From the NCBI GenBank assembly GCA_000403275.2, contig KE159600.1, positions 269,708 to 333,707 on the forward strand: 64,000 nt of DNA, written 5' to 3'. Of this stretch, positions 1 to 64,000 are shown in pieces. Below the pieces are notes generated by a model, which saw nothing but the letters and a program-made list of their open reading frames with translations, ran no database searches and was not told the DNA's origin. This DNA is from Lachnospiraceae bacterium 28-4 (GTDB lineage: Bacteria > Bacillota > Clostridia > Lachnospirales > Lachnospiraceae). Both the position numbers and the translations under genes were made by a program. Each line of letters begins with the position of its first letter. Position 1 is the stretch's first letter.

Positions 1-89
1 ACTGATACCGACTTGTGGTTCGCTACACTTGGCGGTAAATACCCGTGACTGGACTTTCACCAGTAAGATTAGCGCCATGCTCGGCACAC
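1..89 (-). mobile_element. Group II intron, 5' end (runs off the left edge)
   Basis: Read on the minus strand, the sequence from 89 downwards begins GTGTGCCGAG, matching the GUGYG start of group II introns, and soon contains GGTGAAAGTCCAG, which resembles the conserved early domain I segment of bacterial introns. The rest of the ribozyme and any reverse transcriptase lie outside the window. The exon junction sits 7 nt after the base of a terminator-like hairpin (97-122), which is the insertion preference of class C introns. The class is inferred from position, not from the full structure. Confidence 0.7.
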
Positions 90-90
90 A

Positions 91-122
91 ATAAAAGGGA
101 AGAAGGCAGAAACCCTCTTCCC
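91..122 (-). terminator. Rho-independent terminator that serves as intron target
   Basis: GGGAAGAAGG (97-106) pairs with CCCTCTTCCC (113-122) with one mismatch and a 6-nt loop. On the minus strand the stem is followed by TTTTATT and then directly by the intron start at 89. Confidence 0.65.
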
Positions 123-1690
123 AATCATACAGATTTAGCTTATTGTTTCATTGTCAAGAAAAAACATAAGGAGTCTGTATGATGAAACCAATGATAGCTG
201 AAAATGGAGTAACTTTCAAGGATTTAGAGAAAAATATTTATTCATGGGTATGCGGGATTGGGCGCCGGTTCACCAGTGAGTTTCTGGAGCGGTATGACCG
301 GATGCTGATGGAGGAGAGGGATAAGAGCAGATACCGGCATAAAGGGTCCCGGAGGACGACCATAAAAACAGTCTACGGGGAGGTATCTTACCGCAGGGCA
401 GTCTATGAGGCGGCCGGGGAGGACGGAACGAGGCATTACGTGTATCTGTTAGACGAAACACTGGAACTGGAAAACGTAGGGCTGATTTCTACAAACATGG
501 CAGAACTGCTGGTAAAAGGGATCACCGAACTCTCCTATCGGGAATGCGCGTCAGAAGTAAGCAGGATGACAGGGCAGACGATCAGCGCCATGGGAGTATG
601 GAATGTCATCCAGTCACTGGGGGCAAAAGCCTGCAAAGAAGAAAAACAGCTTGTGGAAGAATACAAAAAGGGAAACCTCCACGGGGAAAAAGAAGTCCCC
701 GTGCTGTTTGAGGAGGCGGACGGCGTGTATGTAAACCTGCAGGGGAAGGACCGGAAGAAACGCAGGCAGGACAAGGCGGAGATCAAGGTGGGGATTGCCT
801 ATGACGGATGGAAGCAGACGGGGGAAGGCCGTTATGAACTGCCGGAGAAAGTGGTGGTGGCTGGATTTGCAGGTGCTAAGGAATTCCACGAATACCGGGA
901 GGCGGCAATCGCGGGGAGGTATAACCTTGACGAAGTCAGCCAGCGGATCCTGAATGCAGACGGGGCATCGTGGATAAAAAAGGGAAAAGACAAAAGCACC
1001 TGTTTCCAGCTTGACCCGTTCCACCGGAACAAGGCGGCAAGGGAAAAGCTGCATAACCGGAAAGCAGTAAGGGATGTGATGGAGCTGCTGGAAGAAGAAA
1101 AGATTGACGAACTTTTTGAGTATTTGGAAATTTACAGGGACAGCCTGTGGGACGAGGGGGAAATAAAAGACGCGGAAGAACTGACCAGGTATTACAGGAA
1201 TAACCGTGAAGGACTGATACCGTACCGGTCACAGGGGCTTTCCCTGCCGGAGCATCCGGAAGGGCTGGAATACCGGAACATGGGGACGATGGAGAACCAT
1301 GTGTGGAGCGTGATTGCGAGACGGATGAAGCATAACCATACAAGCTGGAGCCTGAGAGGTGGAAACCATCTTTCGAAGATACTGGCAAAGAAGTGCAGCG
1401 GAAAGCTGCATGAGGTAACGGAAAAACGGGAACGGGTGGTCTTTGAGGAGGAGAAGGTTGAAGAACTGTATGGAGAAATCCTGATGTCAGCGAAAGCACC
1501 TCAAAAAGACGGGAAGGGATATGAATATCCGGCAATAGGACACATGGTGGGACTGGAAGGAAAGATACAGGGAGACAGAAAGAAACTGCTTGCCATGGCA
1601 GGATTTTAAGAAGCGGAACCGGAAGCATAATTAAGGCATCACAATATCAGAAAAATCCGTATGAAAAAAGTTGCCAACGTTTACTTGACA
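123..1690 (+). mobile_element. ISLre2-family insertion in element A, ends uncertain
   Basis: The transposase gene 179-1609 interrupts the repA-like gene of element A. The repA frame is normal up to codon TAC at 1691-1693 and foreign beyond it, so the right end is close to 1690. Reading inward from 1690 on the minus strand the IS begins TGTCAAG; the same heptamer occurs at 152-158 just before the transposase and could be the left inverted repeat. I see no matching target duplication, and the left flank is not repA, so the left side may have been rearranged or may extend past the intron. Confidence 0.5.
179..1609 (+). CDS. ISLre2-family transposase (UPF0236)
   Basis: 476-residue protein with the layout of ISLre2/UPF0236 transposases. 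The N-terminal part has the RRTTIKTVYGEVSYRR stretch typical of the family (about residues 59-74), followed by a region with TELSYRECASEVSRMTG (about 116-132) and a C-terminal half rich in Glu/Lys/Arg that includes DPFHRNKAAREKLHNRKA. Length agrees with full-size members and no frameshift is seen, so it is probably functional. A ribosome binding site (AAGGAG) precedes the tandem ATG codons at 179. It mobilises its own insertion sequence by a DDE-type reaction according to family knowledge; I did not place the catalytic acids. Its insertion truncates the neighbouring repA-like gene. Confidence 0.85.
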   Translation: MMKPMIAENGVTFKDLEKNIYSWVCGIGRRFTSEFLERYDRMLMEERDKSRYRHKGSRRTTIKTVYGEVSYRRAVYEAAGEDGTRHYVYLLDETLELENVGLISTNMAELLVKGITELSYRECASEVSRMTGQTISAMGVWNVIQSLGAKACKEEKQLVEEYKKGNLHGEKEVPVLFEEADGVYVNLQGKDRKKRRQDKAEIKVGIAYDGWKQTGEGRYELPEKVVVAGFAGAKEFHEYREAAIAGRYNLDEVSQRILNADGASWIKKGKDKSTCFQLDPFHRNKAAREKLHNRKAVRDVMELLEEEKIDELFEYLEIYRDSLWDEGEIKDAEELTRYYRNNREGLIPYRSQGLSLPEHPEGLEYRNMGTMENHVWSVIARRMKHNHTSWSLRGGNHLSKILAKKCSGKLHEVTEKRERVVFEEEKVEELYGEILMSAKAPQKDGKGYEYPAIGHMVGLEGKIQGDRKKLLAMAGF

Positions 1691-2176
1691 GTAACGTGCC
1701 GCTAATTTCTTCGTCATATCCCTTGCTTCGTTTGCCCGGTTCATATCCATACCGCCGCCCAAATAGGCTTGTATTGGGTCTAAAATCAGCAGCTTTGCGC
1801 CTGTCTTTATAACGGCTTCTTTCAACCGTTCATCTATCATGGAAAGGGATTTTATCTTTTCATCAATGACCGAGATTTTCTCACAGTCTGCCCCCGCCTG
1901 TTCCAACCGGGGCTTTACCGTATCGGCAAGACCGTCCTCTGCACTCTGATAGATGACATTCAAAGGCTCTGCAAAATTCATTCCTCCGTCTAAATTTTCT
2001 CCCTTAGACAGCTTCGCCGCTATGTTCAGTATAAATGTTGTCTTTCCGTCCCCCGGATCGCCTTGAACAATAGTCAGCTTGCCATATGGGATAAAGGGAA
2101 ACCACAGCCAAGAAACTTCCTGCGACTGTATCTCTGACAATTTAATTAACTGTAATTCTGTTTTTGTTTCTTCCAT
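1691..2176 (-). pseudogene. RepA-like AAA ATPase of element A, 3' end lost to the IS
   Basis: The remaining N-terminal part has a Walker A motif QGDPGDGKTT and a Walker B-like stretch LLILDPIQAYLGGG, the pattern of RepA/RadA-type AAA_25 ATPases found in mobilizable elements. Intact relatives here (elements B, C and D) have about 377-382 residues. This copy keeps about 160 native residues, to the codons for KKLAARY, then reads into IS sequence and stops at 1631. ATG at 2176 is preferred over 2188 because GGAGGG lies just upstream of it. It sits downstream of mobC and int in the same direction, as in the other elements. Loss of the C-terminal half should abolish its role in element maintenance. 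Confidence 0.75.
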
Positions 2177-2275
2177 AATGCCCTCCATTTCTGAAAAATC
2201 GTTGTCACTGGAAGAAACCTCTGCTATACTTGTATTGTGGATACTGATAACAGAGATTTTCTAGTTATCACAGCC

Positions 2276-2665
2276 CTAACAGTTGCCGCTGTCGGGGCTT
2301 TTTTCTTCTCCGTTGGTGTTACCCTGCCACAGATATTTTGCTCCGTCCAACATCCAAAGAATTGCTTTCAACATATCCTCATATGTCGTCTGTAATTCTC
2401 TGATTTCTTCGGTAGTGACCTCCGGCTTTTCGCCTTTTATCTGCTCTGCCAGTTCTTCCATACGGCTCTGCATTTCCTGCAATTTTTCCACAATCTGATA
2501 TACCGTTTCTTTCTTCCCCACCACGCATACACGATTGTAAATACAGGAACGAACAAAATAATCTTTCTTTTTCATGCCGCTTGCAAAAATCTTTGCTTCA
2601 ATTTCTTCCCGTTCTCTGGGAGAAATGCGAAAACTGATTGTTGGATATTTGTGTGTGCCGCTCAT
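2276..2665 (-). CDS. MobC-like relaxosome accessory protein, element A
   Basis: 129 residues. The N-terminal half (TISFRISPREREEIEAKIFASGMKK) looks like a ribbon-helix-helix DNA-binding domain as in MobC-type accessory proteins that help a relaxase melt oriT. The C-terminal half is Glu/Lys-rich and probably coiled coil. It overlaps the stop codon of the integrase gene by ATGA (2662-2665), so the two are translationally coupled. It corresponds in position to the 107-residue proteins of B and D but is only distantly similar to them. No relaxase for element A lies in the window. Function is inferred from family and position. Confidence 0.6.
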   Translation of the reverse strand: MSGTHKYPTISFRISPREREEIEAKIFASGMKKKDYFVRSCIYNRVCVVGKKETVYQIVEKLQEMQSRMEELAEQIKGEKPEVTTEEIRELQTTYEDMLKAILWMLDGAKYLWQGNTNGEEKSPDSGNC

Positions 2666-3747
2666 TCTTTTGTACCCTCCTTAAACTCTGCGTTCAGCAA
2701 CTCTGCCATTTGTATCTGTTCTGTCGGGAACATATGGGCGTATCGAAACGTAATATCCACGCTTTCATGCCCTACCCTGTTCCCGATTGATACCGCTGAA
2801 AATCCCATGCTGATTAACAACGAAACGTGCGAATGCCTTAAATCGTGGATTCTAATGCGCTTTACCCCTGCTTTTCCTGCCCCTCTCGTCATTTCATGGT
2901 GCAGGAAACTTTTTGTCAGATGAAAGATACGGTCAGTCGGGAGAAACCCGTACAGCCTGCCGATATACTCTTTTAATTCCTCACACAAAAAATCCGGCAT
3001 ACTGACATTTCGCTTGCTTTTCGGTGTTTTGGGGTCTGTTATCACATCTTTTCCCTCTAACCGCTGATAAGATTTTGTTATCCGAATGACCTTGTTATCA
3101 AAATCTATATCCTGCGGTGTGAGTGCTAAAAGTTCACCAACACGCAAGCCACACCAGTATAAAATTTGAAATGCTTGATAGGAATATGGCTTGTCTTTTA
3201 CTGCTTCAATGAATTTCAGATATTCCTCTTTCGTCCAAAAAAGCATTTCCTCTGCTTTCCCTTTCCCAAGCGGTCCGGCTTTGACAACGGGATTGCTCTT
3301 TAATTCGTAGAACCGCACCGCATGATTAAATAATGCGCTCAATTCAGATTGCAGAGTTTTCAGATAAGTCGGCGCATAGGGCTTCCCTTTTTCATCACGA
3401 TAGGAAATCTGCTCATTCTGCCACTGGATAATATCTTTTGCACGAATATCGCACATTTTCTTGTTCTCAAAGTACGGTAGCAATTTTGTGCGTAAGATAT
3501 GCTCCTTTGTCAGCCAAGTATTGTGCTTCAGCTTCGGCTTCATATCTCTTGTATACGCCTGCACAAATTCCCCGAAAGTCATATCCAAGTCAGCCGCTTC
3601 TTTCATGCGGAAATGATGTTCCCACTCCGTAGCTTCTCTTTTGGTTTTAAAACCTCTCTTGACTTTCCGGCAGTTCTTACCCGTCCAGTCATAATAATGG
3701 AACGATACATACCATGTTCCACGCTGTTCATCTTTATATGCCGCCAT
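2662..3747 (-). CDS. int: Tyrosine recombinase/integrase, element A
   Basis: 361 residues with the Tn916-type layout: N-terminal arm-binding domain (about 1-50), SAM-like core-binding domain (about 60-150) and catalytic domain. Catalytic residues are visible: Arg202 (CGLRVGELLALT), His301 and Arg304 (HDLRHSH), His327 (VGHES) and nucleophile Tyr336 (FRYAHMF). It should integrate and excise element A at the guaA 3' end by crossover in TCGAACTC. The start at 3747 has a strong site (AAGGAGGGCGAACT). It follows the excisionase by 12 bp and is transcribed with it from the promoter at 4000-4028. It is clearly diverged from the B/D integrases and closer in layout to C, consistent with its different end repeats. 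Confidence 0.92.
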   Translation of the reverse strand: MAAYKDEQRGTWYVSFHYYDWTGKNCRKVKRGFKTKREATEWEHHFRMKEAADLDMTFGEFVQAYTRDMKPKLKHNTWLTKEHILRTKLLPYFENKKMCDIRAKDIIQWQNEQISYRDEKGKPYAPTYLKTLQSELSALFNHAVRFYELKSNPVVKAGPLGKGKAEEMLFWTKEEYLKFIEAVKDKPYSYQAFQILYWCGLRVGELLALTPQDIDFDNKVIRITKSYQRLEGKDVITDPKTPKSKRNVSMPDFLCEELKEYIGRLYGFLPTDRIFHLTKSFLHHEMTRGAGKAGVKRIRIHDLRHSHVSLLISMGFSAVSIGNRVGHESVDITFRYAHMFPTEQIQMAELLNAEFKEGTKE

Positions 3748-3759
3748 AGTTCGCCCTCC

Positions 3760-3951
3760 TTAGTTCGCCGTCTGCGCCATGCCGTAGAATTTTTCTTCAT
3801 AATATTTTCTGCTGACACGTCCGGCGATTGTGATAAAACCTTTTTCTTCCAGTTCCTCATTCATCTGTCGTACTAATTTGTAAGCAAATGGTTTGGAAAC
3901 ACCCAACTCCTGCGCTACCTCCCCGGCAGTTACAAATAGTTCATTCCTCAT
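3760..3951 (-). CDS. xis: Excisionase-like HTH protein, element A
   Basis: 63 residues, a small winged-helix/MerR-like DNA-binding protein with VTAGEVAQELGVSKPFAYKLVRQMNEE near the N-terminus. Proteins of this size placed directly upstream of a tyrosine integrase act as excisionases that bend the element ends and direct recombination towards excision. Homologues are found at the same place in C (27154-27306) and D (35114-35293), and as a frameshifted copy in B. It is the first gene of the minus-strand operon xis-int-mobC-repA. Confidence 0.8.
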   Translation of the reverse strand: MRNELFVTAGEVAQELGVSKPFAYKLVRQMNEELEEKGFITIAGRVSRKYYEEKFYGMAQTAN

Positions 3952-3999
3952 TCAATATCCTCCTTTTTGTTTAGCGTTTTTGTTAAGCTCTGTATTTGA

Positions 4000-4028
4000 A
4001 TTATACTTAACATTTCTGTTATTGCCAA
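4000..4028 (-). promoter_or_regulatory. Promoter of the xis-int operon, element A
   Basis: On the minus strand TTGGCA (4023-4028) and TATAAT (4000-4005) are separated by 17 bp. The same arrangement occurs before xis in B, C and D. It lies among repeats close to TTTTTGTTTAAG (3964-4090), likely operators for the divergent regulator. Confidence 0.65.
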
Positions 4029-4086
4029 TAGCTTATTTGTTAAACTTATCTTTTTTATTAAATTTAGCATTTTTGATAAGTTTTTG

Positions 4087-4115
4087 TTGCTGTATTATCT
4101 GAATTATGCTAGAAT
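4087..4115 (+). promoter_or_regulatory. Promoter of the GNAT-GNAT-regulator-OLD operon, element A
   Basis: TTGCTG (4087-4092), a 17-bp spacer and TAGAAT (4110-4115). It matches in sequence and position the regulator promoters of B (17176-17204) and D (35413-35441). In A two acetyltransferase genes lie between this promoter and the regulator, so they and the downstream OLD gene appear to be under the element's own control. Confidence 0.6.
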
Positions 4116-4146
4116 ATATGGAGAATACAGAATTGAGAGGTAAGCT

Positions 4147-4620
4147 ATGGACGTAACGATACGAAAAATACAAAAACAGGAATATCCGTTACTGGATAAT
4201 TTTCTATATGAAGCAATCTTTATTCCAGAGGGTATCGAACCTCCACCCAAAAGTATTATTTCATCTCCCGAATTACAGATTTATGTTAAGCATTTCGGGG
4301 AATCCAAAGATGATTGGGGATTAGTGGCAGAGGTTGGCGGTAAGATTGTTGGAGCTGTTTGGGTTCGCATTATGAACGATTACGGACATATAGATGATAA
4401 AACGCCCTCTTTGGCAATCTCTCTTTATAAAGAATACCGGAGCTTTGGCATTGGAACGGCTATGATGAAAGAAATTCTTACCCTGCTTAAATCACATGGG
4501 TACAGTCGGGTTTCTCTTTCTGTTCAAAAAGCCAATTATGCGACAAAGATGTATTTAAAGATTGGTTTTGAGATTGTAAAGGAGAACAAGGAAGAATATA
4601 TTATGGTGTACTGCCTATAA
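4147..4620 (+). CDS. GNAT family N-acetyltransferase
   Basis: 157 residues forming a complete GNAT fold: substrate side in the N-terminal half, then the beta-strand IVGAVWVRIMND and the acetyl-CoA loop region RSFGIGTAMMKEIL (about 104-117), ending with FEIVKENKEEYIMVYCL. The acyl acceptor cannot be told from sequence. It is clearly homologous to the gene at 20637-21107 in element C, with identical blocks such as EAIFIPEG and RIMNDYGHIDD, so this is cargo shared between neighbouring elements. It is first in a plus-strand operon: 38 bp to the next GNAT, then 16 bp and 19 bp to the regulator and OLD gene. Confidence 0.85.
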   Translation: MDVTIRKIQKQEYPLLDNFLYEAIFIPEGIEPPPKSIISSPELQIYVKHFGESKDDWGLVAEVGGKIVGAVWVRIMNDYGHIDDKTPSLAISLYKEYRSFGIGTAMMKEILTLLKSHGYSRVSLSVQKANYATKMYLKIGFEIVKENKEEYIMVYCL

Positions 4621-4658
4621 CAAATTTATAAATAAATTGGAGAAAGGACATTCCATTT

Positions 4659-5165
4659 ATGAGAATCCGACCATATATACCAAGCAAAGATTACGAATAT
4701 GTATCAAAATGGATTGATGTCGAAAGAACTCATGCTTTTTGGTGTGCAAATCTTTTGCCATACCCCATGACACAAAAATCTTTCCATGATTTATTAGAGA
4801 AAAATGCAATGGACTGGACAGACAGTGCTTATGTAGCAACTGAAAACAGCGGACAGGCAGTAGGCTTCTTCTGTTATTCTGTCAATACAGCAGACAATAT
4901 TGGTTTTCTTAAATTTGTTATTGTTGATAAAACCAAACGTGGAAAAGGTTACGGAAAAGAAATGCTGAATCTGGCTCTGCAATTCGCTTTTCAGATAACC
5001 GGCGCAAAAGTGGTTCAACTAAATGTTTTCAGTAAAAACGTATTAGCAAAGCAATGTTATGAAAAAGTCGGCTTTGTTGAAAGAAAGATTGATAAAGATG
5101 TATTTGCATATAAAGATGAGTTGTGGAGCAGATGTAACATGATAATTTCAAAACAATCACTCTAA
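4659..5165 (+). CDS. GNAT family N-acetyltransferase
   Basis: 168 residues. The N-terminus RIRPYIPSKDYEYVSKWID is typical of small acetyltransferases. The acetyl-CoA binding segment KTKRGKGYGKEMLNLALQFAF is intact (about 89-109), and it is followed by the C-terminal VGFVERKID signature strand. The ribosome binding site GGAGAAAGG precedes the ATG. Substrate unknown. It is not a close paralogue of the gene before it. The order GNAT-GNAT-regulator-OLD suggests co-transcription from 4087-4115. Confidence 0.83.
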   Translation: MRIRPYIPSKDYEYVSKWIDVERTHAFWCANLLPYPMTQKSFHDLLEKNAMDWTDSAYVATENSGQAVGFFCYSVNTADNIGFLKFVIVDKTKRGKGYGKEMLNLALQFAFQITGAKVVQLNVFSKNVLAKQCYEKVGFVERKIDKDVFAYKDELWSRCNMIISKQSL

Positions 5166-5181
5166 TTTTCAGAAAGGATAC

Positions 5182-5757
5182 ATGACTATGGTATTAGGAG
5201 AACGGATAAAGAGAATACGCACGTTCCGGGGCTTGACACAGCGTGAACTAGGCTTGAAATTGGGATATGAGGAACGCAATGCTGATGTTCGTATCGCACA
5301 GTATGAATCTGGCTACCGTGTTCCCAAAAACAACACTTTAATGGAAATGGCAAAGATACTGAACGTCAATTATATCCATTTTATTGGCGTTACCCCCGGC
5401 TGCGCCGAAGATATTATGCTTACATTCCTTTGGCTTGATGAAGATGACCGTAGCACGATCCATTTATTTCAGCTTGTCCGCAATCCCGGCAAATGCAACG
5501 CTTCTGATGATAAGTCGGTGCGTTACTATGATAATGATGATTGGCCTGCTCATGCCCCAGTGGGTATGTGGCTAGAGTATGGGTTAGTCAATGATTTCAT
5601 GCGTGAGTGGTGTCTGCGGAAAGAGCAGTTGAAAAGTGGAGAGATTTCAGAGGACGAGTATTTTGAATGGAAAATCAACTGGCCTGCTACGAATAGTAGC
5701 GTTGATGAAAAAGGAAATGATAAGAAAAATAATTCTTATAATTGGCATAGAAATTAA
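5182..5757 (+). CDS. XRE-family regulator, element A
   Basis: 191 residues. N-terminal helix-turn-helix (LGERIKRIRTFRGLTQRELGLKLGY, then VRIAQYESGYRVPK), followed by a larger C-terminal domain of unknown function. It is the counterpart of the divergent regulators of B, C and D, whose C-terminal domains instead share LMHTLFALEDMYGL-like segments; this copy is the most diverged. Start 5182 lies just after AGAAAGG; ATG at 5188 is possible. It probably represses the xis-int and its own promoters through the TTTTTGTTTAAG-like repeats at 3964-4090. Control of excision is inferred. Confidence 0.78.
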   Translation: MTMVLGERIKRIRTFRGLTQRELGLKLGYEERNADVRIAQYESGYRVPKNNTLMEMAKILNVNYIHFIGVTPGCAEDIMLTFLWLDEDDRSTIHLFQLVRNPGKCNASDDKSVRYYDNDDWPAHAPVGMWLEYGLVNDFMREWCLRKEQLKSGEISEDEYFEWKINWPATNSSVDEKGNDKKNNSYNWHRN

Positions 5758-5776
5758 AGAAAGGATTTAGCAGCAA

Positions 5777-7528
5777 ATGATAACCAAAATAAACATTGAA
5801 AATTTTAAAAGCCTAAATCATGTTGAATTAGATCTAGATCGCATTAATATCCTCATTGGAGGTAACAATTCTGGAAAAACAAGCATACTACAAGCAATAC
5901 AATTTGGTTGTTCTACAATCCAAACTATAAATATTGCTACCATCATTCCTTGGCGAAAATCCAAATCAAAACCTTTTTCTCGTTCAATTGAACCATCTGA
6001 ATTAGTATACTCACCGCTTAAAGATGTTTCTGCTTTAGCACACGGCGGAGAACTAAAACAAGGTGATAAATATACAATAAAGATTTCATATAAAGATATT
6101 AATGATGATATATATTCAGTCTTTATTAAGCGAGGAAAAAATCGTAATATAGTTGCTACCATAAACAAATCCCAATTAGCCCAACAATTTACTTCTATCG
6201 ATAAACCAATGTGCGTATTTGTTCCCGGATTGGCTGGCATTCCTTATAATGAAGAATTTAAATCCGAAAGCATTGTGCGTAAAGCTGCTGCAAAAGGAGA
6301 TGCAAATGCGGTATTAAGAAATATCCTATGGTTACTAAAGCAAAATTCTAATGAGTGGAATACGTTTATAGAAGAACTTTCAAAAATTTTCCCAAATATT
6401 ACTGTTGATGTACGTTTTAACCCGCAAATAGACGAATATATTGAGGTTAAAATTATTGAACGTATTCAAATTGTCGAAGAAACTGGGAAGACAACAATTG
6501 TATGCAATTCATTACCTCTTGATGCCGTTGGTACAGGTGTATTGCAAGCAATCCAAATACTTTCATATATTAATGTGTATCACCCACAAATGCTTATTTT
6601 AGATGAACCAGATGCACATTTACATCCAAATAATCAACGCAAAATATTAAAAATGCTTTTTTCGTTAGCTGAAACCAAAAACTTTCAATTACTTATATCA
6701 ACCCATTCTCGACATCTTCTTGATATTGCAGAAGAAAATGCCAAAATAATGTGGATAAAAAATGGTTCCGTACAAGCAGAAGATATAAACTATTTAAAGA
6801 TACTATTAGATTTAGGAGCTTTAGCCAAAGGTGATTTACTTAAAAACGGACTCATAAAATGCGTAATATTAACGGAAGATTCCACAGAACGAAAAATGTT
6901 AGAACTTGTACTCCAATCCTCCGGATTTAATCTTTCCGAAACTGATATATGGTCATACAATGGTTGCACAAAAGTTGATACTGCTTTAGTGCTTGCAGAA
7001 TTTATTAAAAAACAGTCTCCTGCAACTAAAGTTATTATACATAGAGATCGGGATTATATGACTCCTGATGAAATTACAGCTTACAAAGATAAAATATGTG
7101 TTAATAATAATCTATGCTTTATAACCGCCGGATCAGATATAGAATCGTATTATCTTTCAGCAGAACATATACATTTTATTTACCCAAATAAAGATATACC
7201 TTCTGCAAGTGCTATGATTGAAAGAGCAACTAAAGAAAGAGAAGAGAAATCTATTGAAAAATATATAAATTCTCGCGATAATATTGAGCGAATTCGCCTT
7301 AGAAATGAGGGAAAATCACCGTCATATAATGTTGGAAAATTATCATTAGATTGTCGTAATAATTATTCCTCTAATCCGAATTATTATCGTCATGGAAAAA
7401 CAGTCTTAAAAGCCTTAAAGCAAATTGTACAAAATGAGATAAAGGGTGGAAAGAACCTTATATCTCCATCTTCTTTTATCTCAGATAATTCTCTTTCTGA
7501 AATTGCAAAACAGATTTGGAATAAATAA
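5777..7528 (+). CDS. OLD-family ATPase/TOPRIM nuclease
   Basis: 583 residues. The N-terminal SMC/ABC-like ATPase has Walker A GGNNSGKTS (about 28-36) and a Walker B/D-loop LILDEPDAHLHP followed by the H-loop region LLISTHSRHLL. The C-terminal part from about residue 360 is a TOPRIM nuclease, with an acidic residue in VILTEDSTERK and the DxD-like IIHRDRDYMT. This is the layout of OLD (overcoming lysogenization defect) endonucleases, many of which act in phage defence. No UvrD-like helicase lies next to it, so it is not a Gabija pair; a stand-alone OLD is most likely. It is the last gene before the attachment site, 19 bp after the regulator, and is strongly AT-rich, suggesting acquisition as cargo. 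Confidence 0.85.
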   Translation: MITKINIENFKSLNHVELDLDRINILIGGNNSGKTSILQAIQFGCSTIQTINIATIIPWRKSKSKPFSRSIEPSELVYSPLKDVSALAHGGELKQGDKYTIKISYKDINDDIYSVFIKRGKNRNIVATINKSQLAQQFTSIDKPMCVFVPGLAGIPYNEEFKSESIVRKAAAKGDANAVLRNILWLLKQNSNEWNTFIEELSKIFPNITVDVRFNPQIDEYIEVKIIERIQIVEETGKTTIVCNSLPLDAVGTGVLQAIQILSYINVYHPQMLILDEPDAHLHPNNQRKILKMLFSLAETKNFQLLISTHSRHLLDIAEENAKIMWIKNGSVQAEDINYLKILLDLGALAKGDLLKNGLIKCVILTEDSTERKMLELVLQSSGFNLSETDIWSYNGCTKVDTALVLAEFIKKQSPATKVIIHRDRDYMTPDEITAYKDKICVNNNLCFITAGSDIESYYLSAEHIHFIYPNKDIPSASAMIERATKEREEKSIEKYINSRDNIERIRLRNEGKSPSYNVGKLSLDCRNNYSSNPNYYRHGKTVLKALKQIVQNEIKGGKNLISPSSFISDNSLSEIAKQIWNK

Positions 7529-7531
7529 TAT

Positions 7532-7550
7532 AGGTATCAAAAAGGTATCA
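7532..7550. promoter_or_regulatory. Integrase arm-type repeats, right end of element A
   Basis: AGGTATCA at 7532-7539 and at 7543-7550, start to start 11 bp, one helical turn. The other elements show the same spacing with different octamers. Likely arm-domain binding sites of the A integrase. Confidence 0.55.
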
Positions 7551-7565
7551 CGCCCTACCTAAAAT

Positions 7566-7608
7566 GCCGGAAAGTCCGCTGTTTATGCGGCTTCCCGGCT
7601 TTCTGTTT
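7566..7608 (+). terminator. Terminator after the OLD gene
   Basis: GCCGGAAAGTCCGC pairs with GCGGCTTCCCGGC around a short loop (7566-7600), followed by TTTCTGTTT. It lies just before the attachment site at 7614. Confidence 0.7.
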
Positions 7609-7613
7609 ACTAT

Positions 7614-7621
7614 TCGAACTC
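7614..7621. repeat. att core copy, junction of elements A and B
   Basis: TCGAACTC, the same octamer as in the last codons of guaA (36221-36228). It is followed by CGGCGTGTTCTTTGTTG, which recurs after the copy at 28423. It marks the right end of A and left end of B. Confidence 0.75.
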
Positions 7622-8055
7622 GGCGTGTTCTTTGTTGTTCTTAACTGTATTTGTTTAAGTTTTATGCAAATACACGCCCATTTTTACATCAATTATATCA
7701 TTTATTATGGCTTGCTGATTTTCTGTTGCCAAAATGTTGCCATACTTTTATTATAGCACCCCCCACGGCATCCGCATAGCATTTTTTGTATTTTCTATGC
7801 TTTCTATTCCAAATATCACCGTAAAGTCATTGTTTCTACACAGCTCATTTCTATTTACATGATTTCTTGGCACCGTTTTGGTCCCAAAATAAGGTTCTCC
7901 TTATCCACCCTTATCACATGGTGCTAGCACCATGTATAAAGAGTATTAACAGACAATATTCATTCTATGTTCTCCGCCACTAATTCCAACACTGCCAGAT
8001 AATTTCTAACCGTATATCTCGGAAATTATACCCCTGCTTTATATGATTTAACCCA
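7622..8055. other. Left end of element B, non-coding
   Basis: It holds the arm-type repeats TGTTGCCA at 7724-7731 and 7735-7742 (11-bp spacing), matching the pair near the right end of B at 18047. A perfect 20-bp palindrome (ACATGGTGCT/AGCACCATGT) lies at 7916-7935, about 120 bp downstream of the UvrA-like gene's stop. On the minus strand 7751-7873 is open (GTG start, 40 residues, ending MRMPWGVL) but lacks a convincing ribosome binding site and may be a gene remnant. No other gene is evident. Confidence 0.6.
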
Positions 8056-10185
8056 TTAATCTTCCGTTTTTAATACTCCGCCATCATTTATTAGATATAT
8101 ATGGTTCGTAAAATAATCAAAGGCTTTTTCTTCATGGTCTACAACAATTACCGTTTTTTTCATCTCCACAAGTTTATCTAACGCCTTCATTACCATAAAT
8201 ATCTCTTCATTTCCTAATCCCTTAAAGGGCTCATCTATTCCAATGACTGGGTTCTTTGCCGTCAATGCAGACATTAGCTTTAACCTTATATTCTCTCCAC
8301 CAGATAGATGAGAAGTTTTTTCTCCGATCTGAAGATGTCCTAAAAGAAGATTCTGTGCTGATTTTAGAATTGCAAAAACTTTAGCATCAATCCCATCAAA
8401 GAATTCAACTGCATCATCTATTGTCATTAACCAAATATCCTGTATCGACTTATCGTCATATTTATATTTTTGAAGTTTTTTATCAAAACCTGTGCCGCAA
8501 CAATCCTTACAAGATAAAGTAATTTGACTTTGTGATTCAGAACCATATGTAATAATACCTGTACCAGCACATTTGGGGCACATACCTTCAGCTGTAGATA
8601 AATTAGAAAACATGGTTTTCTCTAGTTTAAATTTCTTTGCAAACATTTGAGATATACTATTCGAAATCCCCAAACACGTAGCAACAGTAGATCTTACATT
8701 TCCCCCCATCGGTTTTTGGCTAATATACAAATAATCATCAAAATACTGTGGAAAATATTCCCTTAAAAGAGTTGATTTTCCAACCCCTGAGGCTCCGGAA
8801 ATAAGATTCAATGTATTCAAGGCAATCGTGATATCTGTCCCAACATAATTATATACATTGCTCTTTAATACCATATTTATATACTTATTCGCAGGTATTA
8901 ATTCATGAGTATAAACAATACTCTGTTTATTTAAGTATTCATTCGCATCAATTAACTTTCCACCCTTTTTTCCACCACATTCTCCAAGCGCAATTATTTG
9001 TGCCGCATCATTAACAAACAGCTCATGATGATCAACTATGAGTAAGGTATGCTTTTTCTTTAATTGTAAAATATTTTTATATACTATTTCTTTTTCTTTT
9101 GATGATAATCCAGCAAGAGGTTCATCCAGAACAATTAATAAATCCGTCAATTGTGAACTAAAAACTTGGATAAGGCGTAATCGCTGTAATTCCCCACCAG
9201 ATAGAGACGGAATCGTTCTATTTAATGAAATATACCCCAGTCTTAATTCGATTGCCTTTTTTGCAAAACTTTCTATTTGATTAATCGAAAAGGCAATATC
9301 TGTACAATCGTGTTCACTTTTAACTCTATCAATCCACTTCAATAAATTATCAAAAGATAAAACTAAAATTTCACCAATTGATAAACCACATATTTTATAC
9401 TTTCGATGCCCTATTTCATATTTTTCACCACAACATTTCTCGCATAATATTTCAGAAAAAAAATCAACACTTGGTGCAAAACTTTTAAGCATAGGGATAT
9501 CAGTCATTGGACCATAGTATTGAGTTGTACGAGTAGAAAAGTGATTTGTAACTTTATATTTTATCTTATACTTAGTTTCGCTTGTTCCAAACAGTATTTC
9601 CTTTTTTTGCTTTTCGGAAAGCTGCCGAAATTTTTTGTCATAAGGAATTTTTCTATCTAAGCAAAACAGTTTTAATATTTGTTTATAAAAATCTTTGTTT
9701 TTCTTCCAACATCGTACCGGAACTTCTTCTAGTGTTTTATCATAATCAATTATTTTATATGGATCCAAGGTCTTAACATATCCAATTCCTGAACAAATAG
9801 GGCATATATTTTCAGGCTTGTTTAATACAAAAAAATCATATGGAATATTAAGTAACATAGAAAAAATTTTAGCCAGACACGGACTAATTGAAAAATAAGT
9901 AGCTACTGTAGATCTTACATTATTGTTATTATTATTCTGTTTAATTGGAATTGTAACAACCATATTTGTGTAGGAATCCACTTTATAGTCTGGTTCATTG
10001 ACTCCATCGTAATACATTGCTCCAAGTTCATGTAAACCAATCTGAGCTATAGTATCATATGCCAATGAGGATTTTCCACTTCCAGATGGACCAATAATAA
10101 GATTTATCGCATTCTTCTTTAAGCAAACATCAATATTTTTCAAATTATTTGTTTGAATTCCTTTTACAATAATGTCATCCTTCAT
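8056..10185 (-). CDS. Short UvrA-like double ABC ATPase of the peptide cluster
   Basis: 709 residues, against about 940 in true UvrA. Two ABC modules are present: Walker A GPSGSGKSS (32-40) with signature LSGGELQRLRL and Walker B VLDEPLAGL, then Walker A GASGVGKST (about 465) with LSGGENIRLKL and GIDEPFKGL. UvrA hallmarks are kept: zinc-type cysteines (CPICSGIG, CEKCCGEK, CPKCAGTG, CKDCCGTG) and a RSTVAT motif in both halves. The region between the first Walker A and the first signature is too short to hold both the UvrB-binding and the insertion domain. UvrA-like ATPases such as DrrC give self-resistance to DNA-binding antibiotics, so immunity is a reasonable role here (inference). It lies 18 bp after the radical SAM gene. 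Confidence 0.82.
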   Translation of the reverse strand: MKDDIIVKGIQTNNLKNIDVCLKKNAINLIIGPSGSGKSSLAYDTIAQIGLHELGAMYYDGVNEPDYKVDSYTNMVVTIPIKQNNNNNNVRSTVATYFSISPCLAKIFSMLLNIPYDFFVLNKPENICPICSGIGYVKTLDPYKIIDYDKTLEEVPVRCWKKNKDFYKQILKLFCLDRKIPYDKKFRQLSEKQKKEILFGTSETKYKIKYKVTNHFSTRTTQYYGPMTDIPMLKSFAPSVDFFSEILCEKCCGEKYEIGHRKYKICGLSIGEILVLSFDNLLKWIDRVKSEHDCTDIAFSINQIESFAKKAIELRLGYISLNRTIPSLSGGELQRLRLIQVFSSQLTDLLIVLDEPLAGLSSKEKEIVYKNILQLKKKHTLLIVDHHELFVNDAAQIIALGECGGKKGGKLIDANEYLNKQSIVYTHELIPANKYINMVLKSNVYNYVGTDITIALNTLNLISGASGVGKSTLLREYFPQYFDDYLYISQKPMGGNVRSTVATCLGISNSISQMFAKKFKLEKTMFSNLSTAEGMCPKCAGTGIITYGSESQSQITLSCKDCCGTGFDKKLQKYKYDDKSIQDIWLMTIDDAVEFFDGIDAKVFAILKSAQNLLLGHLQIGEKTSHLSGGENIRLKLMSALTAKNPVIGIDEPFKGLGNEEIFMVMKALDKLVEMKKTVIVVDHEEKAFDYFTNHIYLINDGGVLKTED

Positions 10186-10203
10186 GAAAGCCCTCCTTCC
10201 ACT

Positions 10204-11352
10204 TTACATTATATCCCTATACTCATCAAACTCAGGAAGAAACTTTTCTTTAATCTTCTGAATTGCAGAAATCGTATTATATACTCTATTCTCTGGGACA
10301 GATTTAGGATTTTTCAACAATCGTCTTGCTTGTAAGTCAGCAGCATATAAAGTAATTAATTTCTGCATTCTACATTTTGATTTATCTCTTTCAGTAAACG
10401 TTTTCTTTACCAAATAATTTGCACCTGGACACATAGGACACACTGGATATAAATAGCAATTAGTAAAACAATCATCATCAACAAATACAGTATGATCCTC
10501 AAAATCGGTTTTCATAATATCATTTAATTCATTTTCATCAAAAGTCATAGGTGTCACAAAAGGACATGGTCTTCTTGTTCCGTCAGTATCAAAGAAAATT
10601 GTGCCTGTACCGATACCACACCATTTTCTCTTTGGGCGATTAGGTTCTTCACACATATCAATTTGTCTACCAAGCATCTGGTCAATCATGAGTTCATCAT
10701 TTTCAACATAAAAATCAACCAACTTCTTCAATTGCGGAATAATACCCTTGATATATTTTTCATCACTCCAATCAAATTCACCCTCAAAAAGATTTACACC
10801 ATCAATCTCCTTAAATCCCAGATTATGTATATAAATCACATTATCAGCAAATCTCTTTAATGAATATTCTGAAATAGTCATCTTAACACCTTGGTTTGGC
10901 CACGTATTTTTAAAAAAATCAATATCTATTTTGTCATAAGAATTACTTCTATTATGATTATGTGTTTCTGGCAAACCATCAAGGCTTAATCCTAAAACAA
11001 AAGTGTCTTTATGCTCTCTAAACCATTCTTTCATTTCATAGTTTAGTAATGCTCCATTTGTTGTAGCATAAAAAATGTATGATTCATTTGGATATTTTGC
11101 ATGCGTATACTCATATACCTTTTTAATTAATTCATATTCTATTAATGGTTCTCCACCAATAAATGTAATTTCTACACCATTCATATCTTCAGGTGTATTT
11201 GCAAAAATCCAATCTATACTATCACATGCTGTTTCAAAAGACATTCTATTCTTTCCATCATGCTCCTGATAACAATATATACAGTCCAAATTACAACTAT
11301 GTGTAACACATAAACTTGGCGAAAATCTAATACCTTTTTTTATATCACTCAT
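10204..11352 (-). CDS. Radical SAM/SPASM peptide maturase
   Basis: About 382 residues. The radical SAM cluster motif is CNLDCIYC (CxxxCxxC, about residues 22-29), followed by the SAM-binding GGEP (in ITFIGGEPLIEYE). The C-terminal SPASM region has cysteines for auxiliary clusters in KWCGIGTG, RRPCPFVTP, DDDCFTNCYLYPVCPMCPG and KSKCRMQK. Such enzymes install thioether or related cross-links in Cys-rich precursors. ATG at 11352 is chosen because AGGAG lies 9 nt upstream; the ATG at 11361 touches the AGGAG. The gene follows the precursor by about 80 bp with a hairpin between. The closest families by description are the CXXX-repeat and Clo7bot maturases, which I could not distinguish. Confidence 0.88.
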   Translation of the reverse strand: MSDIKKGIRFSPSLCVTHSCNLDCIYCYQEHDGKNRMSFETACDSIDWIFANTPEDMNGVEITFIGGEPLIEYELIKKVYEYTHAKYPNESYIFYATTNGALLNYEMKEWFREHKDTFVLGLSLDGLPETHNHNRSNSYDKIDIDFFKNTWPNQGVKMTISEYSLKRFADNVIYIHNLGFKEIDGVNLFEGEFDWSDEKYIKGIIPQLKKLVDFYVENDELMIDQMLGRQIDMCEEPNRPKRKWCGIGTGTIFFDTDGTRRPCPFVTPMTFDENELNDIMKTDFEDHTVFVDDDCFTNCYLYPVCPMCPGANYLVKKTFTERDKSKCRMQKLITLYAADLQARRLLKNPKSVPENRVYNTISAIQKIKEKFLPEFDEYRDIM

Positions 11353-11368
11353 TATCTTCATCTCCTAT

Positions 11369-11407
11369 TAAAAAAGCTGTCAACCAATTTATATTGGAAG
11401 ACAGCTT
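11369..11407 (-). terminator. Hairpin between precursor and maturase genes
   Basis: On the minus strand AAGCTGTC (11407-11400) pairs with GACAGCTT (11381-11374), with CCAAT/ATTGG extending the stem, followed by a run of T. It looks like an intrinsic terminator or attenuator placed after the precursor gene, which would give much more precursor than maturase. Confidence 0.7.
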
Positions 11408-11431
11408 CATATACTTAATTAACGGATCAAA

Positions 11432-11626
11432 TCAGCTACCAGAACCGCTACAGCTTCTTCCGCAGTTACCAGAACATCCTGTCTCGCAACCACCGGAACA
11501 TGACTGACCGCAATTACCTGTGCAACCACAACCACTAGCGTAATATATTTCACCAGCTAAAGCAGGCTTGTAGTTAACTTTCAGGCTTTCCAAAGCATTA
11601 AGTATAGTGTCATTCAAAAGTCCCAT
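11432..11626 (-). CDS. Cys-x3-repeat RiPP precursor peptide
   Basis: 64 residues with an excellent ribosome binding site (AGGAGG, 8 nt before ATG). Residues 1-32 form a plausible leader (MGLLNDTILNALESLKVNY, then a small-residue stretch). Residues 33-64 are a core with eight cysteines at 33, 35, 39, 43, 47, 51, 55 and 59: after an initial CxC every cysteine is exactly four residues from the next, separated by Gly/Ser/Asn/Thr-rich triplets such as TGN, GQS, SGG, ETG. The tail is SGSGS. The regular C-x3 pattern next to a SPASM enzyme is typical of rSAM-modified Cys-rich peptides; thioether links are predicted but not shown. No peptidase or exporter gene is adjacent. Confidence 0.85.
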   Translation of the reverse strand: MGLLNDTILNALESLKVNYKPALAGEIYYASGCGCTGNCGQSCSGGCETGCSGNCGRSCSGSGS

Positions 11627-12329
11627 AAGTGTAACCTCCTTTATAAAATTAGAACAAATTTATCATATCATAATATGCTTCGTGTGTCAAGATTTGCCAT
11701 TTCAAAACTTGCCAAAATATTTTTTCTCTTTTACATATCAAAACCTTTATTTATAAGGCTTTTCGTTTATTTTTCTCTTACCAACTTAACATTGTGTGTT
11801 TTATCAAAAGCACCCTCAAAGCCTTTATTTTCGGCACTTTCTCAAAATATATTTTACAGATTTTCACTTTTCAAAAAAATTCGAATTTTGTAATATCTCC
11901 TTTTTGAAAATATAAATGGTAGCTACATTGTGATTTATCATTTTACATTCAACCATTAACGTTCTATTATTAAATTCCTTGATTATAACTATTACTCTTA
12001 GTCTTTTCCTTTCTTCAGGATTTCTCTTATTAGCAAAAAGGCGTGCAAGCCTAAAATGATAGAATTTACACGTCTTTTCTTTTTCAATATTCACTTATCG
12101 TCTTCTATATCTTCTTGCATAACATCCTGACTATAACTACAATAGTGTTCCTGACTTATCCGCTTTTATTGGATTAATATCAAGAAGTATTTCATCAGAC
12201 ATTGAGCCTTTCGCCTTTAAAGACATTAAATATGATATCTTCTACGGCATCTCCTTCATACTCTATCAGAAATCGTCACATACCATGTATGTTTTCCTTC
12301 GTACACAGCAATCGCCACACCCACATGTC
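11627..12329. other. AT-rich stretch with decayed coding fragments
   Basis: No convincing intact gene. On the minus strand 11864-12094 is open (76 residues, GTG start, Lys/Arg-rich) but unrecognised. Immediately upstream, short overlapping fragments follow each other: a frame ending EGDAVEDIIFNVFKGERLNV (near 12215), one starting MSDEILLDINPIKADKSGTLL, and one ending SQDVMQEDIEDDK (near 12096). The broken frames look like remains of a former gene. The promoter of the precursor peptide must lie in 11627-11750. Confidence 0.35.
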
Positions 12330-12644
12330 TTATTGCTCCAACGACTTTTCAATTCTCTGTTTCTGCCCCTTCAAGTCATTCTGCTTCTCATAAAGATTAT
12401 TACGCTCTTTGCAGAGTTGTTTCATACGTTCCAACTGCGCCTGTACTCCCTCCCGGCAATCCGACTCTATCTTTTTGTATTCCCCGGTCAGATTGCGGAT
12501 TGTATTATTGTTTTCTTTTATCTGCTCCGACAAACATACCCAGTCTATCAGATTTTGCACTTCCTTGTCCGTTTCGTAAAGGTCTGTTTCTGCTACAATT
12601 TTAGCACACAGCCGTATCATAACTTTCTTTTCCATATCCGTCAT
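12330..12644 (-). CDS. Hypothetical coiled-coil protein downstream of relaxase, element B
   Basis: 104 residues, not recognised. The first third is mixed (MEKKVMIRLCAKIVAETDLYET); the rest is a Lys/Glu/Gln-rich helix (IKENNNTIRNLTGEYKKIE onward) with heptad-like spacing, so a coiled coil is likely. It starts 21 bp after the relaxase stop and is probably co-transcribed. The corresponding place in element C is taken by TnpV. It may be a mobilization accessory protein, inferred only from position. Confidence 0.55.
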   Translation of the reverse strand: MTDMEKKVMIRLCAKIVAETDLYETDKEVQNLIDWVCLSEQIKENNNTIRNLTGEYKKIESDCREGVQAQLERMKQLCKERNNLYEKQNDLKGQKQRIEKSLEQ

Positions 12645-12665
12645 ATCAAATCAATCCTCTCTTTC

Positions 12666-14036
12666 CTATCGGCTCATTTCAAAGGCACGTTTCGGGCGTT
12701 TCTTTGCCCTTTCTGCCTGTTCTAACGCCTTTGACCGTTCCACTATCAACTGTACCTGTTCCTTGCCTAAATGACGCTCCAAACGCCTCAAATCAGACGC
12801 TTTTTCCTGCAATCTGTCTATGGTGTTGCTCTGCTCCATGACCTTATCCGTCAAGCGGCTAATCTGTTTTTGTTGCCCGTCCATTTTGGCGGTCAGCTTC
12901 TTGCTTTGCTCCGTAAGCTGTACGCATTTAATAGTCAGATTTTTTACCACTTCTTTCAATTTCTCCACAAGCGGAAGTGCCTTTTTATCCCGATAATTTT
13001 TTGCACTCATCAATGCCCCCGGCTCTGGTAACTGCCATTTTACATCTTCATCATAGGCGTGTATATTTCTCTCCATAACTTCCTTTGACTGTACCATTTT
13101 GTTGATTTCCTGCTGTAACTTTTTCTGCTGTTTCTCCAACTTCTCATTTTCAGATAACAGCTTTTCTTTATCCTCTGTCAGCGTTTCCGTCTGCTCTTTC
13201 AGCAGATGATTTGTTGCGGTAAGTTCCGATACTTCCTGCCGGATCGCTTCGCCCTCTTTCCGTATCTGTTCCGTTTCCTGTCCTGCCGCTATCTGCTGAT
13301 GAAAAATGTCAGATAATTCCTCTTTACTGCTGGAGATTGTCTGTTCCAGTTCGGCAACCTCTTTCTGCCGTTCCTGCTTCTCAAAATCGAGTACGGACAA
13401 ATGCTTGTGATGTGTGCCTAACTGCTTCCACTGTACGCCATGCCGCCCCATGACTTTTGAAAGTTCCTGCTTCTCCGCTTCAATCCATTCATTCCATTCC
13501 GTCATTCCCCTTGTGCCGCCTTTGAAACCCTGTTCCGACAATGCGCCTTTGAGGGAAACTCTCGTATCAAGTCCACGCTTGCTGTTACGGATAAAAGGGA
13601 CAAAATCAATGTGAATGTGCGGTGTCTGCTCGTCCATGTGCAAGTGACTTGAAAAAACGTATAAGTTCGGATTTCTTTTCTGAAACTGCTCCATAAACTC
13701 GCATAAAATATCTTTCGCCAACTGCCCCTCATTGCTCTGCACGTTCATATCGTTCTTGTTGCCGATTTGAAAGATTACCTCATAAAATAATTTCTCCTGC
13801 TTTCCCTGGCGTATCTTCTCATAGTAATCGTCAATCTTTCGGTCACTTCGTTTCTGCTTTGCGTTGTAGCGTTCCAGTGCTTCATCAAAAAGATTGTGAT
13901 AAACCTCTTTTATATCCGAGTGGCAAAATTCCACGTTATCCCGGCTTCGTTCCTTATCTACATTCTTTGCGCTAAAGGCTCTTGTATTGTGATTGACCGA
14001 GCCTTTCCCCATCATGCCGCTAATCGTCCTTTCCAA
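12666..14036 (-). CDS. mob: MobV-type relaxase (Mob/Pre family), element B
   Basis: About 456 residues. The N-terminal half carries the family signature GKGSVNHNTRAF and the histidine triad motif HMDEQTPHIHIDFVP, in which the three His coordinate the metal at the nicking site. The C-terminal half is a long coiled coil (about 230-440). The enzyme would nick oriT and stay bound to the strand during transfer driven by a helper conjugative element. A TTG start at 14036 is preferred: GGAGG lies 9 nt upstream and the resulting MERTIS matches the N-terminus of the D relaxase (MKRTIS). The candidate oriT lies directly upstream. The coiled-coil half differs strongly from those of C and D. Confidence 0.85.
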   Translation of the reverse strand: MERTISGMMGKGSVNHNTRAFSAKNVDKERSRDNVEFCHSDIKEVYHNLFDEALERYNAKQKRSDRKIDDYYEKIRQGKQEKLFYEVIFQIGNKNDMNVQSNEGQLAKDILCEFMEQFQKRNPNLYVFSSHLHMDEQTPHIHIDFVPFIRNSKRGLDTRVSLKGALSEQGFKGGTRGMTEWNEWIEAEKQELSKVMGRHGVQWKQLGTHHKHLSVLDFEKQERQKEVAELEQTISSSKEELSDIFHQQIAAGQETEQIRKEGEAIRQEVSELTATNHLLKEQTETLTEDKEKLLSENEKLEKQQKKLQQEINKMVQSKEVMERNIHAYDEDVKWQLPEPGALMSAKNYRDKKALPLVEKLKEVVKNLTIKCVQLTEQSKKLTAKMDGQQKQISRLTDKVMEQSNTIDRLQEKASDLRRLERHLGKEQVQLIVERSKALEQAERAKKRPKRAFEMSR

Positions 14037-14095
14037 TAGGCATATCCTCCACATTCTAAATACTGATTTTACTGCGCCGAAAGGCGCAAGGCTTT

Positions 14096-14200
14096 GTTAC
14101 TTTCCCGAAAGTAACGCAAAAGCACTTTCGACAGGCTACGCTCTATCAAAAGTGCCTTTGCGCTCTGCCGGGGGCTTTTCCGTCCTTACGGACGGGGCGG
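14096..14200. other. oriT: Candidate oriT, element B
   Basis: Just upstream of the relaxase: GTTACTTTC-CC-GAAAGTAAC forms a perfect 9-bp hairpin (14096-14115), followed by GCAAAAGCACTTT and a further hairpin near 14182 (CCGTCC/GGACGG). The first hairpin and the GCAAAAGCACTTT segment recur before the relaxases of C (24334) and D (31945). Confidence 0.5.
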
Positions 14201-14226
14201 CTTCTTGCCGCTTTACTGCTCCCCCA

Positions 14227-14301
14227 TGCGTCGGTTTACGTCGATAGCGTCGATATTTTCTATACCGCCCCGCTATCAAAAATACCGTCGCAACCGACGC
14301 A
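14227..14301. repeat. Inverted repeat next to repA, element B
   Basis: TGCGTCGGTT (14227-14236) pairs with AACCGACGCA (14292-14301); inside it GATAGCG pairs with CGCTATC. It lies within 15 bp of the repA-like stop codon. Elements C and D have inverted repeats at the same place. Candidate origin for RepA or a structured 3' end. Confidence 0.5.
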
Positions 14302-14313
14302 TATCGTCGCACT

Positions 14314-15447
14314 TTACGCTTTCGGCTCTAGCCGTTTCAGAATAATTTTTCTTTCATGCCCCCGCTTGTTGTCGTAGAAAATGCCGTAGTCATTAAGCAA
14401 CTGGCTGTTCACTACATTTAATCTCCGGGAAAGCACATTCGCCGACAACTGCATATCCGGCAACTGTTTCAGAAGTTCCGTTGCTGTCCCCTCCCACTCC
14501 TGCATTTCCTCTGTCAGAAATTCGTTGATTGCTTCAAGTAACGGATTGGGCGGCTGTTTCCAAAGTTCCGTTTCTGCTTTCTGAAATTTCCAAATACATT
14601 GTTCCCGGTCAAATTCGATTGTCAGTTCTTGATCGGGCTGGTCACGCCCCACAATATCCATGACCGCCGTGTTGTCTGTGCGTTTTTTCTTGTGCATGAT
14701 AAACGCCCCGTCTGCCGCACCAAGAAGTCCGTTTGTACCGGAAATCATATCAAAGCTGTCCTCGGACTCCAACTTGCGGGTGTGGTGAACCACCAACAGG
14801 CAGACACCGTATTTATCGCTGAATGATTTCAGCTTTGTCACAATCTCATAGTCACTGGAATAACTGTACCTGTCCCCGCCGACCTCACGCACCTTTTGGA
14901 GCGTGTCGATGATAATCAGCCTTGCGTCCTCATGCTCTTTGATGAAGCCCTCCAATTCTCCGTCCAATCCCTCATTCAGTGTCTTTGCCTGCGTTGCAAA
15001 AAATAGATTGTCCGCACACTCCACGCCAAACATGACGGACAGCCGCCGCTGAAGCCTTGCATAATCATCTTCCAGTGCAAGATATAGCACCGTCCCTTTT
15101 CGGACGGGATAATTCCACAGCGGAAGCCCCATAGCCACATGGTAGGCAAGCTGCCCCATAAAGAACGATTTCCCCACTTTCGGCGCACCCACAAAGAGAT
15201 AAGTGCCGCCATACAGAAAGCCGTCCACAACAGGCGTTCTAGGCGGGTAGACCGTATCATACAGTTCTGTCATGGAAACGGTTTGAAGCCCGCCGCCCTG
15301 CCCGGATTTCTCCGGGCTTTTTGTGGCTTGCAGATTGTTTTTTGCTGTTTCATTTGCTATAATTTCAGTGCGATTTTTCATAATTGGCTGTTCCCCATCT
15401 GCGCCAACAGATGATACGGGAGCAGTCGATTTCATTTTATTTGTCAT
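14314..15447 (-). CDS. RepA-like AAA ATPase, element B
   Basis: 377 residues. After a variable N-terminus (about 1-55) comes an AAA_25/RecA-like core with Walker A GAPKVGKSF (87-95), a Walker B region ARLIIIDTLQKV and the sensor-like LLVVHHTRK. This resembles hexameric helicases of the RepA type; in mobilizable elements such proteins are thought to support replication of the excised circle. The C-terminal part (about 300-377) resembles a winged-helix domain. Its start overlaps the stop of the MobC-like gene (ATGA, 15444-15447). It is very similar to the D protein at 32551-33687, differing mainly at the N-terminus. Confidence 0.75.
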   Translation of the reverse strand: MTNKMKSTAPVSSVGADGEQPIMKNRTEIIANETAKNNLQATKSPEKSGQGGGLQTVSMTELYDTVYPPRTPVVDGFLYGGTYLFVGAPKVGKSFFMGQLAYHVAMGLPLWNYPVRKGTVLYLALEDDYARLQRRLSVMFGVECADNLFFATQAKTLNEGLDGELEGFIKEHEDARLIIIDTLQKVREVGGDRYSYSSDYEIVTKLKSFSDKYGVCLLVVHHTRKLESEDSFDMISGTNGLLGAADGAFIMHKKKRTDNTAVMDIVGRDQPDQELTIEFDREQCIWKFQKAETELWKQPPNPLLEAINEFLTEEMQEWEGTATELLKQLPDMQLSANVLSRRLNVVNSQLLNDYGIFYDNKRGHERKIILKRLEPKA

Positions 15448-15767
15448 TCATCTTCCCCTTTCAGACCGTCTAATGTAATTGCGATTACCTGTAACGTGTA
15501 GAGCAGTTCGTCATTGTCCGGGCTTATGCTTTCCATGCGCTTCAATTCCTCATGGATTGCCGCCATCTGATTTTTCAATGCCTTATACACCCTCGGATTG
15601 CCCTGCACCACAACGTCCCGACATAAGAGCCGCCTTGTGATGTAGTCCTGCTTTGTCAACCCCGATAATGCCACCAAATCATTCAATAACTTTGCTTCTT
15701 CATCAGATACCCGGAACGCTACCGTATGATTGCGCCATCTTCCCTTGTAATCAAGTGATTTTTCCAC
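15444..15767 (-). CDS. MobC-like relaxosome protein, element B
   Basis: 107 residues. The segment WRNHTVAFRVSDEEAKLLNDLVALSGLTKQDYITRRLL is a ribbon-helix-helix type DNA-binding region like that of MobC/bacterial mobilization proteins; the C-terminal 40 residues are helical. It lies between int (4 bp) and the RepA-like gene (4-bp overlap) in one operon. The D copy (33684-34007) differs at only a few positions. It probably binds oriT or regulates the operon; role inferred. Confidence 0.68.
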   Translation of the reverse strand: MEKSLDYKGRWRNHTVAFRVSDEEAKLLNDLVALSGLTKQDYITRRLLCRDVVVQGNPRVYKALKNQMAAIHEELKRMESISPDNDELLYTLQVIAITLDGLKGEDE

Positions 15768-15771
15768 GCCT

Positions 15772-16854
15772 TTAGTCCTCCTTTGTCATTCTCTCCATTT
15801 CCAATTTTTCCGCCATTTCTGTCTGTACCGTAGGGAACAAATGGGCGTAACGGTAAGTGATTTTCTCCGCTTCATGCCCCATGCGCTCCCCAATCGCTAA
15901 TACCGAAAATCCCATGTTGATTAAGAGTGAAACCGCACTATGGCGAATATCGTGGACACGGATTTTCTTAACGCCTGCCTGCTTCGCCCCTCTCTCCATT
16001 TCGTGATTGAGATAGGATTTTGTAACCATAAATAAACGCTCGTTCGGCTTAATGTCATAAAGCATTTTGATGTACTCCTGCATTTCCTCACACAGAAACG
16101 GCGGCATTTTGATTGTGCGGTTGCTCTTTTTCGTCTTAGGGCTTGTGATAATGTCACGCCCTTTGGAACGGTGGAAAGTCTTGCTGATCGTGACTGTCTG
16201 TTTCTCAAAATCAATATCAGCAGGCGTTAAGGCAAGGAGTTCGCCGGAACGCATACCGCACCAGTAAAGCATTTCAAACGCATAATAGGAACGGGGCTTA
16301 TCCATCATGGCTTCGGAAAATTTCAGATATTCCTCTTTCGTCCAAAAGTCCATTTCCTTGACGGCTTCGCTCCCAATCGTACCCGCCCGCCTTGCCGGAT
16401 TGTAAGGAAGATTATAAAAGTTTACCGCATGGTTAAATATCGCCGTCAGTTGTGCGTGTATCGTCCTCAAATAATCTGCGGAATAGGGCTTTCCTTTCTC
16501 GTCCCGGTAAGCCATCAACTCATTCTGCCACGCTATCACGTCCTTTGCTTCAATCTCTGCGATTTTGCGGTTTTCAAAGTACGGTAAAATCTTTGTCCGT
16601 ATCACATGGCTTTTGGACTCCCAAGTGCTTTCCTTGACACGCTGTTTCTTGTCGGCTTCGTACACTTCAAAGAAACTGCCGAACGTCATATCCAGTTTTG
16701 CGCCCTGCTTTAACATGGCTTCATGCTCCCACGCCTGCGCTTCCCTTTTGGTTGCAAATCCCCTCTTTTGTGTCTGTTTCCTCTCCCCTTTCCAGTTGGT
16801 AAAGCGGTAGATAACCCGCCACGTCCCCGTAGCGTTGTCCTTGTATACAGCCAT
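15772..16854 (-). CDS. int: Tyrosine recombinase/integrase, element B
   Basis: 360 residues with arm-binding, core-binding and catalytic domains. Catalytic set: Arg202 (CGMRSGELLALT), His301/Arg304 (HDIRHSA), His327 (MGHEA), Tyr336 (YRYAHLF). It matches the D integrase at all but about seven positions (for example R/K at 117), so B and D should recombine at the same sites and share the TGTTGCCA arm repeats. Start at 16854 follows AAGGGAG. The xis reading frame just upstream is broken. Confidence 0.92.
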   Translation of the reverse strand: MAVYKDNATGTWRVIYRFTNWKGERKQTQKRGFATKREAQAWEHEAMLKQGAKLDMTFGSFFEVYEADKKQRVKESTWESKSHVIRTKILPYFENRKIAEIEAKDVIAWQNELMAYRDEKGKPYSADYLRTIHAQLTAIFNHAVNFYNLPYNPARRAGTIGSEAVKEMDFWTKEEYLKFSEAMMDKPRSYYAFEMLYWCGMRSGELLALTPADIDFEKQTVTISKTFHRSKGRDIITSPKTKKSNRTIKMPPFLCEEMQEYIKMLYDIKPNERLFMVTKSYLNHEMERGAKQAGVKKIRVHDIRHSAVSLLINMGFSVLAIGERMGHEAEKITYRYAHLFPTVQTEMAEKLEMERMTKED

Positions 16855-16880
16855 TCCATCATCTCCCTTCTATTCGCTGT

Positions 16881-17050
16881 AACATACTTTTTTATGAAAA
16901 AATGTAGCGTTCACACGTCCTGCCACGGTCAGATAGCCCTGTTTCTGCATTTCTGCGTTCAGTTCCCTTACAATCTGATAGGCTTTTTGACTTCGACACA
17001 CGCAGTTCCGCTGCCACTTCCTCCACTGTCATAAAAGATTTTTCTGTCAT
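16881..17050 (-). pseudogene. xis: Frameshifted excisionase, element B
   Basis: From ATG at 17050 the frame reads MTEKSFMTVEEVAAELRVSK like the intact D copy, then shifts after SKSK. Here the A run is one base longer (AGTCAAAAAGCC against AGTCAAAAGCC in D), so the helix-turn-helix is cut and about 33 unrelated residues follow to a stop near 16881. With one A removed the D-like sequence continues. Element B may therefore depend on an excisionase supplied by D. A sequencing error in the homopolymer or slippage during expression cannot be excluded. Confidence 0.75.
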
Positions 17051-17103
17051 TCAGATATCCTCTCCCTTCAATGTTTAACTGTTTTTGTTTAAGTGTTGCA
17101 TAT

Positions 17104-17132
17104 AGAATACTAAATAAATTCCGTTAAGTCAA
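17104..17132 (-). promoter_or_regulatory. Promoter of the xis-int operon, element B
   Basis: Minus strand TTGACT (17127-17132), 17-bp spacer, TATTCT (17104-17109). The same promoter is found in D. Copies of TTTTTGTTTAAG-like repeats flank it. Confidence 0.65.
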
Positions 17133-17175
17133 GTGGTTTTCAAGAAAATCCTAACTTTTTTTATTTAAGTTATTC

Positions 17176-17204
17176 TTGCTATTCCTATTGCACCATGTTA
17201 TAAT
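17176..17204 (+). promoter_or_regulatory. Promoter of the element B regulator
   Basis: TTGCTA (17176-17181), 17-bp spacer and a perfect TATAAT (17199-17204). GTTTAAGT-type repeats lie immediately upstream and downstream, suggesting autoregulation. Confidence 0.7.
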
Positions 17205-17225
17205 GACTTCAACAGATTTGTTTAA

Positions 17226-17358
17226 GTAAAGTCATGCACGACTGGCGGAAAACAGGGCGGCGGGTGCTTGCACACGCTGGACTGCTTTCTGACAGGCGTA
17301 TATGGCGCACCGCCACAGCGAGATGAAGCGGAGCGTAATCGAGCTGGCATGACTTTAC
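17226..17358. mobile_element. 133-bp inverted-repeat-flanked insertion in the regulator leader, element B
   Basis: GTAAAGTCATGC (17226-17237) and GCATGACTTTAC (17347-17358) are perfect 12-bp inverted ends. The GC-rich interior is absent from the otherwise matching leader of element D, where the promoter is only about 27 bp from CGGAGG. The insert lies between promoter and ribosome binding site of the B regulator. It looks like a small non-autonomous element or a captured structured segment. Confidence 0.55.
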
Positions 17359-17386
17359 CTCACTTCACAATAACGGAGGTTTTATT

Positions 17387-17947
17387 ATGGCAATCGGCAA
17401 ACGTATCCGCTTTTTCCGCAACCGAAAAGGCATGACACAGAAACAGCTAGGCGAAATCCTCGGTTTTCTCGGAAAGACCTCTGATGTCCGCATGGCACAG
17501 TATGAAACCGAAGCGAGGACGCCGAAGCACGACCTTGTAAAAGAAATGGCGAATATCTTTGATGTAAGCACCCACGCCCTTACCGTGCCGGATATTGATA
17601 CCTATACCGGGCTTATGCACACGCTCTTTGCACTGGAAGATATGTACGGGCTGAAAATCGGGGAGATTGACGGAGAAATCTGCCTGCGCCTTGACAAGTC
17701 CGACTATTCCACTTATACGTCCATGTTCGATATGTTCCACGCATGGCAGGAGCAAGCCGCCAAACTGGAACAGGGCGAGATTACCAAAGAGGAATACGAC
17801 CAGTGGCGGTACAAGTACCCCGAACTGGACACTTCAAAGCATTGGGCGAAAGTCCCCTCACAGGCGGTCAGCGATATGCTTATGAAAGAATTTCAGAAAA
17901 TCGAGAAAGAAGAAAAGAAAACAGCTAAAAAGGAAAAGCAGAAATAA
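17387..17947 (+). CDS. XRE-family regulator, element B
   Basis: 186 residues. N-terminal helix-turn-helix (IGKRIRFFRNRKGMTQKQLGEIL and VRMAQYETEARTPK), then a conserved middle segment (GLMHTLFALEDMYGLKI), a WRYKYPEL motif and a Lys/Glu-rich tail. It is transcribed divergently from xis-int and followed by a terminator. Homologues occupy the same place in C and D. It is likely the switch controlling integration and excision, with GTTTAAG-type repeats as operators. Start at 17387 has CGGAGG at good spacing. Its leader contains the 133-bp insertion, which may alter translation. Confidence 0.82.
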   Translation: MAIGKRIRFFRNRKGMTQKQLGEILGFLGKTSDVRMAQYETEARTPKHDLVKEMANIFDVSTHALTVPDIDTYTGLMHTLFALEDMYGLKIGEIDGEICLRLDKSDYSTYTSMFDMFHAWQEQAAKLEQGEITKEEYDQWRYKYPELDTSKHWAKVPSQAVSDMLMKEFQKIEKEEKKTAKKEKQK

Positions 17948-17954
17948 ACATAAA

Positions 17955-18006
17955 AAGACCTTGCCGATATTCAGTTTTCATATCTGAAAATCAGCAAGGT
18001 TTTTCA
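17955..18006 (+). terminator. Terminator after the element B regulator
   Basis: ACCTTGC pairs with GCAAGGT (to 18000), with inner pairing ATTTTCAG-like segments, followed by TTTTTC. The equivalent hairpin in D is at 36049-36095. Confidence 0.75.
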
Positions 18007-18046
18007 TATGCCATTGATGTAATTATTTAGTGCGTGATGTGAAAAA

Positions 18047-18065
18047 TGTTGCCATATCGTTGCCA
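18047..18065. promoter_or_regulatory. Integrase arm-type repeats, right end of element B
   Basis: TGTTGCCA (18047-18054) and CGTTGCCA (18058-18065), 11 bp apart, matching the left-end pair at 7724-7742. Confidence 0.6.
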
Positions 18066-18128
18066 GTGCCTAAACAAATTTGCTTGTAACCCGCATAAAT
18101 ACTAGCTTCCTAAAGCCCATTTCATCAC

Positions 18129-18136
18129 TCGAACTC
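18129..18136. repeat. att core copy, junction of elements B and C
   Basis: TCGAACTC preceded by TTCATCAC exactly as at the guaA stop codon (36213-36228), so the guaA-proximal flank is duplicated here. Confidence 0.75.
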
Positions 18137-18365
18137 GACTTTTCCCAACTAATTTTGTTTAGATATTATTCTCTGTCGAGTATGTAAATCTTTTGATTAT
18201 TTGATATATCCATATTATCCTGCCTATATCAGCTAATGTTATCATTTTGTTATCACTGTTGATAACATTGGCTGTGTAACTGCGGATAATAGCTATATGC
18301 TATGGTTTAAATTATAAGCGATTTTATTTAGAAAAGCAACATCCTTTTATCAATAAAAAATCTAC
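18137..18365. other. Left end of element C, non-coding
   Basis: It carries TGTTATCA at 18237-18244 and 18248-18255 (11-bp spacing) and an inverted copy TGATAACA at 18260-18267, matching TGTTATCA pairs at the right end of C (28341, 28352). No gene seen. Confidence 0.6.
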
Positions 18366-19532
18366 TCAACATAGCAACTCATAAAGTCTTTCAATCTCTT
18401 CATTAATAGCCACTGTATTCGCTTCATCCAAAATACATGATAGTTTAATTTCACGTTTAACATTATCTTCTATATCTGGCAAATTTATAAACTCATTATA
18501 TAGCCTATCTACAAAATCATCTATTTGGGTAAGTATTGACTTTGGGAGTTCATATAACAATTTAAGTAATGGTTTAAACACTTCATCTGTATGTATTGTT
18601 TTAAAATATAATGCCCATGCAACTATCCTTTCATAAAACGAAGCAAGCTGCTTTGAAATATATACCATCATCTCTAAATCACTCGGTACTCCCGCCTCTC
18701 CAATTGCATCTTGAATTGCAGAATTCAAAAGTATGCTTAAAATTCCATTTAATTCTACAATCTCATTCAGTTTTACAGAAACATCGTCCAACAGTTCATT
18801 AGGACTCATCTCAATAATATGTGTTGTAAATAAACCATATTTAAAATCCCATCTATGTTTCTGTAGTTTGTTAAACTCGTCTTTAATCACATATGCTAGA
18901 AATTTGTACTCCCATGCATACGGCTCTTCAATTAAAACACGTAAAGCTTCTGATGAAATATCACTCTCTAAAATATGTGGTTCTAACGTATTTGATATTT
19001 TTTTATATGCCAATCCATCAGCAAATATCAAACTTAATTGATGCTTCATGGTAGTGGTTATGTCTCGCACAGATTCATATGTATAAATCCACTGTTTTGA
19101 TTCATTATATATTTCTGAAACAAATTTAAAAATCTGGGGGTTGTCAACAATAGTTGAAAAATTTCCTTCTTTATTGGCTTCCCATATTTTTAATTGACTA
19201 TGTAACTGCTTGTCCACAAACACAAATACTGGAATCCCTTTAGCTTTTGCATGTAGATATTCTAAATTCGTAATAGATTTCCCTCTCTCTGTCACATACC
19301 CATATCTTGTTCCAACAATAAGTATAAAAATATCAGCCAATTTATCAACATTACTCAAGCAATTTTCAAAAGTACCAATACACGGGTCAATAGGAAATGA
19401 ACTAAATTCAGACAACATAGCTTGAAAACCGTAATTGATTTCAAAAAAATCTTTTAAGTCTTCTCGAACCTGTTTGAGGTCATAGCAAGTAGAACTAACA
19501 AAAACTACTGGTATATGTCTATCTGTATTCAT
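18366..19532 (-). CDS. DUF4062 (TIR-like) protein
   Basis: 388 residues. The N-terminal domain (about 5-125) is DUF4062: VVFVSSTCYDLKQVREDL, a central DKLADIFILIVGTRYGY segment and a C-terminal strand with GIPVFVFVDK. Family knowledge places DUF4062 near the TIR/SIR-type nucleotide-handling folds, often fused to NLR-like or other signalling parts. The remaining 260 residues are helical and not recognised. It is AT-rich, lies 19 bp after the KilA-N gene and is probably co-transcribed. A DNA- or phage-sensing partner plus a TIR-like effector would make a defence pair; this is inference. The catalytic residues of a NADase cannot be assigned with certainty. Confidence 0.75.
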   Translation of the reverse strand: MNTDRHIPVVFVSSTCYDLKQVREDLKDFFEINYGFQAMLSEFSSFPIDPCIGTFENCLSNVDKLADIFILIVGTRYGYVTERGKSITNLEYLHAKAKGIPVFVFVDKQLHSQLKIWEANKEGNFSTIVDNPQIFKFVSEIYNESKQWIYTYESVRDITTTMKHQLSLIFADGLAYKKISNTLEPHILESDISSEALRVLIEEPYAWEYKFLAYVIKDEFNKLQKHRWDFKYGLFTTHIIEMSPNELLDDVSVKLNEIVELNGILSILLNSAIQDAIGEAGVPSDLEMMVYISKQLASFYERIVAWALYFKTIHTDEVFKPLLKLLYELPKSILTQIDDFVDRLYNEFINLPDIEDNVKREIKLSCILDEANTVAINEEIERLYELLC

Positions 19533-19551
19533 AATTTCTCCTTATCTTGTT

Positions 19552-20409
19552 TTATACTTTGTTAATAAGATTTTGCCTCAACGCTTCAATGCTCTCTTGA
19601 TTCCTTCTTAGAATTTCCAGCTGCCTATATGCTTTTTCTCTTAATATTTTTAACCTCTCAATTTTAGGCACTTCCTGTCTTATCAAATCTGCATTGGTGT
19701 CCTCCAAATTGATAAGTACAACTAATTCCTCTGCCGAAGCAAAATCTCTGATATTAGGTGTTTTTCCGCTTATTCCCTTTTCGTTTCTCCATTGTGCCGC
19801 CGTCTTGCCAAACAAAGCCATATTGAGAATATCTGCCTCGGATGCGTATGTATATGCCATTTCCTGTGGGGATAATGTTGGTGTTATCAGAAATTCCTTT
19901 ACCGCATCTGTATGAATACGGTAATTTATTTTTGAAAGTTCCCTTTTAGCATCCCAACCAATCGCCAATCGGTTCGCTTCGTCTTTCTTTAATCGCTGAT
20001 AGTCCTTGATAATATAGAGCTTAAATTCTGGTGAAATCCAAGACGCAAATTCAAAGGCTATATCTGTATGGGCATATGTACCTCCGTATCGTCCCGATTT
20101 TGATATAATACCGATTGCGTCAGTTGCTTTTATCCACTGTTGTGGCGTCAATGTAAACGCATTATCTCCCGACTCCGCTTTAAACCTATCGAATTCGATA
20201 GGTTTAAAATTGGGATTATGAATCTGTTCCCACAAACCCAAAAATGAAATTGTGGAATGATTACGCATCCAGTTCGCAACCACAATAAAAGCATTGTCTG
20301 GATTTTTATATTTGGCAATATCCGTTAAAGAAATATAAGCTTCTTCATTTACGACATTACCCATTACTCTGATTTCTGTTCCATTGGCATCTATTTTCAT
20401 ATTTTTCAT
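19552..20409 (-). CDS. KilA-N domain protein
   Basis: About 285 residues. The N-terminal half is a KilA-N domain: YISLTDIAKYKNPDN, VVANWMRNHSTISFLGLWEQ and SGRYGGTYAHTDIAFEFASW, ending with FKLYIIKDYQRLKKDE. This DNA-binding module is common in phage antirepressors and in RhuM-like proteins. The C-terminal part (about 150-288) contains AQWRNEKGISGKTPNIRDFA and a helical tail. Start is uncertain: ATG at 20409 follows TTGGAG closely, and ATG at 20400 is also possible. It is the first gene of a pair with the DUF4062 gene. Possible roles are transcription regulator or sensor of phage DNA. Confidence 0.8.
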   Translation of the reverse strand: MKNMKIDANGTEIRVMGNVVNEEAYISLTDIAKYKNPDNAFIVVANWMRNHSTISFLGLWEQIHNPNFKPIEFDRFKAESGDNAFTLTPQQWIKATDAIGIISKSGRYGGTYAHTDIAFEFASWISPEFKLYIIKDYQRLKKDEANRLAIGWDAKRELSKINYRIHTDAVKEFLITPTLSPQEMAYTYASEADILNMALFGKTAAQWRNEKGISGKTPNIRDFASAEELVVLINLEDTNADLIRQEVPKIERLKILREKAYRQLEILRRNQESIEALRQNLINKV

Positions 20410-20437
20410 TATCTCCAACCACTTTCTTTAGCACAGA

Positions 20438-20613
20438 TTATCCCTTATATGACAGCATATATAACAGACACTCTTGCAGCAATTTTTCTGGATTGTGTTC
20501 CAATTCTATTATCGCTTTTATCTCCGCTTTAGCCTTATACGGAATATTGTTATTATTCTCAATAATCTTTTTTAAGACTTCCTTTACTGTTTTTTATCTA
20601 AATTATCAGCCAT
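20438..20613 (-). pseudogene. Small frameshifted ORF upstream of the KilA-N gene
   Basis: ATG at 20613 opens MADNLDKK and then stops, but a shift at the A6 run (near 20590) gives TVKEVLKKIIENNNNIPYKA and continues to TAA at 20438, about 58 residues in all. The joined protein is acidic-helical and unrecognised. It may be a broken gene or use slippage at the A run. It precedes the KilA-N/DUF4062 pair in the same direction. Confidence 0.4.
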
Positions 20614-20636
20614 TTACAAATACCCTCCCCATCACA

Positions 20637-21107
20637 TTACAACCGACAAACCATGATGTATTCTTCTTCATTTTTGTCAATGACTTCAAAACCTACTTTC
20701 TGATACATACGAACCGCATAATTTGCCTTTTGCACAGAAAGGGATGTCTGCTTATAACCTTTATTCTTTAAAAATTCAAGCATATCTCTCATAAGCACTG
20801 TACCAATGCCCATATTCCTATATTCCTCATACAGTGAAATAGCAAATGAAGGCGTTTCATCATCAATATGTCCATAATCATTCATAATACGCACCCATAC
20901 TGCTCCTACAATCTTTTCTTTTACTTCCGCAACCAAACACCAATCGTCTGATTTTCCAAAATCAGCAATATATACCTGAAGTTCTGGCTGTTCAATAATA
21001 GATTTTGGCGGCTTTTCCGTTCCCTCTGGAATAAAAATCGCTTCATACAGAAACTCAGATAATATGCAATATTCATTTTCTCTTATTTCTCTAATCCGAT
21101 AATCCAT
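20637..21107 (-). CDS. GNAT family N-acetyltransferase
   Basis: 156 residues, homologous along its whole length to the GNAT at 4147-4620 in element A. Shared blocks include EAIFIPEG, RIMNDYGHIDD and SLSVQKANYA. The acetyl-CoA loop is RNMGIGTVLMRDML. Substrate unknown. It is last of a minus-strand run of four genes (22591 to 20637) with short gaps. The presence of related copies in two tandem elements points to exchange between them or a common donor. Confidence 0.85.
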   Translation of the reverse strand: MDYRIREIRENEYCILSEFLYEAIFIPEGTEKPPKSIIEQPELQVYIADFGKSDDWCLVAEVKEKIVGAVWVRIMNDYGHIDDETPSFAISLYEEYRNMGIGTVLMRDMLEFLKNKGYKQTSLSVQKANYAVRMYQKVGFEVIDKNEEEYIMVCRL

Positions 21108-21126
21108 ACTTATATAACCTCAAAAA

Positions 21127-21585
21127 TCAAACAACAAAATTAGCGACTCCATATATTAAATGACAAATTAGAAAAATGAAAATTGGCACAACTGCTATCA
21201 TATTTTTTCTATCAATAGCAAAAAACATAAATGCCAAACATGGGGAAATTGTCAACCCCAATATAACACCTGTATTCACAACACCTACATAATAGCTTAC
21301 CCAACTTGCAAAATATATGAAACAACAAATTATCACAAAAATAATCAAAGGAGTGATATGGAATTTATGGTTCTTTATGTTTACAAAAATACACAAAGCT
21401 ATAACCATCAAAACTTGACAGACAGAAGCTATGGTATCAATCACTTCAGTAACCGATTCCGTCCTTAATACATCATTAGGTGCTGGAACAGCAAACCAAA
21501 TAAAGTTAGGTATCATTATAATCAAAAACAATAACAGCCCATAAATATTGAAACCAAACTTATATTCTTTTAGCACCAAATTCAC
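21127..21585 (-). CDS. Small membrane protein, unrecognised
   Basis: 152 residues with four predicted transmembrane helices: FNIYGLLLFLIIMIPNFIWF, a second around 55-67 (VCQVLMVIALCIFV), a pair in the middle (ITPLIIFVIICCFIYFASW, then VVNTGVILGLTISPCLAFMF) and a last one near the C-terminus. No catalytic motif is seen. It sits between two acetyltransferase genes, overlapping the upstream one by 4 bp, so the three are translationally coupled. Function unknown. Confidence 0.65.
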   Translation of the reverse strand: MNLVLKEYKFGFNIYGLLLFLIIMIPNFIWFAVPAPNDVLRTESVTEVIDTIASVCQVLMVIALCIFVNIKNHKFHITPLIIFVIICCFIYFASWVSYYVGVVNTGVILGLTISPCLAFMFFAIDRKNMIAVVPIFIFLICHLIYGVANFVV

Positions 21586-22100
21586 TCCTTTATTTCCTCT
21601 TTTAATAAAGAGTACATTTTCATATCTATCACTTTACCATTCTTCACCGCATTGCTTCTCAATGTACCCTCATACTGAAATCCTGCTTTTTCAAGCGCCC
21701 TGCAAGACGCTATATTATAAGCAAAGGGCTCTGCGTAGATACGGATAATATCGCTGTTAGCAAAAACATACTCGCAAATTTGCTTAACAGCTTCGGTCAT
21801 AATACCTTTGCCCCAATATTCTTCGGCAATATAATATCCTAACTCGGCGGTTTGCCTATGAATATTGCCCTGCCGAAAAATGCCGATACTGCCAATCACC
21901 ATATTATTTACAGTAATAGCAAAAGCAAAGGTTTCGTTTTCATCTGCGGAAAGCATAGCGGAAATAAACTCTTTTCCATCCTGTTCGGTATAAGGATAGG
22001 GCAAACCATCACGAAGATTATCTTGTACTTTTCTATTTGAAAGCGCAGCCGCCAAATCTTTTGCGTCTGATAGTTCCCATTTTCTTATTCTGCATTTCAT
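21582..22100 (-). CDS. RimJ/RimL-type GNAT acetyltransferase
   Basis: 172 residues. The N-terminus IRKWELSDAKDLAAALSN, then LRDGLPYPYTEQDGKEFI and the acetyl-CoA site EYWGKGIMTEAVKQICEYVF followed by SCRALEKAGFQYEGTLR are typical of the RimJ/RimL branch, which acetylates protein N-termini or small amines. The closest type by pattern is the ribosomal-protein-alanine acetyltransferase-like group; the real substrate is not known. It is in the four-gene cargo run of element C. Confidence 0.85.
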   Translation of the reverse strand: MKCRIRKWELSDAKDLAAALSNRKVQDNLRDGLPYPYTEQDGKEFISAMLSADENETFAFAITVNNMVIGSIGIFRQGNIHRQTAELGYYIAEEYWGKGIMTEAVKQICEYVFANSDIIRIYAEPFAYNIASCRALEKAGFQYEGTLRSNAVKNGKVIDMKMYSLLKEEIKE

Positions 22101-22126
22101 TTTCCAAGTCCTCTCAATTCACATTG

Positions 22127-22591
22127 TCAATTATTTTTCAGTTTTTTCTCCATGATTTCATAAACCAACTTCACATCATTTTCCAATTCGTATATCCCAT
22201 GCCCCACCGTTTTATAGCCTCTATGCTCATATAAACACGCTGCCGGAAGCGAAGCGTCCAAGATAACCGTATCATATGTTTGGGAAATTTCCTTTTCCAA
22301 ACAATTCATAATATACGAGCCGCAGCCTTGATTTTGATATGCAGGCAGCACATATACTCCTGTAATATGGTTATCATCAAAACAACCCGTTCCGACAATT
22401 ATATCGTTATACACCAACACTCCCATATTTCCCGATGCTATTCCGTTTAGAACGTGTTCTTTACTATGATGTCTGCAAAAGAACTCCACTACTTCCTTTG
22501 GATAATATTTCGGATATATGGTTTCAATAGCCGTATGCAAAACATTTTGAATATCGTCCGCTATTTCAAAAGTTGCTCTTATATATTTCAT
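22127..22591 (-). CDS. GNAT family N-acetyltransferase
   Basis: 154 residues. It contains FFCRHHSKEHVLNGIASGNM, the conserved strand VGTGCFDDNHITGVYVLP and the acetyl-CoA loop YQNQGCGSYIMNCLEKEI, then SLPAACLYEHRGYK. ATG at 22591 is chosen over 22612 because CGGAGG lies 6 nt upstream. It is the first gene of the minus-strand cargo run that ends at 20637. Substrate unknown. Confidence 0.83.
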   Translation of the reverse strand: MKYIRATFEIADDIQNVLHTAIETIYPKYYPKEVVEFFCRHHSKEHVLNGIASGNMGVLVYNDIIVGTGCFDDNHITGVYVLPAYQNQGCGSYIMNCLEKEISQTYDTVILDASLPAACLYEHRGYKTVGHGIYELENDVKLVYEIMEKKLKNN

Positions 22592-22733
22592 GTTGTTCCT
22601 CCGACAAGCCATCTCTCATTCTGACTTTTCTTATCAATTATACACGAAAACGTAGGCTTTTTCAATTCCCCAAACTACTTTTGTTTAGGCTTATGCGGCG
22701 CTCCCATATACCGTAGAAGCACCGCCCCACCTC

Positions 22734-23111
22734 CTATAAATAAATTATCTCACGCTCTACAACTTCCCTCACACAAGCCCGAATATTATTCATTTTTTGA
22801 ACCCATAAAAGCTGGTTTTCTACCTTTAACTGTTCCGTCACTCCTTGCCTGTCGGCATATTGCTTTACCAGCCGAAAAAACATATCTTCTGCCTGTTCAT
22901 CCACACTTGTCAGATATTCATTCAGTCTGCCGCTTGTTAGCAGATTAAGATAAATAAGCTGTTTATTTTCTTTTAAATACCACAAATATCGCTGTTCCCA
23001 TATGCCTATCAGCTTTTCTTCTTCGAGAGGTAATGCAAGCTCTGGGAGGTAATAGTCGCCTTGTTTTGCATACCAAAGACCGTTATTTTCGTCATAAATC
23101 CTATTTCCCAT
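22734..23111 (-). CDS. TnpV transposon-encoded protein
   Basis: 125 residues matching the TnpV family of clostridial mobile elements: IYDENNGLWYAKQGDYYLP at the N-terminus, IGIWEQRYLWYLKENK in the middle and VTEQLKVENQLLWVQKMNNI near the end. Its role is not established, though it often accompanies Tn4451-type and other mobilizable elements. It starts 8 bp after the relaxase stop, so it belongs to the mobilization operon of element C. Confidence 0.8.
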   Translation of the reverse strand: MGNRIYDENNGLWYAKQGDYYLPELALPLEEEKLIGIWEQRYLWYLKENKQLIYLNLLTSGRLNEYLTSVDEQAEDMFFRLVKQYADRQGVTEQLKVENQLLWVQKMNNIRACVREVVEREIIYL

Positions 23112-23119
23112 AATGTTTC

Positions 23120-24277
23120 CTACCTTTCCTCTTTGTTGTTTTTAAAGTGCTTTCCACGCTGTTTGGATTGCTGTATCACTTTTGCCTGCTCTAAAAGATT
23201 GTCTATCTGCTTACTTCCAAATGCCTTGCGGAGCAGCTTATAATCTTTATTTTCCGCACGGAGGTTTTCATTTTCCCCTGCCAGTTTCTCATTGGTTCTC
23301 CTTAATCCGTCATTTTCACGGTGGAGATTGCTGTTTGTAACATTCAGCCGATAGTAGCTGTCCCACGCTTCAAAGCACCTTATAAGAGCTGTTTTAACAA
23401 GCGATTTCAGCTTTTGCACCAAAGGCTCTGCCACTTTATTCTTATAGGACTTTGCAGACATGAACCCCTGCGGCTCTGGCAACTGGTACTCTGGAGAAGT
23501 GTCAAGCACCTGTTCCAGAGTTTTTAGATTTTCCATGCCTTTGTCGTAATTCTCCACCCTGTCCGACAATACTTGAAATTCCTCTTTTTTCTCCGAAATC
23601 TGCCCCTCAAGCTGGACGACTTCTTTTTCCCGTTCCTGCTTTTTATAATCAAGGACAGATAAATGCTTCTCATGCGTGCCTTTATGCTCCCATTTAATGC
23701 CATGCCGCCCCATCACAGCGGCAAGGTTTTCTTTTTCGGACTGTACCCACTGGCTCCACTCCGTATCGCCACGGGAGCCGCCTTTGAATCCCTGCGCCGC
23801 CAACGCCTGCTTCAGAGATACCCTTGTATCAAGTCCACGCTTGCTGCCAGTCGTGAACGGGACAAAGTCAATGTGCAGATGCGGCGTTGCTTCATCCATA
23901 TGGATATGAGCGGAAAATACAAAGAGGTTAGGATTTCGTTCTTGGAATCCATGATAATATTCATCCAAAATCTGCCTTGCAAGCTGTCCGTTCTTACTTC
24001 CTGCACTCATATTTTCTTTATCCCCAATCTGTAAAATCAGTTCATGGAACGGCTTTTCCTGCTTTGAGTTCCGTATCTTCTCGTAATAATCAGCAATGCG
24101 TCGGTCTGCCCTTGTCTGTTTTTCATTATATCTTTGCAACGCTTCATCAAATAGCTTATGATACACTTTCTTGATGCTCTCGTTGCAATAATCTACATTA
24201 AGGTGTGAACGCTCTCCATCTACATTTTCAGCCTTAAACTTGCGGCTGTTATGGTTGACCGAGCCTTTCCCCACCAT
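23120..24277 (-). CDS. mob: MobV-type relaxase (Mob/Pre family), element C
   Basis: 385 residues with GKGSVNHNSRKF, the metal-binding HMDEATPHLHIDFVPF and the conserved TRVSLKQALAAQGFKGG and GTHEKHLSVLDYKKQE segments; a coiled coil follows from about residue 190. The annotated ATG at 24277 lacks a good ribosome binding site. Upstream in frame is ATA at 24298 giving the RRTIS sequence that matches the N-termini in B and D, so translation may begin there at an unusual codon. The candidate oriT is directly upstream. The catalytic half is close to that of D, the tail is not. Confidence 0.85.
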   Translation of the reverse strand: MVGKGSVNHNSRKFKAENVDGERSHLNVDYCNESIKKVYHKLFDEALQRYNEKQTRADRRIADYYEKIRNSKQEKPFHELILQIGDKENMSAGSKNGQLARQILDEYYHGFQERNPNLFVFSAHIHMDEATPHLHIDFVPFTTGSKRGLDTRVSLKQALAAQGFKGGSRGDTEWSQWVQSEKENLAAVMGRHGIKWEHKGTHEKHLSVLDYKKQEREKEVVQLEGQISEKKEEFQVLSDRVENYDKGMENLKTLEQVLDTSPEYQLPEPQGFMSAKSYKNKVAEPLVQKLKSLVKTALIRCFEAWDSYYRLNVTNSNLHRENDGLRRTNEKLAGENENLRAENKDYKLLRKAFGSKQIDNLLEQAKVIQQSKQRGKHFKNNKEER

Positions 24278-24333
24278 TGCGCTAATCGTCCGTCTTATAA
24301 AATCACGCCCTTTCTTTTCGGCTGGTAGGCTTT

Positions 24334-24420
24334 GTTACTTTCCCGAAAGTAACGCAAAAGCACTTTTGTCAGCTACGCCAACAAAAATGCAACCTGCAAG
24401 CAGGTTTTGCGCTCTCCGAG
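24334..24420. other. oriT: Candidate oriT, element C
   Basis: The hairpin GTTACTTTC-CC-GAAAGTAAC (24334-24353) is followed by GCAAAAGCACTTTTGTCAGC and a second hairpin CAACCTGC/GCAGGTTTTG. The whole stretch is nearly identical to 31945-32030 in D, though the flanking genes have diverged, as expected for a functional transfer origin. Confidence 0.55.
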
Positions 24421-24472
24421 GGGCAAAGAGCCGCCTTTGAAAAGGCACTCTCTGCACTCTCCGCCAAACTTC

Positions 24473-24555
24473 AAACGGTGTCAATGTGTGACGATGGTGA
24501 CAATGTTTGAGATACCACCTCCGCTCTCAAAACATTGACACCTTTGACACCGTTT
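24473..24555. repeat. Inverted repeat next to repA, element C
   Basis: AAACGGTGTCAA (24473-24484) pairs with TTGACACCGTTT (24544-24555), and inside it GGTGACAATGTTTGAG pairs with CTCAAAACATTGACACC with small bulges. It ends 2 bp from the repA stop codon. Same position and shape as in B and D but unrelated sequence. Confidence 0.55.
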
Positions 24556-24556
24556 G

Positions 24557-25699
24557 TCACACCGCTTCATCGGTTTCTTTCCAAAGCGAAACTTTTCTGC
24601 CATTGTGGGTACGGCTGTTCTGATAGCGGATACCGTAATCACGGAACAGCCTGCTTGCGTTGATGCTAAGCCTAAGGGAAAGCACATTCGGCTTAATATC
24701 CACACCAAGCCTTTCACAAAGCTCCGAAGCTGTCCCCTCCCATCTGTCACTCTCCGAAAAAAGAGTAGCTGCTATTTTTTCAAGTAAAGGCTCTGGCGGC
24801 TCTTTCCACAGCTCTGTTTCCGATTTTTCAAAGTTCCACACCAAACGCTCGGCATCTCTCACAAGATGGACTTTCATATCCTGCTGGTCTCTGCCTGCCA
24901 CATCAAGCGTGGCATTATTGGAAATTCTCTTTTCCTTGCTGAGAACAAACGCTCCGTCTGCCGCACCCATCAGTCCATTTGTTCCCGAAATCATATCAAA
25001 AATATCTTCCGCTTTCTGCTTTCGGGTGTGATGGACGATGAGCATCGTAACTTTGTAACTGTCTGCCAATGCTTTGAGCCTTGCCACAATGTCATAGTCA
25101 CTTGCGTAACTGTAATCTGCACCGCCAGCTTCGCGGACACGCTTTAAGGTGTCTATGATTATTAAGCCTGTGTCGGGGTGTTCCTGCATAAACCCCCTGA
25201 TTTGTTCTTCTAAACCGCCATTAACCGTTTTACACTCTGTTGCAAAATATAGGTTGCCTGTTTCTTCTGCACCGAACATCTGAAACAGCCGTTTCTGCAG
25301 ACGTGGGTAATCATCTTCAAGCGCAAAATATAAAACCGTCGCTTTCCGCACCTTGTATTTCCACAATGGCATTCCAATGCTGATATGGTAGGCGAGCTGC
25401 GCCATCATAAAACTTTTTCCCACCTTTGGAGAACCCACGAAAAGGTAAGTTCCCCTTTGGAGCAGACCGTCAATTAGCGGCGGCTGTATATCAAATACCG
25501 TATCATAAAGCACTGCCATTGATACGGTTTTCAGATAGGACGGGTCTAGCTGCCGCAGCATTTCCCTCTGCATTTCCTCAAAACTATTGATATTTTCATC
25601 GCAGTCGGCTATACTATGGTCAGTACATTTATGGAGCGGTTGCCCCGTATCTGCGCCAACAGATACATTCGGGACAGCCGTTTCTTTTTTATTCGCCAT
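24557..25699 (-). CDS. RepA-like AAA ATPase, element C
   Basis: About 380 residues. Walker A GSPKVGKSF, Walker B region TGLIIIDTLKRV and MLIVHHTRKQ as in the B and D proteins, with the same N-terminal VSVGADTGQP-like segment, but it is considerably diverged. The C-terminal part ends with a winged-helix-like region. ATG at 25699 (8-9 nt after AAGGAG) is preferred over GTG at 25705. It overlaps the MobC-like gene by 11 bp. Likely acts as replication helicase or initiator for the excised element. Confidence 0.75.
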   Translation of the reverse strand: MANKKETAVPNVSVGADTGQPLHKCTDHSIADCDENINSFEEMQREMLRQLDPSYLKTVSMAVLYDTVFDIQPPLIDGLLQRGTYLFVGSPKVGKSFMMAQLAYHISIGMPLWKYKVRKATVLYFALEDDYPRLQKRLFQMFGAEETGNLYFATECKTVNGGLEEQIRGFMQEHPDTGLIIIDTLKRVREAGGADYSYASDYDIVARLKALADSYKVTMLIVHHTRKQKAEDIFDMISGTNGLMGAADGAFVLSKEKRISNNATLDVAGRDQQDMKVHLVRDAERLVWNFEKSETELWKEPPEPLLEKIAATLFSESDRWEGTASELCERLGVDIKPNVLSLRLSINASRLFRDYGIRYQNSRTHNGRKVSLWKETDEAV

Positions 25700-26024
25700 C
25701 TTCACACTCTCCTTTCAGACCGCCGAGGATAATAGCAATCAATTCGATAGTATCTAATAATTCGTTGTCAACGCTGCCGCCTGCTTCAATTCTCTGTAAT
25801 TCTGCAAGGACAGCGGCAAGCTCGTTGCGGAGAGCCTTATACACCCTCGGATTACCTTGCACGACCACATCTTGGCACAAAAGCCGTCTTGTGATATAGT
25901 CCTGTTTGGTAAGCCCCGAAAGCCGCACCGCCTTATCAATCTGCTCATTTTCTTCGGGGGATACCCGAAACGCAACGGTCTTGTTCCTCCAACGGTTACA
26001 GTTGTCTAAATTCTTTGCCGACAT
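25689..26024 (-). CDS. MobC-like relaxosome protein, element C
   Basis: 111 residues from ATG at 26024, which lies 1 bp after the integrase stop and has a purine-rich site upstream; the longer frame to 26126 overlaps the integrase gene and is unlikely. It contains WRNKTVAFRVSPEENEQID and LSGLTKQDYITRRLLCQDVV, the ribbon-helix-helix type segment shared with B and D. The C-terminus is acidic. Part of the xis-int-mobC-repA operon of element C. Confidence 0.68.
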   Translation of the reverse strand: MSAKNLDNCNRWRNKTVAFRVSPEENEQIDKAVRLSGLTKQDYITRRLLCQDVVVQGNPRVYKALRNELAAVLAELQRIEAGGSVDNELLDTIELIAIILGGLKGECEDGE

Positions 26025-26025
26025 A

Positions 26026-27105
26026 TCAAAAATCCCCCTTCCCCAAATCATCAAGCCTGTCCGCCATTTCTGCCTGCTTTGACGGAAATAAATGTGCATA
26101 ACGGTAAGTGATTTCAATGCTCTCATGCCCTACTCGGTCAGCAATCGCCACCGCCGAGAATCCCATGTCAATCAATAAGCTGATGTGGCTGTGGCGCAAA
26201 TCGTGAATCCGTATGCGCTTTACCCCTGCGGCTTTTGCGCCCCTGTCCATCTCGTGATGGAGATAGCTCTTTGTTACCGTGAAAATGCGGTCTTTCTTCT
26301 TTAAGCCGTACAGCATACCGATATATTCCTGCATTTCCTCGCAGAGAAATTTCGGCATTTTGATTGTGCGGTTGCTCTTTTTCGTTTTTGGAGAGGTAAT
26401 CACATCTTCCCCATGCAGGCGTTGATAAGACTTGTTAACCGTGACCGTTTCCTTATCAAAATTGAAATCAGCGGCGGTCAAGGCTAACAATTCGCCCTCT
26501 CGGATTCCGCACCAGTAAAGCATTTCAAAAGCGTAAAAGGAAACTGGCTTGTCCATCATTTCATCCGCAAACTTCTTATATTCCTCTTTCGTCCAGAACA
26601 GCATTTCCTTGTGTTCCTCACTCCCCATATTGCCCGCCTTTGCCGCAGGATTGGAGCGGAGGTCATAATAGCGCACTGCATGGTTGAAGATAGCGGAAAG
26701 CTGGTTGTGGACAGTTTTCAGATACGTCTGCGAATAGGGATTGCGCTTTTCATCACGGTAGGCAAGCAGCTCATTCTGCCATGCGATGATTTCCTTTGTG
26801 CCAATCCCGCTAATCTTCATTTTTCCGAAGTATGGGAGAATCTTCGTTCGAATGATATGCCCTTTTGTCAGCCAAGTGTTTTCTTTCAGTCGGTTCTTGA
26901 CATCATTCGCATAAAGCTCTGTAAAGGCTTCAAAATCCATGCCAAGGTCAGCGGAATTTTGTAACTGGAATTTCCGCTCCCACTCCTGCGCCTCCCGCTT
27001 TGTGGCAAACCCACGCTTACATTTCTGCTTACGTTCGCCTTTCCAATTCACATATCTCGCCATCACATACCAAGTGCCGTTGCCCTCATTCTTAAATACT
27101 GGCAT
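26026..27105 (-). CDS. int: Tyrosine recombinase/integrase, element C
   Basis: 359 residues with arm-binding, core-binding and catalytic domains. Catalytic set: Arg202 (CGIREGELLALT), His301/Arg304 (HDLRHSH), the His of VGHES and Tyr of YRYAHLF near 336. It is distinct from the B/D integrases in the N-terminal arm domain, which fits the different arm octamer (TGTTATCA) at the ends of C. It still uses the same guaA core. It lies 48 bp after the excisionase gene. Confidence 0.92.
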   Translation of the reverse strand: MPVFKNEGNGTWYVMARYVNWKGERKQKCKRGFATKREAQEWERKFQLQNSADLGMDFEAFTELYANDVKNRLKENTWLTKGHIIRTKILPYFGKMKISGIGTKEIIAWQNELLAYRDEKRNPYSQTYLKTVHNQLSAIFNHAVRYYDLRSNPAAKAGNMGSEEHKEMLFWTKEEYKKFADEMMDKPVSFYAFEMLYWCGIREGELLALTAADFNFDKETVTVNKSYQRLHGEDVITSPKTKKSNRTIKMPKFLCEEMQEYIGMLYGLKKKDRIFTVTKSYLHHEMDRGAKAAGVKRIRIHDLRHSHISLLIDMGFSAVAIADRVGHESIEITYRYAHLFPSKQAEMADRLDDLGKGDF

Positions 27106-27153
27106 TTACTCCATCTCCTTTCCCTGTTTTTCTCCTGCCCCATAAAACCTTTC

Positions 27154-27306
27154 TTAAAAATACTGGCGGTTTACTCTCCCTGCAATCGTGATAAACCCCT
27201 GCTCCTTCAGCTCGTCATTTAATTTCTTGATGAGCTTGTAAGCGTAAGGTTTTGATACGGAAAGCTCCTGCGCCACCTCATCCACACGGATAAATTTGTT
27301 GTCCAT
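27154..27306 (-). CDS. xis: Excisionase-like HTH protein, element C
   Basis: 50 residues from MDNKFIRVDEVAQELSVSK, with SKPYAYKLIKKLNDELKEQ as the recognition part and GFITIAGRVNRQYF at the end. ATG at 27306 follows GGAGAGG; the longer frame to 27348 lacks a site. It is homologous to the A and D excisionases and directs excision of element C together with the integrase. Confidence 0.78.
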   Translation of the reverse strand: MDNKFIRVDEVAQELSVSKPYAYKLIKKLNDELKEQGFITIAGRVNRQYF

Positions 27307-27398
27307 ACAACCTCTCCTTTCCTTATTGCCGCCCATTACTCTGGGCATATAGGTATGCCCTTGCGGCGTTTCTCTTTCTAAGCGTTTTTGCTTAATGC

Positions 27399-27427
27399 AT
27401 AATACTAAACATTTTTGCTACCGTCAA
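27399..27427 (-). promoter_or_regulatory. Promoter of the xis-int operon, element C
   Basis: Minus strand TTGACG (27422-27427), 17-bp spacer, TATTAT (27399-27404), with TTTTTGCTTAA-type repeats beside it. Confidence 0.62.
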
Positions 27428-27470
27428 TAGGTTTGCAAGAAAATATTAAACTTTTTTGTTTCGCTTATTC

Positions 27471-27500
27471 TTGACTTTCTCTAAACATATATGCTATACT
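27471..27500 (+). promoter_or_regulatory. Promoter of the element C regulator
   Basis: TTGACT (27471-27476), 18-bp spacer, TATACT (27495-27500), 34 bp before the regulator start. Confidence 0.68.
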
Positions 27501-27533
27501 CCTTATAAACATACGAACAAGGAGTGAAACATT

Positions 27534-28064
27534 ATGGCGATTGGCGAAAGAATACATTTTTTCCGCATCATGCGGGGCATGACGCAAAAATACCTCGGTA
27601 TGCTTGTCGGATTTCCCGAAAAATCAGCGGATGTGCGTCTGGCACAGTATGAAACTGGCTCACGCAAGCCAAAGGCAGACTTGACGGCTGCACTGGCGCA
27701 GGCTCTTGACGTTGCGCCGCAGGCTCTTGACATACCCGACATTGACAGTTACATCGGGCTTATGCACACCTTATTTACCCTTGAGGACATTTACGGTCTT
27801 ACCGTCAGTGAATCAGACGGTGAAATCTGCTTAAAGGTCAACAAAGACAAAAGCAAGGATGCCGCCGAATTGCTGAAAATGCTCTGCGCTTGGAAAGAGC
27901 AGGCGGACAAACTCTCTGCCGAGGAAATCAGCAGGGAAGATTACGATCAGTGGCGGTACAATTACCCAAAATTTGACACCACGCAGCATTGGGCAAAAGT
28001 TCCCTCTAAGGAATTGAGTGATACCTTGGTTGAACAGTTCAAGGACAAACTGAAAACCGATTGA
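27534..28064 (+). CDS. XRE-family regulator, element C
   Basis: 176 residues. Helix-turn-helix region IGERIHFFRIMRGMTQKYLGML and VRLAQYETGSRKPK, then the shared middle segment GLMHTLFTLEDIYGLTV and WRYNYPKF motif. It is the C counterpart of the regulators of B and D, divergent from xis-int. AAGGAG precedes the ATG. Followed by a strong terminator (28081-28118). Confidence 0.82.
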   Translation: MAIGERIHFFRIMRGMTQKYLGMLVGFPEKSADVRLAQYETGSRKPKADLTAALAQALDVAPQALDIPDIDSYIGLMHTLFTLEDIYGLTVSESDGEICLKVNKDKSKDAAELLKMLCAWKEQADKLSAEEISREDYDQWRYNYPKFDTTQHWAKVPSKELSDTLVEQFKDKLKTD

Positions 28065-28078
28065 CAATCACGACAAAA

Positions 28079-28124
28079 AACGCCCTTAGCCATGAGTTCC
28101 TACCCACAGCTAAGGGCGTTTTAA
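28079..28124 (+). terminator. Terminator after the element C regulator
   Basis: CGCCCTTAGC (28081-28090) pairs perfectly with GCTAAGGGCG (28109-28118), followed by TTTTAAT and preceded by an A run. Confidence 0.82.
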
Positions 28125-28133
28125 TATGGATTC

Positions 28134-28266
28134 GTTCAGAGCCAAGCGGAGTTTGGACAATATATGCGATGAATGATTACATTCAAGAGCATATATTGGC
28201 AAAACTCCATTTGGCGGATACGCCACAACTCGGAAATATGTAATATTTCCGAGTATGGCTCTGAAC
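28134..28266. other. Cloverleaf-like structured element, right end of element C
   Basis: An 11-bp outer stem GTTCAGAGCCA (28134-28144) / TGGCTCTGAAC (28256-28266) encloses three hairpins. The first is GGAGTTT...CAATATATGC (28148-28167) with GCATATATTG...AAACTCC (28189-28208), its loop holding GAATG/CATTC. The second is TGGCG-GATA-CGCCA (28212-28225). The third is CTCGGAAATAT (28229-28239) with ATATTTCCGAG (28243-28253). All stems are perfect apart from one internal loop. No equivalent lies at the right ends of A, B or D. It lies beyond the regulator's terminator and before the arm repeats. Confidence 0.6.
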
Positions 28267-28340
28267 ATTAGCCAGCCGCTTAAAAATCATTCCCCCACCA
28301 ACAAACCACCTGACAGTAAGAATAATCGCACCCAAACGAC

Positions 28341-28359
28341 TGTTATCAATTTGTTATCA
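28341..28359. promoter_or_regulatory. Integrase arm-type repeats, right end of element C
   Basis: TGTTATCA at 28341-28348 and 28352-28359, 11 bp apart, matching the left-end pair at 18237-18255. Confidence 0.6.
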
Positions 28360-28422
28360 AAAGACCTTTCCAAAGCCCGCAAACCCGCATAAATACTGGA
28401 TTCACTAAGCATTTTTATTTAT

Positions 28423-28430
28423 TCGAACTC
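28423..28430. repeat. att core copy, junction of elements C and D
   Basis: TCGAACTC followed by GGCGTGTTCTTTGTTG as at the A/B junction; the left end of D begins here. Confidence 0.75.
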
Positions 28431-28532
28431 GGCGTGTTCTTTGTTGATATTAACTATATTTGTTTAAGTTTTGTGCAAATTCACGCCATTTTTTACTTCA
28501 ATTACATCAATTATTCTGACTTACTGATTTTC

Positions 28533-28551
28533 TGTTGCCAAAATGTTGCCA
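28533..28551. promoter_or_regulatory. Integrase arm-type repeats, left end of element D
   Basis: TGTTGCCA at 28533-28540 and 28544-28551, 11 bp apart, identical in form to the left end of B (7724-7742). Confidence 0.6.
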
Positions 28552-28575
28552 TTTATAATCGCAAGTTCGTTACCT

Positions 28576-28719
28576 TTATTTTTTACCTTCTTTTCTAATT
28601 GTTCCTATTTTTTTATCGCTTCGTGTATCACGCCCATCTTTGTTTCTAATCGTTCCCGGAGGCAACCCATGTTTTTTCTCAAAAGTACCAACTGTACAAT
28701 CACTTCTTGTTTTTCTCAT
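28576..28719 (-). CDS. Small basic 47-residue protein downstream of P63C gene
   Basis: ATG at 28719 has a near-perfect ribosome binding site (GAGGAGG, 6 nt upstream). The 47-residue product begins MRKTRSDCTVGTFEKKHG and contains a repeated RSD-x3-GT pattern (RSDCTVGT near the start, RSDKKIGT near the end) around a PPGTIRNKDGRDT segment. It is rich in Lys/Arg. I do not recognise the family. It starts 55 bp after the P63C gene in the same direction, so the two may form a unit. The repeated pattern and the ribosome binding site argue that it is real despite its size. Confidence 0.6.
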   Translation of the reverse strand: MRKTRSDCTVGTFEKKHGLPPGTIRNKDGRDTRSDKKIGTIRKEGKK

Positions 28720-28774
28720 AATAATCCTCCTCACTACAAATCAATTTCATTATAAATACTTACCATATATTAAA

Positions 28775-29665
28775 TTATTTTTCCGCTTCAAAGTCTAATT
28801 TTAATTGTACTGGCTCCCCCATTGCCTTTTTAAACAAATGGTCAAATTCATCCCATGTATCAGATGCTTTCATCAAGGCGATTGTCTGCTGTAGCTGCCT
28901 ATCTAAATTGGGAAGTCCTGTTTCTTCCGTTAAATGTTGATGGAATCTATTAGTACGATTCCCGGCTTTGCTTTTCGGAGTCTGGTGCCGTAGTTCTTCC
29001 AGCACACCTTTTGGTAAATAATGATAAATGTATTCGTTTGTCAACTTTCCAGCATAAGGCGGTTTAGCTTTTCCCTTATATTCCCATCCTCTTAGTCTAA
29101 ACATCTGTTTATAAAATTCATCAGGAAATCGTCTTGCCCACGGCAATAATTCTTCACTAATATATGCTTCAAGTACCTTTTGCAAGGCATCTCTATCCCT
29201 ATCCGCCTGATAACCTGTAACCTCATCAATAACCGCCACAAGCCCAGTTTTAGCAAAGGCTGTCATAATAACATATAAACGTTGTGCTGTCTGTTTCTGC
29301 TTCTCCGTTTGTAGAGCCCCCTCGTGCATAGCATCAACATAGGCTGTACATAAATCAACAAAAAGAGAGGCTTCAAACGGTAAAAAAATTCTTCCACGAA
29401 CTCCTTTGTATGATACTAATTCATTCCTATTAGCCTTTTCAAGCCAATCTTTCAATTTGTCACTTAAAAATGGAGAAATCCATTGCGTATTAAGATTTCT
29501 TGTAAGTGCTTGACTTCCATTACCTGAAAGCCCAATAGTTCTTGCTGCCCCTCTTAGAGACAAAACTCTTTCTCCATTATCCATAACATAACATTCTATC
29601 TTTATATCTTTTTCTTCATTCAATATCCATGTACCATAATGCGTAACTTTAGGTTCTTTATTCAA
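28775..29665 (-). CDS. P63C-domain protein
   Basis: 296 residues. The P63C domain is recognised by DEFYKQMFRLRGWEYKGK (about residues 193-210) and the following YIYHYLPKGVLEELRHQTPKS. The N-terminal 110 residues (GERVLSLRGAARTIGLSG, GVRGRIFLPFEASLFVDLC) resemble the part found before P63C in phage-type proteins. P63C proteins occur in phages, plasmids and integrated elements, sometimes beside KilA-N or antirepressor domains; the biochemical role is unknown. It is cargo of element D at the same relative place as the KilA-N/DUF4062 pair of C. Confidence 0.78.
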   Translation of the reverse strand: MNKEPKVTHYGTWILNEEKDIKIECYVMDNGERVLSLRGAARTIGLSGNGSQALTRNLNTQWISPFLSDKLKDWLEKANRNELVSYKGVRGRIFLPFEASLFVDLCTAYVDAMHEGALQTEKQKQTAQRLYVIMTAFAKTGLVAVIDEVTGYQADRDRDALQKVLEAYISEELLPWARRFPDEFYKQMFRLRGWEYKGKAKPPYAGKLTNEYIYHYLPKGVLEELRHQTPKSKAGNRTNRFHQHLTEETGLPNLDRQLQQTIALMKASDTWDEFDHLFKKAMGEPVQLKLDFEAEK

Positions 29666-29782
29666 ATATATCCCTCCTTTTTGCCCAAAATTATATCACC
29701 CATTTAAGGACCTGTCAATATATAAAATATTGCTTTTATGGTCCTTTTCAAGATTTGCATTTAACTGTGCAAAAAATATTTC

Positions 29783-30031
29783 CTAATTATCCAACAATTC
29801 TTGATAACTCACCCCCAACACCTTTGCAATAACCTTCAACTCAATATCCGTCACAAACCTTTTGCCACTTTCAATCCTTTGCACAGCATTTTTATCTATA
29901 TCCAGCCCCGCCATTTGTAGCATATCTGCTAACTTCCTCTGTGAAGTCTTCTCTGGAAGCCGTTCCCGGATTTCCTTTACTTTCTGCCCGCATATATTGT
30001 TTTCACCATCAGCCGCCCTATTCTTATACAT
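29783..30031 (-). CDS. XRE-family HTH regulator
   Basis: 82 residues from ATG at 30031, which follows AGGAG by 7 nt (the longer frame begins at 30052). Helix-turn-helix: VKEIRERLPEKTSQRKLADMLQ and NAVQRIESGKRFVTDIELKVIAKVLG. It is divergent from the DUF6809-like gene. Two imperfect palindromes between them (30046-30066, 30098-30118) are likely its operators, so it probably controls itself and that gene. Confidence 0.8.
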   Translation of the reverse strand: MYKNRAADGENNICGQKVKEIRERLPEKTSQRKLADMLQMAGLDIDKNAVQRIESGKRFVTDIELKVIAKVLGVSYQELLDN

Positions 30032-30045
30032 AAATTCTCTCCTAT

Positions 30046-30118
30046 TTGACATTTAGTGATTGTCATTTTCTCTATTATATGCTAAACTGTAAAAGAATTG
30101 ACATTTACTAGATGTCAA
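30046..30118. promoter_or_regulatory. Two related operators and divergent promoters
   Basis: TTGACAT-N7-ATGTCAA is a perfect 7-bp palindrome at 30098-30118; a second copy, TTGACAT-N7-TTGTCAT, lies at 30046-30066 with centres 52 bp apart. The right one overlaps a TTGACA -35 for the plus-strand gene; TATAAT on the minus strand (about 30073-30078) could serve the XRE gene. Confidence 0.6.
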
Positions 30119-30148
30119 ATATTATATTTTAGTAAAAGGAGCGCATTT

Positions 30149-30460
30149 ATGAAAAGCATATTGACAGAATTGTACGAGGGCAACATTTTCCCGGCAGAGC
30201 AATATTCTCCCAGAAGTGAAGAATACCGCCAAATCCATCAAAGTCACTATAAGCACTATGACAATTTCATTGAAACTTTAAGCAAGTTAGAGCCGCCGCT
30301 TGATAAACAATTTATTAAAATCATGGACGAACAACTTGATGTAATCCCTTATGAATTTTCAGAAATGTTCATTGACGGTTTCCGCTTAGGCGCAAGAATC
30401 ATGATTGATATTTTCCAAGGCGATTTAGGCATCAGAGAGAATGAATCTTCCGCTAAATAG
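30149..30460 (+). CDS. DUF6809-like small protein
   Basis: 103 residues from ATG at 30149 (AAAGGAG upstream). The N-terminus KSILTELYEGNIFPAEQY and the C-terminal EFSEMFIDGFRLGARIMIDIF match the general pattern of the small acidic DUF6809 proteins common in clostridial mobile elements. Function unknown. It is expressed divergently from the XRE regulator and ends before a GC-rich hairpin (30470-30521). Confidence 0.68.
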   Translation: MKSILTELYEGNIFPAEQYSPRSEEYRQIHQSHYKHYDNFIETLSKLEPPLDKQFIKIMDEQLDVIPYEFSEMFIDGFRLGARIMIDIFQGDLGIRENESSAK

Positions 30461-30469
30461 CAAAGCCCC

Positions 30470-30521
30470 GCCAGCCTGTCAAGGGTAAATAAACGGCTAT
30501 CGCCGCCCTTGACAGACTGGC
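30470..30521. terminator. Hairpin between convergent genes, element D
   Basis: GCCAGCCTGTCAAGGG (30470-30485) pairs with CCCTTGACAGACTGGC (30506-30521) with one mismatch. It separates the convergent DUF6809-like gene and relaxase gene; no clear T tract, so either a bidirectional terminator or another structured site. Confidence 0.5.
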
Positions 30522-30571
30522 AAGGCTTCGCTGTATGACACCTAAGAGGGCTTTAAGCAGCCCTCCGGCTA

Positions 30572-31885
30572 TCACCGGGCTTCCCGATTCTGTTTCCTTC
30601 TTTCTGCCCGCTTTTGCTCCTTCAATACCTGCTCTCTTTGTTTCTCCATCTGAACAATGCCAGACACTTTCTCCTTTCCAAGCACCGCCTTTACACATTC
30701 ATAATCCCGGACGATTTCTTTTAATTCCTGATTCTCTGTATAGATTTCATGGAAACGGTCAGATAGATTATTTGCCTTTTCCACAGTCCGATTATAAGAC
30801 AGTTGCAGCTTATCAAACTTTCTGGAAACGTCCAGATAGGACGCATAAACAGAACGTAATACCTTTACAATCTTCTCCATCAGCGGCTTTGCTTTCTTCT
30901 CCCGGTATGACTTTCCGCTTTCTATGCTCCCGGCTTCTGGAAGCACCTGTTCTGGATTGTCTGAAAACTTTGCCGCCATATGTTCCATATCCTTTACCAT
31001 TGGGGCAAGTTCCTGCATACGCTTCTGGTATTTGTCCGCCTGTTTCCTTGCGCTTTCTGCTTCCTTTTTTGATTTCTCCATGCCATTTTGCATGGAACGG
31101 ATTTCATCATCTAATTCACTTAACTGCCCTTTTAGATTTTCGTTGATTTCTTCATAGGATTGATTTTCTGATTGTAATTCCGTTTTCTTCTTTTCCAGTT
31201 CTTCAACTTCCTTTGACCGTTCCTGTTTTTTAAAGTCCAATACAGACAAATGTTTTTCGTGTGTTCCCTTTTTCTCCCATTCGATTCCATGATTCAGCAT
31301 AAGTTCGGAAAGCTGTTCTTTCTCATGAGCATACCATTGATTCCGTTCCGTTTCACTTCTTGTACCGCCCTTAAATCCAAGTGCCTCCAGTGCTTTTTTC
31401 AGTGATACCCTCGTTTCAAGCCCCCGCTTGCTTCCAGTGACATAAGGAATGAAATCTATATGCAGATGTGGCGTTGCTTCGTCCATATGTAAATAGGCAC
31501 TGAACACTTTAAGTGTTGGGTTACGTTTCTGGAATCCTTTCATATACTCGTCCAATATCTTTCCAGCAAGCTGTCCGTCCTCTGTTTTTGCCCCCATATT
31601 ATCTTTATCGCCTATCTGCACAACAATCTCATAAAACGGCTTTTCCTGTTTGCCGGATAATATTTTTTCATAGTAATCATCAATCCGGCGGTCATTCCGG
31701 GTTTGCTTCTCATTGTACCGGGCAAGAGCTTCATCAAATAATTCGTGATATACGTCCTTGATATTCTCATTGAAATATTCTATATTTAAGTGGCTGCGTT
31801 CCGGGTCAATATTAGTTGCATGAAATTTTCTACTGTTATGGTTGACCGAGCCTTTCCCTGTAGTAAAGCTAATTGTTCGTTTCAA
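30572..31885 (-). CDS. mob: MobV-type relaxase (Mob/Pre family), element D
   Basis: 437 residues beginning MKRTISFTTGKGSVNHNSRKF by a TTG start at 31885, with AAAGGA upstream. The metal-binding motif is HMDEATPHLHIDFIPY, followed by TRVSLKKALEALGFKGG and GTHEKHLSVLDFKKQERSKE. The C-terminal half (about 225-437) is a long Glu/Lys coiled coil. Catalytic half is close to that of element C. It should nick the oriT candidate at 31945 and depend on a helper conjugation system. Confidence 0.85.
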   Translation of the reverse strand: MKRTISFTTGKGSVNHNSRKFHATNIDPERSHLNIEYFNENIKDVYHELFDEALARYNEKQTRNDRRIDDYYEKILSGKQEKPFYEIVVQIGDKDNMGAKTEDGQLAGKILDEYMKGFQKRNPTLKVFSAYLHMDEATPHLHIDFIPYVTGSKRGLETRVSLKKALEALGFKGGTRSETERNQWYAHEKEQLSELMLNHGIEWEKKGTHEKHLSVLDFKKQERSKEVEELEKKKTELQSENQSYEEINENLKGQLSELDDEIRSMQNGMEKSKKEAESARKQADKYQKRMQELAPMVKDMEHMAAKFSDNPEQVLPEAGSIESGKSYREKKAKPLMEKIVKVLRSVYASYLDVSRKFDKLQLSYNRTVEKANNLSDRFHEIYTENQELKEIVRDYECVKAVLGKEKVSGIVQMEKQREQVLKEQKRAERRKQNREAR

Positions 31886-31944
31886 TCACTCTGTCCTTTC
31901 TCCCCTTTAAGGGTAATCAGTGCCGGATACGGCACATAGCCTTT

Positions 31945-32072
31945 GTTACTTTCTGCGAAAGTAACGCAAAAGCACTTTTGTCAGCTACGCCAACAAAAAT
32001 GCAACCTGCAAGCAGGTTTTGCGCCCTGCCGGGGGCAAGCTATCCTTCGGATAGCATACCGTCCTACGGACG
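31945..32072. other. oriT: Candidate oriT, element D
   Basis: GTTACTTTC-TGC-GAAAGTAAC hairpin (31945-31965), then GCAAAAGCACTTTTGTCAGC as in C, and two further hairpins GCTATCC/GGATAGC (32038-32054) and CCGTC/GACGG (32058-32072). It lies directly upstream of the relaxase start. Confidence 0.55.
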
Positions 32073-32215
32073 GGCGGCTGTTCCAGCCTTTCCACTGCCG
32101 CTGTCAGTGCCACATTGTCCGGCGCTTCATTCCGTGTGGCAATCCTTCATTTTTCCTTGTCGGCTAATAGACAGGGGGCGTAACACGCCCCTGTTAATTA
32201 TCGCCGAAGGAAAAA

Positions 32216-32449
32216 CTACCAGCGGAAGCTGTCCGGCACTCCCCGCTTATCCAGATATTCTTTTCTGGCTTTTTCTCTTTCTTCTTCCGTTGGTGCTGTC
32301 TTATATTTTGCGTACAGTTCATGGCGCACCATAGAATCCAGTTTCTTTTCCAGCCCTCGCCGGATTTCATCAGCACAAGAACCATCTTCCACCAGATGAT
32401 ACCGGAGCAACGCCATAAACAAATCATAAGGTATTTGCACATTTTTCAT
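32216..32449 (-). CDS. Small conserved element protein, unrecognised
   Basis: 77 residues beginning MKNVQIPYDLFMALLRYHLV, with a charged helix EEIRRGLEKKLDSMVRHEL-like middle and a C-terminal AYEKARKEYLDKRGVPDSFRW-type end. AAAGGG precedes the ATG. It lies between the oriT region and the repA-adjacent inverted repeat, in the same direction as both mobilization and replication genes. No counterpart lies in B or C. Function unknown. Confidence 0.6.
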   Translation of the reverse strand: MKNVQIPYDLFMALLRYHLVEDGSCADEIRRGLEKKLDSMVRHELYAKYKTAPTEEEREKARKEYLDKRGVPDSFRW

Positions 32450-32463
32450 TTTATATCCCTTTC

Positions 32464-32538
32464 TGCGTCGGTTTGCGTCGATAGCGACGGTATTTTCTAT
32501 ACCGCCCCGCTATCTGAAATACCGTCGCAACCGACGCA
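32464..32538. repeat. Inverted repeat next to repA, element D
   Basis: TGCGTCGGTT (32464-32473) pairs with AACCGACGCA (32529-32538), and GCGACGGTATTT (32484-32495) with AAATACCGTCGC (32517-32528). It lies 12 bp from the repA stop. Similar in sequence to B and in architecture to C. Confidence 0.55.
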
Positions 32539-32550
32539 TATCGTCGCTTT

Positions 32551-33687
32551 TTATTCGTTCCGTTCCAGCCGCTTTAAAATAATTCTCCTCTCATGCCCCC
32601 GTTTATTGTCATAGAAAATGCCATAGTCATTTAATAGCTGGCTGTTTACTACATTTAATCTTCTGGAAATCACATTTGCCGATAGCTGCATATCCGGCAA
32701 CTGTTTCAGAAGTTCCGTTGCCGTTCCTTCCCACTCTGGTCTGCCTTCCGCCAGAAATTCGTTAATGGCTTCCAAAAGTGGGTTCGGCGGCTGTTTCCAA
32801 AGTTCCGTTTCTGCCTTTTTAAATTTCCAGATACAACGCTCACGGTCAAACTCGATTGTCAGTTCCTGGTCTGGCTGGTCACGCCCTACAATATCCAGAA
32901 CCGCCGTGTTGTCCGTCCGCTTTTTCTTCTGCATAATAAATGCCCCATCAGCCGCCCCAAGCAATCCGTTTGTGCCGGAAATCATATCAAAGCTGTCACC
33001 GGATTCCATCTTGCGGGTATGGTGTACCACTAACAGGCAGATACCATACTTGTCACTAAACGCTTTCAGCTTTGTTACAATCTCATAATCATTCGAGTAG
33101 CTGAACGTTTCCCCGCCGACTTCCCTCACCTTTTGCAGCGTGTCAATGATAATCAGCCTTGCATCTGTATGCTGTTTCACAAACTCCTCTAATTCACCGT
33201 CCAAGCCTTCCTTCAGCGTCTTTGCCTGTGTCGCAAAATAGAGATTGTCTGCGCTCTCTATACCAAACATTTGTGAAAGCCGCCGCTGAAGCCTTGCGTA
33301 ATCATCTTCCAAAGCCAGATACAAGACCGTTCCTTTACGGACGGGATAATCCCACAGAGGAATCCCCATTGCTATATGATAGGCAAGCTGCCCCATAAAA
33401 AAGGATTTTCCCACCTTCGGCGCACCTACGAAAAGATATGTGCCGCCATACAGAAAACCATCAACAACCGGCGTCCTCGGCGGGTAAAGCGTATCATACA
33501 ATTCTGTCATGGAAACCGTCTGCAAACTACACCCGGATTTCTCCGGGCTTTTGCAGTTATTTGTGGCTTTCAGATTGATTTGTGCTGTTTCATTTGCTAT
33601 AATTTCAGTGTTGTTTTTAAGATTCGGCTGTTTCCCATCTGCGCCAACAGATGATACGGAAGCAGTCGTTTTTCTTTTTCCTGTCAT
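32551..33687 (-). CDS. RepA-like AAA ATPase, element D
   Basis: 378 residues. Walker A GAPKVGKSF, Walker B region ARLIIIDTLQKV, LLVVHHTRK and the C-terminal LLKQLPDMQLSANVISRRLN winged-helix-like segment. It is highly similar to the B protein, with differences concentrated in the first 50 residues. The start overlaps the MobC-like stop by ATGA (33684-33687). Probable replication helicase of the excised circle. Confidence 0.75.
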   Translation of the reverse strand: MTGKRKTTASVSSVGADGKQPNLKNNTEIIANETAQINLKATNNCKSPEKSGCSLQTVSMTELYDTLYPPRTPVVDGFLYGGTYLFVGAPKVGKSFFMGQLAYHIAMGIPLWDYPVRKGTVLYLALEDDYARLQRRLSQMFGIESADNLYFATQAKTLKEGLDGELEEFVKQHTDARLIIIDTLQKVREVGGETFSYSNDYEIVTKLKAFSDKYGICLLVVHHTRKMESGDSFDMISGTNGLLGAADGAFIMQKKKRTDNTAVLDIVGRDQPDQELTIEFDRERCIWKFKKAETELWKQPPNPLLEAINEFLAEGRPEWEGTATELLKQLPDMQLSANVISRRLNVVNSQLLNDYGIFYDNKRGHERRIILKRLERNE

Positions 33688-34007
33688 TCATCTTCTCCTT
33701 TCAGACCGTCCAACGTGATTGCGATTACCTGCAACGTATAGAGCAGTTCGTCATTGTCCGGGCTTATGCTCTCCATGCGCTTTAATTCCTCATGGATTGC
33801 CGCCATCTGGTTTTTCAGAGCCTTATATACCCTCGGATTGCCCTGTACCACCACATCCCGGCACAGAAGCCGCCTTGTGATATAGTCCTGCTTTGTCAGC
33901 CCCGACAATGCCACCAAATCATTTAACAGTTTTGATTCTTCGTCCGATACCCGGAACGCCACCGTATGATTGCGCCATCTTCCCTTATAATCAAGTGCCT
34001 TATCCAT
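33684..34007 (-). CDS. MobC-like relaxosome protein, element D
   Basis: 107 residues, differing from the B copy at only about three positions, all in the N-terminal quarter. The ribbon-helix-helix type segment is WRNHTVAFRVSDEESKLLND followed by LSGLTKQDYITRRLLCRD. It sits 3 bp from int and overlaps repA by 4 bp. Role in relaxosome formation inferred from similarity and position. Confidence 0.68.
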   Translation of the reverse strand: MDKALDYKGRWRNHTVAFRVSDEESKLLNDLVALSGLTKQDYITRRLLCRDVVVQGNPRVYKALKNQMAAIHEELKRMESISPDNDELLYTLQVIAITLDGLKGEDE

Positions 34008-34010
34008 CTT

Positions 34011-35093
34011 TTAGTCCTCCTTTGTCATTCGCTCCATTTCCAGCCTTTCCGCCATTTCCGTCTGAACCGTAGGGAATAAGTGGGCGTATCGGTATGTAAT
34101 CTTCTCCGCTTCATGCCCCATGCGCTCCCCTATCGCCAGTACCGAAAATCCCATGTTGATTAAAAGCGAAACCGCACTGTGACGAATATCATGCACACGA
34201 ATCTTCTTTACACCTGCCTGTTTTGCCCCACGCTCCATTTCGTGATTGAGATAGGATTTTGTGACGGTAAATAACCTTTCGTCCGGCTTAATGTCATAAA
34301 GCAGTTTGATATACTCCTGCATTTCCTCACAGAGAAACGGCGGCATTTTGATGGTGCGGTTACTTTTCTTCGTTTTGGGGCTTGTGATAATGTCACGCCC
34401 TTTGGAACGATGAAATGTCTTGCTGATTGTGACTGTCTGCTTCTCAAAATTAAAATCAGCCGGAGTGAGGGCAAGCAGTTCACCGGAGCGCATCCCGCAC
34501 CAGTAGAGCATTTCAAACGCATAGTAGGAACGGGGCTTATCCATCATGGCTTCGGAGAATTTCAGATATTCTTCCTTCGTCCAGAAGTCCATTTCCTTTA
34601 CGGCTTCGCTCCCAATCGTTCCCGCCCTCCTTGCCGGATTGTAGGGAAGATTGTAAAAGTTTACCGCGTGATTGAATATCGCCGTAAGCTGTGCGTGTAT
34701 TGTCCTCAAATAATCTGCGGAATAGGGCTTACCCTTCTCGTCCTTGTACGCCATCAGTTCATTTTGCCACGCTATCACGTCTTTTGCTTCAATCTCTGCA
34801 ATTTTGCGGTTTTCAAAGTACGGCAAAATCTTTGTCCGTATTACATGGCTTTTGGATTCCCAGGTGCTTTCCTTGACACGCTGTTTCTTATCCGCTTCGT
34901 ACACTTCAAAGAAACTGCCGAAAGTCATATCCAGCTTTGCCCCCTGTTTAAGCATGGCTTCATGTTCCCACGCCTGCGCTTCCCTTTTCGTTGCAAAGCC
35001 CCTTTTTTGTGTCTGCTTTCTTTCCCCCTTCCAGTTGGTGAAACGATAGATAACCCTCCACGTTCCAGTTGCATTGTCCTTGTATACAGCCAT
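34011..35093 (-). CDS. int: Tyrosine recombinase/integrase, element D
   Basis: 360 residues. Catalytic Arg202 (CGMRSGELLALT), His301/Arg304 (HDIRHSA), His327 (MGHEA) and Tyr336 (YRYAHLF). About seven substitutions separate it from the B integrase, for example K for R at 117 and FN for ID near 214. As the element next to intact guaA, D is placed to have inserted last or to hold the functional attB half. It starts 20 bp after the excisionase stop. Confidence 0.92.
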   Translation of the reverse strand: MAVYKDNATGTWRVIYRFTNWKGERKQTQKRGFATKREAQAWEHEAMLKQGAKLDMTFGSFFEVYEADKKQRVKESTWESKSHVIRTKILPYFENRKIAEIEAKDVIAWQNELMAYKDEKGKPYSADYLRTIHAQLTAIFNHAVNFYNLPYNPARRAGTIGSEAVKEMDFWTKEEYLKFSEAMMDKPRSYYAFEMLYWCGMRSGELLALTPADFNFEKQTVTISKTFHRSKGRDIITSPKTKKSNRTIKMPPFLCEEMQEYIKLLYDIKPDERLFTVTKSYLNHEMERGAKQAGVKKIRVHDIRHSAVSLLINMGFSVLAIGERMGHEAEKITYRYAHLFPTVQTEMAERLEMERMTKED

Positions 35094-35113
35094 TTTGTAA
35101 TCACTCTCCTTCC

Positions 35114-35293
35114 TTATTCGCTGTAACAGACCTTTTTATGAAAAAATGTAGCGTTCACACGTCCTGTCACGGTCAGATAGCCCTGTTTCTGTAACTCTGT
35201 ATTCAGTTCCCTTACAATCTGGTAGGCTTTTGACTTCGACACACGCAATTCCGCTGCCACTTCCTCCACTGTCATAAATGATTTTTCTGTCAT
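35114..35293 (-). CDS. xis: Excisionase-like HTH protein, element D
   Basis: 59 residues, intact: it begins MTEKSFMTVEEVAAELRVSK, continues SKAYQIVRELNTELQKQ and ends with a basic wing (GYLTVTGRVNATFFHKK) and VCYSE. The residues match the A and C excisionases in the helix-turn-helix. AGGAGAAA lies just upstream of ATG at 35293. It is the working version of the frame broken in element B, and may serve both elements because their integrases and ends are nearly the same. Confidence 0.8.
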   Translation of the reverse strand: MTEKSFMTVEEVAAELRVSKSKAYQIVRELNTELQKQGYLTVTGRVNATFFHKKVCYSE

Positions 35294-35340
35294 GCAGTTG
35301 TTTTCTCCTTTCTAACTGTTTTTGTTTAAGTCCCACATAT

Positions 35341-35369
35341 AGAATACTAAATAAATTCCGTTAAGTCAA
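35341..35369 (-). promoter_or_regulatory. Promoter of the xis-int operon, element D
   Basis: Minus strand TTGACT (35364-35369), 17-bp spacer, TATTCT (35341-35346), the same sequence as in B. Confidence 0.65.
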
Positions 35370-35412
35370 GTGGTTTTCAAAAGAATCTTAACTTTTTTTA
35401 TTTAAGTTATTC

Positions 35413-35441
35413 TTGCTATTTCTATTTCCTCATGCTATACT
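35413..35441 (+). promoter_or_regulatory. Promoter of the element D regulator
   Basis: TTGCTA (35413-35418), 17-bp spacer, TATACT (35436-35441), with repeats of the TTTAAGT/TTTGTTTAGT type on both sides. Confidence 0.68.
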
Positions 35442-35478
35442 AAATTCAACAAATTTGTTTAGTATCGGAGGTTTGATT

Positions 35479-36039
35479 ATGGCAATCGGCAAACGTATCA
35501 AATTTTTTCGCAATAGAAAAGGCATGACGCAAAAGCAACTGGGCGAAATCCTCGGCTTCCTCGGAAAGACCTCTGATGTCCGTATGGCACAGTATGAATC
35601 CGAAGCAAGAGTGCCGAAGCATGACCTTGTAAAAGAAATGGCGAACCTTTTCGGTATCAGCACCCATGCCCTAACAGTGCCGGATATTGATACGAATATC
35701 GGGCTTATGCACACCCTTTTTGCGCTGGAAGATATGTATGGGCTGAAAATCGGTGAGATTGACGGGGAAATCTGCCTGCGTCTGGATAAGTCCGATTACT
35801 CCACCTATTCTTCCATGTTCAAAATGTTCCACGCATGGCAGTCAGAAGCCGCCAGACTGGAAAAGGGCGAAATCACCAAAGAAGAATATGACGAGTGGCG
35901 GTACAAATATCCAGAACTTGATACCCACCAAATCTGGGCAAAGGTTCCTCCGCAAGAATTGTTTGACTTCATCAATGAAGCGGCTAAAGAAGCCGAAAGC
36001 GCAGAAAAGAAAGAAACAAAACGCAAGAAGAAAAAATGA
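35479..36039 (+). CDS. XRE-family regulator, element D
   Basis: 186 residues from ATG at 35479, preceded by CGGAGG; the longer frame to 35413 begins inside the promoter. Helix-turn-helix IGKRIKFFRNRKGMTQKQLGEIL with VRMAQYESEARVPK, then GLMHTLFALEDMYGLKI and WRYKYPEL. It is close to the B regulator. Likely represses xis-int and itself, controlling excision of D. A terminator follows. Confidence 0.82.
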   Translation: MAIGKRIKFFRNRKGMTQKQLGEILGFLGKTSDVRMAQYESEARVPKHDLVKEMANLFGISTHALTVPDIDTNIGLMHTLFALEDMYGLKIGEIDGEICLRLDKSDYSTYSSMFKMFHAWQSEAARLEKGEITKEEYDEWRYKYPELDTHQIWAKVPPQELFDFINEAAKEAESAEKKETKRKKKK

Positions 36040-36048
36040 ACGCAAAAA

Positions 36049-36095
36049 ACCTTACCAATTTTCAGTTGTCATTTCCGAAAATCAGTAAGGTTTTT
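36049..36095 (+). terminator. Terminator after the element D regulator
   Basis: ACCTTAC (36049-36055) pairs with GTAAGGT (36085-36091), with inner pairing across ATTTTCAG/CCGAAAAT, followed by TTTT. Confidence 0.75.
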
Positions 36096-36138
36096 CTGTT
36101 ATTGAAGTATTCTTTTATTCAGTGAGTGATACCTAAAA

Positions 36139-36157
36139 TGTTGCCAAATCGTTGCCA
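36139..36157. promoter_or_regulatory. Integrase arm-type repeats, right end of element D
   Basis: TGTTGCCA (36139-36146) and CGTTGCCA (36150-36157), 11 bp apart, the same as the right end of B. Confidence 0.6.
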
Positions 36158-36216
36158 GTTCCTAAACAAATTTGTTTGCAGCCCGCATAAATACTAGGTT
36201 CTTAAAGACCATTTCA

Positions 36217-37758
36217 TCACTCGAACTCAATCGTCCCCGGCGGCTTCCCCGTGCAATCATATAGCACCCTGTTCACCCCTTTCACCTCGTTCACAATCCG
36301 GCTCGTCACCGTGCCCAATACCTCCCAGGGCATCTGTACCGCTTCTGCCGTCATAAAATCCGAGGTACTCACTGCTCTTAGTGCCACAGCATAATCATAC
36401 GTCCGCTCATCTCCCATAACTCCCACGGAACGCATATTCGTAACCGCCGCAAAATACTGCCCCAACTCCTTATCCATTCCCGCTTTCGCAATTTCCTCCC
36501 TGTATATCGCATCCGCTTCTTGGACAATCCGTACTTTTTCCGCCGTTACTTCTCCGACGATCCTTACTCCAAGTCCCGGCCCCGGGAACGGCTGCCTATA
36601 TACCAGTTTTTCCGGTATTTCCAGTTCCAGCCCCGCTCTCCTGACCTCATCCTTAAACAACAGCCTTAAAGGCTCAATAATCTCTTTAAAATCAACACAA
36701 TCCGGCAGTCCCCCCACATTATGATGAGACTTAATCACCGCGCTCTTACCAAGCCCGCTCTCAATCACATCGGGATAAATCGTTCCTTGTACCAGATAAT
36801 CTACAGTGCCTATTTTCTTCGCCTCTTCTTCAAACACACGGATAAATTCTTCCCCTATTATTTTCCTCTTCTGCTCCGGCTCCTCAACCCCGGCTAACTT
36901 CTTATAAAATCGCTCCTGTGCGTTTACCCGCACAAAATTCAAATCATAAGAGCCTTTTGATCCAAATATTTCCTCTACCTCATCCCCTTCATCCTTACGG
37001 AGCAATCCATGATCCACAAATACGCAAGTCAACTGTTTTCCAATCGCTTTCGCCATTAATACTGCGGCCACTGAAGAATCCACGCCCCCCGATAAGGCAC
37101 ACAACGCCCTGCCTTTTCCAACTTTCTCCCTGATCGAAGCAATACTCGCCTCCACAAAGGAGTCCATCCTCCAGTCCCCCTTACACCCGCAAATATCAAT
37201 CACAAAATTACGAAGCATTTTCATGCCCTCCTGCGTATGCATCACTTCCGGGTGAAACTGCACCGCATATAATCCCCTGCCGGTATCTTCCATACCTGCT
37301 ATGGGACAAACCGGTGTATGGGCCGTCACGGTAAACCCTTCCGGCGCTTTTTCTATATAATCCGTATGGCTCATCCAGCAAATGGTCTTCCGGGCTACTC
37401 CTTGAAACAATCCGCTCTCCGCGTCCACTTCTACCTCTGTCCTGCCGTATTCACTGACCGGTGCCGTCGCAACTTTTCCTCCCAGAAGATGCGCCATCAT
37501 CTGAGAACCATAACAGATACCCAGCACAGGGATTTCCAGATCAAACACTCCTTTTCCACACAATGGCGAACCCTCCGCATATACGCTGTTAGGCCCTCCC
37601 GTAAAAATGATCCCTTTCGGATTCATTTCCCTGAGCTTGTCCAATCCGATATTATAAGAATGTACTTCACAATATACGTTGCATTCCCTGATCCTCCGCG
37701 CTATCAACTGATTGTACTGACCTCCAAAATCCATAACAACAATCATTTCTTTTTCCAT
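36217..37758 (-). CDS. guaA: GMP synthase (glutamine-hydrolysing)
   Basis: 513 residues from ATG at 37758, which follows GAGGAG; the longer frame to 37803 adds an unrelated tail. N-terminal class I glutamine amidotransferase domain with the nucleophile motif GICYGSQMM and FHPEV. Then the ATP-pyrophosphatase domain with P-loop [16 protein letters not shown], and the C-terminal dimerization domain ending PPGTIEFE. It converts XMP to GMP with glutamine and ATP. The last codons (ATT GAG TTC GAG TGA) contain the integration core, and the end of the protein is unchanged because the element restores it. Confidence 0.95.
36221..36228. repeat. attB: att core within the guaA 3' end
   Basis: TCGAACTC lies in the final codons of guaA, 2 bp before the stop on the minus strand. 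It is the parental copy of the junctions at 7614, 18129 and 28423. Tn5801-type elements are known to use guaA in this way. Confidence 0.8.
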
Positions 37759-37869
37759 TCTTCTCCTCGTTCCTTCACTATATACTAACAACCAAAACCA
37801 CAATCATCATTATATAGACCGCCGGTATTCTTGTCAAAACCTTCCTAAATTATCATACTGAAAATATAA

Positions 37870-37890
37870 GCAGAGGCACACAGCCTCTGC
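37870..37890 (-). terminator. Terminator after spoIIID
   Basis: GCAGAGGC (37870-37877) pairs with GCCTCTGC (37883-37890) around a 5-nt loop; on the minus strand TTATATTTTC follows. Confidence 0.65.
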
Positions 37891-37937
37891 CATATATGTT
37901 CCCAGCGCAGTTCCTGAACGATCTTTCCCATCTGCCT

Positions 37938-38195
37938 TTATGCTCTCGCTTGATGCAAATACTTTTCTCTTGTGGCCAGCCCGCCTCTGATATGCCGTTC
38001 GGATTTATTTACATCGAGTACCTTTCTCGCTTCCTTTGCAAGTGCCGGATTAATCTGCATCAATCGATCTGTAACATCTTTATGCACCGTAGATTTGCTA
38101 ATCCCAAACTGCTTCGCCGTCTGCCGAACGGTAGCATTGTTATCAATAATATAATTAGCAATATTGATTGCTCTTTCCTCAATATAATCCTTCAA
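37938..38195 (-). CDS. spoIIID: Sporulation transcriptional regulator SpoIIID
   Basis: 85 residues matching SpoIIID along its whole length: KDYIEERAINIANYIIDNNA, the helix-turn-helix VRQTAKQFGISKSTVHKDVTDRL, and the basic C-terminal SERHIRGGLATREKYLHQ. It is a mother-cell DNA-binding protein that tunes the sigma E and sigma K regulons. The start is TTG at 38195: it gives the exact family N-terminus, and GAGGGG lies 7 nt upstream. That site is inside the 3' arm of a stem-loop (38201-38248), so its use may be regulated. Confidence 0.93.
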   Translation of the reverse strand: MKDYIEERAINIANYIIDNNATVRQTAKQFGISKSTVHKDVTDRLMQINPALAKEARKVLDVNKSERHIRGGLATREKYLHQARA

Positions 38196-38200
38196 AAGAA

Positions 38201-38248
38201 AACCCCTCAGAACACTTTTTTACATTGTATGAAGTGTCCGGAAGGGTT
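38201..38248 (-). promoter_or_regulatory. Stem-loop covering the spoIIID ribosome binding site
   Basis: On the minus strand the arms 38248-38232 and 38217-38201 pair at 14 of 17 positions around a 14-nt loop, followed by TTCTTTTG. GAGGGG (38208-38203) lies in the 3' arm. It may act as terminator of the upstream O-acylation operon and at the same time hide the spoIIID start. Confidence 0.55.
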
Positions 38249-38424
38249 ATGACTGTTTGTTTATTCAGATATTCTGCGGCTGTTCAGAGGTTTCTGCCCT
38301 TACCGGCCATAGAGCAAAACCTGCCGCCAGTCCAAACACCAAATTCCCGCTGGCACCGAACCTTTCCGCCATATGCTCCGGCCCTCTAAGGCAAATCCCC
38401 ATATCCGCCATATGCAGCAGCCAA

Positions 38425-39570
38425 TCAATACACTCCACGGATTCCCAGGTCACTATCCAGCGTATTCATATTATACAGCAGCAATACATCCGTCACTCCG
38501 GGCTGTTCCTTAATAAATTCCGACACCCCTTGTTTATAATATCTCGTGTCGAATACATAAATCTTCTTATAATGACGGACGAGGAAAGGAACCATGGAAT
38601 TCGCATAGCTGTCTTTAATCAATACAAGCTCTCTGCCCGAATCCGCATTTTCATTTGTAATTTCAATCAGCGAATGCAGATTATCCAAAAATAACGAATA
38701 CTTGTCCTTTTCTTCCGCATACTCCAGGTTATACAGGCTCTCCGTTGTCTCGCCCGTATCCATATATTCCACCGTCAATTTGTCGGCTGGATTCGTGTAA
38801 ATGGTAATGGGATCCCCCTCCCGTCCATAATCGCCGGCCTTGGAATATACCGTTCCCCGAAAATCTTCCGCAGCGGTCTGCGCCGTCATCTCTTCCAACG
38901 AAACCGCATCCATCCCTTTTTCTCTGCAATAAGCCGTATATCCCGCATAAGCCCCAAGGGTCGTCCAGTGGTGATCCGTCTTATAATACAGTTCCCCCTT
39001 TGCCTTATATGCCAGCAGATCCTTGCTGCAATCCACCGGCTTAATTCCGGAAATGCCATATATAATCTCAGCTGTTTCCATCTGATCCCTTACCGGAGCA
39101 TACTCCGGCAGCTTTTCCTCATATATGCAAACCGCAGTGGGAACCAGCATCAGACGGACATCCACTTCCTGCCCTTCCAGTTCTTTCGCAAAACTGCCTA
39201 ATATTTTCCCGATTCTTTCCGTATTTTCCGGTTTTTCATATTCTTCGATCAGATAACCGTCCTTTGCGATATAAATGCCGTTGATCTCCCTTTTCCCCGC
39301 GCTCATTTCCGCCTTTGTTTTTACTCCCATAAAAAAGTCCCGGAATGGAAAATGATCCGCAAGATAAGACTCCAGCCCCGACATATATTCCCCGCTCTTT
39401 ATCTTCTCCAAGCTGACCGAAGGGAACTCCGCCAGATATCTGTTCTCATTCTCCGAAAATTCCTTTTTATCCATGGCAATAAACAATACGGCCAGCAGCA
39501 TAACCATACCGGCCAACAGCAATGCCGTTGCTGTCTTTATCCTGTTTTCCCATACCGGCCGTTTCTTCAT
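38425..39570 (-). CDS. DHHW-family protein, AlgX/AlgJ-like
   Basis: About 381 residues. N-terminal transmembrane anchor (TATALLLAGMVMLLAVLFIA), then an extracellular SGNH-like domain with the DHHW motif in KTDHHWTTLGAYAGY (about 203-217) and the Ser-containing LIKDSYANSMVPF near the C-terminus. Such proteins work with an MBOAT partner to O-acetylate exported polysaccharides. The MBOAT gene lies 64 bp upstream. ATG at 39570 is chosen because AGGAGG lies 7 nt before it. It is the last gene of the O-acylation operon. Confidence 0.85.
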   Translation of the reverse strand: MKKRPVWENRIKTATALLLAGMVMLLAVLFIAMDKKEFSENENRYLAEFPSVSLEKIKSGEYMSGLESYLADHFPFRDFFMGVKTKAEMSAGKREINGIYIAKDGYLIEEYEKPENTERIGKILGSFAKELEGQEVDVRLMLVPTAVCIYEEKLPEYAPVRDQMETAEIIYGISGIKPVDCSKDLLAYKAKGELYYKTDHHWTTLGAYAGYTAYCREKGMDAVSLEEMTAQTAAEDFRGTVYSKAGDYGREGDPITIYTNPADKLTVEYMDTGETTESLYNLEYAEEKDKYSLFLDNLHSLIEITNENADSGRELVLIKDSYANSMVPFLVRHYKKIYVFDTRYYKQGVSEFIKEQPGVTDVLLLYNMNTLDSDLGIRGVY

Positions 39571-39634
39571 CTGCATACCTCCTGCTCCAGCCTTTCTATT
39601 TTAGGTCTTTTTCCGTTTTTTCTTATTTTATTTG

Positions 39635-41068
39635 TCAAAACCTGAAATACAAAAACGGATTATACGTATCGTTTACGAGAAAAGCCACTGTTACTAAAAA
39701 CAACAACACATATCCCGCCATGGAAACAACTGCCGTCGCCGTCCTGATTCCATCCCCCATGCGTTCTATCCTGCTTTTGATCCAGGGATATAGCGGAAAG
39801 GCCAACAGCGCCGCCGCCAACAGCACTGCCATATAATTTTGCAGATACCACAGGCATTCTTTTCCCCACAATGCGTTGCCCGCCATACCGGCCATGGAGC
39901 TGAAATAAACACCCAACGCCCCCATGTCGTCAAATACGAAAATCACAAAACCTACGACCACAATGAGCAGCAAATAACCGTGCCGTATTATCTTTGGAAG
40001 CCTGTCCAAAGCTTTCCCCCATACATACTTCTCCAATGCCAGCAACGCCCCGTAATACAAGCCCCAAAGAACAAAGTTCCAGGATGCCCCGTGCCAAAGC
40101 CCTGTCAAAAACCATACGATCAGCATATTTCTCAGATGCCGGCCCGTCCCTTTCCGGTTTCCCCCCAACGGTATATATACATAGTCCCGGAACCAGGTGG
40201 ATAAAGATATATGCCACCGCCTCCAGAAGTCCGTCACCGATATGGCGGAGAGAGGGTATTGAAAGTTTTCCGGAAAATGAAAACCGAGCATTTTTCCCAT
40301 GCCGATCGCCATATCGCTGTATGCGCTGAAATCAAAATAAAGCTGTAAGGTAAATGCCGCCGCCCCCAGCCATGCTGTCGCCACCGATGCCTGTCCTGCT
40401 TCCAGGGCGCGTATTTCCTCCCACAAAGCTCCCACCTGATTCGCTATCAGCACCTTTTTAAACAAACCCTGCATAAATCGGAACAGCCCTTCCTGTACCT
40501 CTTCCTTTTTGATTTTTCTTTTATGAAGCTCTTCATTCACCACGCTGTAACGAACGATAGGCCCGGCCACCAGCTGCGGAAACATGGATACATACGTGAG
40601 ATAATTCAAATAATTCTTCTCCATCGGAACTTCTTTCCGATACAGATCAATACTATAACTCATGGTCTGAAACGTAAAAAAGCTGATCCCCACAGGCAGA
40701 CCTAAGCCGAGCGGCTTCAGCGGTATGGAAAAGATCCCGCTCACGGTCGCTATGAGAAAATCAGCATATTTAAAAAAGGCAAGCACGGAAAGATTCACCG
40801 CCACCGAACAGACCAGAAAAATTTTCCGTCTGCCCTGCGTCGTTCCAAACCTTTCCATCAGTCTGCCATTACAATAATCCACTGCCGTTGCAAAAAGCAT
40901 TAACAAAATATAGACTGGCTCCCCCCATGCATAAAAAATCAGGCTGAACAGGAGCAGCACCATATTTTTCCAAGATTTTACTGAAAAATATTCATAAGGA
41001 ACTATATAATATAAAATAAGACAAAAAGGAAGAAAGAAAAACAGAAACGGAATACTGCTGAAAACCAT
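39635..41068 (-). CDS. MBOAT family O-acyltransferase
   Basis: 477 residues with about ten transmembrane helices, as in AlgI/DltB-type enzymes. The family core WRRWHISLSTWFRDYVYIPL is present (about 290-310), followed by the catalytic histidine context FLTGLWHGASWNFVLWG. These enzymes pass acyl groups across the membrane for transfer to a surface polymer. It lies between the DUF4358 lipoprotein gene (17 bp) and the DHHW protein, consistent with one O-acetylation system. The modified polymer cannot be told. Confidence 0.9.
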   Translation of the reverse strand: MVFSSIPFLFFFLPFCLILYYIVPYEYFSVKSWKNMVLLLFSLIFYAWGEPVYILLMLFATAVDYCNGRLMERFGTTQGRRKIFLVCSVAVNLSVLAFFKYADFLIATVSGIFSIPLKPLGLGLPVGISFFTFQTMSYSIDLYRKEVPMEKNYLNYLTYVSMFPQLVAGPIVRYSVVNEELHKRKIKKEEVQEGLFRFMQGLFKKVLIANQVGALWEEIRALEAGQASVATAWLGAAAFTLQLYFDFSAYSDMAIGMGKMLGFHFPENFQYPLSAISVTDFWRRWHISLSTWFRDYVYIPLGGNRKGTGRHLRNMLIVWFLTGLWHGASWNFVLWGLYYGALLALEKYVWGKALDRLPKIIRHGYLLLIVVVGFVIFVFDDMGALGVYFSSMAGMAGNALWGKECLWYLQNYMAVLLAAALLAFPLYPWIKSRIERMGDGIRTATAVVSMAGYVLLFLVTVAFLVNDTYNPFLYFRF

Positions 41069-41085
41069 ATTTTACCCTTCCCTTC

Positions 41086-41601
41086 CTACAATTCTTCCTC
41101 AATCATCTGAACAATCGTATCCCCTGACTCGGATATTACCAGATATACATAGCTTCCTTTTGATTTTACAGAACTCTTATCCACAATTTCAAATTGTTCG
41201 GGCAGATAATTTTCCATTTCCCCCCTTTTTTCGTCCACTACTACCTGGAGCGCCTCGCTGATTTTTTCCACATCCCCTTCATCCTTTACTTTCATGATTA
41301 CGATGGTTTCCGCGCTCGTCGCCTCTTCCGACATCACGAATATGTACTCTTCCAGTTTTTCCGGGTCGATGCCATAGTAATTGGAAATAAAGCTGTCTGC
41401 CATTTCTACCGGGGAATGAAGTTCTACCGCCTGTTTGATGTCTTCATAGATCTCCTTTACCGGCCTGGCATTCACCGTCTCCTCCGCTTCACTTTGCTCC
41501 ACATTTGTTCCCAGCGTCTCCTCCGCCTTTCCGCAGCCTCCCAGCAGTACTGCGGAAACTGCCATGCAGATACATAATGTTTTCATTCCAAATTTTTTCA
41601 T
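41086..41601 (-). CDS. DUF4358 lipoprotein
   Basis: 171 residues. Signal peptide with lipobox (VSAVLLGGC, Cys23), an acidic linker, then the DUF4358 region with MADSFISNYYGIDPEKLEEY and VMSEEATSAETIVIMKVKDE. The role is unknown, but this domain is often found with MBOAT/DHHW surface modification genes in Clostridia. It lies 20 bp after the SGNH hydrolase gene and 17 bp before MBOAT. Confidence 0.8.
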   Translation of the reverse strand: MKKFGMKTLCICMAVSAVLLGGCGKAEETLGTNVEQSEAEETVNARPVKEIYEDIKQAVELHSPVEMADSFISNYYGIDPEKLEEYIFVMSEEATSAETIVIMKVKDEGDVEKISEALQVVVDEKRGEMENYLPEQFEIVDKSSVKSKGSYVYLVISESGDTIVQMIEEEL

Positions 41602-41621
41602 AAAATGTCACACTCCCTCTT

Positions 41622-42671
41622 CTATTTATCCAAATGCTCATCCGCATACTTCCTCAGCACCGATACCCATACATCGTATGCCTCCGGGTTCTGATGGGCA
41701 AAACCGTCGCTGCAGTATTCTTCCGCCAGATCTCCGTTTCCATCGGCAAGAGCCTCCGCCACATTCACGTAACCCCATCCGTTCTTCTCCGCCATCGTTT
41801 CCAGCATTCCGTTAAATTCACGGATTATATCATTTTGAAGCTTTCCTGTTTCTTTTCCTTTCAGCACATATGTCATACTCATAATAATAATTTCCGCATC
41901 CGGATTTTTTTCCTTGATCTTACCAATCAATTCTTCGTACTTTTCGCAGCTTCCCTCGACTCCGGTAATATTTAAGTCGTTCATCCCCAGCATCAGAAAT
42001 ACTCTTTTGCTTCCCATCAGGGAAACGGACTCCCATACCTGCCTCTGCTCTCCCTGGTATACCGGATGTACGCTCTCATCATTTACATCCCAAAGCGCAT
42101 TATTTGCAGAAAAGCTTCCCGCCGCCAGGAAATTCATCCTACTTAAGAACGTATCCTGCCTTTTCATCGCATAATTCCGAAATCCCAGCATAATCGAATC
42201 GCCAATAAAAACGGAATCATCGAAATATGCGTCGATCTCCTCCGCATTTTCTTCTGCTCCCTCTCCTTCTTCGCCGCTCTCTGTCTTTTCTCCGGACTCC
42301 GATGCTTCCCCTGCCTCTTCATCAGAAACAACGCCGTCTTCTGATGTTCCTTCTTCAGCGGTTTCGCCCGTTTTTCCGCCTTCTGCATCCGCCTCGTTAC
42401 CGGATTCCCCTTCTTCCGTTTTTTCGCCGTTTCCGGACTCCACTTCCGTTTTATCCGCTTCGGGTGTCCCCAAAATTCCTTTTTCCCCTTCCGTCTGATA
42501 AGTGTTCTTAACGATCTTGATACTTTCTATTTCACTGGCTCCTGTCACTATATCCGCCCCGGTTCTCATCGTCTTCTTGCCCGCCGCCAGAGCCTTTATC
42601 CCAAAACTTCCTATAATGGCAACCATTACCAAACCGACTGCTATTCCATATCTCCACCAGTTCTTCTTCAT
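41622..42671 (-). CDS. Membrane-anchored SGNH/GDSL hydrolase
   Basis: 349 residues. N-terminal anchor (YGIAVGLVMVAIIGSFGI), a long Glu/Gly/Ser-rich linker (about 70-155), then an SGNH domain with block I FIGDSIMLGF, block III LMLGMNDLNI and block V DGFAHQNPEAYDVW (the Asp and His). Likely a surface esterase or acetyltransferase acting with the MBOAT/DHHW genes below. It is the first gene of the operon. The linker is unusually acidic. Confidence 0.85.
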   Translation of the reverse strand: MKKNWWRYGIAVGLVMVAIIGSFGIKALAAGKKTMRTGADIVTGASEIESIKIVKNTYQTEGEKGILGTPEADKTEVESGNGEKTEEGESGNEADAEGGKTGETAEEGTSEDGVVSDEEAGEASESGEKTESGEEGEGAEENAEEIDAYFDDSVFIGDSIMLGFRNYAMKRQDTFLSRMNFLAAGSFSANNALWDVNDESVHPVYQGEQRQVWESVSLMGSKRVFLMLGMNDLNITGVEGSCEKYEELIGKIKEKNPDAEIIIMSMTYVLKGKETGKLQNDIIREFNGMLETMAEKNGWGYVNVAEALADGNGDLAEEYCSDGFAHQNPEAYDVWVSVLRKYADEHLDK

Positions 42672-42869
42672 TGTGACATCCCATCCTTTTTATTCACAAA
42701 CCATCTTATGTTAATACTTTATAAAATTTTACCCTCCCAATGCATCATATTCACATCATTTTTGCATCATATTTGCATCATTTTGTCTCTTTTTGTCGAA
42801 ACCACAAACGCAATAATCCTTCCTGAAAAATATCCTTTCCTCTTATTATAAGTACATATCTTTCTATTT

Positions 42870-43568
42870 TCAAGTGTTCCTCGTATATCGGCAGGATGGA
42901 AAATTTCCACATCCATAAAACGCTCCGAATTTTCCTTTTCTCAGGCAAAGCATTCCTCCGCATCTTGGACATTCCATGCTTTCTTCCCCTTCTTTTCCTT
43001 TCCCCATCTCCTCTTTTTTCTTTTTCCAAAGCTTTCCCAGCTCTTCAAAGCATTTCTGGTTCATCATACAATCGTTCAACGCACGGTGAGCGCCTTTTGT
43101 ATCGATATGAAAATACTCCGAAATATCCGTTAATTTATGATGGCGGAGTTCCGGCAGACAATGCCTCGACAAATACAGCGTATCGATATAGTCATTCTTC
43201 AACTCCTTCTCCAAAGCCCGCCATGCCGCATCATATGCAAAGTTCATATCAAAGGTATGTATATTATGTCCCACCAATATATCATCGCCGATAAAATCCA
43301 TAAATCCGGCAATAGCCTCCCGAATATCCGGCGCGTCTCTTACCATATCGTCCGTAATTCCGTTTACCGCCGTAGCGCCCGCAGGAATATGGCGTTTCGG
43401 ATTTACCAGCGTGGAATACTCCGCCGCCACCTCTCCATCACATACCCGCACTGCGGAAATTTCAATAATCACATCCCTCTCCGGGTTGACGCCCGTCGTC
43501 TCCAAGTCAAAAACCACATAATCCTTTACATATTTATTCCAACGCTTCCCTTTGTTCCTCACAGCCAA
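42870..43568 (-). CDS. DEDDh 3'-5' exonuclease with C-terminal zinc finger
   Basis: About 232 residues. Exo I motif VVFDLETTGVNPERD, Exo II region HNIHTFDMNFAYDAA and Exo III context KGAHRALNDCMMN match the DnaQ/PolC epsilon-type exonuclease. The C-terminal 40 residues, MECPRCGGMLCLRKGKFGAF and then FYGCGNFPSCRYTRNT, form a topoisomerase-type zinc ribbon (four cysteines) for DNA binding. A TTG start at 43568 is proposed (AAGGAG 7 nt upstream); the ATG at 43607 has no site. Role: DNA proofreading or repair. Confidence 0.85.
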   Translation of the reverse strand: MAVRNKGKRWNKYVKDYVVFDLETTGVNPERDVIIEISAVRVCDGEVAAEYSTLVNPKRHIPAGATAVNGITDDMVRDAPDIREAIAGFMDFIGDDILVGHNIHTFDMNFAYDAAWRALEKELKNDYIDTLYLSRHCLPELRHHKLTDISEYFHIDTKGAHRALNDCMMNQKCFEELGKLWKKKKEEMGKGKEGEESMECPRCGGMLCLRKGKFGAFYGCGNFPSCRYTRNT

Positions 43569-43660
43569 ACCGTTTCTCCTTATTCCTTCCTCATCAGCGC
43601 AATTCATGATATGTCACCAGTCGGCAGACTGATGACCTGCTTGCGCATCAGCACAATTCA

Positions 43661-45073
43661 TTAAACCATCCCATTCAATTCCTGATACAGCCTTTTCGCA
43701 TAACTGTCCGTCATACCGCAAATAAAATCCGTCACCAGTAAAAGTCGCAAATACAACTTTTCATGCTCATCTTTTCCCTGGGAATAGATCCGGTAAATCG
43801 CCTTATAATTATCCGAAACAAGCGCCATCATTTTTTCCTGGATCGGAGTTTTTCTTTGCTCTGTATCATATGGAATCGCCGCATCCACAAATTTTTCCAG
43901 CAGAAAACCCATAATTCTCTCCGCCGCAATTTCCAGCTTCAGTATAGGCTGGGATATGAAGGCGTAACGATAGGCAATGTCTCCCAATGCACGGGCCAAA
44001 TGCTCTCCCTCTGTGCCATACATCAGCTCTCTTTTGTAAGTCCCCTCCATAATTTCACAATAGTGTTCTGCAAAACCATCGGTAGCGCATGCAATCAGCT
44101 TTGCCTGTACCCGCACGATCCAATTTTGTACCGCATGTTCTTCCGGCTGGGCAATACCTCTTTCCAAAGCCTTCCGGTATCGCTCTTCCAATGAACTTAC
44201 CAGGCGGAAATATTCTCCGTCTTCCTCCTCCCCTTTGCCGCAGTCCTTCAGTTCCTGCACCAACTGTCCGAAAGTAATGCATCCTTTTTTAAAAGCATCC
44301 TCTACGTCTGCCGTCAGATATGCGATATCGTCCGCCGCTTCCAATACGTAAGACAGAGGATGTCTGGCTCCGTTTGTGCCAAGGCTTTCCTGCAAATCTT
44401 CAAAAATATCCCGCTCCGCATAATAATATCCCATTTTCTTATCTTTGATATCTCCGCTTTCTTTATTGATCCCGAGCGAAGAAACCGGATACTTAATAAT
44501 CGTGCCAAGCAGCCCTTTTGTCAGATTCATTCCATGTTCATCCACCAGGTAGTGGAGTTTCGTAACAAGCCGCAGCGCCTGTGTATTGCCCTCGAAATGA
44601 TACAAATCTTTTTTCATCTGCGGCAAAAGCAATTCTTCCACACTCTGTCCGTTATAAGATAACGCCTTCAGATTTTCCAGAAACCACTCCCGGATCACGG
44701 TCTCCCCAAAATGCCCGAACGGCGGATTTCCGATATCATGCAGCAGACCGGCGCATTGAAGGATGTCGCACACATCCGCCTGATAAGACTCCTGAAAAGA
44801 CGTATCCCCAATTTCCTGTATGATTTTTCTCGATATATTCTGCCCCAAAGACTTCGCCAGGGAAGATACTTCCAGCGAATGAGTGAGCCTCGTCCTGATA
44901 AAATCGCTTCTGTCCAGCGGAAATACCTGTGTTTTATCCTGCAAGCGGCGAAACGAAGCGCTTCCGATAATACGGTGGTAATCCTTTTCGAATTCCGTCC
45001 GCAGATCGCCGGCGCTCCTTCCTGTTCTGTAATTACGAATCCTGTCCTCGCATAAAAGCTGCCGCCATTCCAT
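43661..45073 (-). CDS. dgt: Deoxyguanosinetriphosphate triphosphohydrolase (dGTPase-like)
   Basis: 470 residues from ATG at 45073 (GGAG 8 nt upstream); the longer frame to 45163 is not supported. The HD domain has RTRLTHSLEVSSLAKSLG, the metal-binding LLHDIGNPPFGHFGE, and DDIAYLTADVEDAFKKG, typical of dGTPases that hydrolyse dNTPs to nucleoside and triphosphate. Family known to control dNTP pools and in some cases to restrict phages. It precedes the exonuclease gene by about 90 bp, where a small hairpin with the arms GTCA/TGAC and CAGTC/GACTG lies. Confidence 0.88.
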   Translation of the reverse strand: MEWRQLLCEDRIRNYRTGRSAGDLRTEFEKDYHRIIGSASFRRLQDKTQVFPLDRSDFIRTRLTHSLEVSSLAKSLGQNISRKIIQEIGDTSFQESYQADVCDILQCAGLLHDIGNPPFGHFGETVIREWFLENLKALSYNGQSVEELLLPQMKKDLYHFEGNTQALRLVTKLHYLVDEHGMNLTKGLLGTIIKYPVSSLGINKESGDIKDKKMGYYYAERDIFEDLQESLGTNGARHPLSYVLEAADDIAYLTADVEDAFKKGCITFGQLVQELKDCGKGEEEDGEYFRLVSSLEERYRKALERGIAQPEEHAVQNWIVRVQAKLIACATDGFAEHYCEIMEGTYKRELMYGTEGEHLARALGDIAYRYAFISQPILKLEIAAERIMGFLLEKFVDAAIPYDTEQRKTPIQEKMMALVSDNYKAIYRIYSQGKDEHEKLYLRLLLVTDFICGMTDSYAKRLYQELNGMV

Positions 45074-45315
45074 CTCTCTTCTCCATTTCTGCACGGCTTT
45101 ATCATACATAACAAGTTTGCGGATACCGTGCAGACACAAACTTTTCTTATGGCCATTCCCCAATGAATCACGCGACCACTAAAACATATCATTAAAACTT
45201 TACTACGTTTTGCCAGGAAACACAAGTATTTGACATTCTTTCCCCTCATAGTATATTATTAAATTACAGAGTTTGGAGTATATTTATCAACGATTAATAT
45301 AAAGGATGGTATCTT

Positions 45316-46224
45316 ATGATGAAAAGAAATGCAGGAAAAATATTTGCCCTTCTTATGTCGGGTTTCCTCATCTTTGCAGGCGGATGCGGAGCATCCGATG
45401 CGGAACCGGAAGCAGCAACCGAAGAAACGGCAGAGGAAAATGCCTCTGAAACCAACGAAGACAACAACGAGGCGGAAGAAAGCGGCACGGAAACCGATGC
45501 CGAAGCCTCTTCCGATGAAGCTCCGGCAGAAGAAGCCTCTGAAAGCGACACCGACCCTTCCCTGGAAACGGCTCAGACACAGGAAGATATTCCCTCTCCG
45601 GTTATATCCACGCCTTCCCGGCCCACCCAGGAAGAACTTCTGGCAGGAGACCGGCGGACTTTGGTCGGTATCGTTCTGGATGCCACACGGTATTCCGTTT
45701 CCATTCAGTCTACGGATGGAACTTCCTATTATCTTACGATTCCCGACAGCGGAGTTTCCGGCAACCTGTATTCTCTCACCATTGGCCAGATCGCCACATT
45801 TACCTACGCCGGTTCGCTGGACGACACCGCCCTTTTGGTTGATATTTCTGACAGCGGCCTCATTACAGGCATCTATGTGGAGGAATATGCTTTTGCCATC
45901 AAAATTATTAACGCGGTAAAAACAATGAATATGAAGGCGCTCTCAGACCTGACCAACTTTCCCGTCTTCCTGGATACCGGCAACTACAGCGGCCCCATCA
46001 ATACCTCGGGCGAATTCGAAGTGATCGACAGTGAAAAGATATTTAGCGAAGCGCTGGTCAACCGCATCGTCAACTATAATCTTTTTGACCTGAAGTTTAC
46101 GGATGCCGGTTTTGTACTGGGCGGAAACGGAGCCCCCAATATTACTTTTGATATTGACGACGACGGCATTCTTGGAATCATCGGTATCAACAGCGCTCCT
46201 GCCAACGACAGCACGAAAGATTAA
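45316..46224 (+). CDS. Lipoprotein with acidic linker, unrecognised
   Basis: 302 residues. Signal peptide with lipobox (LIFAGGC, Cys24), then a roughly 75-residue Glu/Ser/Ala/Thr linker, then a folded part beginning about residue 105 (RRTLVGIVLDATRYSVSIQS). AAGGATGG precedes ATG at 45316. The folded part has a TSYYLTIPDSG beta-rich stretch, then a helical AFAIKIINAVKTMNMKALSD. I do not recognise the family. It is a single transcription unit ending at the terminator 46253-46288. Confidence 0.65.
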   Translation: MMKRNAGKIFALLMSGFLIFAGGCGASDAEPEAATEETAEENASETNEDNNEAEESGTETDAEASSDEAPAEEASESDTDPSLETAQTQEDIPSPVISTPSRPTQEELLAGDRRTLVGIVLDATRYSVSIQSTDGTSYYLTIPDSGVSGNLYSLTIGQIATFTYAGSLDDTALLVDISDSGLITGIYVEEYAFAIKIINAVKTMNMKALSDLTNFPVFLDTGNYSGPINTSGEFEVIDSEKIFSEALVNRIVNYNLFDLKFTDAGFVLGGNGAPNITFDIDDDGILGIIGINSAPANDSTKD

Positions 46225-46252
46225 CACAAACCGCATATGAATAATAGATTAA

Positions 46253-46290
46253 AACAGGACTGTTATGAACATAACAGTCCTGTTTTTAGG
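46253..46290. terminator. Bidirectional terminator
   Basis: AACAGGACTGTTAT pairs perfectly with ATAACAGTCCTGTT around GAAC (46253-46284), A run before and T run after. It separates the convergent lipoprotein and NlpC/P60 genes. Confidence 0.88.
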
Positions 46291-46321
46291 TAAAAATTTT
46301 CAATTTTAAACTCTCTTTATA

Positions 46322-47563
46322 TTACGCTACCCTTCTGACACTTAAAATCGACTTATAAGTCGCCGTCGTTATCTTAATCCCCGATTTCGGCGTACTCGCG
46401 TGGACAATGTTTCCGTTTCCTATGTATATGCCCACATGCCCGGCGTAACATACAATATCGCCCGGCTGTGCGTTGGAGTAAGACACCTCTGTCCCCACAT
46501 TGCGCAGTTCCCATGAAGTACGCGGAACCGTATAGCCCTTATCCTTAAACACTCTCCAGACAAACCCGGAACAATCCGCCCCGTTGGTCAGGCTGGTTCC
46601 TCCTGCAACATAAGGGTTGCCGATGAACTGACAGGCATAAGAAGCGATCGACTGGCCGGCTGCGCTTCCGCCGGATGGCACGCTGACGCTTCCTCCCGAA
46701 GACGAACTGGAGGAACTGGAACTTGACGAGGATGCATAACTTTCCCCAGAAGAAGAATTTGCTTCCGCTTCCTTACGCTTTCGTTCTTCCTCCTCTTTCC
46801 TCCTGCGTTCCTCTTCTTCCCTTCTCTTCCTCTCTTCCTCTTCCAATTTTTTAATCTGGGCCGTCTGCTGCTTGATCCTCGTCCGGTAAGCCGCAGCCTC
46901 CTGCTTCGCCCTCGCTATCTGCACGCTGTAATTCTCATATTCCTGCTTTTTCTCTTCCAGCAGTTCTTCCATGTATTCCTGTTCTTCTTCCAATTCGTGC
47001 TGGGCAGCCACCAGTTCCGACTTTTCCTCTTCCAGTTTGTCCCAGACTTGCTGTGCATATTCTTTAGCGGCCTGATACTCTTCCAGCATTTTCCTGTCAT
47101 AAGTATACAGTTGTTCCACATAATCCGCCTTATTCAGCATATCCGCAAAGCTTTCGCTGGACATAAAAAGCTGTACATAAGAAATATCCCCTTGTTCATA
47201 CATAAACTTAATGCGGATTTTCATCGTTTCATACTGCTCTTCTTCCTGCTGCTTCGCAGCCTCATACTCCGCCTCCGTTTCTTCAATCTGTCCTTCTTTT
47301 TCCACGATTTCCTCTTTGATAAGGTCTACGCTGGCGATGATCTGCACCAGTTCCGCATCGATCTCCTCAATCTCTTCACCAACGCCGCTCTGTTCCCCTT
47401 CCAGCCCGGATATCTCTCCTTGTACGCTATTTAATTTTTTCTTGTCTTCTTCCTGCTGTTTCTTAATTTCGGATATGGTAGAAGCATATACCTCTCCGGA
47501 AAGGGAACCCAGGATAAGGCACGCTATGGCTATGCACGCCATCCTTGCCGCTTTTTTCTTCAT
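46322..47563 (-). CDS. NlpC/P60 (C40) peptidoglycan hydrolase with coiled coil
   Basis: About 413 residues. Signal peptide, a long N-terminal coiled coil (about 30-260, PcsB/CwlO-type) and a Ser/Gly linker, then an NlpC/P60 domain: catalytic Cys in ADCSGFVWRVF, His in AGHVGIYIG, and a third polar residue in GNIVHAS. It should cleave stem peptides in the wall, and the coiled coil usually binds FtsEX-type regulators. ATG at 47563 is preferred; the frame also opens at 47569 with a GTG. Confidence 0.88.
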   Translation of the reverse strand: MKKKAARMACIAIACLILGSLSGEVYASTISEIKKQQEEDKKKLNSVQGEISGLEGEQSGVGEEIEEIDAELVQIIASVDLIKEEIVEKEGQIEETEAEYEAAKQQEEEQYETMKIRIKFMYEQGDISYVQLFMSSESFADMLNKADYVEQLYTYDRKMLEEYQAAKEYAQQVWDKLEEEKSELVAAQHELEEEQEYMEELLEEKKQEYENYSVQIARAKQEAAAYRTRIKQQTAQIKKLEEEERKRREEEERRRKEEEERKRKEAEANSSSGESYASSSSSSSSSSSSGGSVSVPSGGSAAGQSIASYACQFIGNPYVAGGTSLTNGADCSGFVWRVFKDKGYTVPRTSWELRNVGTEVSYSNAQPGDIVCYAGHVGIYIGNGNIVHASTPKSGIKITTATYKSILSVRRVA

Positions 47564-47595
47564 ATGCACCCTCTGTTTTAACTATCGCCCTCGTA

Positions 47596-48990
47596 TTACA
47601 AATCGCAGTTCTTTACCGTCCTTGGGAACGGAATCACGTCCCTGATATTTCCCATACCTGTCAGATACATCACGCACCTTTCAAATCCCAGGCCAAATCC
47701 CGCATGGCGGACAGAACCGTATTTACGAAGATCCAGATAAAAACCGTAATCCTCCTTGCGAAGACCCAATTCCTCCATACGCGATTCAAGAAGCTCCAGC
47801 TGATCCTCTCTCTGGCTTCCGCCGATAATCTCCCCAATGCCGGGTACCAGGCAGTCCATCGCCGCCACCGTCTTGCCATCTTCATTCAATTTCATATAAA
47901 ATGCCTTAATCTCCTTCGGATAATCGGTGACAAACACAGGACGTTTAAATTCCTTTTCCGTCAGGAAGCGCTCATGCTCCGTCTGGAGATCGCAGCCCCA
48001 GAATACCTTATATTCAAACTCATCGTTATGCTTTTCCAATATTTCAACCGCTTCCGTATAAGTAACATGCCCGAAATCGGAGCTCAGCACATGCTGCAGC
48101 CGTTCGATCAGTCCCTTATCCACGAACTGGTTAAAGAAATTCATTTCCTCCCTGGCATTTTCCAGCACATAACGAATAATATGCTTTAACATAGCCTCTG
48201 CCAGAATCATATCATCTTTCAGATCCGCAAATGCCATCTCCGGCTCAATCATCCAGAACTCCGCTGCATGCCTTGTAGTATTGGAATTCTCCGCCCGGAA
48301 CGTAGGCCCGAAAGTATACACGTTTTTAAAAGCAAAAGCATATGTCTCCACATTTAACTGACCGCTTACCGTCAAATTCGTAGGCTTTCCGAAAAAATCC
48401 TGTGCAAAATCAATGCTTCCGTCTTCCGTCTTTGGCATGTTGCCAAGATCCAGCGTCGTTACCTGGAACATTTCTCCAGCTCCTTCGCAATCGCTGCCCG
48501 TAATCAAAGGCGTATGCACATAAACAAATCCCCTCTCCATAAAAAATGTATGAATCGCATAGGCGATTAACGACCGCACCCGGAACACCGCCTGAAAAGT
48601 ATTCGTGCGCGGACGCAAATGGGAAATCGTTCTCAAATACTCAAAACTATGCCTCTTTTTCTGCAACGGATAATCCGCAGTGGAAGCTCCTTCCACGAAC
48701 ACTTCCTCCGCCTGCATCTCAAAAGGCTGCTTCGCCTCGGGAGTGGCCACGATCGTCCCTCTCGCCACGATCGCCGACCCAACATTCAATTTGCTGATCT
48801 GTTCAAAATTCTCCAGCTTATCGCTGTACACAATCTGCAGCGGTTCAAAAAAAGTACCATCATTCACCACAATAAACCCAAACGTTTTGGAATCCCTGAT
48901 ACTCCTGATCCATCCTCCCACGGTCACTTCTTTCCCGATATACTTCTCTCTCTCACGATACAGCTCCCTAACATCCGTCAAATCCATCAT
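47596..48990 (-). CDS. asnS: Asparaginyl-tRNA synthetase
   Basis: 464 residues. N-terminal OB fold anticodon-binding domain ([21 protein letters not shown]) and class II catalytic core with motif 2 ([21 protein letters not shown]) and motif 3 ([20 protein letters not shown]). The final GFGLGFER and IPFPRT fit AsnRS rather than AspRS. It charges tRNA-Asn. AGGAG precedes the ATG. Confidence 0.95.
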
Positions 48991-49093
48991 TTCCCACTCC
49001 TATCCTATATTTTCACATCTTTACTTTATACCAGATAATACAACAAATAATTATTAAGCTAATAGCTTTGCGGAATCTTCCGTCCCGCAATTT

Positions 49094-50152
49094 TTACCCA
49101 GCATTCACCACCGCGTTCTCCCGCAGCATTCCCATTACTTTCTGTGCCATCATGGACTCCTTGTACCTTCTTCCGTCCACATCTTTTTTCAGTTCATCCA
49201 CCGATCCATATGCCGTATTCGCCACGATCTCTTCCATTTCCGCTTCCAGTTCTTCCTCCGACACATCCAAGCCCTCCTTATCCGCTATCGCCTGCATCAT
49301 AATGGACTGTTTGGCATAGCGTACCGCCTGATTCCGTATTTCCTTGGCGTAAGACTCCGCGTCCATACCATATGCCAGACTCATAAGCTGTTCCAGGCTC
49401 ATCCCATAATTGGCTGCTTCCGCCGTCAGATTTTCCCTCAATATTCCTTCATAGCCGTCCACCATACCCTGAGGGGGCTCCTTTGTGAACTCACAGCTTT
49501 CCATCAACATACTGACCAGCGAATTCTCGATCTCATCTTCATAGGCCGCCTCCGCGCCCTCCATCAGAAAATCATTCACATATTGCCGATACTCTTCCAC
49601 CGTGCTGCAGCCGATATCCAGCCCCTTTACATATTCATCGTTCAATTCCTGCAAAGTTGTTGACATAATTGTATTGACCGTGACCGTAAATACCACGTCT
49701 TTGCCCGCCATACCCTCATGGTAATCCTCGGGAAAAGTAAGGTTCAGTTCCACCACATCCCCTGCCTTTGCACCGATCAGCCCTTCCTCGAAGCCTTCAA
49801 TAAACCGGTGGGAACCCAGCGTCAGGTTCTGCCCGCTGGCTGTACCTCCCTCAAAAGCCACTCCGTCCATAGTACCCACATAATCGATATTTACCGTGTC
49901 GCCTTCCTTCGCTCCGTCTTTCGGATTCAATGACAACTGGTAATTGATATACGCATCCCTTTGCTCCTCCGTAACTTCCGGGGGAGCCTGTTCCACCGAT
50001 AAACCTTTATATTCACTCAGCTTGACGTAATCTTCCGCCCTGATCTCATCCAGATACACTTTCTCACTGTCGTCCGCTCCGCAGCCCGCCAGCAGCATTA
50101 CGGCAGCGGCAGCCAGAACAACGGCTATCTTTCCTTTCTTTACCTCTCTCAT
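49094..50152 (-). CDS. Trigger-factor-like lipoprotein with FKBP domain
   Basis: About 352 residues from ATG at 50152. Lipobox-type signal (AVMLLAGC), then a trigger-factor-like arrangement: FKBP peptidyl-prolyl isomerase domain (VNIDYVGTMDGVAFEGGTAS, LTFPEDYHEGMAGKDVVF) followed by a helical chaperone domain (YRQYVNDFLMEGAEAAYEDE and the C-terminal half). It is likely an extracellular folding factor. The frame to 50293 overlaps the cardiolipin synthase gene and is not credible. It lies downstream of cls in the same direction. Confidence 0.83.
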   Translation of the reverse strand: MREVKKGKIAVVLAAAAVMLLAGCGADDSEKVYLDEIRAEDYVKLSEYKGLSVEQAPPEVTEEQRDAYINYQLSLNPKDGAKEGDTVNIDYVGTMDGVAFEGGTASGQNLTLGSHRFIEGFEEGLIGAKAGDVVELNLTFPEDYHEGMAGKDVVFTVTVNTIMSTTLQELNDEYVKGLDIGCSTVEEYRQYVNDFLMEGAEAAYEDEIENSLVSMLMESCEFTKEPPQGMVDGYEGILRENLTAEAANYGMSLEQLMSLAYGMDAESYAKEIRNQAVRYAKQSIMMQAIADKEGLDVSEEELEAEMEEIVANTAYGSVDELKKDVDGRRYKESMMAQKVMGMLRENAVVNAG

Positions 50153-50225
50153 TCCAAAAACATTCTCCTTTTCGCTCTTTCCCTTCCATTTATACCACAA
50201 ATACCATTCTCTTAAAACCCTTTTT

Positions 50226-51692
50226 TTACAAAAGGGGCGACAAAAGTCTGCAAACTTGTTCCTTAAATCGAATAAAAAGAGAACGACCCACATAAATATT
50301 TTTCGTAATCTGGCTGGAATGTTCCAGATCCTCGTGGAAGATCTTCCGCATTTCCAAAGCCTTTTCTTCGTTATATATCACTGCATTCACCTCAAAGTTT
50401 AAGGCAAAGCTTCTGATATCCATATTTGCCGTACCATAGCACAGCACCTTGTCATCCACTATCATTCCTTTTGCATGAAGGAAACCTTGGTTGTAGGTAT
50501 AGCATTTTGCTCCTTCCATCACCAGATCCCCAATATAAGAATATGTGGCCCAATATACGAAAGGATGATCCGGCTTGCAGGGAATCATTACATTCACTTC
50601 TATGCCGGAGCGGATAGCAATCATCAAAGCGGCCAGTATCGCTTCATCCGGAATAAAATAAGGCGTCTGTATATAGATGCTCTTCTGCGCCTTGCCGATC
50701 AGCCGCAGATAATTATCCCTGATACTGCAATGCCTGGAATCCGGGCCGCTGGATACGATCTGCACATCGCAGCGCTGTTCCGATAAAAACGTCTTTTCAC
50801 TCATATATCTATCCGTCATAAACAGGTTTTCCTTGGAAGCATAATTCCAGTCCAAAGCAAACCGCAGCTCTAAAGAAGCCACTGCAGATCCGGTAATCCG
50901 AAGGTGCGTATCCCTCCAGTATCCGAACCGGTCGTCCATCCCAATGTATTCCTTCCCTATATTAAACCCGCCCACATATCCTGTCTTTCCGTCGATCACC
51001 ACGATTTTCCTGTGATTTCTGTAATTGATCCGAAGGTGCAGACGGCGCAGCGCGGCAGGAAAAAATTCTGAAGTCTTCACTCCCTGGCTGTTCAGCTTTT
51101 TCCAACAACTCTTTTTTACGGAGCGGCAGCCCATACCATCATAAAGTATGCGCACTTCCACCCCTTCCTCCGCCTTCTTTACAAGCACATCCCTGATCCG
51201 GTCAAACAGCACGTCGTTTTTTATAATATAATACTGGATATGAATATACTTTTCCGCCTTTTGTATATCCTCGATCAAAGCATCGAACTTCTCGTTTCCA
51301 TCCGTATAAATAGTAATATCATTATCGTCCGTCAACACAGCTCCGGCCACATCCAGATTATACATGACCAAATCCGCATAATCCGTAATCCCCGGCGCTT
51401 CTCTCTCCAGCCGCTTGCTTCTCAGGCTAAACTCCTGCCGGCGGATGGCTTCGTTCAGATGATCCTCGATCTCCTTAATACGGAATATCTTCTGCTTATG
51501 CATATCCGTTCCAAGAAGCAGATAAAATACAAAGCCAAGAATCGGTATGAAATACAAAAGCAACAACCACGTCCAAACCGACTGCGGGTCTTTTCTCTGA
51601 AAAAAAATAATAATAACTGCCAATATAAAATTAATAAAAATCAAGTGGCCGAACACAAATTCCAGCCCCATCCCTACATTCTCTAAAAACAT
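50226..51692 (-). CDS. cls: Cardiolipin synthase
   Basis: About 488 residues from ATG at 51692 (AAGGA 7 nt upstream). Two N-terminal membrane helices (FVFGHLIFINFILAVIIIFF, LLLLYFIPILGFVFYLLLG) and two phospholipase D HKD motifs: HRKIVVIDGKTGYVGG and HAKGMIVDDKVLCYGTAN. It condenses two phosphatidylglycerol molecules to cardiolipin. A YRNHRK residue run precedes the first motif as usual. Confidence 0.92.
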   Translation of the reverse strand: MFLENVGMGLEFVFGHLIFINFILAVIIIFFQRKDPQSVWTWLLLLYFIPILGFVFYLLLGTDMHKQKIFRIKEIEDHLNEAIRRQEFSLRSKRLEREAPGITDYADLVMYNLDVAGAVLTDDNDITIYTDGNEKFDALIEDIQKAEKYIHIQYYIIKNDVLFDRIRDVLVKKAEEGVEVRILYDGMGCRSVKKSCWKKLNSQGVKTSEFFPAALRRLHLRINYRNHRKIVVIDGKTGYVGGFNIGKEYIGMDDRFGYWRDTHLRITGSAVASLELRFALDWNYASKENLFMTDRYMSEKTFLSEQRCDVQIVSSGPDSRHCSIRDNYLRLIGKAQKSIYIQTPYFIPDEAILAALMIAIRSGIEVNVMIPCKPDHPFVYWATYSYIGDLVMEGAKCYTYNQGFLHAKGMIVDDKVLCYGTANMDIRSFALNFEVNAVIYNEEKALEMRKIFHEDLEHSSQITKNIYVGRSLFIRFKEQVCRLLSPLL

Positions 51693-51758
51693 AATGATAT
51701 CCTTATTCTTGTCCACCTTTACTCATTATATAATATTCCCCTTCTTTCTTCAATTACG

Positions 51759-52169
51759 GAAATGAATTTTGCCAGTTTGGAAAGGCGGCGGGGGTGGGAG
51801 GGAGCAGCGGGTACCGGGCAAAGGAAAGCGGGGGCGGGCGGGGCAGACAACGGGAAGGGGATGGAATGGTTTTCCGCTGCCTTTGCGCAGGAAAATGAGA
51901 TTTTCTTAATATTCCGGCCAGAAAACAGCAATTTGGTGACACGGATGTCACCAAAAGCCCGTAATGAGCCCGGATGGCGAATCACGGGCGGTTGCGTCCG
52001 GTAAATACAACCTTGCCGGAATATTTAGAAAATCCATTTCCCGAAGCCGGCACAAAAAACCATTCCATCCCCTTCCCGCTGTCTGCCCCGCCCGTCCCCG
52101 CCTTCCTTTGCCCGGCTCCCGCTGCTCCCTTCCATCCCGCCGCCCTTCCAAACTGGCAAAATTCATTTC
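51759..52169. repeat. Large foldback element between cls and the next gene
   Basis: Two arms of about 160 bp (51759-51921 and 52013-52169) are near-perfect inverse copies: GAAATGAATTTTGCCAGTTT at the left outer end pairs with AAACTGGCAAAATTCATTTC at the right. Between them lie two hairpins, GGTGACA/TGTCACC (51933-51950) and GCCCGT/ACGGGC (51957-51989). Both arms are purine-rich on one strand, producing false open frames on both strands. It could be a non-autonomous mobile element or a palindromic remnant. The surrounding 51693-52283 contains no gene. Confidence 0.65.
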
Positions 52170-52283
52170 TGTACCTCTCCCTATATCTCTGCATATTTCC
52201 GTGTTCTTCAATGAAATCCCTTGTCTATTTGTCAAAAGAATGCTACAATAAATTCTAATTTAACAAAAAGCGGGAGGTACATT

Positions 52284-52760
52284 GTGAGTACATTATCTAT
52301 TGTATTATTAGTCATATCGGTTATTTTAGTCATAGGCATCGTTGTATTGTATTTTCTCGGCAAAAAAGCCCAGAAAAGACAGGCACAGCAGCAGGAACAG
52401 ATAGAAGCAACCAAGCAGAGGATCTCTATGCTCGTCATCGACAAGAAGCGGATGAAGCTGAAAGATGCCGGGCTTCCACAGGCTGTCATCGCCCAGACGC
52501 CAAAACTTCTGAGGGGTTCTAAGCTGCCCGTTGTCAAGGCAAAAATAGGCCCTCAGATTATGACTCTTGTCTGCGATGAGAAAATTTTTGACATGGTACC
52601 CGTAAAGAAAGAAGTAAAAGCCACCGTAAGCGGCATCTACATCACGGAAGTAAAAGGACTCCATGGAAAACCGATCGTCGCGCCCCCAAAAAAGAAAAGC
52701 TTCTTCAAACGGGCGGTGGAAAAAGCGCAGGAAAAAGCGGGTGCAAAACCCATCAAATAA
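52284..52760 (+). CDS. Membrane-anchored basic protein, unrecognised
   Basis: 158 residues from GTG at 52284 (GGGAGG 7 nt upstream); the ATG at 52221 has no site. N-terminal transmembrane helix (IVLLVISVILVIGIVVLYFL), then a cytoplasmic Gln/Lys-rich helix and a domain MLVIDKKRMKLKDAGLPQAV ending VKATVSGIYITEVKGLHGKP. The Lys-rich tail PPKKKSFFKRAVEKA is basic. It is a bitopic protein with C-terminus inside; function unknown. Followed by a terminator. Confidence 0.65.
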   Translation: MSTLSIVLLVISVILVIGIVVLYFLGKKAQKRQAQQQEQIEATKQRISMLVIDKKRMKLKDAGLPQAVIAQTPKLLRGSKLPVVKAKIGPQIMTLVCDEKIFDMVPVKKEVKATVSGIYITEVKGLHGKPIVAPPKKKSFFKRAVEKAQEKAGAKPIK

Positions 52761-52774
52761 AAGAACATAAAAAA

Positions 52775-52812
52775 TCCCTCCAAACTCTAAAACGGGCTTG
52801 GAGGGTTAGTTT
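52775..52812. terminator. Terminator after the membrane-anchored protein
   Basis: CCCTCCAA (52776-52783) pairs with TTGGAGGG (52798-52805), followed by TTAGTTTTA and preceded by an A run; works in both directions for the convergent radical SAM gene. Confidence 0.78.
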
Positions 52813-52833
52813 TATCAAAACGCTGTTTTTCAT

Positions 52834-53733
52834 TTATAGATGATGAACACTCTTCCTATACTGTTGTAATTCTTCTTCGCTGACATTACCTATAATTTCA
52901 TCGAGAAACGACAACAGTTTTTTCTTGTCTTTTGGCAGTTGCCCGTAAAACTGATACGCATTGGAAGCTCCCATTGCGGCAAAGATAGTCGGTATCTGCA
53001 AATTTTCAATAAGTGTCCGCATCTCTTTGTACTTTTTAAGTTCACTTTCCTCATGCCAGTGTCCATGTTGTATTTCAGCATAAAGCTGAGAATCGGGATA
53101 AATCGTAAGCATATTTGCTCCGATGAGCGAAGGGTGTATCTGGTTGCATATATCAGCCGTCAATTTTGCCCCTATTTCCCCACGACCTGCCCCGGAAATA
53201 CTTACCAGGTAAAAGAAACTGTAATGAATATCCGCTGCATCCAATCTCTGGCATTGCTCTATGATGTCTGCCGAGGTATATCCCTTGTTCATAAACCGCA
53301 GGGCTTCATCATCGCCTGTTTCTATTCCTATTGTCAAACCATCATAACCCATAGCCCGCAGTTTGGTAAGTTCTTCATCGGTTTTCAGAGCAACATCCGT
53401 AATCCTTGCAAACGAACCAATACACTGAACGGACGGGAGATGTCTATGGATTAACTCTGCAATCGCAGCTAATTTATCATAGGACAAAACGAATGGGTTA
53501 GCTCCTGTCAAAAACACTCGGCGGGGACGCCCACTGTTCCAAACTTTCGCTGCCCCTTTGACCTCCCGTAAATCACACTCAATATCCTCCAAAGGGGACA
53601 TTCTGAATTGAAACGGCAAATCATTATACAAAGTACAAAACTTGCATTTATGATGCGTACAGCCTGCCGTTACCTCTAACAAAAGTGATGCCGCTTCATA
53701 CGGCGGTCGCCAAATTGTTCCTGTATAGTGCAT
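52834..53733 (-). CDS. Radical SAM protein (HemN/Elp3-like)
   Basis: 299 residues from ATG at 53733 (AAAGGAG 8 nt upstream). The cluster motif is GCTHHKCKFCTLY, a spaced variant (C-x4-C-x2-C) found in one branch of radical SAM proteins, followed by VFLTGANPFVLSY and TIGIETGDDEALRFMNKG (SAM and sheet regions). No substrate can be named. It is divergent from the HxlR regulator at 53935, which may control it. Confidence 0.82.
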   Translation of the reverse strand: MHYTGTIWRPPYEAASLLLEVTAGCTHHKCKFCTLYNDLPFQFRMSPLEDIECDLREVKGAAKVWNSGRPRRVFLTGANPFVLSYDKLAAIAELIHRHLPSVQCIGSFARITDVALKTDEELTKLRAMGYDGLTIGIETGDDEALRFMNKGYTSADIIEQCQRLDAADIHYSFFYLVSISGAGRGEIGAKLTADICNQIHPSLIGANMLTIYPDSQLYAEIQHGHWHEESELKKYKEMRTLIENLQIPTIFAAMGASNAYQFYGQLPKDKKKLLSFLDEIIGNVSEEELQQYRKSVHHL

Positions 53734-53934
53734 AAGCACATCTCCTTTCCTTGTTCCTGCACTGTTTTCCGTGCATACAGCTATATCCTCATGGTGTTTT
53801 CTGTCATCTATACCAATTATACTTTTATACAATTATTTTACAAGTACTGTACTTTTTTATAGTACCTGCATAAAATCTGTGCATTGATTTATGCGGAAAT
53901 GTATATTATACTGTTCCAAAAAGGAGTGGCCGGA

Positions 53935-54264
53935 ATGAAAAAAAGCGCATTGGCTGTTGAACGCTGCAAAACAGTTTCTACCATACAAAAAATTTTAGGC
54001 GGTAAATGGAAAATTGAAATCATTTATTACATCGCCTTTCAGGATATACACCGCTTCGGGGAACTTCGCCGGCATATCGGCGATATTACGGAATCGAGCC
54101 TGACAAAGCAGCTTCGGGAATTGGAAGCAGACGGATTCATTACCCGTCACGATTACAAAGAAGTCCCTCCCCATGTGGAATATAATCTTACTGACTTGGG
54201 GAAAAGCTTCATTCCCGTCTTTGAACATATGAAACAGTGGGGAGATGAAAACCTTAGAGAATAA
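53935..54264 (+). CDS. HxlR-family transcription regulator
   Basis: 109 residues from ATG at 53935 (AAGGAG 8 nt upstream). Winged helix: VERCKTVSTIQKILGGKWKI, IHRFGELRRHIGDITESSLT and QLRELEADGFITRHDYKEVP followed by VEYNLTDLGKSF, all canonical HxlR. The conserved Cys of HxlR proteins is in ERCKTV. Likely thiol- or quinone-responsive repressor. It faces away from the radical SAM gene across a short AT-rich promoter region. Confidence 0.88.
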   Translation: MKKSALAVERCKTVSTIQKILGGKWKIEIIYYIAFQDIHRFGELRRHIGDITESSLTKQLRELEADGFITRHDYKEVPPHVEYNLTDLGKSFIPVFEHMKQWGDENLRE

Positions 54265-54551
54265 ACAAGGCACAGTATTCGACAAGCACATAAATGACAC
54301 ATAAATAGTTAGGATATAATACTTATAGCAGCAAATAGCATACGCTACATATGCCATTCAAATTTTACCTTAACAGAAGCCTTTATCTGGCTACGTTTTA
54401 TCCTATGCCTGTATATGTGTTTTCAATTTTATCATATACGATGAATTTTTCTATTTTCTCAGATAAAACAACGGCATTAGCTCTATGCCAATGCCGCCTT
54501 CAAAATCAATGAAAAATAAGTTCTGCAAAATAAAAATATGTCCCTTGCATT
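54265..54551. other. Intergenic region, nothing recognised
   Basis: 287 bp between the convergent HxlR and DUF1934 genes. AT-rich; a few short open frames without ribosome binding sites and no clear hairpin. Confidence 0.5.
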
Positions 54552-55001
54552 TTATTGAAGCGAGAACCCCTCTCCGCCCCTGGAGCGGATATCCATCCGT
54601 ATCTTACAATTTGCCAGATGTTCGTAATTTACTTCCAACGCATAATCCACACTTACTTCAATGCGTTCCTCCTCTTCCGTCATTTTTATACTCTTCGCAT
54701 CTATTCCAATCAATATGTTTCCGTAAGGAGTAGCATAATTCGTCATATTTTTTTTCTTTTCTTCAAAGATCATATGTACGTTGACCAGCCCTTTCTTCGT
54801 CAGATCCAAGCTGTTGTCTTTGAACTTAATAATATTCCTCGTGCTTTCCTGAAATCCTTCCATCACCTCGTCAAAAACCACATAGTGACTGTCGTTCCGT
54901 TTATAATATTCCGCCGGCGTGATCGTCTCTATTTTGTCCCCGTCCGCAGACCCGGCATCAAATTGAAGTCCCCGTAAAGATAACAATACCTCTTTTGTCA
55001 T
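54552..55001 (-). CDS. DUF1934 (YwiB-like) beta-barrel protein
   Basis: 149 residues. Contains EVLLSLRGLQFDAG, ITPAEYYKRNDSHYVVFDEV and YGNILIGIDAKSIKMTEEEE with alternating hydrophobic beta strands, as in the lipocalin-like DUF1934/YwiB family. AAGGGATAAG precedes the ATG. Role unknown. It follows murI by 34 bp in the same direction. Confidence 0.78.
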   Translation of the reverse strand: MTKEVLLSLRGLQFDAGSADGDKIETITPAEYYKRNDSHYVVFDEVMEGFQESTRNIIKFKDNSLDLTKKGLVNVHMIFEEKKKNMTNYATPYGNILIGIDAKSIKMTEEEERIEVSVDYALEVNYEHLANCKIRMDIRSRGGEGFSLQ

Positions 55002-55035
55002 GACTTATCCCTTTCCTCTATTGTTCTTCCCAAGC

Positions 55036-55890
55036 TCAATAGCTTTCTATATTGATCGTCTTTGCCGACAGGATCCCGTATTTCAAAATGGAATTGGCAA
55101 ACGTCTGGAATTTATCCGCCATATCGCTTACGTAAAACTGATAACGGTTTGATCCCAATCCCTGCGGTTTTTCATTCAATAACCCTTCTTTTTCCAGCAG
55201 TTCTTTCAACTCCCTCGCAGTCTCGTATGCAGGGTTCACAAGCGTGACCCCCTCCCCCACGATCTTTCTGACCGTGGAACGAATCAGCGGATAATGAGTA
55301 CATCCCAAGATCAGAGTATCTATCCCGCTGTCGATAAGTACGCTCAAATATCTCGTGGCTATTTCATCCGTCACAGGATCCTGCCACAACCCTTCTTCCA
55401 CTAAAGGCACAAACAGAGGGCATGCTTTTCCAAGCACTGCAATCTCCGGATCAATCTCATTAATATATGTAGAATAAATATGGCTTCCGATCGTTCCCTC
55501 CGTGCCGATTACGCCTATCCTGCCGTTTTTCGTCGCTTCCGCAGCCACCTTTGCTCCGGGCTTGACCACGCCTATCATGGGGATGTCCAGCTCTTTCTCT
55601 ATTTCATCCAACGCATATGCGCTCGCCGTATTACAGGCTGCTACAATAGCCTTCACCCGCTGTTCCTTCAGGAAACGGACAATTTGCCTCGAATACCTCG
55701 TAATCGTTTCCTTCGATTTGCTTCCATAGGGTACTCTGGCAGTGTCCCCGAAATAAATGATTTTCTCGTTGGGAATCTGCCGCATAATCTCCCTCGCCAC
55801 CGTCAGTCCGCCCACCCCGGAATCGAAGACTCCTACAGGCGCTTCGGCCATTGCTTCTTTATTCGTCACTGAACCCATCGCTGACTCCAT
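55036..55890 (-). CDS. murI: Glutamate racemase
   Basis: 284 residues. Signatures FDSGVGGLTVAREI, the catalytic first Cys in VAACNTASAYA, and the second Cys in LILGCTHYPLIRS. It supplies D-glutamate for peptidoglycan. ATG at 55890 follows AAGGATC very closely; ATG at 55878 has GGAG 6 nt upstream and may be the true start. It overlaps the end of the small upstream gene by about 30 bp. Confidence 0.93.
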   Translation of the reverse strand: MESAMGSVTNKEAMAEAPVGVFDSGVGGLTVAREIMRQIPNEKIIYFGDTARVPYGSKSKETITRYSRQIVRFLKEQRVKAIVAACNTASAYALDEIEKELDIPMIGVVKPGAKVAAEATKNGRIGVIGTEGTIGSHIYSTYINEIDPEIAVLGKACPLFVPLVEEGLWQDPVTDEIATRYLSVLIDSGIDTLILGCTHYPLIRSTVRKIVGEGVTLVNPAYETARELKELLEKEGLLNEKPQGLGSNRYQFYVSDMADKFQTFANSILKYGILSAKTINIESY

Positions 55891-56149
55891 GATCCTTCCC
55901 TTTGCTTTCTGATTTTAACTTTTCCAAAATCCTGCTTTTCATCCGTATCTGCTCCGGCTTCGCACCGCTAAGGCCGGTAAAAACATCTTCTTTCAGGACG
56001 CCCGCTGGCATATCATCTCGGATGCCATCCATCGTATCGTCCGCAACAATTTTACAGACATCCTCCGTAAAACATAAGTCAGGATATATCATACCCCAAA
56101 ATCCCCAAACTGAAAACAGTATAATTCCGGTTTCCCACAATTTTTTCAT
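55859..56149 (-). CDS. Small membrane-anchored hypothetical protein
   Basis: 96 residues. N-terminal signal-anchor (TGIILFSVWGFWGMIYPDL), then a charged region with Asp/Lys/Glu (CKIVADDTMDGIRDDM onwards). Its 3' end overlaps the start of murI by about 32 bp, so it may be co-transcribed and coupled with it. No domain recognised. Confidence 0.55.
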   Translation of the reverse strand: MKKLWETGIILFSVWGFWGMIYPDLCFTEDVCKIVADDTMDGIRDDMPAGVLKEDVFTGLSGAKPEQIRMKSRILEKLKSESKGKDHGVSDGFSDE

Positions 56150-56214
56150 CCGACTTCCCCTATCATTTTTATTGTAGCCGTTCCTGCCACTGATAAAGAA
56201 AGTCTTCCCTTATT

Positions 56215-56943
56215 TTAACGGTTTATACATTGCCCGGAATCATTACCTGCATTAGCGCTGCCGTCTCCGCTGTCGAGCCGGATCTGCCGTATCACCGATT
56301 TTTCCTGGTTATCGATATGCATTTTCGCTGCCGCCGCCGCTGCTTCCCTGTCTTTTGCGCGAATGCTCTCATATATTATTCTATGCTCTTCCACCAGCCG
56401 TTCATGCTGGCTTTCGTCCTTAATATATTCAAAACGGTATCTGTACATTTGTTCCGCCAGATTATTAACCAACTGCACCAGCCTCCGGTTGCCGGTAGCC
56501 GCTACAATAATATCATGCAGCGCCACATCCGCTTTCGCAATGGCCGTAGTATCCCCTGTCCTCGTAGCTTTTTCAAATCCGGCGCAAGCTTCTTCCAGCT
56601 TTCCCATTTCTTCTTCCGATATTCTGTCACAAGCCAGTTCCGCGCACAGGGCATCCAGCGCCCTGCGCACTTCCAGCACATCTTTCATGCTCTTTTCCGT
56701 GATCTGGGCTACTTCCGCCCCCCGCCTTGGTATCATCGTTACCAGGCCTTCCAGCTCCAGCTTTCGTATCGCCTCCCTAATGGGCGTCCTGCTCACCCCC
56801 AGCCGGTTAGCGAGATGGATTTCCATTAATCTTTCCCCCGGCTTCAATTCCCCTGTCAATATTGCTTTCCGCAATGTATTGAACACTACGTCCCGCAATG
56901 GCAGAAAGTCGTCCATATTTACCTGTAAACTATCCTTCTCCAT
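56215..56943 (-). CDS. GntR-family regulator, FadR type
   Basis: 242 residues. N-terminal winged helix (LRKAILTGELKPGERLMEIHLANRLGVSRTPIREAIRKLELEGLV in part) and C-terminal FCD domain (DVLEVRRALDALCAELACD, LHDIIVAATGNRRLVQLV, HRIIYESIRAKDREAA). The FCD metal-binding pattern (Asp/His/His) is compatible with ligand or metal sensing. It lies 24 bp after ispE and may be transcribed with it. Confidence 0.9.
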   Translation of the reverse strand: MEKDSLQVNMDDFLPLRDVVFNTLRKAILTGELKPGERLMEIHLANRLGVSRTPIREAIRKLELEGLVTMIPRRGAEVAQITEKSMKDVLEVRRALDALCAELACDRISEEEMGKLEEACAGFEKATRTGDTTAIAKADVALHDIIVAATGNRRLVQLVNNLAEQMYRYRFEYIKDESQHERLVEEHRIIYESIRAKDREAAAAAAKMHIDNQEKSVIRQIRLDSGDGSANAGNDSGQCINR

Positions 56944-56967
56944 AAACCTGCCCCTTTTTCCTTCAAT

Positions 56968-57864
56968 TTAGCTTTTTCTCGCATTCCTTTCCGCCCATCC
57001 GGTAAGAAATAGCTGACCGGCAAGATTTGCTTGTGCTATTTCGTTGTATGCTTTCCTGGCTTTTTCCTCTTCCCCAAAAATACCGAATACCGTAGGACCG
57101 CTGCCGCTCATCAGCGCATTCCACGCCCCGCTTTTCTTCATAACTTCCTTAATCTCCCTTATCACAGGATATGCGTTTACCGTCACCGTCTCCAATACAT
57201 TCCCCATGCGCTCCGCCATGCCCCGCAGATCCCCTTCTTCTATTGCCGCCCGCATCCCGTCGATATCCGGGTGATACTCCAGGCTTTCCGCATGAAGATT
57301 CTCATATACATATTTTGTGGACACATCGATATCCGGTTTTGCGACCAGCACGACGCAGGCCGGCGCATCCGGCAGTTTTGTAAGGATTTCCCCGATCCCT
57401 TCCGCCAACGCCGTACCTCCTTTGACGCAGTAAGGAATGTCCGCCCCTATCTTTACCCCGAGGGCACACATCTCGTCTTCGTCCATGCCCAGCCCGAACA
57501 TCTCGTTCATACCATGAAAAACTGCCGCCGCATCCGTACTGCCTCCTGCCATTCCTGCTGCCATGGGAATTCTCTTTTGCAGTTCTATTTTTATTCCTTC
57601 CCTGACAGAGCAAGTCTCTGTCACCAGCCTGGCCGCTTTATAAATCAGATTGCTTTCGTCCCCGGGAAGTTCTTCTTTATCCGTCGTTACAACGATCCCC
57701 GGCCTTTCCTGCCTTGTAAAAGTAAGTACATCACAAATATCTACCGTCTGCATGATCATCCTTACTTCATGATATCCGTCCTCTCTGCGCCTTATGACAT
57801 CCAATCCCAGATTTACCTTGGCATAAGCTTTTTTTGTTATAGTATTTTTTCTATCTGAACTCAT
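56968..57864 (-). CDS. ispE: 4-diphosphocytidyl-2-C-methyl-D-erythritol kinase
   Basis: About 298 residues from ATG at 57864. GHMP kinase motifs: AYAKVNLGLDVIRRREDGYH, the glycine loop KRIPMAAGMAGGSTDAAAVF, and MSGSGPTVFGIF near the end. It phosphorylates CDP-ME in the non-mevalonate isoprenoid pathway. ATG at 57882 is also possible; neither has a strong site. Confidence 0.93.
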   Translation of the reverse strand: MSSDRKNTITKKAYAKVNLGLDVIRRREDGYHEVRMIMQTVDICDVLTFTRQERPGIVVTTDKEELPGDESNLIYKAARLVTETCSVREGIKIELQKRIPMAAGMAGGSTDAAAVFHGMNEMFGLGMDEDEMCALGVKIGADIPYCVKGGTALAEGIGEILTKLPDAPACVVLVAKPDIDVSTKYVYENLHAESLEYHPDIDGMRAAIEEGDLRGMAERMGNVLETVTVNAYPVIREIKEVMKKSGAWNALMSGSGPTVFGIFGEEEKARKAYNEIAQANLAGQLFLTGWAERNARKS

Positions 57865-58039
57865 ATTGTACCCCGTTTGCATTTTGTATACATAGTTTGT
57901 ATTTTATTATATCCAACGCATTCCGGTTCGTCAACATGGAAATCCCTCCGTAAAAGCCGCAATTCTCCATTTTTTTCAGTACGATGTGGCACGAAATAGC
58001 GATTTTGCATAAGATACTATTATCAAATATTTGGTAATT

Positions 58040-58078
58040 GCCGATATAGACTATAGATTAGGAGTATTTTCCCTAATC
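58040..58078 (+). promoter_or_regulatory. Sigma-28-like -10 box and leader hairpin
   Basis: GCCGATAT (58040-58047) equals the sigma-D/sigma-28 -10 consensus except for the last base; a weak -35 (TCAA, 13-bp spacer) lies upstream. The leader then forms GATTAGG/CCTAATC (58056-58078) before AAGGAGGG. Confidence 0.45.
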
Positions 58079-58117
58079 GTGTACTAATATTATTTACATA
58101 TCCAAGGAGGGTTTAAA

Positions 58118-58714
58118 ATGAGCGTAAATGGAGTTACCGGATCAAAAGGCGCTGCCGATCTGTACGGCACTTATAACACTTCAGCAAAAACTGCTGAAAA
58201 GACGGAAAACAAAAAAGAAGAAAATACGAATAACGGCGGCGTAGTTTACGAGCCTTCTTCCAAACCGGCTGCTACACAGCAGACAAGTAAAAAACCTGAT
58301 GCTAACTTGGTAGCTAAATTAAAGGCAGATTCCGATGCACGCGTTTCGCAGTTAAAGAGTCTTGTAGAACAGATGATTTCCAAACAGGGGCAGACCCTCG
58401 GAAAAGCGGACAGCATTTGGAGTTTCCTTGCAAGCGGAAACTTTACCGTTGATGCTGCAACCAAAGCACAGGCGCAGAAGGATATTGCTGACGACGGTTA
58501 CTGGGGCGTAGAGCAGACTTCCAGCCGCATCGTTGATTTCGCTACCGCATTGGCAGGAAGCGATCCGAAACAGCTTGAAAAAATGAGAGACGCTTTCAAA
58601 AAAGGTTTTGATGAAGCTACCAGCACTTGGGGCAAATCCCTTCCTGACATCAGCCAGAAAACCTATCAGGCTGTTATGGATAAATTTGACCAGCTGATGG
58701 GAACAGAAGGATAA
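58118..58714 (+). CDS. Conserved Lachnospiraceae-type hypothetical protein
   Basis: 198 residues, no signal peptide. Residues 1-60 are low complexity (Lys/Thr/Asn/Gly); the rest is helical with DANLVAKLKADSDARVSQLK, KSLVEQMISKQGQTLGKADS and a conserved QTSSRIVDFATALAGSDPKQ. I recognise the general look of small proteins widespread in Lachnospiraceae but no function. Strong AAGGAGG site. Its own promoter region has a sigma-28-like -10 (58040), and it ends before a strong terminator, so it is a single-gene unit. Confidence 0.75.
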   Translation: MSVNGVTGSKGAADLYGTYNTSAKTAEKTENKKEENTNNGGVVYEPSSKPAATQQTSKKPDANLVAKLKADSDARVSQLKSLVEQMISKQGQTLGKADSIWSFLASGNFTVDAATKAQAQKDIADDGYWGVEQTSSRIVDFATALAGSDPKQLEKMRDAFKKGFDEATSTWGKSLPDISQKTYQAVMDKFDQLMGTEG

Positions 58715-58751
58715 CGTATTTTTCTTCTAATGATGTTGTACCATAACGCAC

Positions 58752-58787
58752 AGACCAGAAAACCGATTGGTTTTCTGGTCTTTTTAT
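58752..58787 (+). terminator. Terminator
   Basis: AGACCAGAAAACC (58752-58764) pairs perfectly with GGTTTTCTGGTCT (58769-58781) around GATT, followed by TTTT. Confidence 0.9.
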
Positions 58788-58809
58788 CTTCTTTATCCTC
58801 TTTATTCTT

Positions 58810-60366
58810 TTAATTCGATATTCCTTTCACGATCAGCAGCTTATCTCCCGGCCTGATCTCTTCCGTTGTCATATCATTCGTTTCTTTGATCTGCGCGATA
58901 GGAACATAATAGCGTTTTCCCACATCCCACAGGCTGTCGCCTTCTTTTGCGATATAAATGACAATTCCCGGCAGACCGCTCAGCTTATTCATATCCAAAT
59001 CCGAAACAACAATATCTGTCACAATATTTTCCGACCGATGTTCGAAAACGATAACGCGGCATACAACTACTGCCTTTACATCCAGCTCCCCGCCGTCCAG
59101 CATAGCTACCGCCAGCTGCTCCAATCCTGTCTGCACCTTAAAAGTACATCCATTATTGATATCCGGCACATCCAGCATAAAGCTGAACGGTATGCTGCCC
59201 CTCGCCGAGCTGTAAGGCGTTTTTTCATCGCTGCTCAGGTAAAGAACCTGCACGTTGACGGTTCCTTTCATATGAATGCCATTTTCCACGATCTCCCCAT
59301 CTTCCGCCTGAATCTGCGCTTCGCTGTGCAAAATCTGAACGATAGGTGCATCCGAAGTACCCAGTTTGATTCTGTCTGCAACCTTGGTTTTTCCCGATGT
59401 TCTGGCAAGAAGCCCTTTAAACCGGGCCGGTTTGCTTATCGCTTCCACTTCTTTTACCACTCCGTACACACCGGAAAGAATATCCAGTCGCTCTTCTTCA
59501 TAAAGGCTGATATCCAGATCCATCACGAGTTCTACCGTAAAAACTCTCTGTTCTCCGTCAAAATCAGGGCGTACTTCTACATCTTTCGATCCCAGCGCAT
59601 AGTCAATATCTGCGGCCATCCCTTCATCACAGCCCGTACAATCCACCATTCCGCTGAAAGGCACGACTGTTTCATAGCATTTCACCGCGCCCTCTTCCCC
59701 TTCATACAGGAAGAAAGCATTCAAATCGCCCTGCACGGATATCCGCCCTTCCAATGCCCGGAATTCCACATTCTCCGGCTCCACTCCCTGCCATATCAGG
59801 CGGGCAACATTGGGGAAATTCTGCGGCAGTTCCAATTCCTCTTTTATACGGAAAATATCCCTCTTTTTTACCGTCATCTGCGCGATGCGCAACGGCTTCT
59901 TGCGGTATTCCACAGGTTCCTCATGATAAAGATCCACGGCCGTTTCTTCATCATACATCACCTCCGAGCAGACCTTCAGGGCAATCAGCGCCTGTACGCT
60001 GAGTTTTCTCGAATTGATAAGCCCTATCGTAAGGTCTTCCAGCCGCCATTTGACATTCGCGCTGTCCCCGCTCTGTACTCCTTCCACATAAATCTGTTCA
60101 TCAAAGGGAATACTCCCTTCCATACAGGCTGGTGCCTGTTGCTCCCCCTCTGCCAGATACATAACAAGGAACTGCAGTTTTCCCTTTACCGCCACATGAT
60201 CTTCCGTTACTTTTATTTCCTCCAAAGCAACGCTTCCTCTATCATAAATCAACTTGCTGGCATCCGGCCTGGAATCCAAGATATTAATATCATCCTCCAA
60301 TGTGATCTGTGTTGACGCCTGGCCCTTTATCCGGTCCATATGTATATTTTTTCTTACTAATTCCAC
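58810..60366 (-). CDS. sipL: SPOCS (DUF3794)/LysM protein, SipL-like
   Basis: 518 residues. Three SPOCS (DUF3794) repeats: about 20-150, 170-290 and 320-440, with strands such as VKGKLQFLVMYLAEG, DVEVRPDFDGEQRVF and VNVQVLYLSSDEKTPYSSAR. A C-terminal LysM (AKEGDSLWDVGKRYYVPIAQ, about 466-512) follows. This is the layout of SipL, the clostridial partner of SpoIVA in spore coat assembly. GTG start with GGAGG upstream. SpoIVA is not in the window. Confidence 0.82.
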   Translation of the reverse strand: MELVRKNIHMDRIKGQASTQITLEDDINILDSRPDASKLIYDRGSVALEEIKVTEDHVAVKGKLQFLVMYLAEGEQQAPACMEGSIPFDEQIYVEGVQSGDSANVKWRLEDLTIGLINSRKLSVQALIALKVCSEVMYDEETAVDLYHEEPVEYRKKPLRIAQMTVKKRDIFRIKEELELPQNFPNVARLIWQGVEPENVEFRALEGRISVQGDLNAFFLYEGEEGAVKCYETVVPFSGMVDCTGCDEGMAADIDYALGSKDVEVRPDFDGEQRVFTVELVMDLDISLYEEERLDILSGVYGVVKEVEAISKPARFKGLLARTSGKTKVADRIKLGTSDAPIVQILHSEAQIQAEDGEIVENGIHMKGTVNVQVLYLSSDEKTPYSSARGSIPFSFMLDVPDINNGCTFKVQTGLEQLAVAMLDGGELDVKAVVVCRVIVFEHRSENIVTDIVVSDLDMNKLSGLPGIVIYIAKEGDSLWDVGKRYYVPIAQIKETNDMTTEEIRPGDKLLIVKGISN

Positions 60367-60455
60367 AAAAATACCTCCATGTAGATGAATTACCAGTCTG
60401 TACTTATAGTAATTCTATTTCACACACGAAGGTATTATTCCTCTTTTTTATGCTT

Positions 60456-61370
60456 TTACGGAAGATCCATTTTAAGGTCGCCGATACTTTCGATCTCATA
60501 TTTTCTCATATAATCTTCAATGCCTTCCGCGATTTCCATAGTCACGCAGGGATTGACAAAATTCATCGCGCCTACCGCTATGGCCGAAGCGCCCGCCATC
60601 AGGAATTCAATCGCATCTTCCGCACAGGCAATCCCTCCCATGCCGATCACCGGGATTTTCACCGCCCTGGAAGCCTGATATACCATACGCACTGCCACCG
60701 GTTTGATAGCCGGCCCGGACAAGCCTCCGGTCTGATTCGCCAGCACGAATTTCCGCTTATGAATATCGATCTTCATCCCCGTGATCGTATTGATCATGGA
60801 AAGAGCATCGGCTCCTGCCGCTTCTGCTGCCTTCGCCATCTCCGTAATATCCGTCACATTAGGACTCAGTTTCATAATTACCGGCTGTTTGGCCTTCTTC
60901 TTAATCTCCGACGTAATATCATACAGACAATCCGCTTTCTGCCCAAAAGCAATCGCCCCTTCCTTCACATTTGGGCAGGATACATTGATCTCCAGCATGT
61001 CGGCCGCCGTGTCCCCCAGCTTTTCCACTACTTCCAGATAATCTTCCACGGTTTTGCCGCAGACGTTGACGATAATCTTCGTATCATATTGCTGCAAAAA
61101 CGGAATATCCCTCTCGATCAGCACATCGACCCCGGGGTTTTGCAAACCTATGGCATTCAACATCCCGCCGTATACCTCCGCCACTCTTGGTACGGGATTT
61201 CCCTCCCACGGAACGTTGGCCACTCCCTTTGTCACTACCGCGCCCAGTCTATTCAAATCCACGAATTCCGCATATTCCATTCCCGATCCGAACGTTCCTG
61301 ATGCTGTCATCACCGGATTTTTAAATTCTACTCCTGCTATTTTTACCTTTGTATTCATATTGATGCCCAT
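60456..61370 (-). CDS. pyrD: Dihydroorotate dehydrogenase, catalytic subunit (PyrD, class 1B)
   Basis: About 304 residues from ATG at 61370. Class 1 DHOD features: VKIAGVEFKNPVMTASGTFG, catalytic-loop ISVSC-like NVSCPNVKEG (base Cys), and FMN-binding IGMGGIACAEDAIEFLMAGA. It oxidises dihydroorotate to orotate with electrons passed to PyrK. It is the last gene of pyrC-pyrK-pyrD, which is transcribed on the minus strand. Confidence 0.92.
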   Translation of the reverse strand: MGINMNTKVKIAGVEFKNPVMTASGTFGSGMEYAEFVDLNRLGAVVTKGVANVPWEGNPVPRVAEVYGGMLNAIGLQNPGVDVLIERDIPFLQQYDTKIIVNVCGKTVEDYLEVVEKLGDTAADMLEINVSCPNVKEGAIAFGQKADCLYDITSEIKKKAKQPVIMKLSPNVTDITEMAKAAEAAGADALSMINTITGMKIDIHKRKFVLANQTGGLSGPAIKPVAVRMVYQASRAVKIPVIGMGGIACAEDAIEFLMAGASAIAVGAMNFVNPCVTMEIAEGIEDYMRKYEIESIGDLKMDLP

Positions 61371-61454
61371 GCCTTTCCCTCTTGGGCCTTTCCCGGATGG
61401 GAACAGACCCAAATATATGATATTCTCAATCTCCGCACCGTTTTCCGACCAACA

Positions 61455-62243
61455 TTAAATATCAACATCCGATGCCAAAAACACCGGCCCGTCCGTACAA
61501 ATTCTCGCATTTTTTACATGTGAATGCGCATCCTCCTTCTTTGTCCTGCACACGCAGCCCAGACAGGCCCCCACTCCGCAAGCCATTCTTTCTTCCAGGG
61601 AAATATATGCTTCCACCCCTTGCTCTTCCCCATATTGTCTGACCGCCCGGAGCATCGGCATCGGCCCGCACGCCATGATGATATCTGCCCTCATATCTCC
61701 CGCAGCAATCACATCCATGACATTTCCTTTTACGCCCACGCTTCCGTCCTCCGTCGCCACATAGACATCCGCATATTTTTCCATATCTTCTTTCAAAAAA
61801 AGCTGCCCGTCCCGGTACCCGGCTATTACCTTCACTTCCGCCGCTTTTCCTTCCGCCCGCAGATCCTTCGCCAGCTGCACCATAGGAGGAATACCGATGC
61901 CGCCTCCCATCAGGAAAACCTTCTTTCCTTCCGCCGCCTTCAAAGGAAAACCATTTCCCAGGCAGCCCAATATCCCTATATCCTCTCCAGCTGCATAATG
62001 GGAAAATTCTTCCGTTCCTTTCCCAGCCACGCGATAAACAATCCTCAGTTCGCCGTTTGCCCTGTCCGCTTCGCATATGCTGATGGGTCTTGGCAGCAAT
62101 GTACTTTTATCGCGTGGATAGACGCAGATAAACTGTCCCGCCCCGGCGTCTTCCGCCAGATCCGTCTCTATCCACATATCATAGATTCCCTCGCCGATTT
62201 TCCTCTGCGATATTACTTTTGCGATTACTTTCTTCTTGTTCAT
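61455..62243 (-). CDS. pyrK: Dihydroorotate dehydrogenase electron transfer subunit (PyrK)
   Basis: About 262 residues from ATG at 62243 (GGAG upstream). FAD-binding ferredoxin reductase-like: RPISICEADRANGELRIVYR, then NAD-binding GGGIGIPPMVQLAKDLRA and a C-terminal [2Fe-2S] site ERMACGVGACLGCVCRTK. It passes electrons from dihydroorotate dehydrogenase to NAD. Lies between pyrD and pyrC. Confidence 0.92.
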   Translation of the reverse strand: MNKKKVIAKVISQRKIGEGIYDMWIETDLAEDAGAGQFICVYPRDKSTLLPRPISICEADRANGELRIVYRVAGKGTEEFSHYAAGEDIGILGCLGNGFPLKAAEGKKVFLMGGGIGIPPMVQLAKDLRAEGKAAEVKVIAGYRDGQLFLKEDMEKYADVYVATEDGSVGVKGNVMDVIAAGDMRADIIMACGPMPMLRAVRQYGEEQGVEAYISLEERMACGVGACLGCVCRTKKEDAHSHVKNARICTDGPVFLASDVDI

Positions 62244-62299
62244 TTTCCGTCTTCTCCTCATTTCCGCACTGGCCAAATCGTCCTGCCAACCGCCGCCGA

Positions 62300-63604
62300 T
62301 CAGTTTCCCTGCTGATAAACGATCCTGCCATTACATACCGTATAATATACTTTTCCCGAAAGAACCTCTCCAAGAAAAGGGGAATTATCGGATTTGGAAA
62401 AAAATCCTTCTACTTTCCATTTCTCCTTGCTATCAAAAATAACACAGTCCCCCGGGCCGCCTTCCGCCAGATACCCCGCATCCAGCCCATAGAACTTCGC
62501 AGGTTTCCATGACATAAGTCCTATCAGTTCCATCATCGTCAGATGCCCCTTTTCCACCAGTTCCCTGATCCCCAACGCCAAAGCCGTCTCCAGCCCGACG
62601 ATCCCGCTGGGAGCTTCCGTTATCGGCCTTGCCTTCTCTTCCCTGCTATGGGGCGCATGATCGGTAGCGATCATATCGATCGTCCCGTCTTTCAATCCCT
62701 CGATGATCGCCATTCTGTCCGCTTCTTCCCGAAGCGGGGGATTCATCTTGGCCAAAGCGCCATATGTTATTGCCGCCTCTTCGGTCAGCGTAAAATGATG
62801 GGGCGTTGCTTCCGCATGGATATGAGGATTGGTTTTCTTTGCTTCTCTCACCAGCTCTACCGCTTCTTTTGTACTGATATGTTGAATGGACACTTCCGCT
62901 CCTGTGCCTTCCGCCAGTGCCAGATCCCGTTCCACCATCCAAATCTCCGCACGCCTGTCCGAACCGCCGATCCCGTAATATTCCGCCGCCTTCCCTGCAT
63001 TCACCCCATTATTTTTAATAAATGCAGGATTCTCTTCATGAAAACTCAAAGGCTTCCCAAGCCTGGCCGCCTCCTCACACGCACTTTTTACCACCGCCTC
63101 GTCCAAAATCGGAACACCATCGTCCGTAAACCCTGCCGCCCCGGCTTCCGCAAGCCCGGCCATATCCGTCAGTTCCTTCCCTTTCATTCCCAACGTAATA
63201 TTTCCGCAGGATTCCACGCGAATTCCAGTCCCGGCTCCCTTTTCCAACACATATTCCAAGATCTCTTCACAATCTACCGGCGGTTTCGTATTCGCCATCA
63301 GCACCACCGTAGTAAATCCTCCTCTGGCCGCAGCCCTTGCCCCGCTCAGAATATCTTCCTTATAAGTAAAGCCCGGATCCCGGAAATGCACATGCACGTC
63401 CACCAGCCCCGGAGCCACCACCTTCCCCTCCGCATCGATCGCAACGACTTCTTCTGTCTCCTTCCCTTTCTTTGCAAGCTCCTCTTCCAGCTCTATCCCC
63501 TTTCCGATCTTCCATACCTTCCCATCCCCTATCAAAACATCCGCCACTCCTTCAAATCCCCCTGCCGGATTCATCACACACCCATTTTTTATCAGCAAAA
63601 CCAT
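62300..63604 (-). CDS. pyrC: Dihydroorotase
   Basis: 434 residues from ATG at 63604 (GAAGGGA 8 nt upstream). Class I dihydroorotase motifs: VDVHVHFRDPGFTYKEDI (zinc HxH), HISTKEAVELVREAKK, the catalytic Asp in DMIATDHAPHSREEK and the C-terminal GGPGDCVIFD. It closes carbamoyl aspartate to dihydroorotate. First gene of the pyr operon in the window; the region upstream (63605-63742) holds the promoter, with no clear attenuator seen. Confidence 0.95.
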   Translation of the reverse strand: MVLLIKNGCVMNPAGGFEGVADVLIGDGKVWKIGKGIELEEELAKKGKETEEVVAIDAEGKVVAPGLVDVHVHFRDPGFTYKEDILSGARAAARGGFTTVVLMANTKPPVDCEEILEYVLEKGAGTGIRVESCGNITLGMKGKELTDMAGLAEAGAAGFTDDGVPILDEAVVKSACEEAARLGKPLSFHEENPAFIKNNGVNAGKAAEYYGIGGSDRRAEIWMVERDLALAEGTGAEVSIQHISTKEAVELVREAKKTNPHIHAEATPHHFTLTEEAAITYGALAKMNPPLREEADRMAIIEGLKDGTIDMIATDHAPHSREEKARPITEAPSGIVGLETALALGIRELVEKGHLTMMELIGLMSWKPAKFYGLDAGYLAEGGPGDCVIFDSKEKWKVEGFFSKSDNSPFLGEVLSGKVYYTVCNGRIVYQQGN

Positions 63605-63742
63605 CTTAACCGTCCCTTCTCTGAAACCGCCACTTTTTACCATACAGTATATCCCACTCCCCGTCCCCCCGTCAACAATTCACTCGTCAGCATCCGAAAA
63701 TCAATGTTTGTAAGTGTTATGAAGTGTCATAGCCGAGGGAAG

Positions 63743-64000
63743 CCAAAGGGATCGGGAAAGGAGCTGTCGGGGGGCGGTTTTCTGCCGAAGCTTCCAATCA
63801 GATTTCACTAATGAAATGGGTAATGATATTCAACCGAACGAGCCGGAAGCAACGGCATCCATGCCTATGCTTCCTAAAATTGCCCTCCGTGGCAATTTTT
63901 CTCTGATTATCGCCCATTTCATAAGTGAAATTACTGATTGTACGCAACAGCAAAAAACCGCCCCCCGACAGCTCCTTTCCCGACCCCTTTGGCCCTCCAT
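63743..64000. repeat. Multi-branched foldback element at the window end
   Basis: An outer stem (63743-63781 with 63954-63992, about 38 bp of CCAAAGGG.../...CCCTTTGG with few mismatches) surrounds a second stem ATTTCACTAATGAAATGGG (63802-63820) with CCCATTTCATAAGTGAAAT (63913-63931). Inside are hairpins GGAAGCA-GGCAT/ATGCC-TGCTTCC (63845-63874) and AAAATTGCC/GGCAATTTT (63876-63899). The element may extend past the window. No gene here. Confidence 0.62.

Follow-up and report, generated by a model that had tools for sequence, protein, structure and literature searches.

A clade of short UvrA-like ATPases is encoded directly behind genes for Cys-containing peptides and their maturases in all six of the places where it was found, in four phyla (Bacillota, Spirochaetota, Campylobacterota and Pseudomonadota), and is thus a marker of very small peptide cassettes. 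The best explanation, which we judge to have about an even chance of being correct, is that the cassettes produce a DNA-acting modified peptide together with a UvrA-like protein for self-protection. If so, Cys-rich ribosomal peptides of several chemistries would have come to share DNA as a target, and with a cassette of three or four genes one could test the peptide, the self-protection and possibly a defence against phages together.

The operon and the element that carries it

The window analysed here, 64,000 nt of Lachnospiraceae bacterium 28-4 (contig KE159600.1, 269,708-333,707), includes a three-gene minus-strand operon that encodes, in this order, a 64-aa precursor, a maturase of the radical SAM type and a UvrA-like ATPase of 709 aa, with intergenic gaps of 70 and 18 nt (Table 1). 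All three genes lie where a preliminary description had placed them in one block, and its statement that neither an exporter nor a peptidase accompanies them agrees with a Pfam scan of the larger ORFs of the element. The eight Cys and the CxC start (C33-x-C35) that it reported in the precursor are also present, and the remaining Cys are C39, 43, 47, 51, 55 and 59; the spacing of four that it assigned to eight Cys applies to seven, with a Cys at every fourth position from C35 to C59. The locus is of RiPP type in having a short precursor, a conserved core and an adjoining enzyme of a peptide-modifying type.

Table 1. Features of the cassette and of the element in the window (strand relative to the window)
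Feature	Position	Strand	Evidence or remark
Left att core TCGAACTC	7614..7621	+	
Short UvrA-like ABC ATPase, 709 aa, without UvrB-binding domain	8056..10185	-	
Zinc module 3 (C536, C539, C559, C562)	8500..8580	-	
Insertion (DNA-binding type) domain, residues 132-247, basic	9445..9792	-	PF17755, residues 141-227, 46.5 bits
Radical SAM peptide maturase, PapB/CXXX-repeat-like	10204..11361	-	Likely start 11352
Stem-loop then U-run, between precursor and maturase	11367..11408	-	z -3.2, equally stable in 2/200 shuffles
Precursor peptide, 64 aa, eight Cys	11432..11626	-	Identity 91% to L034, 58% to L035
Promoter-like site TTGACA-17-TATGAT, TG before second hexamer	11662..11690	-	Consensus scan, 11/12 matches
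Relaxase (Mob_Pre)	12666..14054	-	Pfam
AAA_25 ATPase of element	14314..15447	-	Pfam
Tyrosine integrase of element	15772..16854	-	Pfam
Helix-turn-helix regulator, right end of element	17387..17947	+	
Right att core TCGAACTC, within guaA-end-like stretch	18129..18136	+	
att core in guaA last codons	36221..36228	+	

For the maturase, the second ATG is the likelier start because a GGAG touches the first ATG and the relative in L034 (see below) starts at the second. The protein exceeds the Pfam Radical_SAM cut-off (45.9 bits, cut-off 29.5), as expected from the earlier label of radical SAM/SPASM maturase. Pfam SPASM is not among its listed matches, and that half of the label derives from sub-cut-off matches to SPASM-type NCBIfam maturases and from the C-terminal Cys. 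AlphaFold models of the maturase and the UvrA-like protein (mean pLDDT 55.8 and 45.1, respectively) were too poor in quality for a fold search with either.

The promoter-like site lies approximately 35 bases upstream of the precursor start codon, though such sites are not commoner across the region than in shuffles (26 vs 25.4). The stem-loop between precursor and maturase is possibly an attenuator; it was not called by the terminator scan, and its position is matched in L034 (z -3.98) and L035 (z -3.72). Using NG86, dN is far below dS for all three genes when the window is compared with L034, the sole pair that allowed a dS estimate for every gene of the cassette (most L035 pairs had a saturated or undefined dS), and by this estimate the cassette genes are under purifying selection.

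The cassette is carried by a mobilizable element of 10.5 kb with att sites at 7614 and 18129, one of several arrayed in tandem at the guaA 3' end. An integrase, a relaxase and att repeats matching the guaA end, as in an integrative mobilizable element, are all present (Mob_Pre, 66.7 bits with a cut-off of 25.5; NCBIfam MobV, 44.6 of 100 bits). They support the prediction that the element integrates at guaA and is mobilizable; the Mob_Pre relaxase, tyrosine integrase and att repeats are in line with the mobilizable element of the preliminary description, and the setting supports the spread by mobilization proposed there.

The UvrA-like ATPase

The UvrA-like protein scores above the Pfam cut-offs for ABC_tran and UvrA_DNA-bind. 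It has two ATPase halves with intact motifs, zinc modules 2 and 3 and the insertion domain. The UvrB-binding domain and zinc module 1 are absent, with profile positions 111 and 115 aligning to residues 115 and 263 of UvrA 3pih, such that only two zinc modules are present. Its score against the UvrA excinuclease model TIGR00630 (323.5 bits) is below the cut-off of 729.8. The insertion domain has a pI of 9.5, and among 12 hand-chosen proteins of the 39 the range was 8.0-9.5 in six cassette UvrAs vs 4.9-5.8 in six others, including the UvrA of the host itself.

The earlier analogy with DrrC holds at the level of build: as in Ecm16 and DrrC, two ABC halves, zinc modules 2 and 3 at the same spacing as in Ecm16 and an insertion domain are found without a UvrB-binding domain, and the gene is encoded together with genes for making a product. 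However, at 709 aa the protein is shorter than the 812-residue Ecm16 chain (7sh1), and it differs from both in its basic insertion domain, in belonging to a clade of its own and in its partner, a ribosomal Cys-rich peptide. According to PMC10192343, Ecm16 also protects a uvrB-knockout E. coli, and its insertion domain is required for DNA binding; PMC10413001 describes how uvrA-like genes have served to flag actinobacterial gene clusters that make small-molecule DNA intercalators.

Conservation of the insertion domain was compared with that of the whole protein. Identities among four members of the radical SAM type (six pairs) were 0.47-0.72 in the domain vs 0.48-0.68 overall, and for L035 and L042, which have different cores, 0.53 vs 0.49. 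The ThiF pair gave 0.37 vs 0.52 and ordinary short UvrAs 0.40 vs 0.65 and 0.36 vs 0.54. Hence, the domain does not simply track the core peptide, and only in the ThiF pair is it as variable as in ordinary short UvrAs. Zinc module 3 has a shorter spacing in the Campylobacter UvrA than in other members.

Cassettes in other genomes

All three genes recur, in unchanged order, in a Clostridiaceae MAG (L034; maturase 88%, UvrA 68% identical) and in a Treponema MAG (L035; 57% and 53%). The preliminary description had named a UvrA-like gene missing from beside the precursor elsewhere as the case that would speak against it, and in both genomes the two genes co-occur; the pairing of a Cys-rich radical SAM peptide with a UvrA-like ATPase to which it drew attention is conserved in both, and UvrAs of this kind accompany Cys-containing peptides also where the maturase is a different one. 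Because the Cys core and the gene order recur in two other genomes, and dN is well below dS, the operon is not a chance assembly. On a Campylobacter plasmid, two precursors and a maturase of the FibroRumin type are followed by a UvrA orthologue (47.5%), and on Moraxella and Acinetobacter plasmids a related UvrA follows a peptide that contains Cys and a pair of ThiF proteins. A further arrangement, found in two genomes, consists of a 33-aa Cys peptide, a radical SAM enzyme, a short UvrA and another radical SAM enzyme. As the maturase varies and the UvrA-like protein stays, the latter is the constant partner. These other maturase types, like the borders of the element and the neighbouring defence genes described below, extend the preliminary description.

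The UvrAs of the window, L034, L035 and the Campylobacter, Moraxella and Acinetobacter plasmids grouped with 100/100 support in trees built with and without the longest row, the tree program warning that long-branch joins may be false. In these trees, the cassette UvrAs and those of the ThiF type form a clade of their own, apart from ordinary short UvrAs; a Streptomyces plasmid UvrA was included, and Ecm16 and DrrC themselves were left out. The six have 22 common residues that occur in ≤10% of 33 others, and seven hand-chosen control pairs have 0-3.

Ordinary short UvrAs are common cargo, with matches in 61 plasmid records and, at 1e-60, in 30 of 299 family genomes (the window's own included), and the cassette protein could likewise be an unrelated passenger or have another role, e.g. 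repair of damage caused by radical chemistry or by transfer of the element. We consider this very improbable, since a passenger would not recur directly behind peptide and maturase genes at every place found and in four phyla. Equally, the UvrA gene is last or in the middle of the cassettes and in most of them either overlaps the maturase gene or almost abuts it, and the protein tracks the peptide and not one maturase, as might an ATP-driven chaperone or carrier involved in maturation or handling of the peptide rather than acting on DNA. This too is quite unlikely; the DNA-binding domain and zinc modules of UvrA are retained, and maturase relatives occur without a UvrA neighbour, in G332, on a Phocaeicola plasmid and in G656, where the contig ends 0.8 kb behind the maturase.

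That the same pairing is found with quite different peptide-modifying enzymes suggests DNA as the site of action of the peptide and a role for the ATPase in guarding the DNA of the producing cell. For the window, we infer that the radical SAM enzyme would cross-link the eight Cys of the ribosomal peptide into a rigid product of thioether type, and that the mature peptide would bind or damage DNA, its victim being a rival cell or a phage. The UvrA-like ATPase would bind the affected DNA via its basic insertion domain and, needing neither UvrB nor excision, remove the peptide at the expense of ATP, which would let the producing cell and its element survive.

The cassette is rare, and the sampled genomes yielded no further member. 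With the centre genome counted in each whole-genome tally, the maturase was matched in 1 of 16 genus genomes and 3 of 398 phylum genomes (its own, G656 and G332), and the UvrA at 1e-120 in 1/398, 1/145 and 1/146 genomes. A looser UvrA profile matched 19 of 146 order genomes, in 18 cases through an ordinary-looking short UvrA. The FibroRumin maturase was matched in 1 of 291 class genomes and in none of 145 Treponema family genomes, which is not proof of absence because the control matched nowhere there either. From the best 20 of the 61 plasmid records, six neighbourhoods were viewed (H5, H6, H7, H9, H13 and H19), and three are peptide cassettes. The first radical SAM enzyme of the two-enzyme cassette matched seven plasmid records, and the stretches viewed in four of these contain no annotated UvrA, their gene tables being incomplete. 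Neighbourhood screens covered 29 and 18 loci, excluding those of the own genome, for a CxxxCxxC motif within ≤1.5 kb. Matches at L074 and L076 were dismissed by eye, and the neighbour in G1341 (L067) was not counted as a radical SAM enzyme because it has no NCBIfam match at 1e-20 and looks like a U32-type peptidase.

Known peptide systems and possible roles in phage defence or addiction

The comparison with CXXX-repeat and Clo7bot families that had been suggested earlier placed the window proteins below the cut-offs of both. PapB (NF047865) is the best NCBIfam match of the maturase and extends across nearly the whole model, but the score is 132.7 bits against a cut-off of 340. Moreover, the PapB substrate is cross-linked at CX3D, whereas the window core has no Asp and its one Glu is not at CX3E, and membership was rejected. 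The CXXX-repeat system shares the Cys at every fourth residue, and its maturase model TIGR04115 is the second best match; however, TIGR04115 (120.9 of 350 bits) and the peptide model TIGR04117 (18.9 of 50 bits) are both below cut-off, and a UvrA-like partner is not known to be part of that system. The Clo7bot maturase model TIGR04334 gave 42 bits with a cut-off of 600.

FibroRumin systems (TIGR04135, TIGR04136) also combine a Cys-rich peptide with a radical SAM maturase and, in the Campylobacter case, with an orthologous UvrA, but maturase and precursor belong to other families, and a UvrA neighbour is missing from at least one FibroRumin locus (G873). TIGR04117 was the sole family listed for the window peptide, TIGR04136 was not among the best 25 of 70 families for the window maturase, and the own genome was unmatched at 1e-80. 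Of the four ThiF proteins encoded in the Moraxella and Acinetobacter cassettes, two were compared against solved structures, and MccB and PaaA were the best match of both; these cassettes differ from MccB and PaaA in that a single operon combines a precursor that contains Cys with a pair of ThiF proteins and a UvrA-like gene.

Two of the eight cassettes, of different type and UvrA branch, adjoin BREX loci. The Acinetobacter pXBB1-8 cassette is 0.7 kb after brxL (PglX there, 1488 bits), and that of G955 lies 2.4 kb behind BrxC, PglX, KwaB, BrxHI, PglZ and BrxA, with a 421-aa ORF and small ORFs in between and a weak SIR2 match on its other side. An ATPase (5777-7528) matching NsnB/AriA/AbiLi/Old models (best 102.8 bits) and a PDC-S22 candidate (410.8 bits) are encoded on the flanking elements within the window. 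These neighbours, and the lack of an exporter beside the cassettes, fit a tentative alternative in which an intracellular module uses the unexported modified peptide to poison phage DNA on entry or during replication. The UvrA-like ATPase would then either keep the peptide off the chromosome or carry it to foreign DNA. In its fullest form, which we likewise regard as possible but doubtful, this would be a mobile anti-phage defence of a new kind, in which a compact UvrA-derived ATPase clade is combined with interchangeable Cys-rich peptides, modified by radical SAM or ThiF enzymes, that have intracellular DNA as their target; the peptide would be the weapon and the ATPase a guard that tells own from foreign DNA, and the cassettes would travel in defence islands, some beside BREX. 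However, no known defence system was found directly beside the other six cassettes (PADLOC covered the neighbouring genes in the window, G069 and G955, and the contig of L034 is 4.8 kb long). Defence genes gather on mobile elements generally and, according to PMC12715929, near lanthipeptide clusters too. PADLOC matched the three cassette proteins to defence systems only by generic ABC/radical SAM similarity (e.g. the ATPase to mad3 with 139 bits and the maturase to pVip with 48 bits), and the literature search yielded no such system. Scans of viral contigs with the maturase, the UvrA and alignments of them, by short exact patterns, which can miss relatives, found none. There were 28 phage records with a UvrA match, the best 20 sharing ≤30.3% identity; the one phage neighbourhood viewed has no peptide maturase, and the ThiF query matched no phage record.

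The window, plasmid and G069 cassettes are all in a mobile setting, and the Campylobacter and Moraxella plasmids carry toxin-antitoxin genes, indicating that such cargo is common there. With no exporter at hand, the peptide could also be an addiction toxin that poisons DNA after loss of the element, and the UvrA-like ATPase its antidote. This seems unlikely, as a 700-aa ATPase would be an unusual antidote, there is no sign of unequal stability of peptide and ATPase, and any cargo fits a mobile setting.

For the self-protection reading, the absence of an exporter or leader peptidase directly beside the cassettes (outside the window, judged from annotation or ORF lists and not by profile search) counts against it, being odd for a secreted toxin. 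The rarity of the cassette, the maturase and FibroRumin relatives that lack a UvrA neighbour and an insertion domain that does not simply track the core peptide weigh on the same side. The Campylobacter plasmid carries a type I secretion system elsewhere.

The three-gene operon and its relatives

The preliminary description placed the precursor, maturase and UvrA-like genes in one block, and the three do follow one another in the same direction on the minus strand, separated by gaps of 70 nt (precursor and maturase) and 18 nt (maturase and UvrA-like gene). The precursor includes eight Cys, the first two as CxC and the others at every fourth residue thereafter. Approximately 35 bases upstream of its start codon is the end of a promoter-like site that matches the consensus at 11 of 12 positions, though such sites are no more frequent in the region than in shuffled sequence. 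The gap between the precursor and maturase genes contains a stem-loop and U-run with a stability above that of shuffles (z -3.20, 2 of 200 shuffles equally stable); the terminator scan made no call for it. Stem-loops are found at the same place in the loci from a Clostridiaceae MAG (L034; similar stem, z -3.98) and a Treponema MAG (L035; different sequence, z -3.72), and the three align poorly with one another. This structure may be an attenuator that would hold the peptide level above that of the enzyme.

Relatives were sought in one pattern-based scan of a genome collection of 84,980 species using the UvrA-like protein as query. Only two of the five loci found, L034 and L035, are similar over nearly the whole length, and both include the same three-gene cassette; hence the UvrA-like gene does accompany the precursor and maturase in other genomes. 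Identities to the window are 91 % (precursor), 88 % (maturase) and 68 % (UvrA) for L034, and 58, 57 and 53 % for L035. Between the window and L034, NG86 dN/dS values were 0.041/1.24 for the precursor, 0.089/1.35 for the maturase and 0.25/5.1 for the UvrA gene (the last dS is saturated), and with dN far under dS all three genes are under purifying selection. The window's genome was the sole carrier among 16 genus genomes and, by UvrA search, 398 phylum genomes, and was alone among 299 family genomes at this level of UvrA identity.

The UvrA genes of the window and L034 (2036–4162) are far more diverged than the maturase genes (third-codon-position identity 0.465 vs 0.623), which hints at recombination between the cassette halves. 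In L035 (502–793), the ATG with a purine-rich stretch before it is not in frame with the Cys core of the precursor, which may be real or a sequencing error, and the precursor start is thus not placeable.

Coordinates of the cassettes and their genes
Feature	Location	Strand	Remarks
Precursor	window 11432-11626	minus	first gene of operon
Maturase (radical SAM)	window 10204-11361	minus	middle gene
UvrA-like gene	window 8056-10185	minus	third gene
ThiF-type cassette	L053 1550-6154		Moraxella plasmid
ThiF-type cassette	L056 526-5121		Acinetobacter plasmid
Two-rSAM cassette	L048 6517-11568		33-aa peptide, rSAM, short UvrA, rSAM
Two-rSAM cassette	L077 3828-8915	reverse complement	same order

A mobile element at guaA

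Four copies of the sequence TCGAACTC are found in the window (7614, 18129, 28423 and 36221), and none on the other strand. The copy at 36221 falls within the final codons of guaA (GMP synthase, 766.6 bits), and 20 bases spanning the guaA end are repeated, but for one mismatch, at 18119. Positions 7611 and 28420 are the starts of a 133-bp repeat (90 %), and an integrase-containing 3-kb stretch recurs in the window at 86 %. From these repeats, we conclude that the 3′ end of guaA is occupied by a tandem array of three related elements and that the cassette is carried as cargo by the element extending from 7614 to approximately 18136, which also carries a relaxase, an AAA_25 protein, an integrase and a regulator. 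The mobilizable element proposed earlier is thus supported by the relaxase, the integrase and the repeats around the cassette, and the reported lack of an exporter or peptidase with the operon holds among the larger ORFs of the element.

The tandem mobilizable elements occupy 1–36228 and each has separate cargo. That of the neighbouring element (18129–28423) is a KilA-N protein matching the PADLOC candidate PDC-S22 (410.8 bits) adjoining a DUF4062 protein (18366–20418). Just left of the cassette's element (5182–7528), a helix-turn-helix regulator is followed by a 583-aa AAA ATPase like NsnB/AriA/AbiLi/Old, a possible defence gene, and a further integrase (2662–3747) suggests another element running off the left end of the window.

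Exchange of maturases and the UvrA lineage

The best plasmid UvrA match (47.5 %, among the matches listed) is in p16187MP2 from Campylobacter sp. RM16187, where it directly follows the genes for two precursors and a maturase of the FibroRumin type (maturase 707 bits, cut-off 400). A mobilization gene lies approximately 1.2 kb from this cassette; the PLSDB type of the plasmid is non-mobilizable. The second- and third-best of the listed plasmid matches are from Moraxella osloensis and Acinetobacter johnsonii, both on plasmids typed as mobilizable. Here the first gene encodes a peptide of 63 or 66 aa, containing four or five Cys and the conserved stretch CCTRxCTR, and is followed by genes for two ThiF proteins and then the UvrA-like gene. 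The two UvrAs are 52 % alike. For the two of four ThiF proteins compared to solved structures, MccB was the best relative and PaaA the next different protein. To our knowledge, this type of cassette has not been described.

Radical SAM genes flank an ordinary short UvrA on both sides at 1 of 29 loci (G069) and 1 of 18 loci (G955), while at the other 45 of the 47 no radical SAM gene lies within 1.5 kb. In front of these two cassettes is a common 33-aa ORF (68 % over 28 residues, core AKCGxGPCGRPC). Hence, there are eight cassettes of four kinds: PapB/CXXX-like rSAM (three), FibroRumin rSAM (one), ThiF pair (two) and rSAM pair (two). Maturase relatives without UvrA were found in G332, a Phocaeicola plasmid and G656, where the contig continues for just 0.8 kb past the maturase, and the FibroRumin locus of G873 has no UvrA among its ORFs.

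Conjugative plasmids from E. coli, Salmonella and Photobacterium (L079–L082) encode relatives (40–42 %) of the two-rSAM cassette's first rSAM, with no annotated UvrA nearby; in three of the four examined, the gene follows that of a recombinase. In G1341, a short UvrA lies between a protein that looks similar to U32-type peptidases and an ATP-grasp protein, which may be a further UvrA-containing cluster for a small product.

The six UvrAs of the PapB/CXXX-like, FibroRumin and ThiF kinds form one group (support 100/100 both with 39 and with 17 proteins in the tree), and among its rSAM members the Campylobacter UvrA is placed beside that of Treponema (98/90 and 94/89; 87/83 in a 15-row tree). As the tree program warned that joins of such long branches may be false, shared residues were counted as a further check. 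All six are identical at 22 positions with residues present in no more than 10 % of 33 others, while replacing the ThiF pair with each of seven hand-picked control pairs left 0 to 3 such positions. A five-column gap behind window residue 64 is also common to all six and is filled in six of the seven other rows shown; in the two-rSAM UvrA, it is filled but for one column. The two-rSAM UvrAs (777 aa; one of the two in the tree) fall outside this group, so the pairing of peptide and UvrA may have arisen more than once.

The ATPase, its possible target and its neighbours

The analogy to DrrC drawn in the preliminary description was upheld as to build. Aligned with UvrA, the window protein lacks the UvrB-binding domain, and the spacing of zinc modules 2 and 3 (117 and 20 residues) is that of Ecm16 as reported in PMC10192343. 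In that study, E. coli is protected by Ecm16 whether UvrB is present or absent, and Ecm16 requires its insertion domain for DNA binding. Zinc module 3 is shorter in the Campylobacter UvrA. The window protein includes a UvrA_DNA-bind domain (46.5 bits, cut-off 23.2), and the ATPase motifs are invariant across four orthologues. The insertion domain is basic in the six cassette UvrAs (pI 8.0–9.5) and acidic in six others examined, including the host's own (pI 4.9–5.8). In the four rSAM-type UvrAs it is approximately as conserved as the whole protein, even with differing core peptides, which argues against a lesion-specific reader; only in the ThiF pair is it as variable as in two ordinary UvrA pairs.

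While the operon, its conservation, the maturase exchange, the ATPase build and the mobile setting are established, the mechanism is proposed. The maturase would cross-link Cys of the peptide, which lacks the CX3D motif of PapB, the mature product would meet DNA, and the UvrA-like ATPase would clear it. As the UvrA-type partner is constant and the peptide chemistry changes, the cassettes are best explained by DNA as the common target of their peptides. With no exporter, the victim may be an external rival cell or may be internal, either a phage or a cell from which the element was lost.

Within the part of the open-licence literature covered, no description was found of a radical SAM or other RiPP peptide paired with a UvrA-like protein, in line with the earlier claim for Cys-repeat peptides. 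In the accessible sections, anti-phage-related work includes a UvrA-like gene on an Acinetobacter plasmid without link to a peptide, and a study mining actinobacterial uvrA-like genes lists RiPPs as one of eight cluster classes and follows another (PMC10413001).

A BREX-1 locus (PglX 1488 bits) ends 0.7 kb before the start of the Acinetobacter cassette, and the G955 cassette is 2.4 kb behind BrxC, PglX, KwaB, BrxHI, PglZ and BrxA, the interval containing a 421-aa ORF and small ORFs. As a sign of a link to defence, BREX beside two of eight cassettes is suggestive only. In the window, the flanking elements carry the NsnB/AriA/AbiLi/Old-like ATPase and the PDC-S22 candidate. Other contexts include transposase-like ORFs (as in L034 and L035), an integrase or toxin-antitoxin genes; directly beside the cassette in the remainder, no known defence system was seen, PADLOC having covered the neighbours in the window, G069 and G955. 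Defence-type neighbours are not special to UvrA cassettes, as a PbeA-like helicase is near the FibroRumin genes of G873, which lack UvrA; defence genes are also reported near lanthipeptide clusters (PMC12715929).
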